From the IMG/VR virus record IMGVR_UViG_3300030380_000823, positions 1 to 56,781 of that record: a stretch of 56,781 nucleotides of DNA, one strand, 5' to 3'. A model generated the notes under the pieces. It saw only the letters and a program-made list of their open reading frames with translations, ran no database searches and was not told where the DNA came from. The stretch comes from a virus. A program made the position numbers and the translations under genes. Shown here piece after piece: positions 1 through 56,781 of this stretch; positions within the stretch are counted from its first letter, which is position 1, and each line of letters starts with the position of its first letter.

Positions 1-67
1 CTTCGTGTCCGTTGCGGGTATCTTGGCGGCGTTCTTTGGCGCACAAGCATGGTCAAATAGGAAATAG
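1..67 (+). CDS. C-terminal fragment of a membrane-anchored protein (5' end outside window)
   Basis: Reading from base 2, the frame encodes FVSVAGILAAFFGAQAWSN followed by RK and a stop at 65-67. It looks like one C-terminal transmembrane helix with a short basic tail. The holin starts 3 bases later, and the AGGAAA at 59-64 is probably its ribosome binding site. The reading frame open at the right edge of the window (from 56300) joins this fragment in frame if the sequence is circular, which would give a 182-residue tail-anchored protein. Function is not recognised; the position next to holin and lysozyme suggests a lysis-associated role, which is inference. Confidence 0.55.
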   Translation, partial: FVSVAGILAAFFGAQAWSNRK

Positions 68-69
68 AT

Positions 70-453
70 ATGAGTATCGTTGCATCGTTAGTTGGGCCGG
101 TTACAGGGCTGCTGGACAAGTTCATAGAGGACAAGGATCAAAAGAACGCCTTGGCCCACGAGATTGCTACTATGTCTGAAAAGCACTCGCATGAGGCGCT
201 AAAAGGCCAGCTAGAAATCAACAAGATGGAAGCTGCACATAAGTCGTTATTTGTAGCGGGATGGCGACCTGCTATCGGTTGGATCTGTGCGCTGGGCCTG
301 CTCTATAACACCATCATCGCCAACATAATCAGCATCTGGGTAGCTGTACCAGAAGTAGATACAACGCTTCTAGTGCCCGTTATGATGGGGATGTTAGGGT
401 TGGGTGCTATGCGTTCATACGAGAAGGTCAACTCCGTCGCACGGGAGAAGTAA
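70..453 (+). CDS. Holin, 3TM type (GTA-holin-like)
   Basis: A 127-residue protein that probably forms the inner-membrane lesion releasing the endolysin. Residues about 1-55 are a charged amphipathic region. They are followed by the family-like stretch FVAGWRPAIGWICALGLLYN (about 61-80), a second hydrophobic segment ending near 95, and a third around 98-112 (LLVPVMMGMLGLGAMRSYEK). The WRP...IGW segment and the C-terminal GMLGLG-RSYEK pattern are typical of the 3TM holins found in gene transfer agents and many marine phages. It overlaps the lysozyme start by one base (TAATG), so holin and endolysin are translationally coupled. Confidence 0.85.
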   Translation: MSIVASLVGPVTGLLDKFIEDKDQKNALAHEIATMSEKHSHEALKGQLEINKMEAAHKSLFVAGWRPAIGWICALGLLYNTIIANIISIWVAVPEVDTTLLVPVMMGMLGLGAMRSYEKVNSVAREK

Positions 454-872
454 TGGGTCAGTTGATTGACATGATAAAGCGCCACGAAGGCGTCAAATCC
501 AAGGTCTACAAGTGCAGCCAAGGGTACGAAACAATAGGCGTAGGTCGAAACATCTCAGAGTCTGGCCTTGGGCTGTCTGATGACGAGATAGATTATCTAC
601 TACATAACGACTTAGAGCGTTGCAATGAAGAGCTGGCTAAGGCGTACGACTGGTACAGCGAACTAGATAAACCCAGACGAGACGCAATGGTTGATATATG
701 CTTCAATCTGGGCATTACGCGGTTGCGTGGGTTCGTTAAAGCTCTGGAAGCTATGTCTCGCCAGCAATTTGACATCGCCGCCGACGAGTTCATGGACAGT
801 AGGTGGGCCACACAGGTTGGTTACCGAGCCGAAGAGGTGACAGAGATGATTCGCACAGGTACATATAAATAA
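453..872 (+). CDS. Endolysin: T4-type lysozyme (glycoside hydrolase family 24)
   Basis: A 139-residue muramidase expected to cleave the MurNAc-GlcNAc bond of peptidoglycan. The T4 lysozyme active-site region is clear: HEG with Glu12, then YKCSQGYETIGVGRN with Thr27. The position equivalent to T4 Asp20 is Cys21. Glu and Thr of the Glu-Asp-Thr triad are therefore kept and Asp is replaced by Cys, a change known to be tolerated in T4 lysozyme. The C-terminal half (DAMVDICFNLG and SRWATQVGYRAEEV) matches the helical lobe. It is shorter than T4 lysozyme (164 residues). There is no signal peptide, so export must depend on the holin. Confidence 0.88.
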   Translation: MGQLIDMIKRHEGVKSKVYKCSQGYETIGVGRNISESGLGLSDDEIDYLLHNDLERCNEELAKAYDWYSELDKPRRDAMVDICFNLGITRLRGFVKALEAMSRQQFDIAADEFMDSRWATQVGYRAEEVTEMIRTGTYK

Positions 873-2722
873 TGGCTCTGCGTAAGTTAGCGTTTAACCC
901 CGGCGTCAACCGTGAAAATACGCGCTATGCCAACGAGAATGGCTGGTTTGATTGCGATAAGGTCAGGTTTCGAGCTGGGCTACCGGAAAAGATTGGTGGT
1001 TGGGAACGTATATCTGACAATACTTTTTTAGGTGTAGCCCGTACGTTGTTTAACTGGGTTACGTTACAAAACCAAAACTTAATGGGTGTAGGCACTAACC
1101 TAAAGTTCTATATTGAAAAAGGCGGTGTGTATTTTGATGTAACGCCCGAGCGTACGCCGTCTGGAGTATCTCTTACTAATCCTTTTACGACTGTTAGCGG
1201 GTCTAGCACGGTAACTGTAACCGATGCGGCTCTTGGGTATATAAATGGCGATTTTGTTACGTTTAGCGGCGCATCTGCTGTAGGAGGGCTTACATTAAAC
1301 GGTGAGTTTCAGCTAACGTATGCTACTGGCAATAGCTACACCATTGAAGCATCAGCAGCAGCTTCATCATCTGCTACTGGCGGCGGCTCCGTAACAGCAA
1401 AATACCAAGTAAACGTCGGCCCTGAGACTGAAGTACCGCTGTCAGGTTGGGGCGCTGGTGGTTGGAATGAAGGTGCTTGGGGTGAAGGTGTTATATCTTC
1501 AGATGCTATTCGTCTTTGGAGCCAATCTAACTTTGGAGAAGACTTAGTATTCGGCCCTCGAAACGGTAGGCTTTACTACTGGGATGCTTCTGTGGGGCTA
1601 GATACACGCGCTGTAGACGCTACTACACTATCAGGGGCATCTAACGTACCCACCGTACAAAACGTCACACTAGTATCCGATGTAAGCCGGTTTGTATTTT
1701 GTTTCGGCGCAAATACATTAGGCACTTCAACGCAAGATCCCATGCTTATTCGCTGGTCAGATCAAGAAGACATTACGAACTGGACACCCAGTGCAACAAA
1801 CCAAGCAGGAGATTTACGACTATCTAAAGGGTCAGAGATCATTACTGCACTACAGTCCCGCCAAGAAATACTGGTGTGGACAGATTCAGCTTTGTATTCG
1901 TTGCAGTATCTAGGCGGAACTGCAGTGTGGGGATCTCAGCTACTTGGAGATAACATCTCTATAGCCTCTCAAAACGCTGCGGCTTTTGCAGATGACGTAA
2001 CGTACTGGATGGGGATAGATTCCTTCTACATGTACGACGGTAGAGTGAAGGCGTTACCTTGTTCTTTGAAGCGGCATGTCTTTAATGACATAAACCATTT
2101 TCAGACTAAACAAGTCTTTGCAGGCACCAACGAAGGATTCGATGAAGTATGGTGGTTCTACTGTTCTGCCAACTCATCTACTGTAAATAAGTACGTGGTC
2201 TATAATCATGTACAAAACATTTGGTACTTCGGCAGTTTAGCCCGCTCCGCATGGGTTGATACGGGGATCAGACAGTTTCCCGTTGCAGCTACATATAGTA
2301 ACAACTTAGTCACGCACGAAGACGGTGTAGACGATAACGAGGTTGGTGAAAGAGCCGGTATCACTGCGTTTATAACCTCTGGAGAATTTGACATGGACGA
2401 CGGGGATCGGTTCGCTTTTGTACGCCGAATACTGCCCGACGTAACTTTCAATGGGTCTACAGCAGACAGTCCAAGTGCAACACTAGAATTGTTACCGCTT
2501 CAGTCCTCGGGTTCTGGGTACAACAGCCCTAGATCAGAAAGTGGTGAGAACAGCGGTGCTGTAATTCGTTCTGCTGTAGTACCTATAGAAGCCTTTACTA
2601 CTCAGATTAATACTCGGGTACGTGGTAGGCAGATGTCCATAAAGGTACAGTCTTCAGATATAGGTGTGTCTTGGCAGTTCGGTGCGCCTAGACTTGACAT
2701 ACGTCCTGACGGGAGGCGGTAA
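872..2722 (+). CDS. Tail nozzle / packaged-DNA stabilisation protein (P22 gp10-like)
   Basis: A 616-residue structural protein. The N-terminus (LAFNPGVNRENTRYANENGW, then DCDKVRF and EKIGGW) is the pattern of the phage stabilisation/nozzle proteins that plug short tails, as P22 gp10 does. Residues about 105-180 are a Ser/Thr/Val/Gly-rich beta segment that looks like an inserted Ig-like domain. A Trp-Gly-rich stretch (GWGAGGWNEGAWGEG, about 192-206) follows, then a beta-propeller-like body with repeated WSDQED, YWMGIDSFYMYDG and VWWFYC segments. It is coupled to the lysozyme gene (TAATG at 870-874) and to the next small gene. Confidence is high for a tail-hub role and lower for exact P22 gp10 orthology. 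Confidence 0.72.
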   Translation: MALRKLAFNPGVNRENTRYANENGWFDCDKVRFRAGLPEKIGGWERISDNTFLGVARTLFNWVTLQNQNLMGVGTNLKFYIEKGGVYFDVTPERTPSGVSLTNPFTTVSGSSTVTVTDAALGYINGDFVTFSGASAVGGLTLNGEFQLTYATGNSYTIEASAAASSSATGGGSVTAKYQVNVGPETEVPLSGWGAGGWNEGAWGEGVISSDAIRLWSQSNFGEDLVFGPRNGRLYYWDASVGLDTRAVDATTLSGASNVPTVQNVTLVSDVSRFVFCFGANTLGTSTQDPMLIRWSDQEDITNWTPSATNQAGDLRLSKGSEIITALQSRQEILVWTDSALYSLQYLGGTAVWGSQLLGDNISIASQNAAAFADDVTYWMGIDSFYMYDGRVKALPCSLKRHVFNDINHFQTKQVFAGTNEGFDEVWWFYCSANSSTVNKYVVYNHVQNIWYFGSLARSAWVDTGIRQFPVAATYSNNLVTHEDGVDDNEVGERAGITAFITSGEFDMDDGDRFAFVRRILPDVTFNGSTADSPSATLELLPLQSSGSGYNSPRSESGENSGAVIRSAVVPIEAFTTQINTRVRGRQMSIKVQSSDIGVSWQFGAPRLDIRPDGRR

Positions 2723-2898
2723 TGCCCACATACGTTGCTGTAGCTCCTCGGCTACCTAACCCACCAAAAGAATACACACAAGCTAATTTTGAACAGCTTA
2801 ACAACGCTCTACGATTGTATTTTAACCAACTAGATGAAAATGTACGTTTAGCGGGTGCTTCTCCCGAATCTCAAGCGCAGGTGTGGTTCCTTGGCTAA
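2722..2898 (+). CDS. Small virion-module protein, 58 aa
   Basis: A short gene starting MPTYVAVAPRLPNPPKEY, overlapping the stop of the nozzle gene by one base (TAATG). It reads as a proline-rich N-terminus followed by an amphipathic helix (NFEQLNNALRLYFNQLDENV). Such short proteins with an N-P-P-x-x-Y turn followed by an N-x-x-L-R-x-Y/F helix are common in this position in marine phages, but I know no function. Its stop overlaps the start of the next gene. Confidence 0.6.
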   Translation: MPTYVAVAPRLPNPPKEYTQANFEQLNNALRLYFNQLDENVRLAGASPESQAQVWFLG

Positions 2899-3214
2899 TC
2901 AATACAAAAACGCAAAAGCAGATCTAACCAGCACAGGTGCCACTACGCTGTACACATGCCCTGCGGCTAAGACAGCTATAGTAAAGTCTATCTTGGTGTC
3001 CGAAGACGCGGGACTTGCCGATACCATAACTGTAACGCTTACCGACGCATCTTCTAATGTGTTTAGTCTGTTTAAGACAAAAGCTGTTATAGCCAACAAC
3101 ACACTAGAACTTCTCACAGCGCCGTTGGTGATCGAAGAATCGGAAATACTGAAAGTACAAGCTGCAACAGGTAATAGGCTGCACGTTGTAGCTAGCTTGC
3201 TGGAGGTTACGTAA
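2891..3214 (+). CDS. Small beta-rich structural protein, 107 aa
   Basis: The best start is TTG at 2891, giving (M)ANQYKNAKADLTSTGATTL. An ATG at 2855 in the same frame would overlap the upstream gene by 44 bases and add an atypical N-terminus, whereas MANxYKNxK is a familiar beginning for this kind of phage protein. The rest is a beta-sandwich-like sequence (YTCPAAKTAIVKSILVSED, DTITVTLTDASSNVFSLF, ILKVQAATGNRLHVVASLLEV). It resembles small tail or head decoration proteins. No strong ribosome binding site is visible, so translation may depend on coupling. It overlaps the next start by one base. Confidence 0.65.
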   Translation: MANQYKNAKADLTSTGATTLYTCPAAKTAIVKSILVSEDAGLADTITVTLTDASSNVFSLFKTKAVIANNTLELLTAPLVIEESEILKVQAATGNRLHVVASLLEVT

Positions 3215-5703
3215 TGATAGGTGGAGGTTTCGGCGGTTTTGGCGGTATGGGTCTAGGGGCACTTGGAGGGCTTGGTGGGTTCGCACCTACTCCAGAACAA
3301 ATACAGGAAAATCTGAAAGCCTATGGCATAGCAGGCTATACCCCTCCCGCGCCTGTTGCGCCCGTTGCGCCTATAAGACCAAACCGATTTCAAGAAGAGG
3401 TAGCGGCTGTTAAAAGTCCTAGACCCGCACCTGTCGTAGCGTCTAAACCTACACCAGTGATGCCCGTTGCACCTGAACGAATCCCCACATCAACGACACC
3501 AACGCCTGTCGCACCTGTTTTTTCTGCGCCCATATCGGACTTTCCAGAAGGCAGAGGGGTAGCAGACGGGCCGACGACACCAACGCCCGCAGCGCCTGTA
3601 CCCGCAACATCTGCCCCTATTCCCCCTACGGCAGACCCAGTAATAGCTGCCGACGCGCTAAAAAATGTGCGGGCCATGACTAAAAACATGACTCCAGAAC
3701 AGTTACGTGAGGTATCAACATACGCACCGGAGTTGGCTGAACAGTTAAGAGAGCCAATAACACCCAAGAGCGCCGTTCAATCGTACAAAGATATGCTACT
3801 AGGTGCTGCGGACAAGAATGTGTATAGCGTTATAGGCGATGTAGACGAAGTAGATGATTTCTACGACAGGTCGTTCAAAAACACAGTCACAGACCCACTG
3901 GGAACAGATAAAAAAGCGATAACAGCTAGAGATACAACGGACGGTGGGGCCAGAGGAAGTCAGTATTTATCAGGCAAACGAGGAGATGTATTTGCGTTTA
4001 CCTCTGACGAATACATATCTGAGGTAGGTGCTCCCGAATACTTGAAAGCGTTAAAGCGCGGCGTTGGGGTAGACAAGGATGTGCTTCGATCTACCTATGG
4101 CTCTATAGCTAATGCCGATGGTGCAGGTACTGCGGCAGCATTAAGTAACCACTATGGGTTTGACGTTCTACCTATTGATTCTGCATCAGATATTGAAAAC
4201 TTTGGTGGTAACTACGGAGAGCATACAAATGCTTCACAAGAACAAATCTCCGAGTTTCAATCACTTATCAAGCCTGTACTTGCTGAAACTATACCCTACC
4301 TACAAGCCACTGAAGGTTTAAGCTACCAAGACGCACTGCTAGAAGCATACAAGCGCGACCCTATGGTTCAGGCCATGTACGCTAAATATGGTGTGCAGCC
4401 GATACGGCAAACAAAAGACGGGTCTACTTACCTCTATGACCCCATGACTTTCGGTGAAATACGTACTAAGGAAGTCAAAGATAGCTCTGTTAAAGACGCA
4501 CTCAAGGTAGCTGCTCTGGTCGGCTTGTCCGCTTTTGGTGGCGGTGCATTAGCTGGTACGGCTGCATTTGGTGGGGGTACGTCCGCTGCTGGCTCTGCAT
4601 TGGCCTATGGCACGACATCAGCAGGTATTACCGCAGCTACAGGCGGCGATACTAACGACATTCTAAAATCCTTTGCACTTGGTGGTGTAGGCGGGTTCGC
4701 CAAAGGACTTAATGCAAACGCAGCAGGGCTGGCAGATAAAGCAAGACAAGGCGCGTTTACTTTGGGTGCTGCGGCACCAGACCCTGCGCTAATAGAAGCC
4801 GCAAATGCTGCTGCAAAAACTGCCGATTCGTTTAACAAGGTAGTGCAAGGGGCTAAATTCGTAGACGCTGCCATAGACGGAGATATAGCTGGCGCTGCGG
4901 TTTCTATGTTTGGCCCTAAATTCACCGAAACAGCAATGAACAAAGTTGGGCTAGATAAAGACTTCTTATCTGATTACAACATAAACCAAGACGATGTTGT
5001 TGCGGGGCTGGTTAAAACCCAGACGGAACTAGCTAAAGGCACAGACTTTGGAGATGCTATAGCTAGAGGTTTTGGCGAGTATATTATGGAGGGTGGAGCG
5101 TTAGCGCCTAATAACGTCAAGACACCTGAGTTCATCAAAATGATAGGCGATGCACTCAGGGAAGTCGGTAGCAAATTTGATGACGTTATCTTGCAGCCCA
5201 TAAAGGGTGTTGCAGAGCCGGTGATAGATGTTGCAAGGGACATAGGTAGCGCGGTAGACGATGCGTTCATACAGCCTATTCGAGAAGGACTTAAAGTTGT
5301 AGACGACGAGGCAATACAGCCTATTCGAGAAGGACTTAAAGTTGTAGACGACGAGGCAATACAGCCTATAAAGGAAGGGTTTGAAACAGTATATGAGTCA
5401 GTTGACCTACCCGATGTTGATGTTGACTTATCCGATGTTGATGTTGACTTGTCCAACTCTGGATCGCCCGATGCCGCTACCCCACCTTTTTTCCCCACAC
5501 TGATGCCACGATTCCGTCAGGTGGTCTCAGAGGTACCAGAAGGTCAGGAAATTACACCGTACGATTTTGGTGATGATCCGTTACTAGCATTCTTAGCTGA
5601 CAACCTAAGAAAGAACCAAGAGTATACGGCGGCAAGTGGTGGTGTAGTCAGAAGTTCTTATGGTAATCTTGACGAGCTGCTACGTATAGTTGGAGGCAAG
5701 TGA
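3214..5703 (+). CDS. Putative internal virion / ejection protein A, 829 aa
   Basis: Not recognised as a named family. The start is glycine-rich (MIGGGFGGFGGMGLGALGG). Residues about 45-145 are a Pro/Ala/Thr-rich disordered linker. The middle (about 190-430) is globular, and about 430-470 is a hydrophobic Gly/Ala-rich segment (AALVGLSAFGGGALAGTAAF). Near the C-terminus a 15-residue unit IQPIREGLKVVDDEA is repeated, followed by DVDVDLSDVDVDLS. The end carries SGGVVRSSYGNLDELL, similar to Gly-Gly motifs in the next proteins. Position between nozzle and giant ejection protein, plus the membrane-like segment, suggests a protein delivered with the DNA. That role is inferred. Confidence 0.55.
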   Translation: MIGGGFGGFGGMGLGALGGLGGFAPTPEQIQENLKAYGIAGYTPPAPVAPVAPIRPNRFQEEVAAVKSPRPAPVVASKPTPVMPVAPERIPTSTTPTPVAPVFSAPISDFPEGRGVADGPTTPTPAAPVPATSAPIPPTADPVIAADALKNVRAMTKNMTPEQLREVSTYAPELAEQLREPITPKSAVQSYKDMLLGAADKNVYSVIGDVDEVDDFYDRSFKNTVTDPLGTDKKAITARDTTDGGARGSQYLSGKRGDVFAFTSDEYISEVGAPEYLKALKRGVGVDKDVLRSTYGSIANADGAGTAAALSNHYGFDVLPIDSASDIENFGGNYGEHTNASQEQISEFQSLIKPVLAETIPYLQATEGLSYQDALLEAYKRDPMVQAMYAKYGVQPIRQTKDGSTYLYDPMTFGEIRTKEVKDSSVKDALKVAALVGLSAFGGGALAGTAAFGGGTSAAGSALAYGTTSAGITAATGGDTNDILKSFALGGVGGFAKGLNANAAGLADKARQGAFTLGAAAPDPALIEAANAAAKTADSFNKVVQGAKFVDAAIDGDIAGAAVSMFGPKFTETAMNKVGLDKDFLSDYNINQDDVVAGLVKTQTELAKGTDFGDAIARGFGEYIMEGGALAPNNVKTPEFIKMIGDALREVGSKFDDVILQPIKGVAEPVIDVARDIGSAVDDAFIQPIREGLKVVDDEAIQPIREGLKVVDDEAIQPIKEGFETVYESVDLPDVDVDLSDVDVDLSNSGSPDAATPPFFPTLMPRFRQVVSEVPEGQEITPYDFGDDPLLAFLADNLRKNQEYTAASGGVVRSSYGNLDELLRIVGGK
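5269..5370 (+). repeat. 45-bp tandem repeat inside the 829-aa gene
   Basis: A 45-bp unit starting ATACAGCCTATTCGAGAAGG occurs at 5269-5313 and again, base for base, at 5314-5358. A third diverging partial copy begins at 5359 (ATACAGCCTATAAAGGAAGG). The unit is a multiple of three and encodes a 15-residue amphipathic repeat, so copy number can change without breaking the frame. The perfect identity points to a recent duplication. Confidence 0.9.
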
Positions 5704-6527
5704 TGGGTTATGGAGTTTTTATGGGGAGTAATCCTCTTTCAGACGATGATTTGCTGAGTGAGTTTGGCTTCGACGAAGACAACAGATCTAATGCCGACAT
5801 ACTCGATTTTATTACAGGCGCAAGTGACTCCATGCCTTCCGACGACGACTTGTTGTTAAGTTTATTTGAGTTTGGTGAAGACGAGAGATCTAATGCTGAC
5901 ATACTCGCCTTTCTTGCGGATGCAAAAGAAAACGACTACCAACCTACAATCGTAGACAGGATTCTCGCGCCGTTTCGTGGGTCTAGTGGGTCTAGCAGCG
6001 GCGTTAGTTTAGGTAGTCTGGTAGCCCCGTTTATCCTAAGCAAAGCTCTAGGAAGCACAGGGATGTTTGATACTAAGAAGCCTCCTGTCGGCTACCAAGG
6101 TAGTATTCCTAAGCTCAAAGCAACACGAGAACAGATTACAGGTAGAGACGACACAGACCGTCGTCCCGGTAGCGGTGGCAGACGTTACTTCTCAGACGTT
6201 AGCTATACCAAAGAAGCAGATACTTTAGACATGGCTGCTGGAGGTCTAGCTTCATTAGAAGGTGGCGGGTATTTAGAGGGCGATACTGATGGGCAAGCTG
6301 ACCTTGTGCCCGCCGATATTGATGGCGTACAAGAAGCCCGCCTAAGTCACGGTGAATACGTGTTACCTGCTGATCTAGTTGCTATTCTTGGCAACGGCAA
6401 TTCTGACGCAGGTGCGAAAGCCTTAGACGAGTTTATGTCTACAGTCCGTAAAGAAGCTACGGGAACGCCGAAGCAACAAAAGAACATCGACGCAGACAAA
6501 GCTCTGCAAATACTGATGAGAGGGTAG
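5703..6527 (+). CDS. Virion-associated protein with LSHGEYVLPAD motif, 274 aa
   Basis: The start is ATG at 5703, overlapping the previous stop by one base (TGATG); an in-frame GTG lies just before it. The N-terminus contains an internal duplication: DDDLLSEFGFDEDNRSNADIL (about 16-36) and DDDLLLSLFEFGEDERSNADIL (about 48-69). The C-terminal part (AAGGLASLEGGGYLEGDTDG, then DIDGVQEARLSHGEYVLPADLVAILGNG, AGAKALDEFM and VRKEATGTPKQQ) is a pattern seen in many marine phage virion proteins between tail and internal-protein genes. Biochemical function is unknown. Confidence 0.6.
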   Translation: MGYGVFMGSNPLSDDDLLSEFGFDEDNRSNADILDFITGASDSMPSDDDLLLSLFEFGEDERSNADILAFLADAKENDYQPTIVDRILAPFRGSSGSSSGVSLGSLVAPFILSKALGSTGMFDTKKPPVGYQGSIPKLKATREQITGRDDTDRRPGSGGRRYFSDVSYTKEADTLDMAAGGLASLEGGGYLEGDTDGQADLVPADIDGVQEARLSHGEYVLPADLVAILGNGNSDAGAKALDEFMSTVRKEATGTPKQQKNIDADKALQILMRG

Positions 6528-6530
6528 GGT

Positions 6531-7478
6531 ATGGGAGCAAATACAAATACAGATTATGTCCCAACTGGTATACCTACAGACGGCACCGTAGGCCAATCCG
6601 CCGGATACGAAAACACATTATCCGAATACGCTGGCCCATACGTTACAGATATGCTGGCAAAGGGCGCTGCGCTGGCAGACATGCCCTACACTGCGTACGA
6701 AGGCCCGCTAACCGCAGGTACTTCTGCTCTGCAAGACCAAGCCTTTGCAGGCTACGCTGGTTTAGACACCGCTCCCGCCACAAGTTTGGGCAGTTTCTCT
6801 GCTACGGGTGCTCCTGCGATTCCTAATTTTTCAGGTATATCCGGTGTAGCCGCACCTGTTCGCCCTGCTGTGGAAACTTTCGTACCGCAGGGAGGCTCAA
6901 TCCAGTCGAACGTAGCGGCCCAGTACATGAACCCCTACCTACAAGCTGTATTAGACCCACAGCTACGTGAAGCACGTAGGGAAGCTGATATTAGTCGTAT
7001 CGCAGATGCTAGTAGACTGACTAAAGCAGGTGCTTTCGGCGGGTCACGCCAAGCTATTATGGAAGCCGAAGGCCGTCGTAACTTAGGACAGCTACAGTCT
7101 GATATTGTCGGTAAAGGCTACGCAGACGCTTTTGACCAAGCGCGTTCGCAGTTTAATACAGAAGAAGCCCGCAGAATCGCCGCAGAACAGGCTGACCGCC
7201 GATACGGTCTAGATGCTTTATCAGCAATGGAGCGTGCCGGTGCGAGACAGCGTGATATTGAACAAGAAGGCATCACTGCCGACTATTTGCAGTTTGAGAA
7301 AGAACGTAAGTATCCCTACGAGCAGATCGCGTTCCAACAGTCTCTACTTGACGGACTACCTCTTACAGCAAGGCAAGAGTCTTACATTGAGCCTAGCGGA
7401 TTTGCGTCTGGGGCTGGAGACATGAACGCGGTAATAGAATTTTTAAGGTCAATTGGCGTCATCCCTGAGACTTCTTGA
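6531..7478 (+). CDS. Putative internal virion protein, 315 aa
   Basis: Not assigned to a named family. The N-terminal half is low in charge and rich in Ala/Gly/Pro/Thr, with PYVTDMLAKGAALADMPY and YEGPLTAGTSALQDQAF. The C-terminal half is a long charged helix (MNPYLQAVLDPQLREARREAD, then ISRIADASRLTKAGAFGGSRQAIMEAEGRR, then RRYGLDALSAMERAGARQRDIEQEG). Similar YxxYxGPxxAG openings occur in marine podovirus internal proteins. It starts 3 bases after the previous stop, so it belongs to the same late transcript. Confidence 0.5.
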   Translation: MGANTNTDYVPTGIPTDGTVGQSAGYENTLSEYAGPYVTDMLAKGAALADMPYTAYEGPLTAGTSALQDQAFAGYAGLDTAPATSLGSFSATGAPAIPNFSGISGVAAPVRPAVETFVPQGGSIQSNVAAQYMNPYLQAVLDPQLREARREADISRIADASRLTKAGAFGGSRQAIMEAEGRRNLGQLQSDIVGKGYADAFDQARSQFNTEEARRIAAEQADRRYGLDALSAMERAGARQRDIEQEGITADYLQFEKERKYPYEQIAFQQSLLDGLPLTARQESYIEPSGFASGAGDMNAVIEFLRSIGVIPETS

Positions 7479-7487
7479 GTTAGCAAT

Positions 7488-9332
7488 ATGAATAATCCTA
7501 TTAGTCAAATCGAACGCACAAAAGACGCTTATGCTGGAAACATGCAGGGGCTACAGAAACGTGCAAACGTGTCAAAAGAGCTTATCGACCTGCTTGCTAT
7601 GCAACAGCTCAAGAAAGACCTTGATGCGGCTAAACGCAATCAGATGATGCAAATGCAAGGCAACCCTGCCACGGTAAAGGATCAACTACAGCAGGGTCTT
7701 ATGGGGGAGTACCGCCAGCAAGCCGCGAAAGAGATGGGTATGATGCCCAGCGAAGGTCAGGCTATAGCTCGCGCCCAACAAGCCATGCCACAAGGTATGC
7801 CCCAACAGCAAGCACGTATGCCACAAGGTATGCCTCAAGGCGCTTCACAGCAGCCACAAATGGCGCAAGGCATGATGAGTCAAGCTCGTCCAGTGCAGTT
7901 AGCTGGCGGCGGTATTGTTGCGTTTAATAAAGGGTCAAAAGATGAAGGGCCGGTAGAAGTGCCAAAAGGGCTAGGCTCAGATGAGCTAGCTGACTTTTTA
8001 CGAGGCACCGTCCAAGGGAAAGGGCTTTCTGCTATGGAGCAGGCTAAAGAGTTCAAACGCTTGATGGCAGAACAAGGCTTTGACCCGTTAGGCAGGCCAA
8101 TTATTGAAGAAAAACCAGTTTCAGAAGGTACGACACGCAGAAGGGCAAGAGCAGGACTAGACACGGGGGTAGGTATTGCGGCAACAACACCTAGAAATTT
8201 TGATACTTCGGGCCTACAAGCACAAGTAGACGCTGAATATGGTAGGCAGGGTATAGTAAATCCTAAATATGCGCCCCCACCTAATGCAGCTCAACAACAA
8301 GAAGAGCGTGAAACACGTAGAAGTGAGGCACAGCAAAGGGCTGAACAACGTAAGAAAGAAGAGTACGAATCTAGTCTACAAGGGCAGTTAGACGCAGTAA
8401 AAACTAGCGGCATAATGTCCGGTATAACTCCTTACCAGTTAGATGAAACACAACGAACCCAAGCGGAAGCAGAGCTAGCATTAGACCCTGACAAGAAAGG
8501 ACTTGCCGCGATAGAACGCATAAGAGATCTGTCGAAAATGAGTGACAATGAACAGTTGCTCAAGGACATGCAGGATCGTGTACAGGCAACTTATGACGAA
8601 ACTGCTCTGTCCGGTATGGATAGGTTCCAAGAACTACTAAGCGCAGCCGCTATAGGTGGTACAAGAGGTGTAGGTATACGCGGTAGCCAACTAAGGCAAG
8701 CAGAACGCAACCGTCGTAGGCAGCTAGACCAAGACATAATGGGCATCCAAGCAACTACCATAGAGCTTAATCGTAACTTCGGTGCCGATGCTGCACGAGC
8801 ATACGCCGAGGCGGAAGCCAATGTAATCACGCAGAAGCAAAACGCACGCGACTTCCTACGGAACGCTGACCAAGCAGAAGTAGCAAGTATGATGGACAAA
8901 GCACGCTTGACAATGGAAGAGCAGAGAAACGTGCGTCAGTTGTTTAGTGAACAGGAACGTAATCGACTGTTAGCAGAACAAATAACCGCTACTAATGCGC
9001 GAGCGTTAGGCGGGGACATCGCTGCTGCACTAGCTAAACTCGTAACATCGCGTGCTGAAATCGCAGAGAGTGTAAGACTAAGCCAAAGATACGCAGATCT
9101 TGACTCGCTAGATCCGGTAGATGACGCACGTAAGATAAAGCTGCTAGAAGGGCAACTAGCCTCCGAAGTAGCGGCGTTAACAGCCGATATAGATGCTATG
9201 GCTGACGATTTACGGACGCGGCAGCGTGAGTTAGACCAAGCGCGACAAGCGCAGACGAAGCGATTAACTCCTTCTGAGCAAGTCACACTTTCCCCTGAAA
9301 GCCAGAGGGCTGTAGCAGAATCTGGAGTCTGA
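7488..9332 (+). CDS. Putative internal virion / ejection protein B, 614 aa
   Basis: The N-terminus is helical (ELIDLLAMQQLKKDL). Residues about 85-135 are a Met/Gln/Pro linker with repeated MPQGMPQQQA-type units, followed by the Gly motif LAGGGIVAFNKGSKDEG (about 138-154). The C-terminal half (about 300-600) is strongly charged and coiled-coil-like, rich in Arg, Gln, Ala and Glu, and includes ERNRRRQLDQDIMGIQ. The xGGIVAF motif recurs in internal virion proteins of marine phages. Gene order and helical content fit an ejected core protein, but no enzymatic motif is visible. Confidence 0.55.
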   Translation: MNNPISQIERTKDAYAGNMQGLQKRANVSKELIDLLAMQQLKKDLDAAKRNQMMQMQGNPATVKDQLQQGLMGEYRQQAAKEMGMMPSEGQAIARAQQAMPQGMPQQQARMPQGMPQGASQQPQMAQGMMSQARPVQLAGGGIVAFNKGSKDEGPVEVPKGLGSDELADFLRGTVQGKGLSAMEQAKEFKRLMAEQGFDPLGRPIIEEKPVSEGTTRRRARAGLDTGVGIAATTPRNFDTSGLQAQVDAEYGRQGIVNPKYAPPPNAAQQQEERETRRSEAQQRAEQRKKEEYESSLQGQLDAVKTSGIMSGITPYQLDETQRTQAEAELALDPDKKGLAAIERIRDLSKMSDNEQLLKDMQDRVQATYDETALSGMDRFQELLSAAAIGGTRGVGIRGSQLRQAERNRRRQLDQDIMGIQATTIELNRNFGADAARAYAEAEANVITQKQNARDFLRNADQAEVASMMDKARLTMEEQRNVRQLFSEQERNRLLAEQITATNARALGGDIAAALAKLVTSRAEIAESVRLSQRYADLDSLDPVDDARKIKLLEGQLASEVAALTADIDAMADDLRTRQRELDQARQAQTKRLTPSEQVTLSPESQRAVAESGV

Positions 9333-9336
9333 CTAA

Positions 9337-12300
9337 ATGGCAACAGTAGCGCAGGCTAGAAAAGCCATAGAGGTGTTAGAAGCTCGCGGCGATATAGCCG
9401 GAGCCGCTGCTATCCGAAGGGATCTGAGTGCTGCCGGACTATCTGCTAGCGCCACGGACTTTGAAGCGCAGGTTGCCGCAGAACGTCAGCAAAGGCTTGA
9501 GCAAGAAGAACTCCGACGCCAAGAAGACTTAGAACGTCGCATCGAACTGGCTGAACTCGAACGCGGGTCACTCGCCAGAGGCATAGACATCGGCACCGAT
9601 ATTATAGGGCAGGCCACAGGCTCTACTCTTGAAGGCGCTGGTAAGTTGTTTGGTTTAGCAGGACTTGAACAATACGGTGCTGAAGTCGCCCTTGAGAACG
9701 AAGCGGACGCACAGCGCAAAGCACGGTTTCAAACCAGATTCGATGATATTGGCGGTATCGGAGATTTTGGGTCTTATCTTGGCGGTATTGCCGCAGAAAG
9801 CGCCCCACAGATGGGGGCAACCCTTGCTGGTGGTGTAACAGGCGCGAAGATTGGTGCGGCCCTTGGCCCAGTAGGTGCGGGTATTGGCGCATTGGTGGGC
9901 GGTGCAGCCGCCAGCTTACCATTCTTCTACGGTATGAACCGCGAGCGGCAAAAAGAAGCCATAGATAAAGGGTTAAGAACTGAAGTAGACGAAGGTGCAG
10001 CAGCGTTAACTGCCATCCCACAAGCCACGCTTGACGCCATCCTTGGGCGTTTGTTCGTCGGTAAGCTCGGCCTTACTAACCGCGCAGTAGGTGGCGGCGG
10101 TATATTTACCCGTGGCGTTAAAGGGACTGCGGCTGGTGCCATAATAGAAGCACCTACAGAACTGGGGCAGCAAGTCCTAGAACGCGCACAAGCTGGGCTA
10201 CCTTTAACCAGCGAAGACGCTATTGCAGAGTATCGTGAAGCAGCTATAGCTGGTGGTCTGTTAGGTGGTTCTATACGAGGTACCGCTACCGTAGCTGGCG
10301 GTGATGTTGCCGCTAGAGAAGACGCACAGAAGGCAAAAGAAGAAAGAGACGCTGCCGCCAGACGCGCCGAAATAGAAGCCACACTAGCTGAAGAAGCCGC
10401 CGTTGAAGCAGAGGCAGCAGAGCGACAGGCAGAAGTAGAACGTCGCATACGTGGAGGCGAACCCCAACCTGATACCGTTGCAAGGCCCGCACCCCCTGCC
10501 GTAGAGGCCACGACGGAAGAAGCGGTAGACGAAGTAACAGAGGAAGGCGCACCTCCTGTCGTAGATGCCGAAGCAAAAGACGCTGCCGCCGTTGTATCCG
10601 AAACTGTAATCGAGCGCGAGGGTCAGCCGCCTGAGACAACCACGCAGACGCGGGAACAGTTTGAAGCCGCTGTTGATGAAGCTCAACAAAAGGCCGATGC
10701 CGCGCCAACCGTCCTAACCGCAAAGTTCTTCGATGACATAGGATTCGGTAAAGCAGCGAAGATACGTAAAGAACTTGAGGGCAAAGATCTTACAAATCCC
10801 GATACCCGAGACGCCCTAAGAAGAGCCGCCGCCAAGAATCGCAGCAAAAAGAAGCTAGAAATACAGGCTAATCTGGAAGAGGCATTCAAGGAACAAGAGG
10901 TAGTAGATGACCAGCAACGTGATATATCTGCCAGTACCGAAGGAAAATCTGTCGCAGCAAGAGGTAGAAAAAGCTATGCAGCTAATCTATCAGGCATGGA
11001 AGTCGATGCAGGACGTGCGAATACCGTGGAATCTGGCCCATCTGTCGGAGGAGCAGTGGCAGATGTTGGAGGAGACACTGGACGACCTGTTGTTGGAGAA
11101 GGAGGAGAGTCAGATACACTAACAGAACAAGATACAGAAGCTCTAGCAGATGAACTTACTACGCTACTAGCCGTAGAAAACAAAAGTCCCGAGCAGGAAG
11201 CTAGGCTTTCGCAGTTAATGTCTTTGGCTAGAGCAGAATTTGCGCGGCGTCAGAAACCACCTGAAGGTATGCGAGAAGCAAGTTTAGAGCTTGAAGAAGG
11301 AGCAGCTACAGAAGAGCAGGCGGCAATAGACGCAGAGACAGAAGCAGAAGCCGCAGAGCTTAGTGAAGCTATAACAAACCTACAGGAAGCGCAGAAGAAG
11401 ATTGAAGGTGGTAAGTCCAAAACTACACCTGTACGTATAGCCAAATCAATAGCTGATCCTGACAACGTAAGAATGCAACAGATACGCCAGTTCCATGCGG
11501 ACAGAGTGGCAGAGGCAAAAGAATACGGTGAGAAGCTCCCTACACTAGCGCAGTCATCAGACGAGTTCACAGCACTAGAAACCCTAAACCCGAACGTACG
11601 TAGAGTAGAAGGTACACGTTACTCTGCCACAGAGGGAGATCGTGGCTATAAACTGTCAAGGCAGCTTGAGAAAGGCTACCGCACGGAACAAGAACTAGTC
11701 GCTGAACGTGATAGCCTCCTCATGGAAACGGCTGGAAAGTCTTTAGTTGATGCTATGGAGTATTTAGCAAAGAGCGTTAACAGCCCATTTGAGAAGCTGC
11801 TAGCAAATAACATAGTAAAGCTAATAAAGCGTATGGAAAACGCCGGGTTCAGCTTTGACTATAAGATTGTAGACATAAAAGGAAATATCCAGCCTAAAGG
11901 ACTTCGGGGGCTGACTACTGTGTCCAAGGACAATAACGTCGTAGTTTCGCTTGCTGCTACGGATGACGCTTTATCGGCGGATAATGGTGTTAATCACCAA
12001 ACTTTATTGCATGAAGGTGTCCACGCAGTAACTTTAGCTGCAACTACTGCCGTAAGGAGAGGACTACTGCCGGACGGCTTGAAGCTGAAACAAGACGTTA
12101 AAGACCTATTCGATCTGTTCGACGGAATAATTAGCTACTTTAATTCTCAGATAGCCGAGCTAGACGCGGGCAGGATTAGCGAGGAAGAGCTGCACCCAGT
12201 CATATCGACTTACTATAGACGCAACGAAGCTACCTCACCTAACTTCCTTAACAATGCTGACGAGTTGCTTGCATGGGGGCTGACAGACAGCGAGATGCAA

Positions 12301-15300
12301 GATTTTCTCGATACTGTTCCCTACAACATGCGAACTGGTGAAGTAGGAGTAGAAGGTAAAGGTACAGTAACGCTGTGGGAAGCCCTCGTAAACGCACTAC
12401 GTAAGCTGTTAGACCTGCCACCTAAGGACAACACCGCCCTGAACGAACTGCTGCGCGTGCAGAATAACTTGCTTGCGCCAGAAGAAGGTGCCTTAACCGC
12501 CTTAGCGAACAGATACGGGGCTGGCACGGCGGCATCTAGGGAGCGAAACCCTGCTCTGGTTAGTAGGCCAGAAAAGATGGCGTCTGAGATCTTAAATGGT
12601 GGCCTAAAAAGTGTACCCATACTGGATTCCAAGGGCGTACAGCGAGTGCGAGACGTTGTTTCTGACGCTTCCTTGCCGGAAAAAGCTAAATCGTTTGCGC
12701 TGGGTATTCTTAGTCTCAACGGCCTAGAAATGGTCGCTAAGAAATACATACCTAAGATCGGCAAGGTCAGGGATCTAGTGCTGAAAGAAGGTGGGCGGCT
12801 ACAGGAACTTAAACGTCCTGTGGATGCAACGATTAGCAAGATCTCTGCCTTCGCCAAAAACAACAAAGAGAAGGTAGACATACTCAACAGGCTCATGCCG
12901 TACAGCTCTCTAATCGGCGTAGATCCATCCAAGGACAGGAAAACGTACGAGGAAGATGCTGATAAGCTAGCCGAATACGATGCCATGCACGCTAAGGATG
13001 GCGATTGGACTGCATTAGGGGAAGACGGGCAGAGAATCTACAGGGTTGTCCGCAACACGTACAAAAAGCTGTACGACGAGATAGCTAATGTAATAAAGAT
13101 ACGTCTGGAAGCTACAGACCTAGACCCAAAGAAACGTAAGAACGTATACGACGAACTGATTAACAAGTTATACAAAAACGTAACGATTGACCCGTATTTC
13201 CCTCTTATACGTGAAGGTAAATATCGCCTGCAATACAACGCCACTGATCCGAAGACAGGGCAAGCAGAGTTCTTTACAGAGTCGTTTGAAACCAAACGCG
13301 AACGCCGAGAAGCTATAGAAGAACTAAATGCTATGGCGGGCGAGATACAACTGAAAAACGTGCTCTCGTTTGAAGGGACGGAAAAAGTAAACTACAGCAA
13401 CGCCCCTGCTGGGTCGTTCGTAAACAATGTGCTTGGCGTGTTAAGCGCCAACAAAGTAGAAGCTGGCGTACAAGACGAGATCATAAAACTGTTTCTGGAC
13501 ACACTGCCAGAACGCTCGTTTGCACAGTCGTTTAGACGGCGCGAAGGTTTCCGTGGCTTCATAGGTGACCCAGCAAATCTTCGGGAAGCTAAGTACCCCA
13601 ATCACGATATGGTGCGGGCACTGCGAATACGAACCGCGTCTGTAACACGGCAGATCGTACGTATGGAGTTCGGCGCAGAGCTGCAAAAGGTTCAAGAAGA
13701 ACTTAACGAAGACTTCAAGGCGTACAATAACAACCCGAACGTATCAGAAAACGACAAGCAAGCCGCTGCTCAGTACCTAGCAGAAGTCGAAAAACGTATA
13801 GCCTTCGCTAAGAACCCCGACGTAGAAGACTGGGCCAAGAACCTGACTACGTTCGGCTTTGCTATGACACTAGGTATTAACTTGTCATCCGTGTTAGTCA
13901 ACTTCTCTCAGATACCTATGGTCATAGCGCCGCACTTAGCCAGCACTAGGGGTGACGACGGCGAATACTTCGGTTACAGCGATACGCTCAGTGCTATGGG
14001 TGAAGCGGTAAGGCTATTCAAAAACGCGGGTAGAAGCGACGAGAACATCAAATACCTGCCGTTTATCAAGCAACGTGAAGCTCCAGTAGAAGCGATTGGG
14101 CCAGATGGTACAGAACAGGTTATGGTTCCTTCCGCCCCATCCATAGATAACTATGACTACAACGCTGAAGGTATACCGCCAGAGGTCAAAGAGTTTGAGA
14201 TGCTGGCTAAGGTGGCAGAGGAGACAGGCCAGCTAAACAGATCCATCATGTATGACACGTTGGACATGGAAGAGATTGACAGCATACGAGGAAAGATCGG
14301 GGCGGTCTCCGGGTTCATGTTCCATCATGGCGAACGTATGACACGTCAGGTGGCTCTTGCTGCGGCGTACCGCCTAAAAGTGGACTCCATGAAGCGTGCC
14401 AAAAACAACTTGTCCAAGGCAGATTTCAAGGCTTTGTCTGCTGAAGAGAAAGCTAACCTCAAGTTGAGCGAAGCTGAGTACCGCGAAGCCGCTGAGTTCG
14501 CTGTCTATGAGGTGGAACTTACTAACGGTGGCACCGCTGCCGCTTCTGCACCGAGACTCGCTCAACAAGGGATAGGTAAGGTTGCGTTTCTGTACAAGCG
14601 ATACGGCGTGCAGATGATGGAGCTTTTATACAAGCTAGGTGCGGAGTCAATCAGAGGCACACCAGCGGAAAAGGCACAGGCCCGTAGGCAAATGGCAGGT
14701 GTATTCGGCGGTGCGGCGTTGGTTGCTGGCGCACAAGGTCTGCCAATGTACGGCGTGGCTGCTATGGTGTACGACATGTTCAAGGGCGATGAAGACGAAG
14801 ATCTTGATACTGTAGTTCGTAAGACGATAGGAGAAGAGCTTTTCGGAGGTATGGGTAACGCTGTACTAGGTGTAGACGTTGCGAGTCGTATGGGTCTGTC
14901 TGACCTAGTATTCCGAGACCGACTCATCGAAAAAGATCAGCCATTCTTATTTGACCTAATAGAAATCCTTGGTGGCCCCGTAGTCGGTGTATCAATGCAG
15001 ATGGAACGAGGGTATGACAAAGCAATAAACCAAGGTGAGCTTATGAGGGGTGCGGAAGCTATGTCCCCCGCTGCGCTACGCAATGTTTTGAAAACCTACC
15101 GATTCTACGAAGACGGTGCCAAAACCCAGCGGGGTGATGTCATTGTAGATGATATATCTGCACCTCTGCTCGTCATGCAGCTCTTTGGTTTTGCCCCAGC
15201 GGAGTACACCAGACAACTGGCACAGAATGCTCAACTCAAGAAAATATCTGGTGCGGCTGCTAGGCAGCGTACTCAATTGTTACGTAGGTACTATGCAGCC

Positions 15301-15543
15301 GTAAGAAGTGGAGACACCTCCAAGGCACGAGGCATCCGCGAAGACATGAACGAGTTTAACCGTAAGTTCCCCAGTGTGCGGATTACGCCAGATACGATCA
15401 AACGGTCTATGGCCCAGCACATGAAAACGTCAAGAAAGATGCACTACGGCGTAACTATCGACCCAAGAATGATGAGAGACATGCGACAAAGCGCCGCCGA
15501 GTACGACGATACGCTGACGATATGGGACAACTTAGGGATGTAA
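9337..15543 (+). CDS. Giant ejection/internal virion protein with HExxH motif, 2068 aa
   Basis: The largest gene. Order of parts: a helical start (ARKAIEVLEARGDIAGAAAI); a Gly/Ala-rich membrane-like segment at about 155-205 (LGPVGAGIGALVGGAAASLP); a second near 300-320; a long Ala/Glu-rich low-complexity linker at about 325-720. Next come a putative zinc-protease motif LLHEGVHAV (His892, Glu893, His896) and, about 80 residues later, NADELLAWGL with Glu976 as a possible third ligand. The C-terminal half is largely helical, with a hydrophobic stretch around 1785-1815 (MAGVFGGAALVAGAQGLPMY). Layout resembles large polyvalent phage proteins injected with DNA. Membrane crossing and protease activity are inferences. 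A second gene is probably nested at 10907-11122. Confidence 0.7.
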   Translation: MATVAQARKAIEVLEARGDIAGAAAIRRDLSAAGLSASATDFEAQVAAERQQRLEQEELRRQEDLERRIELAELERGSLARGIDIGTDIIGQATGSTLEGAGKLFGLAGLEQYGAEVALENEADAQRKARFQTRFDDIGGIGDFGSYLGGIAAESAPQMGATLAGGVTGAKIGAALGPVGAGIGALVGGAAASLPFFYGMNRERQKEAIDKGLRTEVDEGAAALTAIPQATLDAILGRLFVGKLGLTNRAVGGGGIFTRGVKGTAAGAIIEAPTELGQQVLERAQAGLPLTSEDAIAEYREAAIAGGLLGGSIRGTATVAGGDVAAREDAQKAKEERDAAARRAEIEATLAEEAAVEAEAAERQAEVERRIRGGEPQPDTVARPAPPAVEATTEEAVDEVTEEGAPPVVDAEAKDAAAVVSETVIEREGQPPETTTQTREQFEAAVDEAQQKADAAPTVLTAKFFDDIGFGKAAKIRKELEGKDLTNPDTRDALRRAAAKNRSKKKLEIQANLEEAFKEQEVVDDQQRDISASTEGKSVAARGRKSYAANLSGMEVDAGRANTVESGPSVGGAVADVGGDTGRPVVGEGGESDTLTEQDTEALADELTTLLAVENKSPEQEARLSQLMSLARAEFARRQKPPEGMREASLELEEGAATEEQAAIDAETEAEAAELSEAITNLQEAQKKIEGGKSKTTPVRIAKSIADPDNVRMQQIRQFHADRVAEAKEYGEKLPTLAQSSDEFTALETLNPNVRRVEGTRYSATEGDRGYKLSRQLEKGYRTEQELVAERDSLLMETAGKSLVDAMEYLAKSVNSPFEKLLANNIVKLIKRMENAGFSFDYKIVDIKGNIQPKGLRGLTTVSKDNNVVVSLAATDDALSADNGVNHQTLLHEGVHAVTLAATTAVRRGLLPDGLKLKQDVKDLFDLFDGIISYFNSQIAELDAGRISEEELHPVISTYYRRNEATSPNFLNNADELLAWGLTDSEMQDFLDTVPYNMRTGEVGVEGKGTVTLWEALVNALRKLLDLPPKDNTALNELLRVQNNLLAPEEGALTALANRYGAGTAASRERNPALVSRPEKMASEILNGGLKSVPILDSKGVQRVRDVVSDASLPEKAKSFALGILSLNGLEMVAKKYIPKIGKVRDLVLKEGGRLQELKRPVDATISKISAFAKNNKEKVDILNRLMPYSSLIGVDPSKDRKTYEEDADKLAEYDAMHAKDGDWTALGEDGQRIYRVVRNTYKKLYDEIANVIKIRLEATDLDPKKRKNVYDELINKLYKNVTIDPYFPLIREGKYRLQYNATDPKTGQAEFFTESFETKRERREAIEELNAMAGEIQLKNVLSFEGTEKVNYSNAPAGSFVNNVLGVLSANKVEAGVQDEIIKLFLDTLPERSFAQSFRRREGFRGFIGDPANLREAKYPNHDMVRALRIRTASVTRQIVRMEFGAELQKVQEELNEDFKAYNNNPNVSENDKQAAAQYLAEVEKRIAFAKNPDVEDWAKNLTTFGFAMTLGINLSSVLVNFSQIPMVIAPHLASTRGDDGEYFGYSDTLSAMGEAVRLFKNAGRSDENIKYLPFIKQREAPVEAIGPDGTEQVMVPSAPSIDNYDYNAEGIPPEVKEFEMLAKVAEETGQLNRSIMYDTLDMEEIDSIRGKIGAVSGFMFHHGERMTRQVALAAAYRLKVDSMKRAKNNLSKADFKALSAEEKANLKLSEAEYREAAEFAVYEVELTNGGTAAASAPRLAQQGIGKVAFLYKRYGVQMMELLYKLGAESIRGTPAEKAQARRQMAGVFGGAALVAGAQGLPMYGVAAMVYDMFKGDEDEDLDTVVRKTIGEELFGGMGNAVLGVDVASRMGLSDLVFRDRLIEKDQPFLFDLIEILGGPVVGVSMQMERGYDKAINQGELMRGAEAMSPAALRNVLKTYRFYEDGAKTQRGDVIVDDISAPLLVMQLFGFAPAEYTRQLAQNAQLKKISGAAARQRTQLLRRYYAAVRSGDTSKARGIREDMNEFNRKFPSVRITPDTIKRSMAQHMKTSRKMHYGVTIDPRMMRDMRQSAAEYDDTLTIWDNLGM
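10907..11122 (+). CDS. Probable nested (overprinted) gene, 71 aa, in frame +1 of the giant gene
   Basis: The ORF MTSNVIYLPVPKENLSQQ... ends ...LLLEKEESQIH. It lies wholly inside the 2068-aa gene but in another frame. Evidence for reality: an AAGAGGT Shine-Dalgarno at 10895-10901, six bases before the ATG; a balanced natural-looking composition with several Trp and Pro (IPWNLAHLSEEQWQMLEETL); and the fact that the giant protein here is only a low-complexity Gly/Ser/Val/Ala/Asp linker, as expected if the second frame carries the constraint. Standalone phage proteins of similar size with an LSxEEWxxL helix and a C-terminal I/LH exist, as far as I recall. Function unknown. Confidence 0.6.
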   Translation: MTSNVIYLPVPKENLSQQEVEKAMQLIYQAWKSMQDVRIPWNLAHLSEEQWQMLEETLDDLLLEKEESQIH

Positions 15544-15585
15544 AAAACCCCTCTACCGCAGGAAGGGGTAGCTACGGTAGAGGGG
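15542..15585 (-). terminator. Rho-independent terminator of the leftward arm
   Basis: A perfect 11-bp stem, CCCCTCTACCG at 15548-15558 pairing with CGGTAGAGGGG at 15575-15585, encloses a 16-nt loop. On the leftward strand the stem is followed directly by six T (the A run at 15542-15547). It ends leftward transcripts coming from the JmjC gene and lies against the stop codon of the rightward giant gene, marking the convergence of the two arms. For rightward transcripts the hairpin lacks a T tail and may act weakly or only as a 3'-end stabiliser. Confidence 0.85.
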
Positions 15586-15670
15586 CAGGAGAGGATAAGA
15601 CCAAACAGTACGGAGAGACCATGACCTTATCGGAGCGGATCGTACCATATAGGATCACCCTGTCCAATTA

Positions 15671-15695
15671 GTTCCACGCGGTTCCACACGGTTCC
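15671..15695. repeat. Short direct repeats GTTCCACRCG
   Basis: Two and a half adjacent 10-bp units (GTTCCACGCG, GTTCCACACG, GTTCC) lie just beyond the stop of the JmjC gene, in the 158-nt convergent intergenic region. Nothing else coding is convincing there; a 16-codon ORF from 15621 is too short to support. Significance is unknown. Confidence 0.6.
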
Positions 15696-15701
15696 AAAAC
15701 C

Positions 15702-16412
15702 CTATGTGAAGTCGTAATACTCCCTATCCTGCGTCTTCAAAGACCCTTCATTTGGCCTACGTTCTGCTACCGGCACTGAAATAGATATGCGTTTTGTCTT
15801 GGGTATAGCCCTGTGTTTAATCCCTTTCGGTATATACAGCAGGTCGCCTACAGTGAGGTCGAGCGATGTGGAGTCGCCATCATCGTTCTCAAAGCTGTTG
15901 TGGACTTCCCAACTAACGTCCCCTTGAGCATGTACTAAGAAGTTATCGTCATAGTCAATATGGGCACTAAACGTTGAGGCGTTGGACACACCGCTGCAAT
16001 AGAAATGTGCGTCCGCTGCGCCCATATAGTAGCGTTCAATAGCACCCGCAATCATGCTGATCCTCGGTGTCAATAGAGATGCTTTAGTCAAGATCAGAGA
16101 GCCGCCTTGTGTCCAAAGGTCATGTAGGTACTTCTTCTCGTAGTAATCCTTACGGCTCCAGTTGGGTCTGCTCTCGCGTTCGAGGTTGCCCTGTTCCATA
16201 CACAGTTTTCGCCCATCTAGGGTAATCGCCTGCATACCGGCGGTTGCTCTGTCGTTGTTGATGTAGCTGCTGAATTGCTGCCAATCTATGATGTTGTCGA
16301 ACAGTTCTGTTCGAGCCTCGGTTCGAGGAAACACGGCAAAGGCTTTGCCACGATGCTTCTCTTCAAATTCAACGACTGTCATGGGCGCAATCAGGTCTGC
16401 AAAATCTAACAT
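15702..16412 (-). CDS. JmjC/cupin-type Fe(II)/2-oxoglutarate oxygenase, 236 aa
   Basis: The start is ATG at 16412 (MLDFADLIAPMTVVEF), which overlaps the upstream stop by one base (TAATG); a longer reading from 16481 would run into the upstream gene. The double-stranded beta-helix signature is SAHIDYDDNFLVHAQGDVSW, giving His151-x-Asp153, then GDLLYIPKGIKHRA with His200 as the distal iron ligand. This is the arrangement of bacterial JmjC/cupin-4 oxygenases that hydroxylate proteins. Substrate is unknown; a host ribosomal or phage protein is possible. It is the last gene of the leftward arm, just before the terminator. Confidence 0.75.
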   Translation of the reverse strand: MLDFADLIAPMTVVEFEEKHRGKAFAVFPRTEARTELFDNIIDWQQFSSYINNDRATAGMQAITLDGRKLCMEQGNLERESRPNWSRKDYYEKKYLHDLWTQGGSLILTKASLLTPRISMIAGAIERYYMGAADAHFYCSGVSNASTFSAHIDYDDNFLVHAQGDVSWEVHNSFENDDGDSTSLDLTVGDLLYIPKGIKHRAIPKTKRISISVPVAERRPNEGSLKTQDREYYDFT

Positions 16413-16636
16413 TATAGTAATCTCCAAACACGCACACCTGTGTGCGAACCACTTATGACAGCCTTGGCTGTAACGTCCCACCCCATCTCATCTACACAGA
16501 TGCGTTTCACCTGTTGTAAGGCTTTGTTCGTGTTAATGCACGGTATGAATACCGAACTGCCCACCGCCATAGCACCCCAGTCCACCACGATACGTACGCC
16601 ATCAGCGTCTATATCATGTAGCTTCAGCGTTATCAT
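16412..16636 (-). CDS. Small phage protein, 74 aa (GSSVFIPC...VRVWRLL type)
   Basis: A short protein with the pattern VGSSVFIPCINTNKALQQVK ... WDVTAKAV ... GVRVWRLL. This layout (G-S/D-S-x-F-V/I-P, a basic helix, then a beta strand ending in VWR) recurs in many small phage proteins. It is also visible in the 88-aa protein at 28851-29117, suggesting a shared small alpha/beta fold. Function is unknown. It overlaps the end of the primase gene by 23 bases and the start of the JmjC gene by one base. Confidence 0.6.
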   Translation of the reverse strand: MITLKLHDIDADGVRIVVDWGAMAVGSSVFIPCINTNKALQQVKRICVDEMGWDVTAKAVISGSHTGVRVWRLL

Positions 16637-19526
16637 CTGTAGCGCTTTCGTCGCCGCCTGTATCGAACGTCTTGCAGTTGACGATGATTACCCTGCTGGT
16701 GGGTAACTCGAAGTTGGTGCCCTTAGCTAACCGTATGGTTCCCCGTTTACCACCTAACTTCTTAATCATGTCGTCTACAAAGGCGTTGTAATTTATCTGC
16801 TGTGCCGCGCACCAAGCCTTCAAAGGCTTCGGAACTAGGTACGCTTTCTTCGTGTCCGTTTCATACCGAGCCACTAGCTTTCCGCGTGGCAGAGCATCCG
16901 GTATAACGATGCTATCTAGCCCGTTACCAGACCCACTACGTAGGTCGTCGGTGCTTTTAATCATCAGGATATTGTTGTAGTTCTCAGTCAGATAGTCGCT
17001 GACCGTCTGCTCCACTGACACGCCCATGTCCATAACAGACTGCTTGTTAGCCTTGAGCATGTTAATAGTCCACTTAAATAAGCCTTTTATGTCGTAGTCA
17101 ACTAGATCCAGCTTATTGGCAATGTACGCTCCAGCTAGTGTGGTAGCAGCTCCGGCAGACCAGAAACGGTTTTCTGCCGTAAGCCCCGCTGCCTCGTCTA
17201 TCTCTTGCTGGAACTTAAACACCAACGCCTTGACCGACTCCAAGTTTTGCATGACCCACTGGATGTAAATGATCCCAGCGTGCCCATAGTTCTGCTCTAT
17301 AGAAGCATCGAATGCGTCAGTCTTTTTCTTGTCTTCAGTGCTAGAGAACACCCGCTGTGCTTTCCACTCCAGCATACGCTGTGCTTCTGCTTTCGGTTGC
17401 TGTTTCTCAAGAGCAATACGTTCAATCACACTAGCATTACCAGTAGTAACCGACAGGAACTTCCAAGGCTCACCCCTAACACGTTCTAAGTTTGCTCCAC
17501 CTGCCATACGACCACGCTGCTGCCCAGAAGATAGCTGATAGGCTAAGTCACTGAGCTTGTTGCTTTTCTCGTTGGTAAGTTCGTCTACGTAGAAAGGTAG
17601 GTTATGCAATACCTCTGCGCGGTTAAACTTCATAGAGTCGGTGTCGCGCTCCTCGACCATGAGAGCCTTCTCGTAGCCCCATACAGAAGCCGCTACGCGC
17701 ACTGCCGCTGTCTTACCGCACCCACTAATAGAGCTGTGTATATGCAAAGCACAAGAGTTCTGGGGCATAAAAGTCATCAGCGGAGAACCAAAAGCCGTAC
17801 ACACAACGTACTGGTGCATCGTTAGTTCCGGCATAGTGCCGTAAAAATTAGCCATCTTCTTCCACGCTTCTAACGTACCCTTTGGTTTGAAGTACGGAAT
17901 CAGTGCGGCTGTCGGTGTTGACGGAGGGTTATGCCGAATCTCGTCAGCCTGTACTTCCCTTTCCCCAACAATGAATGCTGTGCATGTATCGTCTACCCAA
18001 CCAAACTGCCGGTGCGCCGTGTCCGCCGTAGACGTTGCCTGTAATTCGTTTACCCAAGTAATCATATAGTTCATCAAATCGTCTAGTCGTGGGACAGCTA
18101 CACCTTGCATGGACATGTTCTTGCGAAACTCGTCCCGTGAAGTGACCGCTGTAAGTGGCATTGTAAACTCGCGTACGCCATCTTGCGGTAAGTGTATCCT
18201 ACAGACCACAGATTCACCGGCTTCTACATCCACTAATCTGCGAGTAACGTACAAATCGTTGTGGTACAGCACATGCTCATCCACTTCGCCGTCTACAGTT
18301 ATGTCTCTGATGTACACACCGCCGTTCTGCCCACGAAAATACGGGCGCGGGTAGACTGGTATAACGTGTTGTGTAGAAAGTTCTTGACCAGTATTTTCTG
18401 CAACAAGCGTACCTTCTATTAAATCACCCGACTCACCCGACTCACCCGACTCAATCAGGTAAGTACCGTCCTCGGTAGCTTCTGCTTCTTTGATCTTACG
18501 TCCCAAGATGATGGGTGATTTGACCTTACCCCAGTGAGGGCATTCCGTGCAGATACCGCCCTCGTTCTCATCGAACGTCGTGCAACGGTACGGCCCCTTA
18601 ATCAGATCTAACTTCTTCAGTGTCAGTTCTGGTGTGTACTCAGGGTGCTGGTTTGAAATCTTGTGAGCAGCTTTCTCGCCGTCTTCACAAAACTTAGCGA
18701 TGGACAGCCCTGCCCTCCACATAGGCTCACTTGTTTCGGCCTGACCTTTTATTATGCGGCGTAACTGTTCACAGCCGTTGCCGTTCTGTGCTTTCCGCAG
18801 TATCTCTCTGAAGCTGTAGTTTATGTTTTCCAACAAAGCATCGCGCAGACTAGCTGGCCCGTCCGCACCCGTACGCTTCTGAGGAACCTGTATGGTGTCC
18901 ATACCTAACCGACTGGCGAAGAAGTCAAAGTTAACTGCGTCGGGCTTCTTGTTGACCAGCACTACCGGTGCAGGTACATCCGGCTTATGGTTGTGCGTAC
19001 CCACCACACGTAGCACCCGAGCTACATCTGAAGGCACAGCAGGGTCAATCTCTAGCCCAAATTCTTTGCACTTGGCTTTGAACTGGTCAGCTACGACTTT
19101 CCACTGTTCAACTGGCACGGATTCTTCCAAGACCCAGTAAACGTGTATGCCTCGTCCAGAGTTAACAATAAGAGGTTTTGGTAGCTTGAGCGCAGCGCAG
19201 AACTCTTGCAGTCTACGTATTGCGTCCCTTTGCGTAGCAAACCCCTCACCTTTAGCTACTTTGTCTTCGCCACAATCCAAGTCTAAAAAGAACGACTTGA
19301 TGTGTTTGGCGTCTTCTCCTCTACGAGTACCCTCTTCCTTGAAGTTACTCATAGCAAAGTATATGTCCCAGCCTTCACTGTCGTAGTGTTCGGCGGCTTC
19401 CGCTAGTTCATCAACGGTATGGAAATAGACTTGCTTAATTCCGTTACCGAGAGCGGCGCTATGCCGAAACAGGACATACACACCTTCTGTGGGTAGTACC
19501 CACCGTAAAAATTCTCTTGTATTCAT
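16614..19526 (-). CDS. Primase-helicase (AEP-like primase with DUF927-type helicase)
   Basis: A 970-residue replication protein. ATG at 19526 (MNTREFLRWVLP) is preferred; a TTG four codons upstream is less likely. The N-terminal part looks like an archaeo-eukaryotic primase: FFLDLDCG with Asp82-x-Asp84, GRGIHVYWVL with His128, and EIDPAVPSDVARVLRVVGTHNHK. A Cys-containing segment (CTECPHWG) follows. The C-terminal part is a DUF927-like helicase with Walker A ISGCGKT (about 600-606) and the Walker-B-like segment LPFYVDELTNEKSN. Together it would prime and unwind DNA at the fork, replacing a T7 gp4-type protein. Confidence 0.78.
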   Translation of the reverse strand: MNTREFLRWVLPTEGVYVLFRHSAALGNGIKQVYFHTVDELAEAAEHYDSEGWDIYFAMSNFKEEGTRRGEDAKHIKSFFLDLDCGEDKVAKGEGFATQRDAIRRLQEFCAALKLPKPLIVNSGRGIHVYWVLEESVPVEQWKVVADQFKAKCKEFGLEIDPAVPSDVARVLRVVGTHNHKPDVPAPVVLVNKKPDAVNFDFFASRLGMDTIQVPQKRTGADGPASLRDALLENINYSFREILRKAQNGNGCEQLRRIIKGQAETSEPMWRAGLSIAKFCEDGEKAAHKISNQHPEYTPELTLKKLDLIKGPYRCTTFDENEGGICTECPHWGKVKSPIILGRKIKEAEATEDGTYLIESGESGESGDLIEGTLVAENTGQELSTQHVIPVYPRPYFRGQNGGVYIRDITVDGEVDEHVLYHNDLYVTRRLVDVEAGESVVCRIHLPQDGVREFTMPLTAVTSRDEFRKNMSMQGVAVPRLDDLMNYMITWVNELQATSTADTAHRQFGWVDDTCTAFIVGEREVQADEIRHNPPSTPTAALIPYFKPKGTLEAWKKMANFYGTMPELTMHQYVVCTAFGSPLMTFMPQNSCALHIHSSISGCGKTAAVRVAASVWGYEKALMVEERDTDSMKFNRAEVLHNLPFYVDELTNEKSNKLSDLAYQLSSGQQRGRMAGGANLERVRGEPWKFLSVTTGNASVIERIALEKQQPKAEAQRMLEWKAQRVFSSTEDKKKTDAFDASIEQNYGHAGIIYIQWVMQNLESVKALVFKFQQEIDEAAGLTAENRFWSAGAATTLAGAYIANKLDLVDYDIKGLFKWTINMLKANKQSVMDMGVSVEQTVSDYLTENYNNILMIKSTDDLRSGSGNGLDSIVIPDALPRGKLVARYETDTKKAYLVPKPLKAWCAAQQINYNAFVDDMIKKLGGKRGTIRLAKGTNFELPTSRVIIVNCKTFDTGGDESATDDNAEAT

Positions 19527-19548
19527 GGTTGCACCCAATGCCGAGAGA

Positions 19549-19600
19549 CACTATGGCAGGGATGTCGGCGCATCCTTTTCGGCAAAACCTAGCCATAGTG
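19549..19600. promoter_or_regulatory. Inverted repeat in the leader between SSB and primase genes
   Basis: CACTATGGC (19549-19557) pairs with GCCATAGTG (19592-19600). A smaller stem, GGATG/CATCC, lies inside the loop. In leftward RNA this forms a long-armed hairpin about 20 nt upstream of the primase start. The flanking words TCTCGGCA-TGG and CCACTAT recur in the leader of the 136-aa gene (21716-21766), hinting at a shared leader element. Role unknown. Confidence 0.45.
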
Positions 19601-19616
19601 GAGTGATTGTTAGTGG

Positions 19617-20366
19617 CTAGTCATCCCAACCGTCAACAATGGCACTCAGATCGTCGTCATCTTCCTTGGGTGCGGGGGCAGATTTCTTTACGACCTTCTT
19701 GGGTTCCTCCACTTCGGAGGTATCTGGCTCATCACCAAATATATCGTCAGAGTCATCGTCGTCTAACGCGACATCGGTGCTCTTGACACTGCTAGTAGTA
19801 TCATTAAACGGGTTATCAGGTTGTGCTACGAAGCCGCCTTCCACAACACCGAAGGGCGAACGTGACACCATCGGCACGTATTCGATCACCTGTACGCCGT
19901 TCAGACGCAGGCTAACGCCGTTATCACGCATAGAGTACGGTACGAAAGAGAAGGCAAGGTTCACGGTGCTGCCGCTGGTCAACTGAAAGTCCGCTGGCAG
20001 TTTGTTGTTCTGCGCGTCCACTTGTAGTGGTGGCGTGGTCTTGTCGGTGCCATAAGCACCTTTCAACTTGGCCTTACCGACGTAGTTACCGTCATCGTCC
20101 TTCTTGAACGGTAGGGCAAACTTGTCAGGCCAGCTCTTTTCTTTCTTGGCTTTGTAAGCCGTTGCCATTGCCTTGTACAAGGCTTTAGCTTCGCTTTCAG
20201 ACATCACAAAGGACATCTCGTATGCCGCGCCGTCATCCAGCGGGTCACACTTAACAGACCCACCCTTACCGCCGTTCGCTTTGTTATCGAACTTGTAGGT
20301 AGCGTCGAGTCTTGGGTAGAGAGCTTTCACGCCCTCAATTGTGTAGTACATATTCGCTTCAGCCAT
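19617..20366 (-). CDS. Single-stranded DNA-binding protein (T7 gp2.5-like)
   Basis: A 249-residue protein. The first two thirds are a beta-rich, OB-fold-like domain (KGGSVKCDPLDDGAAYEMSF, LKGAYGTDKTTPPLQVDAQ, SGSTVNLAFSFVPYSMRDNG, VSLRLNGVQVIEYVP). The last quarter is very acidic and ends DDDDLSAIVDGWDD. An acidic tail ending in an aromatic residue near the C-terminus is the hallmark of phage SSBs such as T7 gp2.5 and serves to contact polymerase and helicase. Its place between recombination and primase genes supports this. Confidence 0.75.
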   Translation of the reverse strand: MAEANMYYTIEGVKALYPRLDATYKFDNKANGGKGGSVKCDPLDDGAAYEMSFVMSESEAKALYKAMATAYKAKKEKSWPDKFALPFKKDDDGNYVGKAKLKGAYGTDKTTPPLQVDAQNNKLPADFQLTSGSTVNLAFSFVPYSMRDNGVSLRLNGVQVIEYVPMVSRSPFGVVEGGFVAQPDNPFNDTTSSVKSTDVALDDDDSDDIFGDEPDTSEVEEPKKVVKKSAPAPKEDDDDLSAIVDGWDD

Positions 20367-21033
20367 TGTTGGTCTCCTTACTTTGGCTAGTTATCGTGAA
20401 CCCTTCAGTCGCAGCGAAGGGCGAACCTTCGCGGTTGTGTGGAACAATGTCGAAAGCAATCGCTGCTAACGTGTCATCTGCATCCACCATCAATTTAACT
20501 TCTTGTAGTTCCTCTTCTTCTAATGGTCGTTGTGGGTAGAAGAACAGCTTTGGCACAGGGCTACCCGCATCAAAACTAATCCTTGTCACTACCGCCGCAC
20601 TCGGCGTCCCGTGCCCACTCAAAAACTTGGCATAAGCCTGTAGAGGCATAGAGCTTCTACCTTGAGCTTTGCCAAATATGGACGAGGCAGGTACTTGTAG
20701 TTGATACACTGTGTCTAACGCTTGTTCTTCAACAACAGCTAAACGCTGGCTAAACCTACAAGCCCTACCCCCTCCATTGCCAGAACCTCGGACATTCTGC
20801 GTGCAGTCGATGCAGCGCGTACTCTGTCTCTGGCTCGGCGGCACCTCGGGAGCTGGTCTCTGGGTATCGCTAGACCAACATGTCGGAAGCCGCTTGGCGT
20901 TAGGATCGTAGTCGTCTTTGTAAAATGCGCGGGATACTACCGCTGCATTCACAATAACCACGTCCATAACTGTGCTATCCGACTGAATGTCTAACCCAGT
21001 GAACTTGCTACCCTGTATACTGATTCGGCGCAT
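20359..21033 (-). CDS. Conserved phage protein with CxxC zinc-like motif, 224 aa
   Basis: Not assigned to a characterised family. The protein contains PTCWSSDTQRPAPEVP, then RCIDCTQNVRGSGNGGGRACRF, so four cysteines (Cys...CxxC...Cys) that could bind zinc, followed by a beta-rich half (YQLQVPASSIFGKAQ, AAVVTRISFD, PKLFFYPQRPL). It overlaps the SSB start by 8 bases. Similar proteins sit next to SSB or primase genes in marine phages, so a DNA-replication or recombination accessory role is likely but unproven. Confidence 0.55.
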   Translation of the reverse strand: MRRISIQGSKFTGLDIQSDSTVMDVVIVNAAVVSRAFYKDDYDPNAKRLPTCWSSDTQRPAPEVPPSQRQSTRCIDCTQNVRGSGNGGGRACRFSQRLAVVEEQALDTVYQLQVPASSIFGKAQGRSSMPLQAYAKFLSGHGTPSAAVVTRISFDAGSPVPKLFFYPQRPLEEEELQEVKLMVDADDTLAAIAFDIVPHNREGSPFAATEGFTITSQSKETNNG

Positions 21034-21308
21034 TAAATGTCCGCATCAGGGTCGAATGCCGATGGATCAAAGTCTGCGGTGTCTGGCACATCAGCCAGAT
21101 CTACACCACCTACCATTGGGCCATCATCTTCTGAGTCACCTTTTAGCAAAGCCTCTGCGATGCTCGCCAAAGCGAACCGCTGCGTTTTACCCACTTTTAT
21201 GTAGGTGTTACTCGGTATGACCCCATCCCGCACCCATTTACGGGTCGTGGATAATGACACACCAAAGTGCTTTGCAACATCCTCAATCGGAACTAATTGC
21301 TCCATCAT
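21033..21308 (-). CDS. Helix-turn-helix protein (MerR/excisionase-like), 91 aa
   Basis: Residues about 6-55 form a winged-helix reading head: VPIEDVAKHFGVSLSTTRKWVRDG followed by a wing region (IPSNTYIKVGKTQRFALASI). The C-terminal 25 residues are acidic (FDPSAFDPDADI). The length and HTH_17-type layout fit excisionase-like DNA-binding proteins, which may act as regulators or replication helpers. No integrase is present, so an excision role is not indicated. It overlaps the upstream gene (ATGA). Confidence 0.72.
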   Translation of the reverse strand: MMEQLVPIEDVAKHFGVSLSTTRKWVRDGVIPSNTYIKVGKTQRFALASIAEALLKGDSEDDGPMVGGVDLADVPDTADFDPSAFDPDADI

Positions 21309-21715
21309 GCCTTCCTTATCGTGAGCGCGTATTCTGAGTCTACGTTCAAGCCCTTTGGCAGAAGATCTGGGTTTTCCTCAAGGAACTCCCGTACGTTCTT
21401 CTGATTTAGGCGCTTATCTAAGAACTCAGGTACACCATGCTCAAGGATAAACTCGTGCATGTGTTCCCAATCGCTAGTCCAATACTTCTGCTTGACCGTA
21501 CGATAAAACGTACCAGCATCTGTTTTGACACTCTTGATGTCGTTCTCTTTTAAGTAGCTCAGTAGCGCACTTTTTATTTTGTTTTGCTGATTGACTAGCT
21601 TGTCATCAGCCTCCTTAAATTCCGCAGATAGGCGCTCCCGTTCAGCCTTAATCTTGAGGTAAACCCCAGTCATCTTGCCTAGCGGCACACCGTCTACGTC
21701 TTTTGCATCAGCCAT
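21305..21715 (-). CDS. Gp157-like phage protein, 136 aa
   Basis: The N-terminal half is a coiled coil (VYLKIKAERERLSAEFKEAD, DKLVNQQNKIKSALLSYL). The C-terminal half reads SVKTDAGTFYRTVKQKYWTS, then EFLDKRLNQKNVREFLEENPDLLPKGL and YALTIRKA. The coiled coil followed by a KTxxGTFYR strand is typical of Gp157-related and similar proteins next to phage recombination genes. A role as a scaffold for DNA transactions is inferred. It is the first gene behind a sigma70-like promoter at 21746-21774. Confidence 0.6.
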   Translation of the reverse strand: MADAKDVDGVPLGKMTGVYLKIKAERERLSAEFKEADDKLVNQQNKIKSALLSYLKENDIKSVKTDAGTFYRTVKQKYWTSDWEHMHEFILEHGVPEFLDKRLNQKNVREFLEENPDLLPKGLNVDSEYALTIRKA

Positions 21716-21745
21716 GATCTTCGTCCTTCCATTGCCGAGAAAGGT

Positions 21746-21774
21746 AATATAGTGGTAGGTAATGGCTTAATCAA
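21746..21774 (-). promoter_or_regulatory. Sigma70-like promoter for the leftward HTH-SSB-primase block
   Basis: On the leftward strand: TTGATT, a 17-nt spacer, then TATATT. It overlaps the stop codon of the SNF2 helicase gene and lies about 30 nt upstream of the next ATG at 21715. Both boxes and the spacing match the consensus well. No TAACACG element is present, unlike the three promoters further upstream. Confidence 0.6.
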
Positions 21775-23302
21775 GTATTTCTTTGTAAAGATCAATAATT
21801 TTTGTATGTGTGTCTATTTTGTTATCTAGTAATGCGTACACGCGCTTTTCTATGTGAGATCCTTGTAGCTGTACCACTGTACACTTATGATCTTGCCCCG
21901 CTCTGTGGATACGTGCGTTGGCCTGTGCATAGGTTTCTACTGAACTGGTTGGCCCCCACCACACGATTGTGTTCGCAGCGGTCAGCGTAACGCCGTGTGC
22001 CGCAGCCTGTGGCTGGATGACCAGCACTCGTGGGGTATCTGTCTCTTGGAACTCTTTGAATATGCGCGTGCGCTCGGTGGCACTGACAGCCCCGCTAATT
22101 ACCTCGGTAGGTATCTTGTCCTTACGTAGTTTGTCAGTAAGTAGCTGGATCGTATGCTTGAACGGCACGAACACGAGTACCTTCTTACTGGACTCGTCAA
22201 TTACCTCACGTAGCACTTTGTATCGGTGCTTGATGTCGAACTCCACCACCTCATTGTCATCGGTGTACACCGCACCAGAACTGATTTGTAGCAGCTTATT
22301 CATGTTGACCGCTGCCGTAGCTGCCGTGACTGTCTCTTCCGCAGCCTCCATGACCATGCGGTTCTTCAGCTCTTTGTAGTATTTCTCTTGCTGGCGTGTC
22401 AGCGGTACTTCGCGGTTGGTGTACACCATGTCAGGTAGATCCAGACACTCTTCCTTCGTGTACCGTATGGCTGGTTGTAGTGCGCCGAACACTATCTCGG
22501 TAGCCTCCGGCTTAGGTACCCATTTGAAGTTGGTCACTTTGTACATTACCTGATCGCGGAACGAACCAAAGAAGCGTGGCACAGCTTTCGGGTTAACAAG
22601 TTTAGCCAGACCGTACGCATCCAGCGGACTCTGTGCAGCGGGTGTACCCGTCATCATCCACAGCCACGTATCAGGGCTGAGTAGCTTGTTGAGTGTCTTC
22701 CACCTGTCAGTCTGGGCATTCTTGTAGTGCGTGGCCTCGTCCACAATCACTAGGTCAAACCCACCGTTGGCTATGGCATCCGCTACAATTGCCACACCGT
22801 CATAATTTATTACCACGAATTCCGCATCGCTTTCGATTACAGCGGTTCTCTTCTTCGCTGAACCGTGGGCTATATCTACCTTGCGGTGCATAGCGAAGCT
22901 GAACAGATCTTCTCGCCATGCCGAATCCATAATAGATAAAGGGCAGATGACCAGAGCGCGTTTGATACGGCCTTGCTTCATTAGGAAGTCCGCTGCCCAG
23001 ATAGCACTAGCGGTCTTGCCCGTACCCTGTTCGTTGAAACAGAACGCACGTTTGTTGAGTGTCAGGAACCCAGCCGTGGTCTTTTGATGCTCGAACGGTT
23101 TGTACTTGCCCGTCCACTTATACTTACCTTCGATGGGCGATGGCGCGTTGATGTTTAGATTCTTGAGTACGTGGGCCTCGTCTACGCCCCAGTTAACCAC
23201 CACACGGTTACCTGATAACTCCTTACTCTTTGGTATAACCTCGGTAACTTTCCGTGGGTCACGTAGCCGCAATAGCAGCGCCTTGTTATCTATTACTTTC
23301 AT
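21767..23302 (-). CDS. SNF2-family DNA helicase/ATPase, 511 aa
   Basis: A superfamily 2 translocase with motif I EQGTGKT (about 91-97), the Ia-like LVICPLSIM, motif II VDEATHYKN (Asp188-Glu189), motif III TGTPA, and the C-terminal motifs VLVIQPQAAAHG and QANARIHRAGQ. The last is the motif VI form of SNF2 helicases used in phage DNA remodelling or replication restart. GGAAGGGTGA directly before ATG at 23302 is a strong ribosome binding site. The 114 nt upstream, to 23417, contain no convincing gene. Confidence 0.88.
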   Translation of the reverse strand: MKVIDNKALLLRLRDPRKVTEVIPKSKELSGNRVVVNWGVDEAHVLKNLNINAPSPIEGKYKWTGKYKPFEHQKTTAGFLTLNKRAFCFNEQGTGKTASAIWAADFLMKQGRIKRALVICPLSIMDSAWREDLFSFAMHRKVDIAHGSAKKRTAVIESDAEFVVINYDGVAIVADAIANGGFDLVIVDEATHYKNAQTDRWKTLNKLLSPDTWLWMMTGTPAAQSPLDAYGLAKLVNPKAVPRFFGSFRDQVMYKVTNFKWVPKPEATEIVFGALQPAIRYTKEECLDLPDMVYTNREVPLTRQQEKYYKELKNRMVMEAAEETVTAATAAVNMNKLLQISSGAVYTDDNEVVEFDIKHRYKVLREVIDESSKKVLVFVPFKHTIQLLTDKLRKDKIPTEVISGAVSATERTRIFKEFQETDTPRVLVIQPQAAAHGVTLTAANTIVWWGPTSSVETYAQANARIHRAGQDHKCTVVQLQGSHIEKRVYALLDNKIDTHTKIIDLYKEILD

Positions 23303-23416
23303 TCACCCTTCCATGCAAAAAAGCGCGAAGTGGGTGTCCACTACACGCGGTTAAGAAACCCCGCCATACGACCACACCGGACGGGAACGGTGCCAACAGG
23401 CAGGAAGTGCCTTGGC

Positions 23417-23518
23417 CTAAACTGTTATTAACACAGTAAGAAGAAAAGACAGTACGTTGATCGCTACAATAATACCGATACCGACCAGTACACCTGTCTT
23501 TACGTCTTCCTTACTCAC
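23417..23518 (-). CDS. Small single-pass membrane protein, 33 aa
   Basis: A GTG start at 23518 overlaps the upstream stop (GTGA). The product starts MSKEDVKTGVLVGIGIIV and is almost entirely one hydrophobic helix (residues about 9-33) behind a short charged N-terminus. The stop overlap, typical of genuine coupled genes here, argues that it is real. Possible roles include superinfection exclusion, membrane modification or lysis control; none is shown. Confidence 0.55.
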   Translation of the reverse strand: MSKEDVKTGVLVGIGIIVAINVLSFLLTVLITV

Positions 23519-23814
23519 TGTCTACGTCGAGGTCTATGCCCCGCTTTCTTGGGACTCTGCCCGTTACGGCTGCGGTTAGCACTCTTACTTTCTATTCGCA
23601 CACCGTCTTTGTTACTGCCACCACGACTCAACATCTTATTGTGACTGACATCTTTGCCTTCACGCTTATCTGCCTTGCCGTTCTTGTTGGCATCACGGCC
23701 CGTTCTATCCATAGCGCGTCTAGCACGTTGTCTCTCCATCCGTGCTTCATGCGCCTTACTGCCGACAGGAGGGTTCTTCTGTTTCTTACGGTCTGCTTTG
23801 TTCTTGTACGGCAT
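23515..23814 (-). CDS. Very basic small protein with HNH-like pattern, 99 aa
   Basis: The start is ATG at 23814 (MPYKNKADRKKQ), overlapping the upstream stop (TAATG). It is extremely Lys/Arg-rich. The segment KDVSHNKMLSRGGSNKDGVRIESKSANRSRNG recalls the spacing of degenerate HNH nucleases (D-x-x-H ... GGSN ... N-R), but the second catalytic His is not obvious. It could be a minimal HNH-type protein or just a nucleic-acid-binding protein. It sits directly after a RecB-like nuclease gene. Confidence 0.5.
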   Translation of the reverse strand: MPYKNKADRKKQKNPPVGSKAHEARMERQRARRAMDRTGRDANKNGKADKREGKDVSHNKMLSRGGSNKDGVRIESKSANRSRNGQSPKKAGHRPRRRQ

Positions 23815-24485
23815 TAGTTCTTTCCGTTGTGTGGGCACTCCAACACAGGGCACCATGCTTTACACAGCCCGCTAGGGTTGGGGTTCCACGTATCGTTGTC
23901 AAAAGCTGTTTCCATGTCGCTGTATTTACTCAGCCACTTAGTCCACAACCTATCCTCTTCTTCTATCGTGTAGCGATCTCGTATCAGATCATTACTTACT
24001 ACAAACAACAGCCCAGCCCGAACGGTCTCCACCTCGGGGTAGTGCTTGAAGGTAGCCAGAGCCATAAGTTCTAGCTGCCCTTTGTCAGCATATCTTGCCG
24101 ACTTGCCGGTCTTGTAGTCAATCACCCATGCAAGATTGTCTTCGCGGTTCAAGATCACAAGATCGGCAATGCCTCGGAACCAAACGTCGGAGTCAAAGAA
24201 GCTACACGCTTCCAAGTCTTTGGTCAGGCCCATCTTGATCTCGCACAGCTTCTCGCCTTTCTTGGCGTTGAGTGCGTCTAACGCGCCTTGAGCGTAGCTG
24301 AACCGTGGATCTAGCTCACCACCGTCGCGGATGTAAGTCTCCGCAGCTTCGTGAAAAGCTGTTCCATACAGTGTCGCTTCAGACTCCTTGAACGGGTACT
24401 GCTTGAGTACCTTCTCGTGGTAGAACTGTTTAGGGCACTGCTGGAACGCCTTTATCTTACTGAATGACCACGGTGCTACGCTCAC
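23814..24485 (-). CDS. PD-(D/E)XK nuclease, RecB/Cas4-like, 223 aa
   Basis: The N-terminus reads WSFSKIKAFQQCPKQFYHEKV. Then come the nuclease motifs: GTAFHEAAE (motif with His), FRGIADLVI (Asp) and WVIDYKTGKSA (D-x-K), followed by GQLELMALA (Q-x-x-x-Y/L motif). This is the order in RecB-type exonucleases of the PDDEXK_1 group. Cysteines at the start (QCP) and at the C-terminus (CKAWCPVLECP) could hold an Fe-S cluster as in Cas4/AddB relatives. Probably processes DNA ends in recombination-dependent replication. Confidence 0.85.
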   Translation of the reverse strand: MSVAPWSFSKIKAFQQCPKQFYHEKVLKQYPFKESEATLYGTAFHEAAETYIRDGGELDPRFSYAQGALDALNAKKGEKLCEIKMGLTKDLEACSFFDSDVWFRGIADLVILNREDNLAWVIDYKTGKSARYADKGQLELMALATFKHYPEVETVRAGLLFVVSNDLIRDRYTIEEEDRLWTKWLSKYSDMETAFDNDTWNPNPSGLCKAWCPVLECPHNGKN

Positions 24486-24493
24486 AAACTACC

Positions 24494-24988
24494 TCATACT
24501 GTTAGCTTCAAGATCACGTAAAACAATACTATAGCACAAGAAGTACCAAGCAACGCACCAAGATACTCCCGTGCGAATTGCGAAGAAGTATTCGGCTGTT
24601 CCGCAATAGCCGCAGTCCTAGCTTGTTGCCGGTCTTTCTTAACCTTGTACTTACGGGCAGTGTCCGCGTTCCTTTCAACAATCGCTCTATGTTCTTCGGA
24701 CGTTGCCAGTCGGTAGTTATCCTTACTTACCCGTACAAAGTACCCCTTACTGGTGGCGCTTTGACTAATCCAATCACGTAGCTGCTGCCTGTTTTTGGGT
24801 CTGGTTTTTAAGTCTGAGGCAGGAACCATTCTCCAAATCGCTGTTAACGAGGCACTACCGCCCAGACTAGACATTATGTCGTACAGGTGCGCTGACCTAC
24901 TGCTTTTTTTGACTGGGCGAGGAGCAAGCTGCTCTGCACGGTCTTCAGTAGTTTTGGTTCCAAACATATTTTTTACTTTCGTATCCAT
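24494..24988 (-). CDS. Membrane-tethered protein with N-terminal helical domain, 164 aa
   Basis: The start is ATG at 24988 (MDTKVKNMFG), overlapping the DNA polymerase stop (TAATG). Residues about 30-110 contain helices and a winged-helix-like run (HLYDIMSSLGGSASLTAIWR, RDWISQSATSKGYFVRVSKDNYRLAT). A basic stretch follows, and the C-terminus is a single transmembrane helix (YLGALLGTSCAIVLFYVILK). This suggests a cytosolic, perhaps DNA-binding, domain anchored to the membrane. Direct coupling to the polymerase makes membrane attachment of replication an idea worth testing. Confidence 0.5.
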   Translation of the reverse strand: MDTKVKNMFGTKTTEDRAEQLAPRPVKKSSRSAHLYDIMSSLGGSASLTAIWRMVPASDLKTRPKNRQQLRDWISQSATSKGYFVRVSKDNYRLATSEEHRAIVERNADTARKYKVKKDRQQARTAAIAEQPNTSSQFAREYLGALLGTSCAIVLFYVILKLTV

Positions 24989-26820
24989 TATTCGCAATCT
25001 CCGTATGCGTTTGCTACACCACTCTCACATTCAAGTGGCAACCCTTCGGCCCATGTCGGGACGTACCTCATGCACTTCTCGACGTACTGCTGGGCTTCTT
25101 CTGCTTCAGACTCAGGTACACATGCGATAACTGAGTCGTGAACTGTAAGTACCGCTCGGTACTTGTTATTTATTAAGAGCATCTGGTCACCTATCACACA
25201 CCGTGCTAAGGCTTGGCAGACATTCTCTATGACTTTACCACCGTAAATCCGCGTCCTACCGTTGCGCGTCTTGTAGCTGTACTCCGTACCTTCAGAGTTA
25301 CGCTCCCCACGTAGATCCTGATAACGCATTAGGAGCTTAGACGGTAGACGTATGGCTTCCCGGTTTCCTATAACTTCAATCACACCCTTCTTACCAAACT
25401 GGTAGTTGTCCCCTCGTTCCATAGCGGCAACCATGTGCTGTGCTTCCCGCCACACATGACTAATTCTCCAGTTTGCATCACGGTAGATGTTTATAATCCG
25501 CCGTGCTTCATCAAGTGATATGTCCGTACCAAAAGATTTCAACTGCGCTTGAAACTTGACGGCACCCATACCATAGCCAGCGCCAAGGATCGTGGTCTTG
25601 CCTACGAACCGCTGGTCTTTTGTTATCTGGTCTTCCGATGTTTCGTAGATCCGTGACGCCATCTTGACGTACACATCTTCTTTGTTACGGAACGCATCGG
25701 TCAGATCATCCTGCCCTGCGAACCATGCCAGCACCCGTGCTTCGATCTGCGACGAGTCGCAATCTATGAGTGTGTATCCGTCAGGCGCGACAATGCTTTT
25801 CTTTAACTTCTTACCGTTTGGCCCACGGCTAGGTAGGTTCTGTAGGTTGATCTTGTCATCCCCACCCCACCTACCAGTGTGTGCCGCATAGTACCGAACA
25901 GGAACCGGCAGAGTGCCGCGACCTGCTATGTCTATGAACCGCTGCGTACGAGTCTCTTCCAACGTACTCTTGTTGCCTAGCCTAGCAGCCGCTAGTGCCT
26001 GCACTTCTGGGTTTTCGTGCGTTATAAGGCTCTTGAATCCGTCGTCTGTCTTTGCGAATGCGTAAGCCTCTTTGCCCGTAGTGGGGCTGACCTTGATAGG
26101 TGGTTCGACACCTTTGGAGCGCAGCAGATCAGCAAACTTATCGTTACTCATCAGCTCTTTCTTGTCAGCCACGCCAGCATCACATAACAACTTATCTTTA
26201 TGGAGCTTGATGTCGTATAGGTGATCCTCAAGTAAATCGCAATCTAGCTCCAGCATAGGATGTATAAACATCCGTAACGTGCAGTCGATGATCCTGAGTT
26301 CTTTCTTAGGAAAGCCTTGCTTCAGCAACCGGTTAAACAGCTTGTAGGTAAGCTCTACATCATTAATGCAGTAGTCACCGTAGCTGTCTAACTCGTCATC
26401 AGTGAAGTCTAGGCGACGTTTTCCTAGAGCGTTGAGTATCTCAGTGCCCTTAACGCCTAAATTATACCGTTCCGCGAGCGCCTTGAGACTTCCACCAACT
26501 TCCACCCCATGTACAGCACGGGCAATACAAAGAGTATCAGCCCAAACCCGAGGGCGAATATCAAATAGCCAAGATAATATAGCGCCATCGAACATAGTGT
26601 TGTGAGCCAGCACCATACTGTTAGCCCAGTCAAACCCGTCAAAGTACCTTTTAAGCTCTTCGTGCGTTCCAGAAGCCCACTCCGTGTCACCATTATTTAC
26701 CTTTATCCCTACGCCTACGATCTCAAAACGCGGATCGCGTACGTACTCTTCGGTTGTCATTTTTGTTAGTGAGAAGTCCTTACTATAGAACGTCTCAAAA
26801 TCCAAAGTTATAAGCTGCAT
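24988..26820 (-). CDS. DNA polymerase I (family A) with 3'-5' exonuclease, Leu762-type
   Basis: A 610-residue replicative polymerase. Proofreading motifs: Exo I LDFET (Asp7, Glu9), Exo II AHNTMFDGA (Asp78), Exo III YCINDVELT (Tyr150, Asp154). Polymerase motifs: A LIDCDSSQIEARVLAW, B RFVGKTTILGAGYG (Arg404, Lys408, Tyr416), C LTVHDSVIA. In motif B the residue aligning with E. coli Phe762 is Leu412, the variant common in marine phage polymerases and proposed to alter speed and fidelity. No 5' nuclease domain. Starts exactly at the stop of the oxygenase gene (TAATG). Confidence 0.95.
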   Translation of the reverse strand: MQLITLDFETFYSKDFSLTKMTTEEYVRDPRFEIVGVGIKVNNGDTEWASGTHEELKRYFDGFDWANSMVLAHNTMFDGAILSWLFDIRPRVWADTLCIARAVHGVEVGGSLKALAERYNLGVKGTEILNALGKRRLDFTDDELDSYGDYCINDVELTYKLFNRLLKQGFPKKELRIIDCTLRMFIHPMLELDCDLLEDHLYDIKLHKDKLLCDAGVADKKELMSNDKFADLLRSKGVEPPIKVSPTTGKEAYAFAKTDDGFKSLITHENPEVQALAAARLGNKSTLEETRTQRFIDIAGRGTLPVPVRYYAAHTGRWGGDDKINLQNLPSRGPNGKKLKKSIVAPDGYTLIDCDSSQIEARVLAWFAGQDDLTDAFRNKEDVYVKMASRIYETSEDQITKDQRFVGKTTILGAGYGMGAVKFQAQLKSFGTDISLDEARRIINIYRDANWRISHVWREAQHMVAAMERGDNYQFGKKGVIEVIGNREAIRLPSKLLMRYQDLRGERNSEGTEYSYKTRNGRTRIYGGKVIENVCQALARCVIGDQMLLINNKYRAVLTVHDSVIACVPESEAEEAQQYVEKCMRYVPTWAEGLPLECESGVANAYGDCE

Positions 26821-27329
26821 TAGCTTTGTTCCTTTTGTTTAGTAACCTCAAACACCTTGTCTTTCTTTTTCTGATAGATGTTAAGGGTGTATCTCGGTTC
26901 CTTTGTTTTGTTGTGGTAAAAATGTAACTGGCCCGTGTTGCGCCATGTCACCAAGCGGTTAGGACGCCAGACAATTTCCTCCATAACCTTGCCCTGATCG
27001 CCCCTGTCTTCTTTCAAGAAATACGTCCCGTTACCAATCTTTGGGCGCAGGTACACCACAGAGCTAACTAACTTGCTTGGGTGGTCGTAGTGTAGGTGGT
27101 ATTGGTATTCTGGCCCACAGCGTACAACACCCGCTGAGAAGAACCCCTCGGCCTTGGCTACCTTATCTTCGTAGCACTGCTTGATTCCCTGACACACGGA
27201 CTCGTCTAAATCTGCTTCAAACTTTTTCGCTTCTTCCGTCCCATCAATGAATCGGTACGACAAGCTATGGATGTCCCGTATAAGTCTGTCGTAAAGATCA
27301 GGGTATAAGAAGTTATCTACTATCTTCAC
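26820..27329 (-). CDS. 2-oxoglutarate/Fe(II)-dependent oxygenase, 169 aa
   Basis: A compact prolyl-hydroxylase-like dioxygenase: YQYHLHYDHPSKLVSSVVYL supplies His80-x-Asp82. GQLHFYHN supplies the distal His (His136), and EPRYTLNIYQ supplies the 2-oxoglutarate-binding Arg146, ten residues later. The length is short but complete for the core beta-helix. It overlaps the COQ4-like gene by 4 bases and the polymerase by one. Substrate unknown; the tight coupling to COQ4-like and radical SAM genes suggests action in one pathway (inference). Confidence 0.78.
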   Translation of the reverse strand: MKIVDNFLYPDLYDRLIRDIHSLSYRFIDGTEEAKKFEADLDESVCQGIKQCYEDKVAKAEGFFSAGVVRCGPEYQYHLHYDHPSKLVSSVVYLRPKIGNGTYFLKEDRGDQGKVMEEIVWRPNRLVTWRNTGQLHFYHNKTKEPRYTLNIYQKKKDKVFEVTKQKEQS

Positions 27330-28045
27330 TTGGCGTTCTCTTTCGCCGCACGTAGCTTAGTCATTAACGCTTTGTACCTTGTGGGCTGACGTACACCGAT
27401 GCTTTGCTGCACGATCTCTAATGGTTGGTCTAACAAGACAGGCCAATCTATGCCTGCAAGCCACTCTGATTTTCTGCCGTGCCAATACGCCTCGAAGGAC
27501 GCGCTAAGGACACCCCAGCCCTTCTTCCTAGCGTGGGTTATGGTCATGGGTATGGTCATTGCGATGATGCCTAGATTCGCAAAGTTACCGTGCAAGAACC
27601 AAAGGAGTACCACCTCACCGAAAGGGTTACGCTCGTAACCGGTGACCGTATGCGTCAGATCATGCTGATCTCTGTACCACTTGATGTAGGTATTAAACCC
27701 TGACTCTGATGGCTTCTCGCCTTTGCCCTTAGTATCCCCCGCAAACTGTGCGGTGGAACGGCTTGTTTCTATTAAGAACTTCGAGTATTCGTTGCCAAGA
27801 CTACCGGCAGGCATAACCCGTAATCTGTACACATCATCTAATACGTTAACCAGAGACTCTCTGCCCGCGATTACACGAGAACCCAAAGGCGTATGTCTGA
27901 ATACATCGTACTGCTTACGCACCGACTTGGTTGACAGCCAGTTAAAAAGGATGAACGCCGCTTCCAGATCATCTGGATCTTTATATAGACGGCGTAACGC
28001 ACCGCCCACTTCACGCCACTTTAGTTTGAACTTTGCTATATCCAC
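27326..28045 (-). CDS. COQ4-like protein (ubiquinone biosynthesis family), 239 aa
   Basis: The diagnostic COQ4 metal-binding motif HDxxH-x11-E is complete: HDLTHTVTGYERNPFGE with His128, Asp129, His132 and Glu144. It is preceded by RVMPAGSLGNEYSKFL, which matches the family's R-x-P-x-G-S/T-L-G-x-E-Y segment. COQ4 acts in coenzyme Q biosynthesis in mitochondria and some bacteria, where it binds a metal and a lipid ring precursor. A phage copy could change host quinones or act on another ring compound. It is shared between overlapping neighbours (10 bases with the radical SAM gene, 4 with the oxygenase). Family membership is well supported, function in the phage is inference. Confidence 0.78.
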   Translation of the reverse strand: MDIAKFKLKWREVGGALRRLYKDPDDLEAAFILFNWLSTKSVRKQYDVFRHTPLGSRVIAGRESLVNVLDDVYRLRVMPAGSLGNEYSKFLIETSRSTAQFAGDTKGKGEKPSESGFNTYIKWYRDQHDLTHTVTGYERNPFGEVVLLWFLHGNFANLGIIAMTIPMTITHARKKGWGVLSASFEAYWHGRKSEWLAGIDWPVLLDQPLEIVQQSIGVRQPTRYKALMTKLRAAKENAK

Positions 28046-28860
28046 TTTTTATACCCCTCAACAATTTGCGGTTTTGCACATGGGACATCACACGATGCAC
28101 AAGGCGCAACAGCATCTCTGTTCCCGTTTATAAGCTCGGTAGAGATACGACGTAGCTCTTCGTTATCGCGCCATTCTCTGAACAGGTTTACATCTTTGAC
28201 GTTGGCGAAGCCGATCTGATGCGACCAATCGTTGCAGCACATCTGCAACTGTCCATCGAAGTTAATGAATATGCCCCTCATGGGATGAACGCATGGCCCC
28301 TTCACAGCAGTACCGCCAGCTATCAACCCAGCCCTGTGATTGAATTGATGCTTCCATCTAATCGGCCTACCCTTCGGGTCAGCATAATCAGGAAGCTCAT
28401 TTACATCCTCAACTGACCCGCCGTCAGGCTTCCAATAGTCCTCAATCCGCTCACCGTTATCTAGGCGTGGGTACTTCGTACGTCTGGCGAAGAAATCTTC
28501 TTCTGTCGTGTAGGTGTTCAGCACAAGGTTGTCTAGCTGACGATAGTATTTCCAGTAACGATCAAGTCTCCAGCCATTAGTTGTTACCTGTGCGCGGTAT
28601 CTTCTGGGCTTACGGAGAAGACGCTGTATTATCTTCTCGAATTTTGGATTGTTGGTGCTTTCCCCTCGACCTGCCAGTATGACAGTACCATCAAAGCGCC
28701 ACTCTTCGATCTGATCCATGATCCGAGCAAACAATTCCAGACTCATGTTCTGGTTGTTGTTGGGGTATATGGACGCATCAGACCGTGGGCAGAACGAACA
28801 GGTACGGTTACACAAATCTGTAATGTTTATATCGACCTGTAGCACACCCTCTAAGTCCAT
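28036..28860 (-). CDS. Radical SAM protein with SPASM-like C-terminus, 274 aa
   Basis: The N-terminus holds the cluster motif CNRTCSFC (Cys17, Cys21, Cys24; CxxxCxxC) after a VDINITDLC strand. ILAGRGESTNNP (about 62-72) fits the SAM-binding GGE-type motif. The C-terminal part has further cysteines: Cys190 (GPCVHP), Cys208-Cys209 (QMCCNDW), Cys254, Cys257 and Cys261 (CASCDVPC), which look like an auxiliary SPASM/twitch iron-sulfur site. Such enzymes modify peptides, sugars or small molecules. No obvious small precursor peptide is adjacent. It overlaps the COQ4-like gene. Confidence 0.85.
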   Translation of the reverse strand: MDLEGVLQVDINITDLCNRTCSFCPRSDASIYPNNNQNMSLELFARIMDQIEEWRFDGTVILAGRGESTNNPKFEKIIQRLLRKPRRYRAQVTTNGWRLDRYWKYYRQLDNLVLNTYTTEEDFFARRTKYPRLDNGERIEDYWKPDGGSVEDVNELPDYADPKGRPIRWKHQFNHRAGLIAGGTAVKGPCVHPMRGIFINFDGQLQMCCNDWSHQIGFANVKDVNLFREWRDNEELRRISTELINGNRDAVAPCASCDVPCAKPQIVEGYKKWI

Positions 28861-29117
28861 GTTTTGCCGTCTTTTTCTGTCAGCCAGATGCGATGTTCGC
28901 CATCATTACTTATCTTACGGCTCGTAATGTTCCAGCCCCTACGTTTGGCGGACACGCGAAACGCACGTACTTTATGCCCATAGGGATCGTCTACGACAAA
29001 CGAGTCCCCCAGATTCATACGGTCTAACGTGTTCTCGTATGCACGCTGGTGACTGTACTGCTTATCAAACAGCAACACACCTTTCTCAATCACGATCTTT
29101 TCGAGTTCAACACTCAC
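28851..29117 (-). CDS. Small phage protein, 88 aa (GDSFVV...RIWLTE type)
   Basis: A GTG start at 29117 overlaps the upstream stop (GTGA). The pattern LGDSFVVDDPYGHKVRAFRV, SAKRRGWNITSRKI, EHRIWLTE parallels the 74-aa protein at 16412-16636: small residue + SF, basic helix, then a strand ending in W. This is a recurrent small phage fold of unknown function, possibly nucleic-acid binding because the middle is Arg/Lys-rich. It overlaps the radical SAM start by 10 bases. Confidence 0.55.
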   Translation of the reverse strand: MSVELEKIVIEKGVLLFDKQYSHQRAYENTLDRMNLGDSFVVDDPYGHKVRAFRVSAKRRGWNITSRKISNDGEHRIWLTEKDGKTWT

Positions 29118-29296
29118 GCCTCCTCCTTTTCTACAACGCGGGTGACAATCACATCAGTAGTGGTGGGTTTGCGTAACCAATTACCCCAAGTACCACGGTC
29201 ATCTATAATGGCAAACCGTGCTTCCTCATCGTTCTTGGCCTCTACTATCACCTGACGTTGTATGGTTTCCTCGAAGGTTACGATAAACTTCTTCAT
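29114..29296 (-). CDS. Small DpnD/PcfM-like protein, 60 aa
   Basis: The start is ATG at 29296 (MKKFIVTFEETIQRQVIVEA), with a purine-rich ribosome binding site (GGGGTTGAG) just upstream; the in-frame extension to 29365 would run through the previous gene. The beta-alpha pattern (KKFIVTFEETIQRQVIVEAK, NDEEARFAI) resembles the small DpnD-PcfM-like domain of phages and plasmids. Function unknown. Confidence 0.5.
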   Translation of the reverse strand: MKKFIVTFEETIQRQVIVEAKNDEEARFAIIDDRGTWGNWLRKPTTTDVIVTRVVEKEEA

Positions 29297-29297
29297 C

Positions 29298-29438
29298 TCA
29301 ACCCCCATCTTTTGGTCTGGTCGCGTTGACAAGCTGCCACGCAAGCTCATGTATGTGAGATTCACTCTCTCCTTCTTCGCACGCCCAGTTAATCTGATTG
29401 ATTAGCAGAATAGCGCGTTCTTCTAATTCTGACTCCAT
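29298..29438 (-). CDS. Small acidic helical protein, 46 aa
   Basis: The start is ATG at 29438 (MESELEERAILLINQINW) after a GGGGG-containing ribosome binding site. It ends two bases before the next ATG. The sequence is an amphipathic, acidic helix with one Cys and two Trp. Its tight fit between two coupled genes and its good ribosome binding site argue that it is translated. Family not recognised. Confidence 0.5.
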   Translation of the reverse strand: MESELEERAILLINQINWACEEGESESHIHELAWQLVNATRPKDGG

Positions 29439-29439
29439 A

Positions 29440-29670
29440 TCAACCCCCTAACCGTTTGATTTCAGCGTCAATATAGAAGCGAATCTTCTTCGCATCACGT
29501 AACTCATCACTGTGAGATGCCTCGCCCATACGGTAACACGCACGGAATATCTCACCGATCTGTGCGTTCATATTCTTATGGGATATTAAATCCTGTAGCT
29601 CCTGCGCGTCAGCAGGTAACTCGTAATACGATGCAGTGCTGCCATCACTGACAGTGGTACCCTTCTTCAT
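29440..29670 (-). CDS. DUF3310-like small protein, 76 aa
   Basis: The core YYELPADAQELQDLISHKNM, GEIFRACYRMG, LRDAKKIRFYIDAEI matches the conserved shape of DUF3310 phage proteins (YY-L-P ... LQDLI ... NM ... GNI/IF-ACYR-G ... D-KKI-FY/F). These occur in many phages beside nucleotide-metabolism or replication genes, and their biochemical role is not established. The assignment is by eye. Confidence 0.6.
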   Translation of the reverse strand: MKKGTTVSDGSTASYYELPADAQELQDLISHKNMNAQIGEIFRACYRMGEASHSDELRDAKKIRFYIDAEIKRLGG

Positions 29671-29679
29671 CTGTCTCTC

Positions 29680-29994
29680 CTAGAAATCAAATATCAACTG
29701 CACAGGCGTTGCGTCCAATAGCTCCGCTACGTCGTGCATGTTGTCTTCGTTAACCACAAACGCCATACCTTCACTTGCGGCAATCTCTTTGAGGTTCCTC
29801 TCCTGTAGCGCAGTGGGTTTGTTACTTCCCGCCTTACACTCAATACCAAAGAACTTACCGTTGTAGCACCCCACAATATCCGGTACACCGCTCTTACCGT
29901 ACCCGCCTGTCACGGGGTAAAAGTAGTATGCACCTAACTGCTTTAGGGTAGCCGTTACTTTCTTCTTAACCTTCGCTTCCGGCGTCATCGCCAT
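29680..29994 (-). CDS. VRR-NUC domain nuclease, 104 aa
   Basis: A standalone VRR-NUC protein of the PD-(D/E)XK superfamily. The N-terminal helix PEAKVKKKVTATLKQLGAYY is followed by GVPDIVGCYNGKFFGIECKA, which supplies Asp and the E-x-K catalytic pair, then LQERNLKEIAASEGMAFVV. Single-domain phage VRR-NUC proteins have been reported to cleave branched DNA such as Holliday junctions, so debranching before packaging is likely. Overlaps the next upstream coiled-coil gene by 29 bases. Confidence 0.88.
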   Translation of the reverse strand: MAMTPEAKVKKKVTATLKQLGAYYFYPVTGGYGKSGVPDIVGCYNGKFFGIECKAGSNKPTALQERNLKEIAASEGMAFVVNEDNMHDVAELLDATPVQLIFDF

Positions 29995-30199
29995 TGCGTA
30001 CCTCCTTTAACAAGTTAACCACACTGGCTGTGAGCTTTTTCATCTCGCGTTGGTTAGCTGAAATAGTCTTTGATAAAAACTGTAAGTCATCCAGCATCTC
30101 TCCTGTCGTCTTAGCAAGGTTTTCCACCGCCCGTAGGCCAGTAAGAACTTCCTCCAACGTCTGCTCATCAATCTCAAGCTCAACGCTTATCTTCGCCAT
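29966..30199 (-). CDS. Small coiled-coil protein, 77 aa
   Basis: A highly helical protein (LEEVLTGLRAVENLAKTTGEML, LQFLSKTISANQREMKKLTA) with an acidic N-terminus and a polar tail. It overlaps the VRR-NUC start by 29 bases. No family recognised; probably an oligomerising accessory protein. Confidence 0.5.
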   Translation of the reverse strand: MAKISVELEIDEQTLEEVLTGLRAVENLAKTTGEMLDDLQFLSKTISANQREMKKLTASVVNLLKEVRNGDDAGSEG

Positions 30200-30234
30200 A
30201 CCGTTTCTCCGTGGGCGCTGGTATCAGCGTCTCG

Positions 30235-30549
30235 TTATCCGTAAACCCAAAAGCTATCATCACCTGTTCGTAACCCTACTCCGGCTACTTCAGACTGTTG
30301 TGGCTCTAACATATTCAGAACCACCAGCTTTTTCCGCAGGTCAGTAGGTAGGGTTTCCATGCCACGATAGATAGGTTTGTACGGCGAGTCAACACATTCC
30401 GTACCTAAACATGTGATCTTCCACGTATCTTGGTTAGGGTCTACCTTTACGTGGTAGATTGGCCCCTTATGTGTTAACTTGTTTTGGTTACCTAGCGTGG
30501 TGGCTATGTCCTCGATCATGCGTAGCGTCTCGAAGTATCTAGCTGACAT
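30235..30549 (-). CDS. Unknown small protein, 104 aa
   Basis: The start is taken as ATG at 30549 (MSARYFETLRMIEDIATTLG), preceded by GAGGATGAG; a longer version to 30597 would overlap the upstream gene more. The C-terminus reads AGVGLRTGDDSFWVYG, similar to the GVGMRVDEDEFYVS end of the next upstream protein. The two neighbours therefore share a C-terminal tail motif, G-V-G-x-R-x-D/G-x-D-x-F-x-V. Function unknown. Confidence 0.5.
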   Translation of the reverse strand: MSARYFETLRMIEDIATTLGNQNKLTHKGPIYHVKVDPNQDTWKITCLGTECVDSPYKPIYRGMETLPTDLRKKLVVLNMLEPQQSEVAGVGLRTGDDSFWVYG

Positions 30550-31393
30550 AGAACTCATCCTCATCCACACGCATACCAACGCCATGAACGTAGTCACCTA
30601 GCTGCGCCACGCTCAGTACACTCAGCTTACCGATTAGCTCGTTGTATTCTTCTGACCCCTCAGTAAAGCGTACAGGCCGAGCGTCATCCTCCAAACGTAC
30701 AGATCTGTAGTTAACTTGCTTTAGGGGAATACCCGCGACTGTCTGACGCCCACTACGGTCTTGACCTACATGAACGAACATGGGGCTTTCGCCAGACCCT
30801 TGTAGCTCCCCCACATTTTGGTTGTACAGTAAGGTGTCCTGCACGAGTTGTTTAGTCTCGCCATCGGTGATCTGCTCTACCATAGCTACTAAGGAACGAA
30901 ATGCAGGGCAAGCCACATTGCTCACACCTAACTTGTCCACAGCTTCTTGACGTTTACCTTTCTCCTTCTGTAGCTGCTCGTCTCGGTTCGAGCAGTACAC
31001 ATGGGAATTCATCGTGGCGATCTCAGTCACGCTGAACTCGGGCAGTGCTGCCGCAGCTTTCTTAACCGCCGTGTTAAGGTTCTTGCTCCACTGCATATAG
31101 TGTTCTCGGTTGGCGGGGTGGTACCTGCCGTTCTTGATTGTACGACTATGAACCGCATAATTCTTATACCCTTCGCCCACACTGATGATGCCCCTCGCGT
31201 ATTTCTCATGCGGGTAATAGACCCAGCACGAAGTGTAGGCACCTTTGGTAAACCTTACCCCCCGCATCTTTCGGCTAAGTACATGCTGAAAGTCGGCTAA
31301 GTCTTGGCGTGGAGTCCTTTCTTGGAGTTCAGCCGTTATCTCTTTGACCTTAGCAACAAGTTCGCGGTTAGGCTCGTATATGTATTGAGTCAT
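30539..31393 (-). CDS. Unknown conserved phage protein, 284 aa
   Basis: The start is ATG at 31393 (MTQYIYEPNRELVAKV), with GGGAGAG six bases upstream; an extension to 31444 runs into the preceding gene. Nothing enzymatic is recognisable. Contains MRGVRFTKGAYTSCWVYYPH, SVGEGYKNYAVHSRTIKN and ATMNSHVYCSNRDEQLQ, and ends GVGMRVDEDEFYVS. It starts 2 bases after the 360-aa gene and lies downstream of the VWA/MoxR genes, so it probably belongs to that functional block. Confidence 0.5.
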   Translation of the reverse strand: MTQYIYEPNRELVAKVKEITAELQERTPRQDLADFQHVLSRKMRGVRFTKGAYTSCWVYYPHEKYARGIISVGEGYKNYAVHSRTIKNGRYHPANREHYMQWSKNLNTAVKKAAAALPEFSVTEIATMNSHVYCSNRDEQLQKEKGKRQEAVDKLGVSNVACPAFRSLVAMVEQITDGETKQLVQDTLLYNQNVGELQGSGESPMFVHVGQDRSGRQTVAGIPLKQVNYRSVRLEDDARPVRFTEGSEEYNELIGKLSVLSVAQLGDYVHGVGMRVDEDEFYVS

Positions 31394-31395
31394 GG

Positions 31396-32478
31396 TTACT
31401 CTCCCTTCGTTGTTGTAACTAAACCGCAGGCGCGGTTGGCCCATCGGTTGAAGTGTGCGCGTACTCTCTTAGCGTCTTCTGGTGTACAAGCGTATCTCAT
31501 ATCAGACTTTATCATGTAAGCGGTAAGCAATGGTACACGTAACTCATGGTCACTTGTAGTGATTATCTCTTGTACCTTGTCACCGTCAAACGAGTCATGG
31601 CTTGACCAGACGCCGCCTTTCAACACATTGTGCTGGCGCAGTATGGCCTTGGCATCGCGCACGTACTGCCAGTCATCAATGGCTAACATCTTTCCTACAG
31701 AACACGCCCACTGCCAGAACTCATCAAGGTGTGGCTTTAGCTCCTTCTTACGTTCCTTGTCCACACGCGACTTGGGGTTGACCGGCTTGAACTCAGGGCT
31801 GATTAGCTTCCAAGGCTGTAGGCTGTTTGGAAGTACCCCAGTCTTTTCCATAAGCTCTACGTCTGGCACGTATGCCTCCCTAGCGAACACCAGATACTTG
31901 TGGTCATCCTCACGCTGGTAGTGTTCAGCCCAGTGTTGGGAGCTTTTACTGTTCACATAATAGTCCCACTGTGCTGCACCGACTGACCGACTCTTGGGTA
32001 AGTAATACTTAACCTGCCGTAGCCTGTCTGGGTTCGGTATATAGATGTGCTGCCTACCATCAGTGCCGCCGCTATATCGCAGGGACGTAGGTAAGAACTC
32101 AGCTAGAAACTGATACCGGCTGGTATGTGCTTGGTCGCCTGACCCGTTGCGTATCTTAACCGTCTCTAGGTATGAGCCATCAGGTTGCAGTTGAATGTCC
32201 CACACAATAGGTGACAGGCTATATGTATCTACAATCGACGTAGGTATTGGATCGCGCCGAGCGTAGGTGCGGGTAAATATCGGGTCACCGTACCCGCCGT
32301 CGCACAAGGCGTAGCAGGTAGGTGATAACTTAACAATGTGTTCCCACTTACGATCCCGTCTGTCGGCAGGGCGTAGATCATCCTCCTTCTTGTGGTACTT
32401 ACTGACCAACGGTTTGGTCTGGTTGTATTTGCGCTCGACATGCCAGAACGAGTCCAGCCCTTTGCTTAGTGTGTACAT
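31396..32478 (-). CDS. Unknown protein, 360 aa, coupled to the VWA gene
   Basis: No family recognised. It begins MYTLSKGLDSFWHVERKYNQ, has PTCYALCDGGYGDPIFTRTY, a basic helical segment (PKSRVDKERKKELKPHLDEFWQW) and a C-terminal RVRAHFNRWANRACGLVT. The start lies 2 bases after the VWA gene's stop. Companion genes of this size beside phage MoxR/VWA pairs could be substrates or adaptors of the ATPase; that is inference. Confidence 0.5.
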   Translation of the reverse strand: MYTLSKGLDSFWHVERKYNQTKPLVSKYHKKEDDLRPADRRDRKWEHIVKLSPTCYALCDGGYGDPIFTRTYARRDPIPTSIVDTYSLSPIVWDIQLQPDGSYLETVKIRNGSGDQAHTSRYQFLAEFLPTSLRYSGGTDGRQHIYIPNPDRLRQVKYYLPKSRSVGAAQWDYYVNSKSSQHWAEHYQREDDHKYLVFAREAYVPDVELMEKTGVLPNSLQPWKLISPEFKPVNPKSRVDKERKKELKPHLDEFWQWACSVGKMLAIDDWQYVRDAKAILRQHNVLKGGVWSSHDSFDGDKVQEIITTSDHELRVPLLTAYMIKSDMRYACTPEDAKRVRAHFNRWANRACGLVTTTKGE

Positions 32479-32480
32479 GA

Positions 32481-33815
32481 TTAGTGGATCTCCGCTGGAT
32501 CAATGTGTACGACCTTGCCGTTGTCGGGAGTCGCATGTTTGTTGTCGATCACACACCACAGGGTTGGGCAGTCCCATGTACCCCAGTCACCGAACAGGTA
32601 ACCATCGGTGAGGATGATCGTTGCTTGTGGCTTGATCTGATGCTGCTGCATGTGCTCGACCACGCACTCAACATCGGTACCGCCGCCACCTCGGGGTTTG
32701 GTAGATTGCGCCAGCGTGTCTAGCTCGTGGGACTCGTATGACTCGTCACCCACAACCTTGTGACCCCAGTACAGTAGGCGAACCTTGTCGGGCTTGACCG
32801 TAGTGCAGATCGACTGAACTTCTGACAGGAACACAGCCAGATCAGCGTCGGGGATAGACCCTGACGTATCAACAGCAATCACAAGCTCATCGACCTTCTC
32901 GCTGATACCGCTAGGCATATAGACACCGGCACCAATGTATCGACGGTTGGGACGTTTCCATGTGGAGTAGTCGTTGCCAGTACAGGTTGTCTGAATGAAC
33001 TCGCGCAGTACCTCACGCCAATCGACCTGCGATTGCATAAGCTCATCGAGTAGACGATTGCCCGTAATGCCCGACTTGCCAGCGATAATGCTGCCCTGAC
33101 GTATCGCTATGTCTACCTCTTTCTCAAGCTCTTTGACTTCATCGTCTGACAGGTTATCTGCACCATCCCAGTCGTGCTCATCGAAACCCCGTGGCTCGTT
33201 GCCTTCTGGCTCTCCGTTACCGGAACTCCGTGAATCGGTTGGTTCACCGATACCGTCATCGTCACCGCCCTTGCCGGTAGGTGGAAATGGGAAACCGCCG
33301 CCACCTTTGGGCGGTTGCTGCGTACCATCATCCAATGTCTTGAAGATCACAGCAGTATCAGACCATGATCCATCGGGCTTGCGGAACTGTTCATCGTACA
33401 GCCCCATACGTTCGCCTACGTGTTCGCCATCTTTGTAGATAGGCATAGTGGCAAAGCCATCCTCTCGGTTCTCATCGACCAGCTTGCCGTTGATGTTGTA
33501 GTCGCATGACGCATTAGCGAGTTTGTGGTTCTTGTCGTGCAAGTGTTTCCACGTTATCAGGTGCCGGTACATCTTGTGATAGCACTCATGCAGTATCACG
33601 AAGCGAAGCTCGGCATCGGTCAGGGAATCAACGAACGCTCGACCATAAGTCTCGTCACGCCCGTTGGTACATGCAGTTGGTACGTCATCGCTGACAGTCT
33701 TGCTGCCTACCATGAGTACACCAGCCAAGGCCATGTACCGTGGGTGAGCAGTAATAGCTATCACTGCTTTGGTGATCCGCTGCTCGGCGGTCAGTTGTTG
33801 GTTTAGTGCTAACAT
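32481..33815 (-). CDS. DUF2201-type HExxH metallopeptidase fused to a VWA domain, 444 aa
   Basis: The N-terminal domain contains RFVILHECYHKMYRHL with His76-Glu77-xx-His80 and a downstream ASCDYNIN segment that could add a metal ligand, the arrangement of DUF2201 putative peptidases. An acidic Gly/Pro-rich linker follows (about 165-235). The C-terminal VWA-like domain has the MIDAS motif AVDTSGSIPD and GGGGTDVECV. Proteins of this make-up pair with MoxR-type AAA+ ATPases (as CobT pairs with CobS) to act on metal cofactors or protein complexes. The MoxR gene lies just upstream. The ribosome binding site AAGGAGATAAC is strong. Confidence 0.85.
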   Translation of the reverse strand: MLALNQQLTAEQRITKAVIAITAHPRYMALAGVLMVGSKTVSDDVPTACTNGRDETYGRAFVDSLTDAELRFVILHECYHKMYRHLITWKHLHDKNHKLANASCDYNINGKLVDENREDGFATMPIYKDGEHVGERMGLYDEQFRKPDGSWSDTAVIFKTLDDGTQQPPKGGGGFPFPPTGKGGDDDGIGEPTDSRSSGNGEPEGNEPRGFDEHDWDGADNLSDDEVKELEKEVDIAIRQGSIIAGKSGITGNRLLDELMQSQVDWREVLREFIQTTCTGNDYSTWKRPNRRYIGAGVYMPSGISEKVDELVIAVDTSGSIPDADLAVFLSEVQSICTTVKPDKVRLLYWGHKVVGDESYESHELDTLAQSTKPRGGGGTDVECVVEHMQQHQIKPQATIILTDGYLFGDWGTWDCPTLWCVIDNKHATPDNGKVVHIDPAEIH

Positions 33816-33946
33816 GTTATCTCCTTACTCCACACATCCTTATCTGTGTCCTCTTCAAGACACTCCTCACTACAGTATCCCCACACACCACCGTAATTGA
33901 TGGGCGTATCGCAGCCGTCTTTCAAACACTTATCTTGCTCGTCCAT
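33809..33946 (-). CDS. Small four-cysteine zinc-finger-like protein, 45 aa
   Basis: Starts MDEQDKCLKDGCDTPINYGG and continues VWGYCSEEC, giving a C-x4-C-x12-C-x3-C arrangement typical of a treble-clef or zinc-ribbon knuckle, followed by an acidic tail. It ends 7 bases inside the VWA gene and begins 10 bases after the MoxR stop, with a GGGG-containing ribosome binding site. It thus links MoxR and VWA in one coupled unit. Zinc binding is predicted from spacing only. Confidence 0.6.
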   Translation of the reverse strand: MDEQDKCLKDGCDTPINYGGVWGYCSEECLEEDTDKDVWSKEITC

Positions 33947-33956
33947 GTCTACCCCC

Positions 33957-35060
33957 TTACACCTTGTCCGCTGCGAACATGTAGCCGTTCTCTATAGCCC
34001 ACTGAGTAAACAGCTTGCTCTGCATAACCATAGACTGTCTGGCTTTGTTGTATCTGCTGGATCGAACACCGTTGGCGAACAGACCTTGAGCTTCTTTGTC
34101 CAGCCGATCCACGTATGTCATCCACGCATCAATCCAATCACGCTCCACCGCAGCCAGTGCTTTGAACACCACCATGCAGGTAGCAGCTACGGACGTTGGC
34201 ACCGTGGCATTGTCGGGATCGTTCTTGATTGACTCCAATGACGGTAGCTGGTCAGCCAGTTTGAGGAATGCCATAAAGTCTGCGGCGGCTCGGACACCGA
34301 TAGTGCCCATGAGTGCTGCCTGTAACGTGTTATCGTCCAGCCCCTCACGACGTTTCAAGATGTCACTCGCTGCATGTAGTGAACGTGGCGTGCAGAACGC
34401 AGCCCGATCCACAGCTTTGGGGTGAAAGATGTACTGGTTGTCATCTGGATTCGGTACATCGCGGAAGTCTTGCATGACTGCGGAATTCTCTTTGACCCAG
34501 CCCAGTATTGTGTGGTCGAGATCGTTACCAACGCCCCACTCGACCCACTCCATGTGGTCAGGCTTTTTAGTCTCGACCACGGTGATACGGTTACGGGCAT
34601 GTGCAGGTAACAGATCACCCACACCCTCGCTGCCGAGGTTGGTCGTGGCGAATATGATGGAGTCGGGGTGCAGTGTGTAGCTGCCGATCTTACGTTCGAG
34701 GATCAAACGTAGCAGGGCATTCTTGACTGCGGGGTTGGCCTTACCGAACTCGTCAATCATCAGGATGATCGGCTTGTCGTGGTGGGCACCCAATTCCTCG
34801 TTGGTCAGGTACGTCACATAGCCAGTGCCGTCATCCAGCTTGGCGATGTTGGGTATCGTGATGTCACCCAAGTCCTTGGTCGTGCAGTCGAGAAAACATG
34901 CTATGTAATCCGGCAGTGCCTCTGAGATTTCGGTAAGCAGTGATGACTTACCTGTACCCATGTGGCCTTGAAGTAAGACTGTGCGAAGCCGACCGATTGC
35001 CAAGATTAGTGCCTTGGCTTGTTCGAGGCTCAGTGCGTAAGTTTGTTGTGCATAGCTCAT
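33957..35060 (-). CDS. MoxR-family AAA+ ATPase, 367 aa
   Basis: The start is ATG at 35060 (MSYAQQTYALSLEQAKALI) behind GGAAAGGAGATAGCC; the in-frame extension upstream reads through the palindromic element and is not protein. Motifs: Walker A QGHMGTGKSSLL (about 31-42), Walker B IILMIDEFGKA (Asp103, Glu104), sensor-1-like IIFATTNLGSEG and an Arg-containing LLPAHARNRITVV. Typical of MoxR/CobS-like ATPases that remodel a target with a VWA partner. First gene behind the promoter at 35156-35184. Confidence 0.88.
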   Translation of the reverse strand: MSYAQQTYALSLEQAKALILAIGRLRTVLLQGHMGTGKSSLLTEISEALPDYIACFLDCTTKDLGDITIPNIAKLDDGTGYVTYLTNEELGAHHDKPIILMIDEFGKANPAVKNALLRLILERKIGSYTLHPDSIIFATTNLGSEGVGDLLPAHARNRITVVETKKPDHMEWVEWGVGNDLDHTILGWVKENSAVMQDFRDVPNPDDNQYIFHPKAVDRAAFCTPRSLHAASDILKRREGLDDNTLQAALMGTIGVRAAADFMAFLKLADQLPSLESIKNDPDNATVPTSVAATCMVVFKALAAVERDWIDAWMTYVDRLDKEAQGLFANGVRSSRYNKARQSMVMQSKLFTQWAIENGYMFAADKV

Positions 35061-35091
35061 GGCTATCTCCTTTCCGTTTTGTTGTTTTGGT

Positions 35092-35114
35092 TTTGTGTAT
35101 AAGTCATACACAAA
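35092..35114. promoter_or_regulatory. Palindrome P1, TTTGTGTAT-AAGTC-ATACACAAA
   Basis: Perfect 9-bp arms around a 5-bp centre, between the promoter at 35156-35184 and the MoxR start, about 30 nt before the ribosome binding site. It contains TGTGTATAA, the complement of TTATACACA, a perfect match to the DnaA-box consensus TTATNCACA. The flanking GTTGGTTAGTG is also found after the copy at 36771. Could be a DNA operator, a DnaA site or a 5'-leader RNA hairpin. Confidence 0.75.
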
Positions 35115-35155
35115 GTTGGTTAGTGGTAGGCAGTATTGCCCTGTGGTGAATCACC

Positions 35156-35184
35156 ATTATACATGGTATTTCGTGTTATGTCCA
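35156..35184 (-). promoter_or_regulatory. Sigma70-like early promoter for the MoxR operon
   Basis: On the leftward strand: TGGACA, a 17-nt spacer beginning TAACACG, then a perfect TATAAT. The TAACACG word directly after the -35 box is shared with the promoters at 37587 and 39061. The predicted transcript starts near 35149 and runs through palindrome P1 into the MoxR gene. Confidence 0.75.
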
Positions 35185-35198
35185 GTTACCTACCGACC

Positions 35199-36131
35199 TC
35201 AGAGATCCAAGGACGGTAGTTTGCTGATGATGTCTTTGACCTGCTGCTGCTTGTCTAGCCGCAACGTCTCGCTGTTCTTGAGCGCATCGGTGTTCACGCC
35301 GTACAGCGCATCCTCTAGCTGGTCTGCAATCGCAGTCATCTGAGTGTCGCCAGTGATGTTGAACCTACGCATCATACGAATCAGCTCCAGCGACGTATCG
35401 AAGACGCTATCGTATAACTTGTTATATTTTTGATTACCCTTGGCATCTAGCTCATCTTTCGGGGATAGCTGACGCAGCACAGTCGATAGGTTCTTGTGCA
35501 GTCGCGTCCAGATGTCATTCATCGCGGCTTCAATGTTCTCGCTGTAGAACTCGTCATACTGTTGCTTGACTACCTCCAGAGCTTCTGCCGGTAGATCCAA
35601 ACGTGGGTCGCCACGCCTCGGCACCTCGGAGAACACAATACGCCAGCGGAACTTTCTGCGTAGCTCGTCAACCGGCGGGTACTCGCTGTGGTCAAACATG
35701 TTACCTAGCTCTGCCATCGCGGTAGATGTACGCCACTGGTACGCATCCTCGAACAGTTGGTATAGCCGGTGGAACTCTTGCTCCAGATCCGTCATCACGT
35801 TCAGGTAGTCGAAGTATTCAGATGTCGGTATCAGGCGCAGCCCCATGTCAGACCACGGTAGGGTCATCGCGTAGTGGGTGTTGCGTGCGTTACCTACAAA
35901 CTTCTTTAGGTCTTCCAGCTCAGTACAACCGGCGAGCAGGTTCTTGTTGTAGTTACCGGCTTTGGCTGACGCACCGCTGTCACGGGCTACCTTGGCTGAC
36001 GCGGCTTTGTCTTTCTTACGCGCAGTCCACGTTGAGACTTGCATCTGCGATAGCATGAAAGCCGTGTCGAATGCTGGCGCGTTTACGGTTGGGCCTTGGG
36101 CCAGTGATTGAATGTTGCTTACTTGTTCCAT
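35199..36131 (-). CDS. Unknown helical companion protein of the MoxR-VWA block, 310 aa
   Basis: No enzymatic motif. The N-terminal 70 residues are polar and basic (WTARKKDKAASAKVARDSGA). The rest is helical with conserved-looking aromatic stretches (ARNTHYAMTLPWSDMGLRLI, YFDYLNVMTDLEQEFHRLYQ, FRWRIVFSEVPRRGDPRLDL). Proteins of similar size and helical make-up (DUF3150-like) occur next to MoxR/VWA genes in phages and could be the third component. I cannot confirm the family by eye. The start at 36131 has AAGGAGTTCCCA upstream. The conserved leader words seen before other genes here (AACCAAACCAACGATAAGGAG) precede it too. Confidence 0.5.
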   Translation of the reverse strand: MEQVSNIQSLAQGPTVNAPAFDTAFMLSQMQVSTWTARKKDKAASAKVARDSGASAKAGNYNKNLLAGCTELEDLKKFVGNARNTHYAMTLPWSDMGLRLIPTSEYFDYLNVMTDLEQEFHRLYQLFEDAYQWRTSTAMAELGNMFDHSEYPPVDELRRKFRWRIVFSEVPRRGDPRLDLPAEALEVVKQQYDEFYSENIEAAMNDIWTRLHKNLSTVLRQLSPKDELDAKGNQKYNKLYDSVFDTSLELIRMMRRFNITGDTQMTAIADQLEDALYGVNTDALKNSETLRLDKQQQVKDIISKLPSLDL

Positions 36132-36156
36132 TGGGAACTCCTTATCGTTGGTTTGG

Positions 36157-36744
36157 TTAAAAGTTGCCTTCGGCTACCTGTAAGCAGGTTATGCCGTTGG
36201 ATCGCCACATATCGACCACACGCTGGCGGTCATCTACTGCGAACAAGATGTTGCTCTTGTCCACGGTTTTCAGTATCTCGTTGAACATGTCCTGCTTGAT
36301 GTCTTTGTCGGGGTCATGCCTACGGTTATCAGGACGCATCATCAGGTAGGTATCCAGATGAGCTTCGATAGACTCGCGGGTATAGCCCTCGTCTGCATAA
36401 AGATCATCGTGATACGAACCTTCGTAAGAGCACTTATCCAATAAGAAGTTACGAGTAACCTCGCGGTACTGCTCCATACGCCCAGTACAGAAGATGATCT
36501 GCTTGGCTGAGTCCTCGCACATCCACAGTAGATCCACTATAGGTTCGTTGGGTGTGTCCCACTCCATCGCCGCGTTGAAGGCATCGAAGTCCTTTTTCTT
36601 GCCGGTGACAAAGTGCCTTCGGTGTTCGATGTCAGCCAGTGTGCCGTCGATGTCAAAGATGACGGTTGGCACGTTATCAATCGGTTCGGGCAGGATAACC
36701 CTGCGACCTGTGTTCCTATCTTCATGGGCTGTAAAAAATGGCAT
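36157..36744 (-). CDS. HAD-superfamily 3'-phosphatase (T4 PNKP phosphatase-domain-like), 195 aa
   Basis: The start is ATG at 36744 (MPFFTAHEDRNTGRRV) after AAGGAGGCAGCA; the upstream extension translates palindrome P2. HAD motifs: FDIDGTLADIEHRRHF (motif I), IIFCTGRMEQYRE (motif II), KQDMFNEIL (motif III Lys) and FAVDDRQRVVDMWR (motif IV). The layout, including LMMRPDNRRHDPDKDIK, matches the phosphatase half of T4 polynucleotide kinase without the kinase half. Likely removes 3'-phosphates from nicked nucleic acid. Confidence 0.8.
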   Translation of the reverse strand: MPFFTAHEDRNTGRRVILPEPIDNVPTVIFDIDGTLADIEHRRHFVTGKKKDFDAFNAAMEWDTPNEPIVDLLWMCEDSAKQIIFCTGRMEQYREVTRNFLLDKCSYEGSYHDDLYADEGYTRESIEAHLDTYLMMRPDNRRHDPDKDIKQDMFNEILKTVDKSNILFAVDDRQRVVDMWRSNGITCLQVAEGNF

Positions 36745-36770
36745 TGCTGCCTCCTTATCGTTGGTTTGGT

Positions 36771-36793
36771 TTTGTGTATAAGTCATACACAAA
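36771..36793. promoter_or_regulatory. Palindrome P2, TTTGTGTAT-AAGTC-ATACACAAA
   Basis: Identical to P1, in the short gap between the 127-aa gene and the 3'-phosphatase gene. The surrounding leader (AACCAAACCAACGATAAGGAG on the leftward strand, and GTTGGTTAGTG on the other side) is also shared with P1, so the whole cassette was duplicated. No promoter is evident directly beside it. Confidence 0.75.
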
Positions 36794-36798
36794 GTTGG

Positions 36799-37182
36799 TT
36801 AGTGAACTGACACAAGCACCGCGCTTTTACGCAATGCCATGAGGTTGACGGTGCCGTGGCGCGAACAGTCGAGATACTGAACGCCGCCCTTGATGTATAC
36901 ATGCTCGGGCATGTCGAGCAGACGGAACAGCGCATTGAGTCGGGACTGTGTAGTGCGCGACGGTGCGAGTACCTTACGCCCGTTCACCTCCTTCTCGTAT
37001 CCGCCACAGGACACCCATAACTTCTTTACCCCATCTCGATTCGACATGGTGGCGATGCGGTTGCCATGCAGTAACAGGTCGAGACTGCGGGTGGCTTGGT
37101 TGAACACGGACTGCGTGTTGCCCATTGCTTTGGTGTCGCCCTTGATGAACGCACCGATAACTTCTTTTTCGATCTTACGCAT
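36799..37182 (-). CDS. Conserved phage protein, 127 aa
   Basis: Begins MRKIEKEVIGAFIKGDTKAM and contains LDLLLHGNRIATM, then VLAPSRTTQSRLNALFRLLD and HVYIKGGVQYLD. The combination 'R-K-I-E-x-E ... HGN-x-I-A ... T-SRLNAL' recurs in many marine and gut phages in the early region, with no known function. It overlaps the 107-aa gene upstream by 8 bases. Its stop lies inside the repeated P2 cassette. Confidence 0.55.
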   Translation of the reverse strand: MRKIEKEVIGAFIKGDTKAMGNTQSVFNQATRSLDLLLHGNRIATMSNRDGVKKLWVSCGGYEKEVNGRKVLAPSRTTQSRLNALFRLLDMPEHVYIKGGVQYLDCSRHGTVNLMALRKSAVLVSVH

Positions 37183-37498
37183 TACTGTCTCCTAACAGGT
37201 CACACATACGGTCTAGCTGGTACTCGGTAACGTGCGGCTTGTTCTTGGCTAGACCGGCCTGCGCTATGGTCACGAGTGTGTTTAGCTTTTCCAGCAGGTC
37301 ATCGTGCTCGGCTTTGACCAACCTGATCTTGGCTTCGTGGTGAGCTTGGTCGTCCCAACGTAGAGTCTCGCTGGCCTTGTTTACAGATTCGAGGTGTCTG
37401 ATCTCAAACGCGGCTGTCCTTAACGTCACATAACTATGCGGAATTGAGTCTGCGAGTTGCTCCAATTGCTCGGGCAAGCTCTTTTCTTCATCTGACAT
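37175..37498 (-). CDS. Unknown helical protein, 107 aa
   Basis: The start is ATG at 37498 (MSDEEKSLPEQLEQLAD) after AAGGAGACAGCA; the longer frame to 37543 only translates palindrome P3. Helical and charged, with EIRHLESVNKASETLRWDDQ and IRLVKAEHDDLLEKLNTLV. First gene of the leftward block behind the promoter at 37587-37615. Function unknown. Confidence 0.55.
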   Translation of the reverse strand: MSDEEKSLPEQLEQLADSIPHSYVTLRTAAFEIRHLESVNKASETLRWDDQAHHEAKIRLVKAEHDDLLEKLNTLVTIAQAGLAKNKPHVTEYQLDRMCDLLGDSNA

Positions 37499-37521
37499 TG
37501 CTGTCTCCTTTCGTTGTTGGT

Positions 37522-37544
37522 TTTGTGTATAAGTCATACACAAA
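37522..37544. promoter_or_regulatory. Palindrome P3, TTTGTGTAT-AAGTC-ATACACAAA
   Basis: Identical in sequence to P1 and P2, located between the promoter at 37587-37615 and the 107-aa gene, and containing a DnaA-box-like TGTGTATAA. In a transcript it would form a 9-bp stem about 10 nt upstream of the Shine-Dalgarno sequence. Confidence 0.75.
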
Positions 37545-37586
37545 AAATGAGTGTGTCGGGCAGGGGTCTCCTCACCGACAAGAGAT

Positions 37587-37615
37587 ATTGTCTCACATAT
37601 AACGTGTTATGTCAA
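37587..37615 (-). promoter_or_regulatory. Sigma70-like early promoter at the edge of the origin-like region
   Basis: On the leftward strand: perfect TTGACA, a 17-nt spacer beginning TAACACG, then GACAAT (4 of 6 matches to TATAAT). Shares the TAACACG extension with the promoters at 35156 and 39061. Drives the block starting with the 107-aa gene. Confidence 0.65.
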
Positions 37616-37652
37616 GCGGTGGTCAGGCGTGGTATCTGGTGGTGAGAAGTGT

Positions 37653-38003
37653 AATGTTACGCAATGTTACGTCCTATGGGCTGGTAAGTCCTTGATAAGT
37701 AAGCAATGTTACATTGTTGCGTTTTTCAGGGAATTGAATGGGTCTGAGCGCAGACGCTCGGGAACGTAACATTAGTTCTGTGTAACGAGATTTTCTGCAA
37801 GTAGGGGGGTCAACGGGCGAGGTATATATACTTTTTGGTAAAAACGTAACATTGTAAGGACTACTATATATATATACAGGTTTTTGTATAAATACATACT
37901 AATACTTACAACCAGATACCACGAAATACAACGAGGATAATGTTGCCTTTTTGCCATTTCAAAACGCAACATTGCGTAACATTAGCGTTTCGGACGTAAC
38001 ATT
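37653..38003. repeat. Dispersed 9-bp repeats CGYAACATT / AATGTTRCG
   Basis: Copies read directly: AATGTTACG at 37653 and 37663, AATGTTACA at 37705, CGTAACATT at 37765, 37845, 37975 and 37995, and CGCAACATT at 37965. The first three are in one orientation and the rest in the other, with the AT-rich stretch inside the second group. Several are 10 bp apart (about one helical turn: 37653/37663 and 37965/37975), suggesting cooperative protein binding. Confidence 0.75.
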
Positions 38004-38009
38004 AGCCCC

Positions 38010-38036
38010 GCACCTCGAATCTAGGAGCTGGTATCG
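38010..38036. repeat. 27-bp direct repeat, copy 1
   Basis: Begins GCACCTCGAATCTAGG and ends GGTATCG. It is separated from copy 2 by 54 bp that contain palindrome P4. Compared with copy 3 it differs at a single base (AGCTGG for AACTGG). Confidence 0.85.
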
Positions 38037-38050
38037 TGGTAACGTGTTAC

Positions 38051-38073
38051 TTTGTGTATGAACTATACACAAA
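38051..38073. promoter_or_regulatory. Palindrome P4 (variant), TTTGTGTAT-GAACT-ATACACAAA
   Basis: Same 9-bp arms as P1-P3 but a different 5-bp centre, so the DnaA-box match is broken (TGTGTATGA, TGTGTATAG). It lies between direct-repeat copies 1 and 2. On the leftward strand it is followed by a TAACACG word (38041-38047), as upstream of the promoter at 39061. Confidence 0.7.
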
Positions 38074-38090
38074 ACGTATCATCCTGTGCC

Positions 38091-38117
38091 GCACATCTAA
38101 TCTAGGAACTGGTGTCG
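38091..38117. repeat. 27-bp direct repeat, copy 2
   Basis: Begins GCACATCTAATCTAGG and ends GGTGTCG. Diverges from copy 3 at three positions while keeping the core AATCTAGGAACTGGT. It is 26 bp from copy 3. Confidence 0.85.
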
Positions 38118-38143
38118 GAGGCGCACTGCACAATGCGTTTGGC

Positions 38144-38170
38144 GCACCTCGAATCTAGGAACTGGTATCG
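38144..38170. repeat. 27-bp direct repeat, copy 3
   Basis: Begins GCACCTCGAATCTAGG and ends GGTATCG, with AACTGG in the centre. It lies 12 bp before the A-run of the leftward terminator at 38183. Confidence 0.85.
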
Positions 38171-38182
38171 AAAAATTCGAGA

Positions 38183-38210
38183 CAAAAAAAATCCCCGCCG
38201 AAGCGGGGAT
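38183..38210 (-). terminator. Rho-independent terminator after the first leftward gene
   Basis: ATCCCCGC (38191-38198) pairs with GCGGGGAT (38203-38210) around a CGAA tetraloop. On the leftward strand the stem is followed by a run of T (A run at 38184-38191). It ends transcription of the 256-aa gene 22 nt after its stop codon and isolates that gene from the rest of the early arm. Confidence 0.88.
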
Positions 38211-38231
38211 CTCTCTGGGTTGGTGGGTGGA

Positions 38232-39002
38232 TTACTTGGCTTTGCGGTGGCTCAGAGTGCGAGTCAAACCTTCCAGCAGGTTTTGCACTGCTTGGCTTTC
38301 AGCGATTACTGCCTGCTGGCCTACATCGAATGCCGCTAGCTTGTTAACCAGTTCAATCAACACGGGGTGTTGAATCGAGCGCGGCGCTGGTGAGGTTTTA
38401 GCCTCAGTCACTGGGCCGGACTCAATGTGCGTGTCAGTTGAGACGCCGCCGGTTTGGGTATCCTTACCCTTGGCAGTTTGAGCCTTAGGCGCTTTGGTAG
38501 GCTTAACTACCGTGGGAACGCCCAGCATATTGTTAACCTCATTGCGGAGGTTCGCCATGCCGGTGCTGATACGGTTAGACGATGTGCGCTGCGCCTTGAT
38601 GAAAGCCGCTACCGCATTCTTCTGCGATTTGGTAACGGGTTTTTTGTTGCCGCCGGACAGCTTCAACTTGTGAGCCTTCACCGCATCGCGATCCATGCTA
38701 AACAGTTCAAGCATGTTGAATCCGGCGAGGCCAACGGTACCGAACCGTTCATAGTTCGCCATGACATATCCACGTTCCAGCGCATGGAATTTGCTGTTAT
38801 CGGCATATTGCGCTTTATTGAATGACAGATCAGTAACATTAATCATGGGCTTTGCGCCCTTGGCCTTGATGTACTGCGCCGTCTTCGACGACCATGTTAA
38901 GCCTAGCAGCGCCGCAGTAGCGTCTTTCTGCGCGGCTTTACTGCCCGCGAATGCCTTTGAGTGCGCCTCGATTCCTGCAAGATTGTAGTTTGAATTTGGC
39001 AT
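38232..39002 (-). CDS. Unknown early protein in its own transcription unit, 256 aa
   Basis: Family not recognised. Residues about 1-100 are helical with LTWSSKTAQYIKAKGAKPMI and KFHALERGYVMANYERFGTV. A Lys-rich region (KLSGGNKKPVTKSQKNAVAAF) follows, then a Thr/Ala/Lys linker (about 165-205) and a C-terminal helix (HPVLIELVNKLAAFDVGQQA, then VQNLLEGLTRTLSHRKAK). It has its own promoter (39061), ribosome binding site (GGAGAAAGGC) and terminator, and adjoins the origin-like region. This setting would suit a regulator or replication initiator binding the nearby repeats, but that is inference. Confidence 0.6.
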   Translation of the reverse strand: MPNSNYNLAGIEAHSKAFAGSKAAQKDATAALLGLTWSSKTAQYIKAKGAKPMINVTDLSFNKAQYADNSKFHALERGYVMANYERFGTVGLAGFNMLELFSMDRDAVKAHKLKLSGGNKKPVTKSQKNAVAAFIKAQRTSSNRISTGMANLRNEVNNMLGVPTVVKPTKAPKAQTAKGKDTQTGGVSTDTHIESGPVTEAKTSPAPRSIQHPVLIELVNKLAAFDVGQQAVIAESQAVQNLLEGLTRTLSHRKAK

Positions 39003-39060
39003 AATGCCTTTCTCCGTTTTGTTAAGTTAATGCCGGTGGATCACCCCGCCGACGCCCCAA

Positions 39061-39089
39061 ATTATAACACCATGACGTGTTACACACAA
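39061..39089 (-). promoter_or_regulatory. Sigma70-like promoter of the 256-aa gene
   Basis: On the leftward strand: TTGTGT, a 17-nt spacer containing TAACACG, then a perfect TATAAT. The start point would be near 39054, giving a leader of about 50 nt before ATG at 39002. Palindrome P5 lies about 35 bp upstream of the -35 box. Confidence 0.7.
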
Positions 39090-39122
39090 GTAAACCGTGG
39101 TATATGGCGGCAAATAGTGGTT

Positions 39123-39147
39123 TTTTGTGTATAAATCATACACAAAA
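39123..39147. promoter_or_regulatory. Palindrome P5, TTTTGTGTAT-AAATC-ATACACAAAA
   Basis: Ten-bp arms, the longest of the five copies, in the divergent region upstream of the leftward promoter at 39061. Contains the DnaA-box-like TGTGTATAA. Because here the palindrome is upstream of the promoter and at P1/P3 it is downstream, a DNA-level binding site explains the set better than an RNA hairpin alone. Confidence 0.75.
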
Positions 39148-39431
39148 CCGGCAAATCTGACCCCACCGCCCCCCGACCCCCGCGCACTGCTAGCAGCTAC
39201 GCACGGCGCATGTATTACTAATTCGCTCAAATAATCACTATCACCACGAGTTTGCACATCATTTTGTATTTTCTGGTAGTATCTGATGGTTTTTTGAGGC
39301 CGTTCCCTACTAATCCCCACACAGGAAACCCCCCACCCCAAAAATAAAAGTCTCCCCGAAAAAAATTTTTGCTATATCTGGTGGTTTTTGATGTATATTC
39401 GCGGCAACGACTTACAGTCTGCGTACAATTT
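39148..39431. promoter_or_regulatory. Divergent intergenic region, right half (late-arm leader)
   Basis: About 280 nt without a credible gene. Contains two C-run clusters (39161-39182 and 39329-39356), whose complementary strand has four or more G-runs in the first case. Also contains the related words TATCTGATGGTTTTTT (about 39285) and TATCTGGTGGTTTTTG (39375-39390). A rightward promoter is expected here. TTGCTA (39369) and TATATT (39394) are candidates, but their 19-nt spacing is poor, so I do not call a box. Confidence 0.4.
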
Positions 39432-40082
39432 ATGACTCTATTTATAGAACCTGAGATCGGTGTGCCGCTGACAGATGACACGCCGAATATAGATCTGAAG
39501 GAACGCGCCGAAGCAGCGTGCAATACTGCGCTGAAACTGGCAGAGCATGGATTAGATTTGGAACCAACAGCCGAAGATGAAGATGTAGCGGCAAAGCTCG
39601 CTATGTCTTATGCCGACGACCCCGAAAAGACTTCTCGCAAGGTCACCGCGAAGAAGGCGGCTACCCTCACACCCGCTTCTATGGTTCTGACAAACAACAT
39701 ACTGCAAGAGTTTGGACATTCGGTTGCAGAGAGTGCGACTCAGATCCGGCATCTAGTTACCAACAAACTTCTTTTAGAGTCCGAGAACGACGATCCGCGC
39801 ATTCGCATACGGGCTTTGGAACTTCTAGGTAAGATCTCAGACGTAGGACTGTTCGCAGAGAAGTCAGAGGTGACCATAACGCACCAGTCCACGGATGATC
39901 TGCGTGACAAGTTACGTGGTAAGTTGGAGAAGCTGGTACAGCCTGTAGACGACATAGCAGAGGGCGACTACGAAGACGTAGTGCTGGACGGCGAAGTGCT
40001 AGACCTCAAGAAAGAGCTTGGTCTGGACGACGTTGAAGCGGCTGCGAACGAGGTAGCGCAGGACGAGGACTACGATGGTTGA
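39432..40082 (+). CDS. Terminase small subunit (putative), 216 aa
   Basis: The start is ATG at 39432 (MTLFIEPEIGVPLTDDTP); the longer frame from 39369 begins within the leader. Helical protein with TPASMVLTNNILQEFGHSVAE, IRIRALELLGKISDVGLFAE and a C-terminal LRDKLRGKLEKL plus an acidic tail. Assignment rests on its place directly before (8-base overlap) the large terminase and on the LELLGKxxxVGLF and DLRDKL patterns common in small terminases. It would recognise the packaging site and regulate the motor. Confidence 0.68.
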   Translation: MTLFIEPEIGVPLTDDTPNIDLKERAEAACNTALKLAEHGLDLEPTAEDEDVAAKLAMSYADDPEKTSRKVTAKKAATLTPASMVLTNNILQEFGHSVAESATQIRHLVTNKLLLESENDDPRIRIRALELLGKISDVGLFAEKSEVTITHQSTDDLRDKLRGKLEKLVQPVDDIAEGDYEDVVLDGEVLDLKKELGLDDVEAAANEVAQDEDYDG

Positions 40083-41628
40083 GGCCGTTCCCAGTTTTAC
40101 TGAGGAAGAAGTACAGCAGATGCTGGACAACCTCGACGCCTTTTCAGATGAGGAGGTTGTGGAGATAAATCGCATCGTGGATGAGCTGGAAGTACGCAAA
40201 ACGAACGAGGCGGCGTACGACGACCTCATAGAGTTCTGCAAACGGATGCAGCCAGACTACATTGTGGGCAAACATCACCGGATCTTGGCGGATATGTTGA
40301 TGGCTATTGAGGCGGGTAACAAGGATCGCATCTGTGTGAACATCCCACCGCGCCACGGCAAGTCCCAACTTGTCTCTATCTTCTTTCCAGCGTGGTTTTT
40401 GGGGCGGAATCCGAACAAAAAGGTGATGATGGTGTCGCATACCACTGACTTGGCAGTGGATTTTGGTCGAAAAGTGCGGAATCTCATCTCTACAGACGAC
40501 TATCAGGCCATATTTTCTACTGTACAGCTCGCCAGCGACTCAAAATCAGCCGGTAGATGGAACACAAACTCCGGTGGCGAGTATTATGCGTGCGGTATTG
40601 GCTCTGCACTGGCTGGTCGTGGTGCAGATCTGCTGTTGGTGGACGACCCACACTCGGAACAGGACGTAATTAACGGCAACTTCACGGTATTTGAGAAGGC
40701 ATACGAGTGGTTTACCTTCGGTGCGCGTACTCGTCTAATGCCGGGAGGCCGTGTGGCGATAATCCAGACCCGATGGCACCAAGATGACCTGACTGGGCGC
40801 GTTATACGCGACATGACGCAGAATGACAGGGCGGATGAGTACGAGGTGGTCGAATTCCCTGCCATACTGGAGATTGAAGACGAGGACACGGAAGAGATTG
40901 TCGAGAAACCGCTGTGGCCTGAGTTCTTTGACCTAGAGGCGCTGCTGCGGACTAAGGCGTCGATGCCTACATTCCAGTGGAACGCGCAGTATCAGCAGAC
41001 ACCCACGGCAGAAGAGGCCGCGCTGGTCAAGCGCGAGTGGTGGCAGATCTGGGAGCAGGACAGCCCGCCGTCATGTGAGTATATAATTATGTCGCTGGAC
41101 GCAGCGGCAGAGAAACACAACCGTGCGGACTACACGGCGCTGACTACATGGGGTGTGTTCCTCAACGAAGAGTACGACAACTATCACATCATCCTGCTGA
41201 ACAGTATAAAGAAGCGGTTGGAGTTCCCAGAGCTGAAGGACTTGGCGCTGGAGGAGTACACTGAGTGGGAACCCGATGCGTTCATTGTAGAGAAGAAGTC
41301 ATCAGGTACGGCGCTGTATCAGGAGATGAGGCGTATGGGACTGCCTGTCTCAGAGTACACGCCTCACAGGGGATCAGGTGATAAGTTAGCGCGTCTTAAC
41401 TCAGTATCTGATATTGTAGCGTCTGGTTTGGTGTGGGTACCTCCCACACGGTGGGCAGAAGAGGTAGTTGAAGAGATTGCTGGATTTCCGTTTATGAGCC
41501 ATGATGACTTGGTTGACTCAACAGTCATGGCTCTTATGCGTTTCAGGCAGGGCGGATTCATACGACTGCCAACAGATGAGCCGGAAGAACCAAGATACTT
41601 TAAGTCGCGGCGGGGCGGCTTCTACTAG
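40075..41628 (+). CDS. Terminase large subunit, 517 aa
   Basis: The packaging motor and nuclease. ATPase motifs: Walker A NIPPRHGKSQLVS, Walker B DLLLVDDPHSEQD, coupling motif IIQTRWHQDD. The C-terminal RNase-H-like nuclease begins with the catalytic Asp in IIMSLDAAAEKHNRADYTAL, then FIVEKKSSGTALYQEM (Glu) and MSHDDLVDSTVMAL (Asp pair). Starts inside the small terminase gene (overlap 8 bases) and is followed by the portal 9 bases later. Confidence 0.93.
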   Translation: MVEAVPSFTEEEVQQMLDNLDAFSDEEVVEINRIVDELEVRKTNEAAYDDLIEFCKRMQPDYIVGKHHRILADMLMAIEAGNKDRICVNIPPRHGKSQLVSIFFPAWFLGRNPNKKVMMVSHTTDLAVDFGRKVRNLISTDDYQAIFSTVQLASDSKSAGRWNTNSGGEYYACGIGSALAGRGADLLLVDDPHSEQDVINGNFTVFEKAYEWFTFGARTRLMPGGRVAIIQTRWHQDDLTGRVIRDMTQNDRADEYEVVEFPAILEIEDEDTEEIVEKPLWPEFFDLEALLRTKASMPTFQWNAQYQQTPTAEEAALVKREWWQIWEQDSPPSCEYIIMSLDAAAEKHNRADYTALTTWGVFLNEEYDNYHIILLNSIKKRLEFPELKDLALEEYTEWEPDAFIVEKKSSGTALYQEMRRMGLPVSEYTPHRGSGDKLARLNSVSDIVASGLVWVPPTRWAEEVVEEIAGFPFMSHDDLVDSTVMALMRFRQGGFIRLPTDEPEEPRYFKSRRGGFY

Positions 41629-41637
41629 AGACAGATT

Positions 41638-44097
41638 ATGGCTATAGAAAAAGGTTTATACGCTGCACCTGAAGGCATTGATGTAGGCGAAGAGGAAGAG
41701 GCATCACTAGAGATTGAGATTGTCGATCCAGAGATGGTGACGCTAGACGACGGCAGCGTCGAAATCACAATCATACCTGACGCTGACATGGGCGACATGA
41801 TGCCCTTCGATGCAAACTTAGCCGAAGGTATGGAAGAGTCAGACCTGAATGAGTTAGCGGATGACCTAGTAGGTTTGGTGTCAGCCGACATCGACAGCCG
41901 CAAGGACTGGGCCGATACGTTTGTTAAGGGTCTGGACGTGCTGGGCTTCAAGTACGAAGAGCGCACTGACCCGTGGGAAGGCGCGTGTGGCGTGTACTCT
42001 ACAGTCCTCGCTGAAGCTGCTATCCGTTTCCAAGCAGAAACCATGTCTGAGACGTTCCCAGCCGCTGGCCCTGTAAAGGTCAAGATCATTGGCCTAGAAG
42101 ACAAAGACAAGGAAGAGTCTGCGAAGCGCGTAAAAGCGGACATGAACTACGAACTTACCGAGCGCATGGTGGAGTACAGGCCAGAGCATGAGCGGCTTCT
42201 GTACAGCCTTGGCTTGGCTGGCAGTGCGTTCAAGAAGGTCTACTTTGACCCGAACATAGGCCGACAGGTAGCTCTATACATCCCTGCCGAAGATGTGGTT
42301 GTGCCCTACGGTGCCTCACATATTGAAACAGCAGAACGTGTTACGCACATCATGCGTAAGACAAAGAACGAGCTGAAGAAGCTACAGGTTAGTGGGTTCT
42401 ATCGTGACGTGGATCTGGGTGATCCGCAGGCGTACCACACCGACATTGAAGAGCGTAAGGCTGAAGAGGGTGGCTACTCTATTCAGGACGACAACCGCTA
42501 CTCTATATACGAGATACACGCCGATCTGGTTATTGAAGCGTCAGGTGACTCCGAAGATGGGATCGCCAAACCATACGTGGTAACGCTGGAGCGTGGCACA
42601 AACGAGGTTCTGGCAATACGCCGTAACTGGAACCCCGAAGATTCACTGACTTTGAAGCGACAGCATTTCGTGCATTATGTGTATGTGCCCGGATTTGGGT
42701 TCTATGGGCTTGGTCTTATCCACATCATAGGGGGATACGCTAAGGCTGGAACGTCGTTGATACGGCAACTGGTGGACGCAGGCACACTGTCGAATCTACC
42801 GGGGGGCTTGAAAGCCCGTGGATTACGCATCAAAGGCGACGATACGCCGATTGAGCCGGGAGAGTTCAAGGATGTAGACGTGCCGTCAGGCAGCATCCGC
42901 GACAACATCATGCCGCTCCCATACAAGGAGCCAAGCCAGACTCTGTTAGCCCTGCTGAACCAGATCACGCAGGAAGGCCGTCGTCTGGGCGCTATCAGCG
43001 ACATGAACATCTCGGACATGTCAGCCAACGCTCCGGTGGGCACTACACTGGCCCTGTTAGAGAGAACTCTCAAGCCGATGGCAGCAGTGCAGGCCCGCGT
43101 GCATTATGCCATGAAGCAGGAGTTCAAGCTCTTAAAAGGCATCATGGCGGAATATGCTTCTGAGGACTACGCATACGAGCCGATTCGCGGCGAAGTGTCT
43201 GCACGTCGATCTGACTACATGTCAGTGGATGTGATCCCAGTCAGCGATCCAAACAGCTCTACGATGGCCCAGCGCGTTGTGCAGTACCAAGCGGTATTGC
43301 AGATGGCTCAGTCAGCGCCGCAGATATATGACCTGCCGCAGCTACACAGGCAGATGATCGAAGTGTTGGGCGTTAAGAACGCCGAGAAGCTGGTACCGAC
43401 AGAAGACGATATACGTCCGACTGACCCAGTTAGTGAGAACATGAACGCTCTGAATGGTAAGCCTATGAAGGCGTTTATCTATCAAGACCACGATGCTCAC
43501 ATGGCAGCACACCAAGCGTTTCTACAAGATCCTATGGTTGCAGCGACAATCGGGCAAAACCCGCAGGCGAAGCGCATCATGGCATCTTTACAGGCTCACA
43601 TTATTGAGCACCTCGGCTTCAAGTACCGCAAGCAGATGGAAGAAAAGCTGGGCGCACCGCTACCCAACCCGAACGCCGAACTGCCAGAGGATATGGAAGT
43701 CAACTTAGCTCGCTTGATCGCTACCGCTGGGGCGCAAGTGACACAACAGAACCAGCAGCAAGCGGCCCAACAAGCTGCCCAGAAGAAGGCTCAAGACCCT
43801 GTTGTGCAGATGCAACAGGCCGAGCTACAGATCAAGCAGCAAGAAGTGCAGCGTAAGGCGGCTAAGGATCAGGCAGACGCCCAGATCGAACAGGCCAAGC
43901 TACAGCTACAAGCGCAAGAAAACATGCAGGACGCCCAGATGGATCAGGCAGAGCTTGCGCTCAAGCAGCAAGAGCTACAGATCGACGCTCAGAAGGCAGG
44001 TGTGAAAATGGCTGCGGAACGCCGCAGAGATAACGCAAAAGCAGACTTGGATTTGCTCAAGACAATAAAGGATTCCAACAACAATAGAGGCCAATAA
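41638..44097 (+). CDS. Portal protein (P22-like class), 819 aa
   Basis: A dodecameric head-tail connector by context and size. The N-terminus is acidic. Then RKDWADTFVKGLDVLGFKYE and CGVYSTVLAEAAIRFQAETM, which match portals of marine podoviruses, and LVDAGTLSNLPGGLKARGLR plus GAISDMNISDMSANAPVGTT in the wing/crown region. The C-terminal 130 residues are a Gln-rich coiled coil (QAELQIKQQEVQRKAAKDQA and related repeats), possibly the barrel extending into the head. Lies directly after the large terminase. Confidence 0.85.
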   Translation: MAIEKGLYAAPEGIDVGEEEEASLEIEIVDPEMVTLDDGSVEITIIPDADMGDMMPFDANLAEGMEESDLNELADDLVGLVSADIDSRKDWADTFVKGLDVLGFKYEERTDPWEGACGVYSTVLAEAAIRFQAETMSETFPAAGPVKVKIIGLEDKDKEESAKRVKADMNYELTERMVEYRPEHERLLYSLGLAGSAFKKVYFDPNIGRQVALYIPAEDVVVPYGASHIETAERVTHIMRKTKNELKKLQVSGFYRDVDLGDPQAYHTDIEERKAEEGGYSIQDDNRYSIYEIHADLVIEASGDSEDGIAKPYVVTLERGTNEVLAIRRNWNPEDSLTLKRQHFVHYVYVPGFGFYGLGLIHIIGGYAKAGTSLIRQLVDAGTLSNLPGGLKARGLRIKGDDTPIEPGEFKDVDVPSGSIRDNIMPLPYKEPSQTLLALLNQITQEGRRLGAISDMNISDMSANAPVGTTLALLERTLKPMAAVQARVHYAMKQEFKLLKGIMAEYASEDYAYEPIRGEVSARRSDYMSVDVIPVSDPNSSTMAQRVVQYQAVLQMAQSAPQIYDLPQLHRQMIEVLGVKNAEKLVPTEDDIRPTDPVSENMNALNGKPMKAFIYQDHDAHMAAHQAFLQDPMVAATIGQNPQAKRIMASLQAHIIEHLGFKYRKQMEEKLGAPLPNPNAELPEDMEVNLARLIATAGAQVTQQNQQQAAQQAAQKKAQDPVVQMQQAELQIKQQEVQRKAAKDQADAQIEQAKLQLQAQENMQDAQMDQAELALKQQELQIDAQKAGVKMAAERRRDNAKADLDLLKTIKDSNNNRGQ

Positions 44098-44291
44098 TGG
44101 CTAAAACCGTCTTAGACGTGCTAAAGGAACGAATCGAGTCCGATAAGGACTCTGCACTACAATTTCTCAGTGGTGGAGGGGCTAAAGACTTCTCCATGTA
44201 CAAGGAAACCACAGGTTTGATTCGAGGTCTCGAAACCTGTCTGGGCTATGTAGACGACCTCTCGCGCAATTTGGAGTATGACGATGAGTGA
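44097..44291 (+). CDS. Small protein between portal and GroES-like genes, 64 aa
   Basis: Begins MAKTVLDVLKERIESDKDSA and is mostly helical with a Gly-rich turn (SGGGAKDFSMYKETTGLIRG) and an acidic end. It is coupled to the portal (TAATG) and overlaps the next gene. Small proteins of this shape after phage portals are common (head assembly accessory proteins), but their function is not known. Confidence 0.6.
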   Translation: MAKTVLDVLKERIESDKDSALQFLSGGGAKDFSMYKETTGLIRGLETCLGYVDDLSRNLEYDDE

Positions 44292-44652
44292 AGCTGTTGA
44301 CACAGTTGAAGAGCTAGAAGCGCAACTACCTGTCCCTGTGGGGTATAGGGTGTTGATCGCGTTACCGCAGATCGAAGAAACCTTTGACGGGACTAACCTG
44401 TTAAAGACAGACACGATTAAGAATCAGGAACATATCATGTCGATTATCGGCCTAGTGGTCGATATGGGCGAAGAAGCGTACTCTGACAAAGAGCGGTTTC
44501 CTAGTGGGCCTTGGTGTAAACAAGGTGACTATGTTATGTTTCGTGCTAATTCAGGCACGAGATTCAAGGTTGGTGGATTAGAGTATCGTTTGATGAATGA
44601 TGACTCTATTGAAGCTGTTGTAGCAGACCCTGCTGGCGTAACACGAGCGTAA
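44284..44652 (+). CDS. GroES-like co-chaperonin, 122 aa
   Basis: The sequence follows GroES element by element: VPVGYRVLIALPQIEETFDG (start of the beta barrel), a mobile-loop-like Thr/Lys region, IIGLVVDMGEEAYSD, GPWCKQGDYVMFRANSGTRF and GGLEYRLMNDDSIEAVVADP (matching GroES 'D/E-DI-A-VE'). A phage GroES, like T4 gp31, would adapt host GroEL to fold the capsid protein, whose gene lies four genes downstream. Either ATG 44278 or ATG 44284 could be the start. Confidence 0.68.
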   Translation: MSEAVDTVEELEAQLPVPVGYRVLIALPQIEETFDGTNLLKTDTIKNQEHIMSIIGLVVDMGEEAYSDKERFPSGPWCKQGDYVMFRANSGTRFKVGGLEYRLMNDDSIEAVVADPAGVTRA

Positions 44653-44661
44653 GGAATAACT

Positions 44662-45702
44662 ATGCCTTTTCAAAAAGTAGAATTTGAGTTTCCAGAAGGA
44701 GACGCGGATGAAACAAAAGATACTATTGAAGTGGAAGACTCAGGCGAAGTCGAAATTGACATCTCTGGTAAAAAGACTGCGGACGACTACGCGGATACTC
44801 CAGTCGAACCTGAAGTTGAAGTTAAATCAGAACCAGATGAGCTGGAAATTGAGGTTGTGGATGATACGCCAAAGGCTGATCGTAACCGCAAGCCATCTGA
44901 GCCACCGGCTGACGTTACAGATGAAGAACTTGAAGGCTACTCTGAAAAGGTACGTAACCGGATCAAGCATTTTAGCAAGGGGTACCATGACGAACGACGT
45001 GCTAAAGAAGCCGCTTTCAGAGAAAAACAAGAGCTAGAAGCCCTCACCCAACGCTTATTGCAAGAAAATAAGACGTTAAAGGGTGATGTGGGTACAACAC
45101 GCGAGGCTTTGTTGGAACAAGCCAAACGTGTGGTTGACTCTGAGCTTAACGGAGCCAAAATAGCGTACAAGGACGCCTACGAGAGTGGTGATGCTGATAG
45201 GCTGTTAGAGGCTCAAGAGCACTTAACCACTGCCAAACTGAAGGCAGACAAACTAGATAATTTCAAATTACCTTCTTTACAAGAAGAAGAGACTGAGGTA
45301 CAAGAACCTCAACCCGCTCCAGAACGGGTGCGTGATCCGAAGGCAGAGGCATGGGTAGAAGAAAATTCTTCTTGGTTCCATGTTGATGACGAGATGACAG
45401 CATACGCTATGGGGCTGCACCAGAAATTAGTTAAGGGTGGGGTTGACCCACGCACTGATGAATACTACGAGACTATTGATGCTCGTATGCGAAAAGTATT
45501 CCCAGAGAACTTTGACGATGTGGAACTTGAGATAGAAGAGCCAGAGCCGCGAAAGCAACCGAACGTTGTCGCTCCAGCTACTAGAAGCACCTCACCAAAT
45601 AAGGTGACGCTTACTAAAACTCAGGTAGCACTTGCTAATAGACTCGGGGTACCACTAGAAGAATACGCCAGACAGGCTGCACTACAAAAGAGGAACGGAT
45701 AA
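44662..45702 (+). CDS. Scaffolding protein, 346 aa
   Basis: An acidic N-terminus (VEVKSEPDELEIEVVDDTP and similar), a central coiled coil (DERRAKEAAFREKQELEALT, QRLLQENKTLKGDV) and a C-terminus with NKVTLTKTQVALANRLGVPL. The 'V-x-L-T-x-x-Q-V-A-L-A-x-x-L-G' end is the usual coat-binding tail of podovirus scaffolds. Placement between portal and capsid genes fits. It would guide procapsid assembly and leave before packaging. Confidence 0.8.
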   Translation: MPFQKVEFEFPEGDADETKDTIEVEDSGEVEIDISGKKTADDYADTPVEPEVEVKSEPDELEIEVVDDTPKADRNRKPSEPPADVTDEELEGYSEKVRNRIKHFSKGYHDERRAKEAAFREKQELEALTQRLLQENKTLKGDVGTTREALLEQAKRVVDSELNGAKIAYKDAYESGDADRLLEAQEHLTTAKLKADKLDNFKLPSLQEEETEVQEPQPAPERVRDPKAEAWVEENSSWFHVDDEMTAYAMGLHQKLVKGGVDPRTDEYYETIDARMRKVFPENFDDVELEIEEPEPRKQPNVVAPATRSTSPNKVTLTKTQVALANRLGVPLEEYARQAALQKRNG

Positions 45703-46151
45703 TGGCTCAGAATCGAATTAACCGTGAAAACGAAGCACGGGAAACACAAGTTCGTAAACGGTCATGGCAGCGACCCGAGGTACTACCCTCACCTACGCCA
45801 GAACCGGGATATGTGTTTCATTGGGTTCGTGTAGCTATGCAGGGGCAGGTGGACGCCCCTAACGTGTCCTCGAAATTGCGCGAAGGTTGGGAGCCTGTAA
45901 AGGCTGTAGATCATCCTGAAATTGCTTTGGTAGCCGTAGAGAATGAACGCTTTGCGGAAAACGTAGTGATTGGTGGTCTGATGCTGTGTAAAGCTCCAGA
46001 GGAACTTGCGAGCGAGCGGAATGCGTATTACAACGAACAAGCTCAGTCGCAAATGAACTCCGTAGACAACAACCTTATGCGTGAGAATGATCCACGAATG
46101 CCTTTGTTTAACGAAAGAAAGACAAAGGTTACATTTGGTAACGGAACTTAA
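45702..46151 (+). CDS. Head-module protein, 149 aa
   Basis: Begins with a charged helix (INRENEARETQVRKRSWQRP), followed by a beta-rich core (YVFHWVRVAMQGQVDAPNVS, LREGWEPVKAVDHPEIAL, VVIGGLMLCKAPEELAS) and a basic C-terminal helix. Similar proteins lie between scaffold and capsid genes in marine phages and are often detected in virions; exact role unknown. Coupled to the scaffold stop by TAATG. Confidence 0.6.
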   Translation: MAQNRINRENEARETQVRKRSWQRPEVLPSPTPEPGYVFHWVRVAMQGQVDAPNVSSKLREGWEPVKAVDHPEIALVAVENERFAENVVIGGLMLCKAPEELASERNAYYNEQAQSQMNSVDNNLMRENDPRMPLFNERKTKVTFGNGT

Positions 46152-46163
46152 CAGGAGCTAAAA

Positions 46164-46757
46164 ATGGCTTATCCTACTGTAAGTGGCCCTTATGGCCTCG
46201 TTCCGGTAAAACTGCTTAGTGGCACTCCCTATGCTGGCACTGTACGCCAGTACAAAATCGCAAGTGGCTATGGCACTGCTATCTTTTACGGAGACGCTGT
46301 AAAGCTGGTTACCGGTGGTACTGTTGAACGTGATACGTTTGATGCTGCCATGACTCCAATTGGAGTCTTCATGGGTGTTTCATACACCGACCCCAACACC
46401 AATCAAAAGACCTTCCGGCAGAACTACATTGCTAGCACCGCCGCTTCTGATATTGAAGCGTACGTTTGCGATGCAACTGACGTTCTGTTCAAGGTCGCTG
46501 TAGTGTCTTCTGGTACTACTATTGGTGACTTAGCGCAAACTGATGTTGGCGCAAACGTAGCTGGTGTAGACAACACTGGTGATAGCATCAACGGTAACTC
46601 TCGTTGCGCTATCTCAGACACGTCTGCTACCACTAACACACTCCCATTCCGCATTGTTGAACTGGTTGAAGAAACCAAGAACAGCTCTGGCGGGTTCACC
46701 GAAGCCTATGTGAAGTGGAATGCAGGTCATGCGTTCGACAACGCGACTGGTATTTAA
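46164..46757 (+). CDS. Capsid decoration/minor head protein (putative), 197 aa
   Basis: Starts at ATG with AGGAGCTAAAA upstream. The sequence GPYGLVPVKLLSGTPYAGTV, FYGDAVKLVTGGTVERDTFD and GVFMGVSYTDPNTNQKTFRQ shows a beta-barrel-like small structural protein. This recognisable type regularly sits next to capsid genes in marine phages. A cementing or decoration role is inferred from location and composition. Confidence 0.6.
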   Translation: MAYPTVSGPYGLVPVKLLSGTPYAGTVRQYKIASGYGTAIFYGDAVKLVTGGTVERDTFDAAMTPIGVFMGVSYTDPNTNQKTFRQNYIASTAASDIEAYVCDATDVLFKVAVVSSGTTIGDLAQTDVGANVAGVDNTGDSINGNSRCAISDTSATTNTLPFRIVELVEETKNSSGGFTEAYVKWNAGHAFDNATGI

Positions 46758-46768
46758 GGAGTTAATCA

Positions 46769-47677
46769 ATGGCTATTTCAAGAGCACAATTGCTAAAAGA
46801 ACTCCTGCCCGGACTGAACGCTTTGTTTGGAATGGAGTATGCTAAGTATGGTGAAGAACATAAGGAGATCTTTGAATCAGAGACTTCTGACCGTTCTTTT
46901 GAAGAAGAAACCAAGTTGTCAGGCTTTTCAGCAGCCCCCGTCAAAGGCGAAGGTTCTGCTATTGAGTACGACAACGCGCAAGAAGCGTTCACTGCACGCT
47001 ATACGCACGAAACTATTGCTATGGGCTTTAGTGTTACCGAGGAAGCAATCGAAGATAACCTCTACGATTCGCTGTCAGCGCGTTACACGAAGGCACTAGC
47101 CCGTGCTATGGCGTACACGAAACAAGTAAAAGGCGCGTCCATCTTGAACAATGCGTTCGCAGCAGGCACCACTTACGGTGACGGCAAGACGCTTTGTGCG
47201 ACGGATCACCCGCTTGTTTCTGGTGGAACCAACTCAAACCGTCCTGCTACGGCTTCTGACCTTAACGAGACTTCTTTGGAAGCCGCCGTTATCCAGATCG
47301 CTGGTTGGACTGATGAGCGTGGTTTGCTGATTGCAGCACGTCCTCGTAAGCTGGTAATCCCACCCAATCTTCAGTTTGTTGCAACTCGTTTGCTTGAAAC
47401 CGAAGGTCGTGTAGGGACTGCGGATAATGACCTGAATGCGATTCGCAACAACGGTTCTATCCCAGAAGGTTACACTGTTAACCATTACCTGACCGATACG
47501 GACGCTTGGTTCTTGACCACCGACGTACCGAATGGCTTGAAGCACTTTGTTCGTACCCCGATGGCTACATCTATGGATGCAGACTTCGATACGGGCAACT
47601 CGCGCTATAAAGCCCGCGAGCGATATAGTTTTGGCGTGTCCGACCCACTTGGGATTTTCGGTTCACCCGGAGCGTAA
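46769..47677 (+). CDS. Major capsid protein (HK97-fold, Mu gpT-like), 302 aa
   Basis: The N-terminal helix AISRAQLLKELLPGLNALFG is followed by SETSDRSFEEETKLSGFSAA (E-loop-like), YTHETIAMGFSVTEEAIEDN (spine helix start), LCATDHPLVSGGT, LNETSLEAAVIQIAGWTDER, RPRKLVIPPNLQFVATRLLE and a final KARERYSFGVSDPLGIFGSP. The T-DHPL segment and the LVIPP-L strand are marks of the Mu-like capsid group. A strong ribosome binding site (AAGGAG) lies upstream and a terminator directly downstream, as expected for the most expressed gene. Confidence 0.88.
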   Translation: MAISRAQLLKELLPGLNALFGMEYAKYGEEHKEIFESETSDRSFEEETKLSGFSAAPVKGEGSAIEYDNAQEAFTARYTHETIAMGFSVTEEAIEDNLYDSLSARYTKALARAMAYTKQVKGASILNNAFAAGTTYGDGKTLCATDHPLVSGGTNSNRPATASDLNETSLEAAVIQIAGWTDERGLLIAARPRKLVIPPNLQFVATRLLETEGRVGTADNDLNAIRNNGSIPEGYTVNHYLTDTDAWFLTTDVPNGLKHFVRTPMATSMDADFDTGNSRYKARERYSFGVSDPLGIFGSPGA

Positions 47678-47690
47678 AACGCTGCATGAG

Positions 47691-47721
47691 AAGGGGCACA
47701 TTGTTGCCCCTTTTCTTTTTC
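47691..47721 (+). terminator. Rho-independent terminator after the capsid gene
   Basis: AAGGGGCA (47691-47698) pairs with TGCCCCTT (47705-47712) around a 6-nt loop, followed by TTCTTTTTC. It lies 13 nt after the capsid stop codon. It probably limits read-through so that the upstream head genes and capsid are made in excess of downstream genes. Confidence 0.88.
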
Positions 47722-47732
47722 TACTGTATAAG
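47704..47732 (+). promoter_or_regulatory. Possible promoter overlapping the capsid terminator
   Basis: TTGCCC, a 17-nt spacer and TATAAG can be read across the terminator tail. It would restart transcription into the gene at 47791. The -35 match is moderate (4 of 6) and the T-rich spacer makes chance likely. Confidence 0.3.
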
Positions 47733-47790
47733 TAGATTATCCCTGACAGGCGCATACCGTGCCTGACATAACCCAAGACAGGAGATACAC

Positions 47791-48300
47791 ATGGGTACTA
47801 CAACCTTCTCTGGTGCTATTCGTTCAGAAAGCACGGTCAAAACCATTAGCAAAAATGCCTCAACGGGTACAGTTACAGAGATTGTAACGCTTGGTGACGG
47901 GCCTGTTAGCCTTGCTGATGCCGACGTAACGCTTACCAATGCAACTCACAGTGGCAGGATTCTTCTTGTTCCAGATGGTGGTCAAGATAATACTTATACG
48001 CTTCCGGCTCCTATTGCTGGATCTGTTTTTAAGTTCGTATACGCTGGTGGCGCTGCTGATGCTACGGACGCGATTATTGTTACTCCCGGCAACACTAATT
48101 TTTACATTGGTGGTGTTACTTTCCTAGATACAGATGGCAACGAAGTTAGCTCAGTATTCTCTGATGGAAACTCCAACAGCAGCATACAGTTGAACGTACC
48201 TGCTGGTTTTGAAGTGACCATAATCGGTCTTGATACGACCAATTATCAGATTTTTGGGAATGTAACGAGCACTACTGCGCCTGCATTTGCTGACCAGTAA
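47791..48300 (+). CDS. Structural beta-rich protein, 169 aa
   Basis: The start has CAGGAGATACAC upstream. The composition is Thr/Ser/Ala/Val/Gly-rich without Cys. Segments NATHSGRILLVPDGGQDNTY, AGSVFKFVYAGGAADATDAI and SIQLNVPAGFEVTIIGLDTT suggest a beta-sandwich such as a head-decoration or fibre-like protein. First gene of the post-capsid transcript. Confidence 0.6.
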   Translation: MGTTTFSGAIRSESTVKTISKNASTGTVTEIVTLGDGPVSLADADVTLTNATHSGRILLVPDGGQDNTYTLPAPIAGSVFKFVYAGGAADATDAIIVTPGNTNFYIGGVTFLDTDGNEVSSVFSDGNSNSSIQLNVPAGFEVTIIGLDTTNYQIFGNVTSTTAPAFADQ

Positions 48301-48312
48301 TAGGAGATAGTT

Positions 48313-48591
48313 ATGCCTAGCTCTGATATTCAGACTAAACGCATTACAGCTACAGGCGCTCTATCAGTTGGCCCTGCCCGAGTACGTCAGGTACAGGTAG
48401 TGTCAGCCAGTTCGGGGTCGCCAAGACTCACTATTACTGATGGCAGTGGTGGCGCTACGGTACTGGATCTAAGTTTCAGTACCGGAGTTACTACTTCGGT
48501 GAATATACCCGCTGACGGTCTCCGCTGCACAAGCGACATACACGCCAGCGTGGTTACCAACATTACCGCAGTGACAGTGTTCTATAGCTAA
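48313..48591 (+). CDS. Small beta-rich structural protein, 92 aa
   Basis: Begins MPSSDIQTKRITATGALSVG and continues ARVRQVQVVSASSGSPRLTI and IPADGLRCTSDIHASVVTNI. Alternating hydrophobic residues suggest a small beta-barrel; similar short proteins occur in marine phage head modules. Function unknown. Confidence 0.55.
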   Translation: MPSSDIQTKRITATGALSVGPARVRQVQVVSASSGSPRLTITDGSGGATVLDLSFSTGVTTSVNIPADGLRCTSDIHASVVTNITAVTVFYS

Positions 48592-48592
48592 T

Positions 48593-48913
48593 ATGCGTAG
48601 TTACTACAAAAAAGCATCGCCGTGCCCCTCGTTCAAAAAAGGTGGTATGGCGGGCATGTCTGTAAAAAGTGGGGATAAACGTCCCACCAAGTCTGGCGCT
48701 GGTATGACAGCAAAAGGCGTTGCTAAATACAGACGGCAGAACCCCGGTAGTAAGCTACAGACCGCAGTAACGGAAAAGAAACCCACTGGAAAGCGTGCAG
48801 CACGTCGAAAGTCGTTTTGTGCGCGTTCCGCTGGACAAATGAAAAAGTTCCCCAAGGCCGCTAAAGATCCTAATTCTAGGTTGAGGCAGGCAAGGAGAAG
48901 ATGGAGGTGTTAG
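48593..48913 (+). CDS. Small basic protein (DUF6321-like), 106 aa
   Basis: Starts MRSYYKKASPCPSFKKGGMA. Very rich in Lys and Arg. Contains GMTAKGVAKYRRQNPGSKLQ, TAVTEKKPTGKRAARRKSFC and ARSAGQMKKFPKAAKDPNSR, ending LRQARRRWRC. This pattern (GM-A-KG-x-K-YR-x-NPGSKL ... RRKSFCAR ... DPNSR...RRW-C) is a recurrent small phage protein which I place with DUF6321 from memory. Function unknown; nucleic-acid or virion DNA binding is suggested by charge. Confidence 0.62.
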   Translation: MRSYYKKASPCPSFKKGGMAGMSVKSGDKRPTKSGAGMTAKGVAKYRRQNPGSKLQTAVTEKKPTGKRAARRKSFCARSAGQMKKFPKAAKDPNSRLRQARRRWRC

Positions 48914-49594
48914 TTGGCGTACTTGCAGAGCAACGTACCGTATTTCAAATGCTGGGTGAGGAAAGAGTACACCCATAACCACGAGAAGTATCATGGCGAG
49001 TTTATTCACGCTATGGCGATTGCAGTAACGACGATGCCAACTAGGTGTTTGAGTTTTCAGGTAATTTTTACTGGGGCTGAAACATACGACGAAGAAGGCG
49101 AACCCAATGTGCATGGAGGTGCGATGTGGGCACGTATGCCGATTACAGCGTTGGTAGGAGACACCCCTCTGGAGGAGTGGCCCGAACCCATGCCCGTATG
49201 GGCAGCACAGCCTTGGGATTGCAGTTCGAGGGATCACGCAGTGTACGTGCTTGACAGAGCCACACCGTGCCCTTGGCTGGCAAAAATAGATGGGGAGATG
49301 TACCCCGCGAAGTATATGTTCACAGTGGACTATACGAACAACGAGATTGCTGATGACCCTGCACAACATAAGCAGAGTCATGTGATGGAGCTATTGGATG
49401 CTGGTGAGTGGACTGGCAACATTGTAGCTCTACCAAATAATAGGGTGCGGGTGACACATCCCGCTTGGTTTGAAACGGGAGAGGGCGCACCAGATTTTCG
49501 TCCTTCCCAACACATTCACTACAGCAAGTCTGATCTGGACTACACGCTGGACGTGAATCAAGTGTTTGATAATCTGTACGCGGATGAGGAGTAG
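48914..49594 (+). CDS. Conserved marine-phage protein, 226 aa
   Basis: A TTG start at 48914 directly follows the previous stop codon. Begins (M)AYLQSNVPYFKCWVRKEY and contains HGEFIHAMAIAVTTMPTRCL, GGAMWARMPITALV, QPWDCSSRDHAVYVLD and YMFTVDYTNNEIADDPAQHK, then LPNNRVRVTHPAWF. This order of segments recurs in marine podo- and myovirus genomes in the head/tail region. No enzymatic motif is known. Probably a virion-assembly or host-interaction protein. Confidence 0.58.
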   Translation: MAYLQSNVPYFKCWVRKEYTHNHEKYHGEFIHAMAIAVTTMPTRCLSFQVIFTGAETYDEEGEPNVHGGAMWARMPITALVGDTPLEEWPEPMPVWAAQPWDCSSRDHAVYVLDRATPCPWLAKIDGEMYPAKYMFTVDYTNNEIADDPAQHKQSHVMELLDAGEWTGNIVALPNNRVRVTHPAWFETGEGAPDFRPSQHIHYSKSDLDYTLDVNQVFDNLYADEE

Positions 49595-49597
49595 GGC

Positions 49598-50575
49598 ATG
49601 AAGCCGAAGAAGATGTTTCTAGGTGGTTTGTTAGGTCGTAAAAAGAAAGACGATGATAAGCCTATGACAATGACCCAGAGAAAAGCTGAAGAAGCTAAGA
49701 AACGTGCGAGAGCCGCGCAGATGCGTAGTGAGTCTAAAGCGCGTAGAGGTCGTACAGCTAGTACAACGGCTGTAGGTGGGCAACGTAACAAGCGACAAGC
49801 TCCTATGGACGCAGAACGTGCAGCTAACATGGCTATGGTCAAGAAAGACCGCCCAATGCCTAAGCGCCCTTCTGCTATCAGCTTGGCTAATGCGGCTACA
49901 CCAAAGCCTACTCGCCCTGCAAAGCCACAAAAAGCGCCTACAACTGCGCCACGCCCACCTAAAGCAGAGGCTCCTGCGAAGCCAACAGCTAAGAAGCCAC
50001 CACGTCCATTACGCGGCACGGTGACTGGTAAAGGCGGGCGTAATGTCGGTGAAGGCCGAGACAAGCGTGCTAACGTAACTCGTGAACAGCTAAAAGAGAC
50101 GGGTATGACTTTGCGTCAGTACCTAAACTTTATGGATCGTGAAGGCAAGCGTCCACCTAAGAAGTCTGGAGTGGATAAAGTACCCAACAAAAAAGACCCA
50201 CGTAAGAAAGTGATGAGGGGTGGCATGATGAAGTCGAAAATGAAAGCCAAGGGCATGAAAGCTGGCGGCAAGATGAAGTCCAAAGGTTACAGTGCTGGCG
50301 GCAAGATGAAGTCCAAAGGTTACAGTGCTGGCGGCAAGATGAAAGCCAAAGGCATGAGTGCTGGCGGTGGCCCACTGAAGAAAGCCCCAGAAGGCAATAC
50401 GGGACTCAAAAAGCTACCTGAAAAAGTACGCAACAAGATGGGCTTCATGGCTAAAGGCGGCATGATGAAGACCAAAGGTTACGCTAAAGGTGGCGCTGCT
50501 GGTGGTAAGAAGAAGCAGAAGGTTCGCGGTGCCGGTATTGCTCGTAAGGGCGTACGTCCAGCGAAGATGCGATGA
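49598..50575 (+). CDS. Lysine-rich repeat protein, 325 aa
   Basis: Extremely basic. N-terminus MKPKKMFLGGLLGRKKKDDD; residues about 85-150 form a Pro/Ala/Lys linker. A globular-looking piece at about 150-190 (NVTREQLKETGMTLRQYLNF) is followed by Gly-Lys-Met repeats, three 11-residue units of the type AGGKMKSKGYS (about 222-254), and a C-terminus KVRGAGIARKGVRPAKMR. The histone-tail-like composition suggests DNA or RNA binding, possibly in the virion. Family not named. Confidence 0.6.
   Translation: MKPKKMFLGGLLGRKKKDDDKPMTMTQRKAEEAKKRARAAQMRSESKARRGRTASTTAVGGQRNKRQAPMDAERAANMAMVKKDRPMPKRPSAISLANAATPKPTRPAKPQKAPTTAPRPPKAEAPAKPTAKKPPRPLRGTVTGKGGRNVGEGRDKRANVTREQLKETGMTLRQYLNFMDREGKRPPKKSGVDKVPNKKDPRKKVMRGGMMKSKMKAKGMKAGGKMKSKGYSAGGKMKSKGYSAGGKMKAKGMSAGGGPLKKAPEGNTGLKKLPEKVRNKMGFMAKGGMMKTKGYAKGGAAGGKKKQKVRGAGIARKGVRPAKMR
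50261..50359 (+). repeat. 33-bp tandem repeat in the lysine-rich gene
   Basis: Three adjacent 33-bp units at 50261-50293, 50294-50326 and 50327-50359, each beginning GCTGGCGGCAAGATGAA. The first two are identical and the third has GCC in place of TCC plus a few changes (GGCATG for GGTTAC). Diverging half-units flank both sides. The unit encodes 11 residues. Confidence 0.9.
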
Positions 50576-50751
50576 GACACTACTATAAGTCAGGCGGTAA
50601 GGTGAAGTCGGGCGGCAAGATCTGCCCGAAAGGTAAGGCGTGGGCAAAGCGCACGTTTGATACCTACCCGTCTGCTTACGCAAACATGGCGGCTTCTAAG
50701 TATTGCAAAGACCCTAACTATGCTAAGGGCAGCAAGAAGAAGAGTAAGTAA
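50572..50751 (+). CDS. Small basic protein with TYPSAYANMAAS motif, 59 aa
   Basis: ATG at 50572 overlaps the previous stop (ATGA), and its own stop overlaps the next ATG (TAATG). Sequence: MRHYYKSGGKVKSGGKICPK followed by FDTYPSAYANMAASKYCKDP and a Lys-rich tail. The F-D-x-Y-PSAYAN-x-x-A-S-K-x-C motif occurs in small proteins of phages and large DNA viruses. The opening MRHYYK parallels MRSYYK at 48593. Function unknown. Confidence 0.65.
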   Translation: MRHYYKSGGKVKSGGKICPKGKAWAKRTFDTYPSAYANMAASKYCKDPNYAKGSKKKSK

Positions 50752-51074
50752 TGGGACAGCTTAAACAGTGGCGTGACCAGCAGTGGGTTCGTATCGGCAC
50801 CGATGGCAAGATCAAAGGGCCATGCGGCACGTCAAAGAACAAAAAGAACCCAGATCGCTGTTTACCCAAAGCTAAGGCGCAGTCACTGAGTCAGTCTGAA
50901 CGTGCTACTACAGCACGTAAGAAGAAAAAGGCTGGTTCTAGGGGGCAGCAGGTGGTGTCTAATACCCCTAAAGCCAAGGTTAGAACGGCAAAGGCCGGTG
51001 GTCAGATACGCGCAAACCACAGAGGTTGCGGTGCAGTAATGAATAACAGGCGTAAAAAGACCCTGTACGTATAG
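50751..51074 (+). CDS. Small basic protein (DUF5872-like), 107 aa
   Basis: Begins MGQLKQWRDQQWVRIGTDGK and continues IKGPCGTSKNKKNPDRCLPK, AKAQSLSQSERATTARKKKK; ends ANHRGCGAVMNNRRKKTLYV. The W-x-x-Q-x-WVRI...GKI-GPCGTSK...PDRCLPK-KA-SLS-SER segment is highly conserved among phages and some giant viruses; I recall it as DUF5872. Two Cys pairs may bind metal. Function unknown; charge suggests nucleic-acid contact. Confidence 0.68.
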   Translation: MGQLKQWRDQQWVRIGTDGKIKGPCGTSKNKKNPDRCLPKAKAQSLSQSERATTARKKKKAGSRGQQVVSNTPKAKVRTAKAGGQIRANHRGCGAVMNNRRKKTLYV

Positions 51075-51083
51075 GAACATACA

Positions 51084-51773
51084 ATGGCTACATCTGGAAC
51101 AACTGCATTTGATATGGACTTCACGGAGATCGCTGAAGAGGCGTGGGAGCGTGCAGGTCGTGAAATGCGTTCTGGGTATGACCTACGTACCGCCAGACGC
51201 TCTATGAACCTGATGACCATTGAGTGGCAGAACCGAGGCATTAACCTGTGGACTATTGACGAAGGCACTGTCGATATGGTCGAAGGTACAGGGCAATACG
51301 ATCTACCCGCCGACACTATAGACCTGCTGGAACAAGTTATACGCACGGGCAGTGGGAGCACCACTACGCAGTCTGATCTGACCATAAGCCGTATTAGTGT
51401 CAGCACATACGCATCCATACCTAACAAGTTAACAGAAGGTAGACCGATTCAGGTTTACGTAGAACGTCTTAGAGATAACCCTAAGATCAACGTATGGCCT
51501 GTACCTGATAAGAGTAACGAGTACGTATTTAAGTATTATCGTATGCGCCGTATTCAAGACGCGGGCACTGGCGTAGAGACTGCGGACATGAACTTCCGTT
51601 TCTTGCCCTGTCTAGTATCGGGGCTGGCGTACCACATAGCCATGAAAGATCCAGAGCTTATGCCGCGCATACCCATGTTAAAAGACGTTTACGAAGAGCA
51701 GTTTATGTTGGCTGCTGGGGAAGATAGAGACAAAACGGCTGCTCGTTTCGTACCTCGTGTTGGTAGAATCTAA
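51084..51773 (+). CDS. Head-tail adaptor protein (P22 gp4 / T7 gp11-like), 229 aa
   Basis: Begins MATSGTTAFDMDFTEIAEEA, then WERAGREMRSGYDLRTARRS and LMTIEWQNRGINLWTIDEGT, a helical N-terminal adaptor module. A beta segment follows (VEGTGQYDLPADTIDLLEQV, YVERLRDNPKINVWPVPDKS, YVFKYYRMRRIQDAG), and a C-terminal helix (FMLAAGEDRDK). These are features of phage adaptor proteins that close the portal after packaging. A second adaptor-like gene follows at 52291. Confidence 0.72.
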   Translation: MATSGTTAFDMDFTEIAEEAWERAGREMRSGYDLRTARRSMNLMTIEWQNRGINLWTIDEGTVDMVEGTGQYDLPADTIDLLEQVIRTGSGSTTTQSDLTISRISVSTYASIPNKLTEGRPIQVYVERLRDNPKINVWPVPDKSNEYVFKYYRMRRIQDAGTGVETADMNFRFLPCLVSGLAYHIAMKDPELMPRIPMLKDVYEEQFMLAAGEDRDKTAARFVPRVGRI

Positions 51774-51775
51774 CA

Positions 51776-52141
51776 ATGGGCAATCGGTACGCTTCCACTA
51801 AACGTGCTATAGCAGAGTGTGACATCTGTGGGTTTCAGTATAGACTACGAGAGCTAAAGAACTTAATACGAAAAGGGCAGGACACTAACTTAAAAGCATG
51901 TCCTGAGTGTTGGAGTCCAGATCACCCGCAGCTCAAACTAGGTGAAGTTCCAGTACACGATCCGCAAGCTATAAAAGACCCTCGGCCTGATAGGAGTTTA
52001 GGTGCGGCAGGGGTTACAAGTAGTAGGCAGATACAGTGGGGATGGAATCCTGTTGGCGCAGGTAGTGACCCATTTGACCTAACTCCTAACGACTTAGTAG
52101 CAACTGGTCAGGTAGGCACGGTAACAGTAACAACAACCTAG
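51776..52141 (+). CDS. Zinc-ribbon protein of the adaptor block, 121 aa
   Basis: Two CxxC-type pairs: CDICGFQYRLRELKNLIRKG and LKACPECWSPDHPQLKL make a zinc-ribbon-like N-terminal half (about residues 14-60). The C-terminal half is Pro/Asp/Gly-rich and ends in a Thr/Val tail. Proteins of this design commonly follow the adaptor gene in marine phages. Role is unknown; zinc binding is inferred from Cys spacing. Confidence 0.65.
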   Translation: MGNRYASTKRAIAECDICGFQYRLRELKNLIRKGQDTNLKACPECWSPDHPQLKLGEVPVHDPQAIKDPRPDRSLGAAGVTSSRQIQWGWNPVGAGSDPFDLTPNDLVATGQVGTVTVTTT

Positions 52142-52149
52142 AGGTGTTT

Positions 52150-52287
52150 ATGAAAAAGACTAGTAATGTTAAGCCAGTAAAAGAAGCTCCTAAGCCAGAC
52201 ATGTCTGGTGTTAAGACTACTGGAATCAAGGTACGCGGTACCGGCGCTGCAACCAAAGGCACGATGGCCCGTGGCCCTATGGCGTAA
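52150..52287 (+). CDS. Short basic protein with KVRGTGAATKG motif, 45 aa
   Basis: ATG at 52150 with AGAGGTGTTT just upstream. Sequence starts MKKTSNVKPVKEAPKPDMSG and ends with KVRGTGAATKGTMARGPMA. The same kind of C-terminal element, KVRGAGIARKG, closes the 325-aa lysine-rich protein. Such short RGTGAATKG proteins are common in marine phages next to adaptor genes. Function unknown. Confidence 0.6.
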   Translation: MKKTSNVKPVKEAPKPDMSGVKTTGIKVRGTGAATKGTMARGPMA

Positions 52288-52290
52288 AAC

Positions 52291-52920
52291 ATGAACTACA
52301 CCGAGCTAAAAACAAATGTTCAGGACATCTGTGAAACTTCTTTTACGGATGACCAGCTTGCTTTGTTTACAGAACAGGCGGAACAGAAGATATACAACAC
52401 TGTGCAGATACCCGCGCTACGTAAGAATGTGAGCGGTGTTATGACTTCTAGCAATGAGTATCTGTCTACTCCATCAGATTTCTTGTATGTCTATAGCCTT
52501 GCAGTTGTAGACGGCAGCGGTAATTTTACGTTTTTGCTCAACAAAGACGTTAACTTCATACGTGAGGCGTATCCCAGCTCTTCTTCTACGGGAACGCCTA
52601 AGCATTATGCGTTGTTTGATAACGACACGATTTTATTAGGGCCAACGCCTAATTCTGGGTTTACGACACAGCTTCATTACGGGTATTACCCACAATCTAT
52701 TGTTGTAGCAGGCACTACTTGGCTTGGAGAAGAGTTTGATTCTGCGCTGCTAAACGGCACTCTAGTAGAGGCCATACGCTTTATGAAGGGTGAGCCAGAC
52801 ATGATCGCGCTGTACGAAAAAATGTATGCTAGTGCCGTAGCGTTGTTGAAGATACTAGGCGACGGTAAGTTGCGCTCTGATACGTATCGTTCTGGGCAAA
52901 CAAGGTTGACGGTTCAATAG
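52291..52920 (+). CDS. Second head-tail adaptor-like protein, 209 aa
   Basis: Begins MNYTELKTNVQDICETSFTD and reads DQLALFTEQAEQKIYNTVQI, then NEYLSTPSDFLYVYSLAVVD, KHYALFDNDTILLGPTPNSG and FTTQLHYGYYPQSIV. The opening helix pair, the Y-x-L-P/S-T-P-S-D-F strand and the LLGPTP segment are typical of phage adaptor proteins (T7 gp11-like/P22 gp4-like). Together with the gene at 51084 it suggests a two-ring connector below the portal. Confidence 0.7.
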   Translation: MNYTELKTNVQDICETSFTDDQLALFTEQAEQKIYNTVQIPALRKNVSGVMTSSNEYLSTPSDFLYVYSLAVVDGSGNFTFLLNKDVNFIREAYPSSSSTGTPKHYALFDNDTILLGPTPNSGFTTQLHYGYYPQSIVVAGTTWLGEEFDSALLNGTLVEAIRFMKGEPDMIALYEKMYASAVALLKILGDGKLRSDTYRSGQTRLTVQ

Positions 52921-52928
52921 GTATCTAA

Positions 52929-53219
52929 ATGTTTTTTGAAGCTCCACAATCAGAAATTGGCAATGTTTTAGTATCTACTACAGAGCATAAAGGGCATGAT
53001 CCCGACTTCTGGGCAGAGTCCGCAGCGGACAGAATTGTGAGCGTAGGTGGAAACTGCCATCCTGTAATCGCAGAACAGGCAAACGAATTCAAAAGGGCTG
53101 TCAGGGCGACGGTCTTATTCTATATCAAAGAAGCGATTCGTAGTGACAGAGTTACTCTTGCCGCAGAATTTGAAAACCAAGGCCATGCTGATATGGCGAA
53201 CATCATAAGGAGTCTATAA
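52929..53219 (+). CDS. Conserved small phage protein, 96 aa
   Basis: Contains GHDPDFWAESAADRIVSVGG, HPVIAEQANEFKRAVRATVL and FYIKEAIRSDRVTLAAEFEN, ending GHADMANIIRSL. This pattern (GHxPxFWAExAxxxI ... YIKEAIxSDRxTL ... QGHxDMAxIIRxL) recurs in marine phages beside tail genes. All-helical; function unknown. Overlaps the next start by one base. Confidence 0.6.
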   Translation: MFFEAPQSEIGNVLVSTTEHKGHDPDFWAESAADRIVSVGGNCHPVIAEQANEFKRAVRATVLFYIKEAIRSDRVTLAAEFENQGHADMANIIRSL

Positions 53220-53650
53220 TGGCTATCACGACTGCAATGTGTACGTCTTTCAAGAAAGAGCTTTTGGAAGCGGTACACAACTTTAAGAACTCTGGTGGAA
53301 GTACGTTTAACTTGGCGCTGTATACAAGCAGTGCTTCTCTGGGCGCAGGCACCACCGCATACACGACATCTAACGAAGTGTCGGGCACAAACTACACCGC
53401 AAAGGGCGCGGCTCTGACTCGCGTAGATCCGTCTTCGTCAGGCACGACTGCGTTGACAGACTTCTCCGACCTTACGTTCTCGAATGCGACAGTCACGGCG
53501 AGAGGCGCACTTATCTTCAATGATTCCGCATCAGGCGATCCCGCTGTCTGTGCATTGGACTTCGGTGGCGATAAGACCTCAACAGCAGGTGATTTCACTA
53601 TTCAGTTCCCTACTGCGGATGCGTCTAACGCCATTATCCGAATTGCCTAG
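53219..53650 (+). CDS. Small tail/fibre-associated structural protein, 143 aa
   Basis: Begins MAITTAMCTSFKKELLEAVH and continues NLALYTSSASLGAGTTAYTT, NEVSGTNYTAKGAALTRVDP, LTFSNATVTARGALIFNDSA. The helix followed by a Thr/Ser/Gly-rich jelly-roll-like beta domain (LALYTSxA ... TxEVxGTNYTAxG) is a recurring phage tail-associated protein. Probably a surface-exposed structural protein; a role in host binding is not shown. Confidence 0.65.
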   Translation: MAITTAMCTSFKKELLEAVHNFKNSGGSTFNLALYTSSASLGAGTTAYTTSNEVSGTNYTAKGAALTRVDPSSSGTTALTDFSDLTFSNATVTARGALIFNDSASGDPAVCALDFGGDKTSTAGDFTIQFPTADASNAIIRIA

Positions 53651-53653
53651 TGC

Positions 53654-54541
53654 ATGACAGATATAACCGGCTGGGGTAGAGGTGGCTGGGGAGACGGTGC
53701 TTGGGGCACTTCTCTCCCCGTAACGGTTAGTGGCGTATCTGCTACTGGCGCGGTCACTGCTGCCTCAACGGTTACTAATAACACCCTAGCTGTAACGGGT
53801 GTTGAAGGAACGGCATCTGTAGGGTCTGTCTCTGTTGCGTTAGGAGCAACTGTCCCTGTAACGGGAGTATCAGCCACTGGTTCTACCGGTTCTGTATCCA
53901 CAATATCTAGCAACACCCTCCCCGTCACAGGTGTTGTGGGTACAGGGCAGATAGGGACACCTTCTTTCTCTTTGAGCATTGTTCAAGGAGTTACTGGGGT
54001 AGAGGGCACTGGATCATCAAACACTGGCACCGCAACTGGTGGCGCAACCGGCGCACCTTCAGGTGTTGAAGCTACTGGATCTGTAGGCACAGTATCCACG
54101 ATAAGTAACAACACACTGCCGGTTACAGGTGTTGAAGGAACAGGAACGCTAGGTTCGCCTACGATTCTTCTCAGCATCAATGCTCCTGTTACGGGTGTTG
54201 TGGGTACAGGTGCCGCTGGAACGGTTGACGCTGATCCAGACGCTGCAATCATAGGGGTTTCTAGTACAGGGCAGGTTACCGCTCCATCCGTCGCAGCGGG
54301 CGCTACAGCGACTGTGACAGGTATTTCTGCAACGGGAGGCGTAACTACTGTTACAACGACTGCAGCAGCTTCTGCTATTGTTACGGGTATAGCCGGTACA
54401 AGCGCACTTGGTAGTGTTACTGTGTCAGGAAAAGCAACGACACCTATAACTGGAGTTGGCGCAACTGGGGCAGTTACTGCTATAAATATATGGGGACTTG
54501 TTGATACAAGTCAGACACCAAACTGGACAGAGGTAGCTTAA
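53654..54541 (+). CDS. Repeat-rich fibre-like protein, 295 aa
   Basis: Opens with the Trp-Gly motif MTDITGWGRGGWGDGAWGTS, then consists almost wholly of beta-repeats based on V-T-G-V-x-(A/G)-T-G with 15-25-residue spacing (VTVSGVSATGAVTAAS, VTGVEGTASVGSVSV, VTGVVGTGQIG, VTGISATGGVTTVTTT). It ends TPNWTEVA. Regular beta repeats of low charge suggest a long solenoid or fibre. The C-terminal NxWxE/xVA end is common in tail proteins. Confidence 0.6.
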   Translation: MTDITGWGRGGWGDGAWGTSLPVTVSGVSATGAVTAASTVTNNTLAVTGVEGTASVGSVSVALGATVPVTGVSATGSTGSVSTISSNTLPVTGVVGTGQIGTPSFSLSIVQGVTGVEGTGSSNTGTATGGATGAPSGVEATGSVGTVSTISNNTLPVTGVEGTGTLGSPTILLSINAPVTGVVGTGAAGTVDADPDAAIIGVSSTGQVTAPSVAAGATATVTGISATGGVTTVTTTAAASAIVTGIAGTSALGSVTVSGKATTPITGVGATGAVTAINIWGLVDTSQTPNWTEVA

Positions 54542-55174
54542 ATGGCAGTCTATACCAACGATTTACGGCTCAAAGAAATTGCCACGGGCGAAGAGTCAGG
54601 TTCGTGGGGCACAAGTACAAATACAAATTTATCACTAATAGGTGACTCTTTAGGTTTTGGTACAGAGGCGATCACGACAAACGCAGACACGCATACATCT
54701 ACTGTAGCAGACGGTACTGCTGATGCTGCTCGTGCAATGTATATTAAGTATACAGGCACCTTGGATTCAGCCTGCACGATCACGATTGGCCCTAATACAA
54801 TAAGTCGGGTTCACATCATAGAGAATGCAACAAGTGGGTCGCAGAATATCATCATCAGCCAAGGTTCAGGTGCTAATGTTACGATTGCTGCTGGCAACGT
54901 AAAAGTAGTGTATTTAGATGGCGCAGGAAGTGGCGCTGCTGTAACCGATGCTCTAGTAGATTTAGACTTGACTGGCACGACCACTATAGCAACAGCAGAC
55001 ATTAATGGTGGAACTGCTGATAATGTTGTTATTGGTGGCAGCACGGCGGCGGCTGGTACGTTTACTGATATTGTGTCTAATGGCAAAACTGTGGGCACAC
55101 AGTCCATTGTTAGCTCGAATCCGACATCTGCCTCTGGGTTCCCAGACGGGCATGTGTTCTACGTCATTAGCTAG
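54542..55174 (+). CDS. Tail-fibre-like protein, 210 aa
   Basis: Starts immediately after the previous stop. Begins MAVYTNDLRLKEIATGEESG and reads SWGTSTNTNLSLIGDSLGFG, a phage tail-fibre opening seen widely (LRLxEIxTGExSGxWGxxTNxNLxLI). The middle is beta-rich (HIIENATSGSQNIIISQGSG). The C-terminal half contains TADINGGTADNVVIGGSTAA, a pattern of repeated fibre shafts, and ends SGFPDGHVFYVIS. Likely part of the adhesion apparatus. Confidence 0.72.
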   Translation: MAVYTNDLRLKEIATGEESGSWGTSTNTNLSLIGDSLGFGTEAITTNADTHTSTVADGTADAARAMYIKYTGTLDSACTITIGPNTISRVHIIENATSGSQNIIISQGSGANVTIAAGNVKVVYLDGAGSGAAVTDALVDLDLTGTTTIATADINGGTADNVVIGGSTAAAGTFTDIVSNGKTVGTQSIVSSNPTSASGFPDGHVFYVIS

Positions 55175-55183
55175 GAACAAACA

Positions 55184-56158
55184 GTGGCTATATTTATTAA
55201 CGACAATGGAACGCTGAAGGAGCTAGATAACGACTCGCAGATTACTGTGGTCGCTACTGCCAATACGATTCATTCGGTGAATTTCATCGTCGTTAATAAC
55301 GGCGGTACGCTGGCTACGGTCTGGAACGCCATATACAACACGACTAGAGCTACTGCGACATCACTCGCAACGGCTACGTCTAACGCTACTCAGACTAGTC
55401 GGTCTACTAGTCAATCAACGACTACATCGTTCAACACTACGACTACGTTTGGCACTAGCAATAACACCACTACGTCGTTCAACACTACGACTACGTTTGG
55501 CACTAGCAAGAACACGTCAACTAGCTATAACACTAGTTTTAATACCACGACTTCGCGTGGCACTAGCAGGAACACGTCAACGTCGTTTAACACGTCTTTC
55601 GCCACGGCCACGAGCAGGAACACTTCGAGGAACACTAGTAGGAACACCAGTCGGAATACATCTAGGAACACGACCACTACGTTTGCTACGCTTTCTGGTA
55701 AAAACAACATAAATACAACGAGAAGCACGGCTACATCGTTCAGTACGTCGTTTTCTACATCGTTCTCTACATCGTTCAGTACGTCCTTTAACACCACGAC
55801 TTCGAGGAGCACGAGCAAGAACACATCTACATCGTTCAACACGTCTTTTGCTACGGCTACGAGTAGAGGCACAAGCAGAAATACATCAACCAGTTTCAAT
55901 ACAACCAGATCAACTGGAACGAGCAAAAGCACCTCGACTTCGTTTAATACGACAAGATCAACGGGCACTAGCAAATCAACTACAACGACTTTCAACACAG
56001 CGTTCGACACCACGACTACGTTCAACACCACAACGACTTTCAACACGAACACTGTTATATTCGAGCGATTAACTGCTACTGGTAATGACACTGAGGTTAC
56101 GTCTGGTAGCGCACATAACGCTAGATATCATGACGGATCGCAATGGACGGAAGACTAG
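55184..56158 (+). CDS. Ser/Thr/Asn-rich repeat fibre-like protein, 324 aa
   Basis: A GTG start at 55184 has AGGAAC upstream. A short folded N-terminus (MAIFINDNGTLKELDNDSQI, residues 1-60) precedes about 235 residues built almost only from Thr, Ser, Asn, Phe, Arg, Lys, Ala and Gly in units such as TTSFNTTTTFGTSN, TSRNTSTSFNTSFATA and TRSTGTSKSTST. The C-terminus (FERLTATGNDTEVTSGSAHN) is again ordinary. The period (about 7 residues or multiples) suggests a beta-solenoid, fibrous or glycan-like surface protein. Function unknown. Confidence 0.65.
   Translation: MAIFINDNGTLKELDNDSQITVVATANTIHSVNFIVVNNGGTLATVWNAIYNTTRATATSLATATSNATQTSRSTSQSTTTSFNTTTTFGTSNNTTTSFNTTTTFGTSKNTSTSYNTSFNTTTSRGTSRNTSTSFNTSFATATSRNTSRNTSRNTSRNTSRNTTTTFATLSGKNNINTTRSTATSFSTSFSTSFSTSFSTSFNTTTSRSTSKNTSTSFNTSFATATSRGTSRNTSTSFNTTRSTGTSKSTSTSFNTTRSTGTSKSTTTTFNTAFDTTTTFNTTTTFNTNTVIFERLTATGNDTEVTSGSAHNARYHDGSQWTED
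55384..56049 (+). repeat. Degenerate DNA repeats coding the Ser/Thr/Asn tract
   Basis: The stretch is built from words such as ACATCGTTCAACACT, ACTACGTTTGGCACTAGC, AGGAACACTAGT and TTTAACACCACGACT, in many near-identical copies. For example GTTCAACACTACGACTACGT occurs at both 55429 and 55474, and ACATCGTTC recurs at 55424, 55731, 55758, 55767 and 55828. Such repeats can recombine and change protein length in frame. Confidence 0.85.
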
Positions 56159-56310
56159 AGGACGAGTTAAAGGCTATAAACAAGCGCATAGAAACAATGC
56201 TAGACATAGTCCTTGAGCATTTCGGTGATGCCGAAGATCGTTTCGATGAGTTAGAAAAGATGATTTCTGATCTGCGCAAGGCTAACGTAGAGACTAAAGA
56301 TGTCGATTGA
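56143..56310 (+). CDS. Short coiled-coil protein, 55 aa
   Basis: ATG at 56143 lies inside the last codons of the repeat protein. Sequence starts MDGRLEDELKAINKRIETML and continues DAEDRFDELEKMISDLRKAN. It has clear heptad spacing and high charge, so it is a probable coiled coil. It overlaps the next gene by 11 bases. Function unknown; by position it could be a fibre chaperone or lysis accessory. Confidence 0.6.
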   Translation: MDGRLEDELKAINKRIETMLDIVLEHFGDAEDRFDELEKMISDLRKANVETKDVD

Positions 56311-56781
56311 CCGGTTAGCTGTTGATGATCGCCTTGGCAACGCTGGGGCGCATTTCTTCAAAAGCGGCAACATTCTTAGAAACCCTAAGTGCAACTCCTT
56401 AAATCTAGCTAGCTTGCTTCCTGATCGCGGCCTGTATAACACCAACCTTGAGTATGATCTTTGGTACTCAATCGGAGGTAACAAAAAAATACATGGCTAC
56501 GTTTATACCGATGCGCTTGAAGACTACTTATACATAAAGCCAGCTAACGTGCATTTCGCTGAAATGGCTATGTATGCAAGTGTAAAGCTTGACCCAACCG
56601 GATATGGCGAAAAGCTAGTTGATCAGATGGGCAAGGGTATTGAAGACAAGTACAGGCTCCGACGCTCAAGCGCAAAGCACAGGTTTGTCATATTCTTGCC
56701 CGGAACCAACTGCATAAAGAAAGTCTTCGATTGGGATAAAGCAAAAGCCGCCGTTGATCAAGGCGCTGTTATAAAGCCTCA
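56300..56781 (+). CDS. Unknown protein, 5' 160 codons (open at right edge)
   Basis: ATG at 56300 (MSIDRLAVDDRLGNAGAHFF) overlaps the coiled-coil gene. Contains LNLASLLPDRGLYNTNLEYD, WYSIGGNKKIHGYVYTDALE and SAKHRFVIFLPGTNCIKKVF, and the frame is still open at base 56781. No family recognised. If the molecule is circular it continues into the membrane-helix fragment at the left edge, giving a 182-residue tail-anchored protein just before the holin. Confidence 0.55.
   Translation, partial: MSIDRLAVDDRLGNAGAHFFKSGNILRNPKCNSLNLASLLPDRGLYNTNLEYDLWYSIGGNKKIHGYVYTDALEDYLYIKPANVHFAEMAMYASVKLDPTGYGEKLVDQMGKGIEDKYRLRRSSAKHRFVIFLPGTNCIKKVFDWDKAKAAVDQGAVIKP

Follow-up and report, generated by a model that had tools for sequence, protein, structure and literature searches.

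Gene content of the locus

The window, that is, the whole 56,781-nucleotide stretch of IMG/VR virus record IMGVR_UViG_3300030380_000823 analysed here, carries a compact set of enzyme genes on its minus strand, in the order radical SAM enzyme (RSAM), COQ4-like protein, 2OG-Fe(II) oxygenase (2OG) and polA. The genes and flanks are as follows.

28036..28860, minus strand: RSAM, a predicted BtrN-like twitch radical SAM enzyme of 274 aa, first gene of the cassette (Pfam PF04055 and PF13186)
27326..28045, minus strand: COQ4-like protein of 239 aa (Pfam PF05019, 3.7e-12), Zn motif HDxxHx11E intact
26820..27329, minus strand: 2OG-Fe(II) oxygenase of 169 aa with a prolyl-hydroxylase-like predicted fold, an optional member (Pfam PF13640, sub-threshold)
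24988..26820, minus strand: polA (Pfam PF00476, 3e-36), downstream neighbour of the cassette in the window lineage only
28851..29117, minus strand: orf88, upstream flank of the cassette insertion, whose end ACATGGACTTA is also the RSAM start

RSAM and COQ4 overlap by 10 bp (28036-28045) and COQ4 and 2OG by 4 bp (27326-27329), as the original prediction had it, and 2OG shares a single base (26820) with polA. The key residues, which had been described as intact, are so: in sequence alignments of relatives, the metal and cluster ligands are preserved in all three enzymes and invariant. Where dS is unsaturated, dN/dS is 0.04–0.16 for RSAM, 0.05–0.19 for COQ4 and 0.16–0.31 for 2OG, and the cassette genes are under purifying selection. 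Because other phages show this gene order too and dN/dS there stays at 0.04–0.3, the three-gene arrangement is not a product of chance.

Properties of the cassette enzymes

RSAM matches the Pfam families Radical_SAM (PF04055, 9.9e-13) and SPASM (PF13186, 1.1e-5). Residues C17/C21/C24 and C190/C208/C254/C257 are invariant in eight phage proteins with identities down to 36%. Outside the CxxxCxxC motif the only conserved cysteines are C190, C208, C209, C254 and C257 (plus C261 in the close group), and the phage RSAM alignment does not show the seven-Cys SPASM pattern with two auxiliary clusters. The sole clear match of a profile made from the phage relatives is BtrN (1e-10). In the printed alignment, off which the BtrN residue numbers were counted, BtrN Cys 169/187/232/235 align with RSAM C190/C208/C254/C257, and BtrN R152 aligns with the invariant R176. 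In BtrN these four cysteines are the auxiliary-cluster ligands. A Foldseek search with the AF2 model likewise ranks BtrN first among PDB structures (4m7t, 2.1e-12, TM 0.68), followed by BlsE, sactipeptide thioether synthases and SpeY. RSAM thus combines CxxxCxxC, four auxiliary Cys and, in the predicted model, the BtrN fold. Given the alignment of the four cysteines and R152 and the top rank of BtrN, it is a BtrN-like, one-cluster twitch enzyme and not a full two-cluster SPASM enzyme; this distinction and the two-electron oxidation by BtrN are described in PMC9012708. Of the earlier radical SAM/SPASM label, the radical SAM half stands on its Pfam score, and the SPASM half is better read as a BtrN-like twitch domain. 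BtrN-type enzymes act on aminocyclitols; no cyclitol genes were seen near RSAM, which is 85–92% identical across about 20 IMG/VR contigs. A RiPP maturase was considered and rejected because of the one-cluster twitch domain and because no precursor ORF moves with the cassette: the flanks of its two genomic positions (see below) are wholly different, and no travelling precursor peptide gene was found there.

The COQ4-like protein scores 46.5 bits against a curated PF05019 cut-off of 22.9. The match spans its full length, the PxxSLG..Y and C-terminal W..L motifs are present, and the PDB matches are Alr8543 (6e12) and 3msq. Its Zn motif, H128-D129-xx-H132-x11-E144, is invariant in relatives, including P0004 at 34% identity; mutation of animal COQ4 has shown that HDxxHx11E is needed for C1 decarboxylation (PMC7615680). 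COQ4 proteins are Zn-dependent decarboxylases, which strictly speaking are not redox enzymes (PMC7615680), and the description of all three genes as redox-enzyme families is in this respect not supported. In a maximum likelihood (ML) tree the phage proteins form one group (support 98/93) inside a large bacterial Coq4-like clade of Alpha-, Gamma- and Myxococcota/'Delta' proteins, and a long, supported branch parts this divergent clade from Alr8543 and the best Pfam-scoring homologues, so that in this tree the phage protein does not group with a characterised COQ4. Eighty bacterial relatives at 27–36% identity were collected; the tree has no eukaryotic COQ4, and canonical CoQ-pathway COQ4s are under-represented because the bacteria were sampled with a phage-derived pattern. 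A divergent TetR gene adjoins at least 32 of 75 bacterial COQ4-like loci, and neither RSAM nor 2OG lies near the COQ4-like gene at any of 80 loci. A bacterial origin of the whole cassette was rejected on these 80 loci and because scanning genomes with the alignment of RSAM proteins gave no hit. The window proteins that were scanned include no further Ubi/Coq gene, no relative of the window COQ4 or 2OG was detectable in 50,697 phage records, cultured phages likewise yielded neither, and no PHROG Coq4 family was matched (best hit phrog_3136, 0.008, of unknown function).

For 2OG, the match to 2OG-FeII_Oxy_3 (6.4e-5, 24.3 bits) falls slightly under the cut-off of 27. The AF2 model (pLDDT 91) matches prolyl hydroxylases in the PDB at 2.8e-8 (4iw3, 4j25, PHD2), which secures the family call despite the Pfam score. 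H80xD82, H136 and R146 are invariant across relatives, and together with the double-stranded beta-helix (DSBH) fold of the predicted model they give the HxD..H and R pattern of a P4H-like enzyme. The closest known structures to this model are the prolyl hydroxylases PPHD and PHD2.

Genomic positions and mobility of the cassette

About 20 IMG/VR contigs carry the cassette in the order RSAM-COQ4-(2OG), and it occupies two genomic positions. The early slot, between orf88 and polA, is filled in three phage types (the window, L001 and L174/L175). No cassette gene is seen in 77 of 80 polA contigs; about 70 of the 77 have more than 300 bp before polA, so their slot is empty, and at such sites orf88 or orf83 directly precedes polA. 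In most cassette-bearing relatives the genes sit in the lysis operon, where the late slot reads, on the plus strand, spanin - RSAM - COQ4 - (2OG) - lysozyme, directly downstream of tail genes. The coupling to the DNA polymerase gene that the original prediction had stressed is not conserved, since most relatives have a lysis-operon cassette or none. Since some 70 related contigs have polA with this slot empty and no more than three phage types fill it, that coupling is incidental, a lineage-specific insertion.

The insertion junction is visible in the early slot. At empty sites with orf88, the end of this gene enters polA as ACATGGACTTAATAAC, and in the window its end letters, ACATGGACTTA, enter RSAM instead. 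As the same letters enter RSAM in the window and polA at the empty sites, where they form the polA start, the insertion lies within a microhomology between two start codons.

The proposed three-gene cluster holds as a core of RSAM and COQ4, with 2OG as an optional member: it is missing from the L006 type (late slot) and the L175 type (early slot), and varies among relatives at 50–79% identity. The genes are mostly together in other phages and stand apart in L027/L068, a third phage type (Prim-Pol, Sf6-like small terminase) in which all three lie within 5.6 kb without being adjacent (identities to the window: RSAM 65%, 2OG 39%, and COQ4 34% with its motif intact). Catalytic residues are kept even there, so that neither outcome named in the original prediction as refuting it, genes always apart in relatives or catalytic residues lost across the family, occurred. 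The nearest matches of the window RSAM are in late-type phages (up to 97% per 125 bp) and those of its COQ4 in early-slot L001/L175, from which it follows that early and late cassette types recombine. These observations establish a mobile enzyme cassette with intact active sites in a marine podovirus-like group.

Companion genes of the cassette

Several unlinked genes of the window accompany the cassette in its relatives.

15702..16481, minus strand: JmjC_2 oxygenase gene, unlinked (Pfam PF08007, 1.6e-9), likely start at codon 24 (~16412)
54542-55174, plus strand: short fibre adaptor, common to phages with the cassette
55184-56158, plus strand: Thr/Ser/Asn-rich repeat protein of the tail module, cassette-associated
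56300 to the contig end (56781), plus strand: start of the T291 protein, preceded by a 55-aa ORF, both in the tail module
54542..56781, plus strand: whole cassette-associated tail module, replaced by a long fibre in G021/G025

The JmjC gene, already mentioned in the original prediction as a second oxygenase, is statistically associated with the cassette. It is present in all four cassette-bearing contigs that are long enough (the window; G018, early slot, 78%; G012, late slot, 84%; G050, late slot, 76%), and none of 22 polA-type contigs without the cassette has it. In 21 of these 22, by counted coordinates, the sequence continues for 12 kb or more beyond polA and so covers the expected JmjC site; Fisher's test on 4/4 versus 0/21 gives ~8e-5, with relatedness ignored. 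Gene by gene, the window backbone is that of the cassette-less G020/G021 type, mostly at 70–97%. The window also has the JmjC gene, the cassette and the distal tail genes in common with G012, a phage with a different replication module (Toprim/DnaB-type primase-helicase), and its tail genes W52929/W53219 are 94–98% identical to those of G012.

The tail module shows a similar pattern. In the cassette-less G021 and G025 the adaptor domain opens a single fibre of 1119–1346 aa, and in cassette-bearing phages a 210-aa adaptor is followed by a repeat protein of 274–401 aa and then by further genes of unknown family. T291-type tail genes are found in every cassette-bearing contig that reaches that far and are absent in G021/G025. 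Two apparent exceptions were resolved: L261 matches G018, whose cassette is in the early slot, at 100% over 3,676 bp, and L252 shares 99.9% identity with the first 7.9 kb of the window. The comparison covers about eight cassette-bearing lineages and two fully covered cassette-less contigs, all related, and on so small and related a sample it is suggestive of a tail module that travels with the cassette. Host-linked co-inheritance is an alternative, because the cassette-less contigs are few and the phages all related. The repeat protein consists of 32–37% Thr, 13–18% Ser and 9–12% Asn, with 22–27 NxS/T sites, and Pro and Cys, the residues on which P4H or sactisynthase-type enzymes usually act, are almost absent. 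T291 and hyp232 have no family assignment; a glycosyltransferase reading of them from a KPHP motif seen by eye finds no Pfam, NCBIfam or PDB support and is therefore not used as evidence.

Possible functions of the cassette

The recurrence of the cassette order, its presence at two positions and the persistence of all three genes unlinked in L027/L068 bear on the question of a common pathway, and we infer that the enzymes form one modification pathway serving host recognition or the virion. With a 5'-deoxyadenosyl radical and its twitch cluster, the BtrN-like RSAM would carry out a two-electron oxidation at a C-H/C-OH or similar centre. The COQ4-like protein could act through its Zn site on a carrier, hydrophobic or aromatic, which it would bind and either decarboxylate or tailor in some other way, and the 2OG and JmjC oxygenases may hydroxylate the final target. 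The likeliest target would be the repeat fibre rich in Thr, Ser and Asn, or else a precursor joined to it. We tentatively favour, at somewhat below even confidence, the reading that the cassette enzymes tailor, for host recognition, either the fibre or a precursor. A fuller version, in which RSAM, a repurposed COQ4-fold Zn enzyme and the P4H-like and JmjC oxygenases decorate the low-complexity fibre as a new PTM/glycan modification system needed for host binding, is possible but doubtful. On the other side, the cassette of the window lies in the early operon, apart from the tail genes; the repeat protein nearly lacks Pro and Cys; and we know of no COQ4 family member acting on protein or glycan.

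Alteration of host quinones or lipids, with the COQ4-like protein decarboxylating a prenylated hydroxybenzoate or similar lipid and RSAM and 2OG oxidizing it further to an altered or diverted quinone that would change respiration or the membrane in the infected cell, is doubtful. To our knowledge COQ4 proteins are known only from coenzyme Q synthesis, the phage motif is intact and invariant, the early cassette position fits host takeover, and an association with tail genes would be expected if the substrate were limited to certain hosts; indeed, any host-linked metabolic use would produce the same tail covariation as a role in host recognition. The divergent clade of the phage COQ4, the frequent TetR neighbours of its bacterial relatives in place of ubi genes (32 of 75 loci), the lack of companion Ubi/Coq genes in the window proteins scanned and the aminocyclitol chemistry of BtrN-type enzymes all speak against it. 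Three observations make us prefer host recognition over quinone alteration: the late slot of the cassette adjoins tail and lysis genes, the tail module covaries with it, and pelagimyophages are reported to carry radical-SAM cassettes within their host-recognition (tail-fibre) cluster (PMC7029224).

A soluble-metabolite pathway unrelated to the virion is unlikely. In it the enzymes would make or modify a sugar, a cyclitol, an amino acid or a signal, for instance a compound for superinfection exclusion or anti-defence. Such a pathway would suit the closest folds, as BtrN, BlsE and SpeY are antibiotic-pathway enzymes, as well as a self-contained cassette that moves between operons and a variable, optional 2OG that resembles diversifying tailoring. 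It leaves the co-variation with tail and JmjC genes unexplained, and no sugar/cyclitol, amino-transfer or export genes accompany the cassette. That these are ordinary auxiliary genes, separately useful, parked in a lysis-operon hot spot, moved once and sharing no pathway, is improbable: RSAM and COQ4 are paired wherever both sides are visible, at two positions, and co-occur unlinked in a different phage type. In its favour, marine phages often have 2OG genes (PMC9599517), the cassette can do without its 2OG, and recombination exchanges RSAM separately from COQ4. A polA-coupled modification of DNA or nucleotides is very improbable and now the least likely of the functions proposed earlier. The cassette does directly precede polA in the window, but that slot is filled in three phage types and empty in about 70 relatives, most cassettes lie in the late region, and no thymidylate synthase, hydroxymethylase, pyrophosphorylase or transferase was found among the window proteins scanned.

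Comparison with known systems

Each enzyme has characterized counterparts. RSAM shares CxxxCxxC, the four auxiliary Cys, R152/R176 and the overall fold with BtrN, SpeY being a further named match, and differs in its ~16% identity, its phage setting and the lack of nearby aminoglycoside genes. The COQ4-like protein shares the full-length fold, the Zn motif, PxxSLG..Y and the C-terminal W..L with PF05019 proteins (Alr8543, human COQ4), from which it is set apart by its divergent bacterial clade and the lack of CoQ genes; the phage members are the first found, here. With Pseudomonas putida PPHD and PHD2-type prolyl hydroxylases, 2OG has in common the double-stranded beta-helix (in the model), HxD..H and R, at only 12–18% identity.

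At the level of whole systems, the phages have a podovirus backbone related to HTVC023P/HTVC027P-type pelagiphages (portal 39–44% identical to HTVC023P/027P). In HTVC023P-type pelagiphages, sets of functionally linked partner AMGs are transferred between phages (PMC9599517); these comprise curli, DNA hypermodification and 2OG/ferrochelatase sets, and radical SAM or ubiquinone genes are not mentioned there. The pelagimyophage cassettes share rSAM genes beside tail-fibre genes in marine phages and differ in belonging to myophages, COQ4 not being mentioned in the part of PMC7029224 drawn on here. The rSAM clusters of Campylobacter Firehammervirus CPt10 hold a 28% identical BtrN-like enzyme in cultured phages, with several rSAMs and an amidinotransferase and with no COQ4/2OG annotated in the stretch shown. 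In line with the original prediction, we found no known phage pathway that matches the combination, and our literature search returned nothing joining coq4, phage and radical SAM.

Mobile phage enzyme cassettes are thus known, and the chemistry of this one may be new, pointing to an undescribed chemical pathway that is perhaps tied to host recognition. Discussion of COQ4 proteins is confined almost wholly to coenzyme Q synthesis, and a phage COQ4 locked to RSAM is a small, cloneable system in which to ask what other roles the fold has. The link to the repeat fibre and JmjC yields a specific, testable hypothesis, the enzymatic tailoring of a phage host-recognition protein. To the known phage-to-phage multigene transfers, the cassette adds a further type of cargo: one unit that occurs in an early operon and in a late one, microhomology being visible at its junction.

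Completeness of the contig and its other genes

On sequence evidence, the window contig is a near-complete genome in circularly permuted form. Both of its ends (1–7907 and 55502–56781) are bridged by the phage contig L252, which matches the window start at 99.9% over 7.9 kb and from which the gap between the two ends is seen to be about 3.1 kb. Further features of the contig are listed below.

15702–16481, minus strand: JmjC oxygenase ORF
24494–24997: fast-evolving ORF after polA, 47–48% among relatives
32481–33815 and 33957–35111: adjacent genes for a DUF2201 metallopeptidase/VWA protein and a MoxR-like AAA ATPase
55184–56158: repeat protein rich in Thr, Ser and Asn, which contains 27 NxS/T sites and is capped at both the N- and the C-terminus by conserved segments

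Among 80 polA contigs, the fast-evolving ORF was found only in phages carrying the cassette directly before polA and in two further contigs, L226 and L242. The annotated JmjC ORF is probably 23 codons too long, because the match with most relatives begins at residue 23–24 (MLDF...). The metallopeptidase/VWA and ATPase genes form a pair that is here carried by a phage. The repeat protein is adjoined by a truncated tail-fibre adaptor, and its place is taken by a long fibre in the cassette-less relatives.

Relatives of the cassette proteins

The 2OG oxygenase (26820–27329) is matched along its length by PHROG 274, whose label, ‘DNA endonuclease V’, is probably wrong. Members of the bacterial Coq4-like clade (loci L070–L149) come from Parvibaculum, Pseudomonadales and Myxococcota; a divergent TetR regulator is present at at least 32 of 75 loci, and in several genomes searched the clade protein is the sole Coq4 family member. 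In Campylobacter phage CPt10 (L057), six annotated radical SAM genes are clustered with a putative amidinotransferase, and this cluster includes a BtrN-like relative of the radical SAM protein in the window.

Follow-up and report, generated by a model that had tools for sequence, protein, structure and literature searches.

A marine phage with a predicted SaPI/P4-like replication origin fused to its early promoter region

We predict, with a probability of about 0.9, that the gene-free segment at 37499–38231 of a 56,781-base virus contig (the window, i.e. the whole stretch of DNA analysed) is the replication origin of a marine phage, fused with its early promoter region. The best explanation of the data is a SaPI/P4-like origin that would be common to a widespread phage group. 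It is described here as an origin predicted to work like that of SaPI, and its likely initiator is a SaPI-Rep-like primase–helicase, the gene of which lies 18 kb from the repeats, in place of an adjoining Rep of the plasmid type. An iteron-type origin had been proposed in a first-pass annotation of this DNA, and it is supported as the best reading because opposed iteron arrays lie round an AT-rich tract, the iterons of a phage change in concert, and residues of the primase–helicase track those changes. A concrete candidate origin, initiator, and mechanism can be put forward, from sequence alone, for a large uncultured phage group (>100 related loci).

The gene-free region and its iterons

The region measures 733 bp and is the largest gap in the gene list of the genome (the next are 623, 544, 511, and 366 bp), in agreement with the earlier claim of about 730 nt without genes. 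It is limited by the start codon of 37175–37498 (−) and the stop codon of 38232–39002 (−), and the list of open reading frames has only overlapping junk-type ORFs inside it. The head genes run rightward (39.4–56.8 and 0–15.5 kb) and the early and replication genes leftward (39.0–15.7 kb), and the region adjoins the first early gene, as had been noted, with 37175–37498 directly downstream of the early promoter. All the parts named in the first-pass annotation were located within it, namely three repeat families (CGTAACATTR, a 28-nt repeat, and a 25-bp palindrome), a TATATA-rich stretch, and the flanking terminator and promoter (Table 1). Rfam gave no match in the region (one match elsewhere) and no tRNA was found there, and a reading of the region as RNA was rejected on these negatives. 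The stretch 36500–39400 has no DNA-level relatives in the phage collection.

Table 1. Positions in the window of the candidate origin, its parts, its neighbouring genes, and the proposed initiator
Feature	Position	Strand	Basis or remark
Whole candidate origin and early control region, gene-free	37499..38231	.	Largest gap; in relatives the same genes enclose the same layout
First gene downstream of the early promoter	37175..37498	−	Varies between relatives
Dispersed 25-bp palindrome	37521..37545	.	Between promoter and ribosome-binding site of 37175–37498
Early promoter TTGACA-17-GACAAT, extended −10	37587..37615	−	Palindrome TAACGTGTTA (37600–37609) in spacer; kept in relatives
Iteron array 1	37652..37726	−	Sites 37652–37661, 37662–37671, 37704–37713, degenerate ~37714–37723; all −
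Iteron array 2	37765..38004	+	Sites 37765–37774, 37845–37854, 37965–37974, 37975–37984, 37995–38004
AT-rich TATATATA tract	37822..37907	.	Candidate unwinding element between/within the opposed arrays
28-nt element, copy 3	38009..38036	−	Repeat search; directly beside iteron array 2
Dispersed 25-bp palindrome TTTTGTGTAT-N5-ATACACAAAA	38050..38074	.	Inside the region
28-nt element, copy 2	38090..38117	−	Repeat search
28-nt element, copy 1 (GATACCAGTTCCTAGATTCGAGGTGCG on − strand)	38143..38170	−	Conserved in the phage group
Intrinsic terminator of 38232–39002	38183..38211	−	Hairpin ATCCCCGCCGAAGCGGGGAT, then T8; same position in relatives
Gene upstream of the region, 256 aa	38232..39002	−	Family search without match
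Proposed initiator, PrimPol – DUF927 helicase – C-terminal winged helix, 974 aa	16614..19538	−	Pfam, PDB, Foldseek, AF2 model
C-terminal winged-helix domain, residues 886–955	16674..16883	−	Tracking residues 934 (16737–16739) and 949 (16692–16694)

The 10-bp repeat CGTAACATTR is present in about ten copies in the region. With at most one mismatch it has 14 matches in the whole window, eight of them inside 37652–38004, against 6.2 expected by chance per window, and none of 100 shuffles reached 14. The copies form two opposed arrays, the second of which also holds a degenerate site in the opposite orientation (37940–37949). The AT fraction over 60 bp is 0.77 at 37860–37919, with the TATATA tract inside, and short iterons are found on both sides of the AT-rich tract, as is expected of a SaPI-type origin. 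Of the three repeat families, CGTAACATTR is the only one that behaves as iterons; the earlier view of the repeats as parts of an origin holds for this family and does not hold for the palindrome, which is dispersed in front of early genes.

Iterons with an AT-rich tract are also what an iteron-plasmid or lambda-type origin would present, at which a small Rep or O-like protein would act with host DnaA and load host DnaB, and a DnaA-box consensus, TTATNCACA, does occur at 37524 inside the palindrome. However, this word is found once in the region, within a dispersed palindrome whose sequence differs in relatives, and the region and its relatives show no conserved DnaA boxes. Since there is no RepA-, pi- or O-like gene among the early proteins tested and the phage carries a helicase of the self-loading type and a primase of its own, we consider this the least probable of the alternatives.

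The GC-skew minimum, suggested earlier as a check, gave a divided answer. At 4-fold sites the minimum lies 1.3–6.8 kb from the iteron cluster in five of seven near-complete genomes and ~20–22 kb off in the other two (G005 and G089), and the measure is confounded by gene orientation. As it fails in two genomes and strand switches confound it, GC skew was not used as evidence for the origin.

The primase–helicase as proposed initiator

The protein encoded at 16614–19538 matches Pfam DUF927 (3e-22), and its sole sequence match in the PDB is 8tch (E 1e-13), titled in Foldseek as the SaPIbov1 replication initiator with helicase activity. The AlphaFold2 model has a mean pLDDT of 76, with moderate values of 67–84 for 10-residue blocks of the C-terminal domain. 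Its best Foldseek hits are 8tch (1.4e-17) and 5dgk, the SCCmec Cch (3.1e-16), and VIA-align superposes 8tch over model residues 396–960 (Z 25.8) and 5dgk over 393–962 (Z 29.7), while the other rows are single-domain matches. The N-terminal 210 residues match PrimPol domains (e.g. 6zp9), and in the model residues 886–955 are predicted to fold as strand–strand–helix–helix–strand–strand, a winged-helix-like unit. The protein is thus a DUF927, SaPI-Rep-like AAA+ helicase.

The SaPI replicon (SaPIbov1 Rep, 8tch) is alike in its AAA+ DUF927 helicase fold, its C-terminal DNA-binding domain, and its origin of short iterons. It differs in that the phage protein has a PrimPol domain ahead of the helicase and the owner is a 56.8-kb phage with its own head genes. 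In addition, the iterons (37652–38004) are 18 kb from the initiator gene and beside an early promoter, and do not lie directly downstream of that gene as in SaPI; because the origin does not adjoin the initiator gene, we do not class it among the SaPI replicons. According to one report, SaPI Rep reads its origin iterons via the C-terminal domain, apparently as two hexamers (PMC7581432). The helicase part has its best structural match in 5dgk, of the SCCmec proteins Cch/Cch2 (Z 29.7). For these, the same report states that a putative origin with repeats, three 5-nt iterons in the site, is bound by Cch2 through its C-terminal domain, and that SCC replication has not been shown in vivo (PMC7581432). 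Primase–DUF927 fusions in mobile elements were noted as predicted helicases by Kazlauskas et al., with no origin given for them in the portion of the paper available (PMC5862659).

Our computation covers the tracking of two iteron positions by the C-terminal winged helix; for the later steps, SaPI Rep and related helicases serve as the model from which they are inferred. In the proposed sequence of events, the leftward early operon would be transcribed from the promoter at 37615–37587, and the last of its large genes would supply the initiator. The C-terminal domain of the primase–helicase would bind the opposed iteron arrays, and two helicase rings would assemble face to face over the AT-rich tract, which they would melt before loading themselves and leaving in both directions. 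The PrimPol domain would then prime both forks for the PolA-type polymerase of the phage, and this polymerase, a gp2.5-like SSB, and nucleases would complete replication.

A comparable plan is known from phage P4, where the alpha protein joins primase, helicase, and a C-terminal origin-binding domain in one chain, and where the origin, set apart from the gene, combines an AT-rich tract with short iterons that face both ways. P4 is a satellite phage with a different helicase family, and the likeness is one of layout. Besides ori, it has a second iteron region, crr, and both hold iterons. Here, the iteron cluster is unique in each of seven near-complete genomes, in which the next-best 450-bp window has zero or one exact site. 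This bears on the reading in which the primase–helicase binds the region for copy control or for its own expression and replication truly starts elsewhere. Binding alone would leave the same covariation between protein and iterons, and the skew minima are off in two of seven genomes; however, no second iteron cluster is present in the seven near-complete genomes, and we regard this reading as highly improbable.

Conservation and concerted change of the iterons

Relatives were collected via the upstream gene (13 loci), via the downstream AAA ATPase (80 loci), and with two further queries (80 each). Among the 13 upstream-gene loci, the contigs that reach far enough keep the same order of parts, and the gene after the region varies. 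When the sequence upstream of the ATPase was searched de novo for its most over-represented 8-mer in 120 loci (22 further loci were too short), seven of these had no GGAACATT-like word, under a lenient threshold of five of eight letters with shifts allowed, and the 113 positive loci were reduced to 72 non-redundant ones. In these the arrays on the two sides of a split point are opposed, with a mean orientation purity of 0.932 compared to 0.684 for shuffled orientations; the layout is absent in two rows (L026 and L079). The AT-rich tract is present in relatives too. The search for the repeats in relatives, asked for earlier, therefore returned the iteron-array layout across the 72 loci with a sequence that differs between phages. 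The fetched stretches of G062, G074, and G057 had no iteron cluster; they start no more than ~1.5–2.5 kb from the ATPase gene and probably fall short of the region. The ATPase, MoxR-like (33957–35111) and adjoined by a DUF2201/VWA protein (32481–33815), stands beside the origin throughout the phage group.

More distant homologues of the initiator are found in Pseudomonas phage Rollin, in which no comparable iteron cluster was found, and in Rhizobium phage RHph_TM3_14A. In the latter, a 770-bp AT-rich gap (L137 1357–2126 = MN988472 19356–20125) carries ATAATGAT-type repeats and is possibly the origin of that phage.

Within a phage the iteron sequence is largely uniform, but it varies from one phage to another, with all copies changing together. 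It is GTAACATT in the window and GTTACATT in L012/L013, and in other relatives GGAACATT, AGAACATT, CGAACATT, CGAACAGT, GGAACTTT, GGAACAAT, or GGTACA.. One such pair is L088 and L089 (the latter a 9.2-kb contig, IMGVR_UViG_3300031688_001071, in which no initiator gene was seen), which share 98.9% identity across 8.2 kb downstream and 91% across the region, and which have iterons at the same positions, reading GGAACTTT throughout L088 and GTAACATT throughout L089. Such uniform replacement of all iterons is expected if one DNA-binding protein must read every copy, and near-identical phages with the entire iteron set switched amount to a rare natural experiment on the evolution of replication specificity.

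We then asked, for 20 phages with both parts, which of the 974 columns of the primase–helicase are private to an iteron class, with a single residue that every phage of the class shares and no other phage has. For position 1 (A/C versus G) only column 949 (Asp) qualifies, and for position 3 (T versus A) only column 934 (Gln). The wing of the C-terminal winged helix contains both. For random groups of similar spread, 0.1% of quintuples and 2 of 60 triples gave a column of the domain, the real triple being one of the two. As this private-residue test had been chosen after the alignment was seen, the two rules were then fixed and 20 new records collected as a fair test. Both rules fit all 17 callable records of the 20 (G079, G085, and G077 were uncallable), a set that includes the near-duplicate pairs G088/G089 and G099/G100. 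At position 1, Asp949 goes with A/C (9/9) and Trp949 with G (7/7), and at position 3 Lys934 goes with A (16/16), while the single Gln934/Arg949 phage has GGTACA; some site sets are mixed, e.g. that of G091, with six C among nine sites.

In the combined set both rules hold in 34 of 34 phages, compared to 0.88 and 0.94 for the next-best column at the two positions; G054 was left out as mixed at position 1. Across these 34 phages Asp949 accompanies A/C at position 1 and Trp, Ser, His, or Arg949 accompanies G, whereas at position 3 Gln934 accompanies T and Lys, Ser, or Thr934 accompanies A; Arg949 occurs with T at position 2 or 3 in seven of eight. On a tree of the 34 phages built without the domain, parsimony requires four changes for each iteron label and likewise four for each residue label. 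The AAA ATPase, used as a control, has no such column (best 0.82 and 0.94). Two further statistics were set aside as support, as they are not specific to the C-terminal domain: partial Mantel r peaks in the linker 361–400 (0.43), with 0.12–0.40 in windows of the C-terminal domain, and a branch co-change test showed no overall enrichment of the domain (Mann–Whitney p 0.13–0.92).

These data suggest that the iterons are probably recognised by the C-terminal domain of the primase–helicase. The amino groups of A or C could donate a hydrogen bond to Asp949, and Gln934 would pair well with the A opposite T. The two rules make the initiator–origin specificity of self-loading helicases testable at two residues. 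A wider recognition code, in which a few wing residues set iteron specificity and phages often switch it, rewriting about ten iterons at once, is a tentative proposal that we think somewhat doubtful. If it were true, switching would possibly allow escape from satellites, competitors, or origin-directed defences. In the titles and abstracts covered, a scope outside which most subscription journals lie, neither such an origin nor a residue–iteron rule is described for the DUF927 helicase type. In geminiviruses, the residues of Rep and the iterons likewise change together between lineages, though Rep there is a rolling-circle protein, unrelated in protein and mechanism.

The promoter, the palindromes, and the 28-nt repeats

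A promoter scan gave no overall excess (five sites compared to 5.1 in shuffles), but the site at 37615–37587 is conserved, being found by a stricter pattern in 40 of the 72 non-redundant loci. The terminator was read directly from the sequence and is missing from the list of the consensus scanner. Further copies of the 25-bp palindrome are present at 35091–35115, 36770–36794, and 39123–39147, in front of other early genes, and no copy is expected by chance. The palindrome is often just upstream of a ribosome-binding site, and four copies contain TTATNCACA. It is an element preceding several early genes and not a feature of the origin, and is probably a candidate operator that regulates them. 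The corresponding places in relatives hold a different palindrome (of the CACTAAC, CCCTAAA, or TGCCCGAA type), and such differences between phages likely reflect another coevolving regulator. The divergent gap at 39003–39368, at the boundary of the early and late clusters, has the palindrome and GTATCTGGTGGT-like words in common with the origin region, and CGTAACATTR iterons are absent from it.

The promoter and the dispersed palindromes, in the region and before several early genes, raise the question of whether the iterons are themselves operators of an early-gene regulator, similar to the 'stoperator' sites of a repressor, which would make the region a control region and not an origin. The operators of a phage repressor would also change together within a genome. 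In contrast to such sites, each genome has its iterons in a single cluster and does not scatter them before genes, their opposed arrays round an AT-rich tract fit helicase loading, and the residues that track them belong to a replicative helicase, with the dispersed palindrome being the better candidate for an operator. We therefore hold this reading to be very unlikely and retain that of an origin.

The 28-nt repeats, with three copies where none is expected, are a separate conserved element. In relatives the element is 30 nt long, with the consensus GATACCAGTTCtt.gaGtaGCgttGcGC, and is present in 112 of 142 anchored loci, usually in two or three copies; 22 of the 142 loci end early on the upstream side. 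It sits on the side of the upstream gene and strongly favours one strand, with a density there of 1.18 per kb, compared to 0.23 on the opposite strand and 0.28 in coding DNA. The core of the element does not vary with the type of iteron. An RSF1010-like ssi hairpin was considered and is unsupported, as 182 unique copies showed no conserved hairpin (alifold energy 0.0). The element could be the site of another protein, a priming site, or a packaging site. Its conservation in the group, and its distance of ~1.2 kb from a gene that adjoins the one for the large terminase (39369–41628), would suit a packaging (pac/cos) or attachment site built from these repeats. As an account of the whole region this is hardly likely, since it leaves the iterons and their tracking by the helicase unexplained and no integrase was found among the proteins tested, but it could still hold for the 28-nt repeats alone.

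Elsewhere in the window, an Rfam Mu-gpT-DE RNA (70 bits) lies at 47741–47793 between late genes, before 47791–48300. Auxiliary-type genes encode a PNKP-like phosphatase (36157–36792), a Coq4-like protein (27326–28045), a radical SAM/SPASM protein (28036–28860), and a JmjC-like protein (15702–16481).
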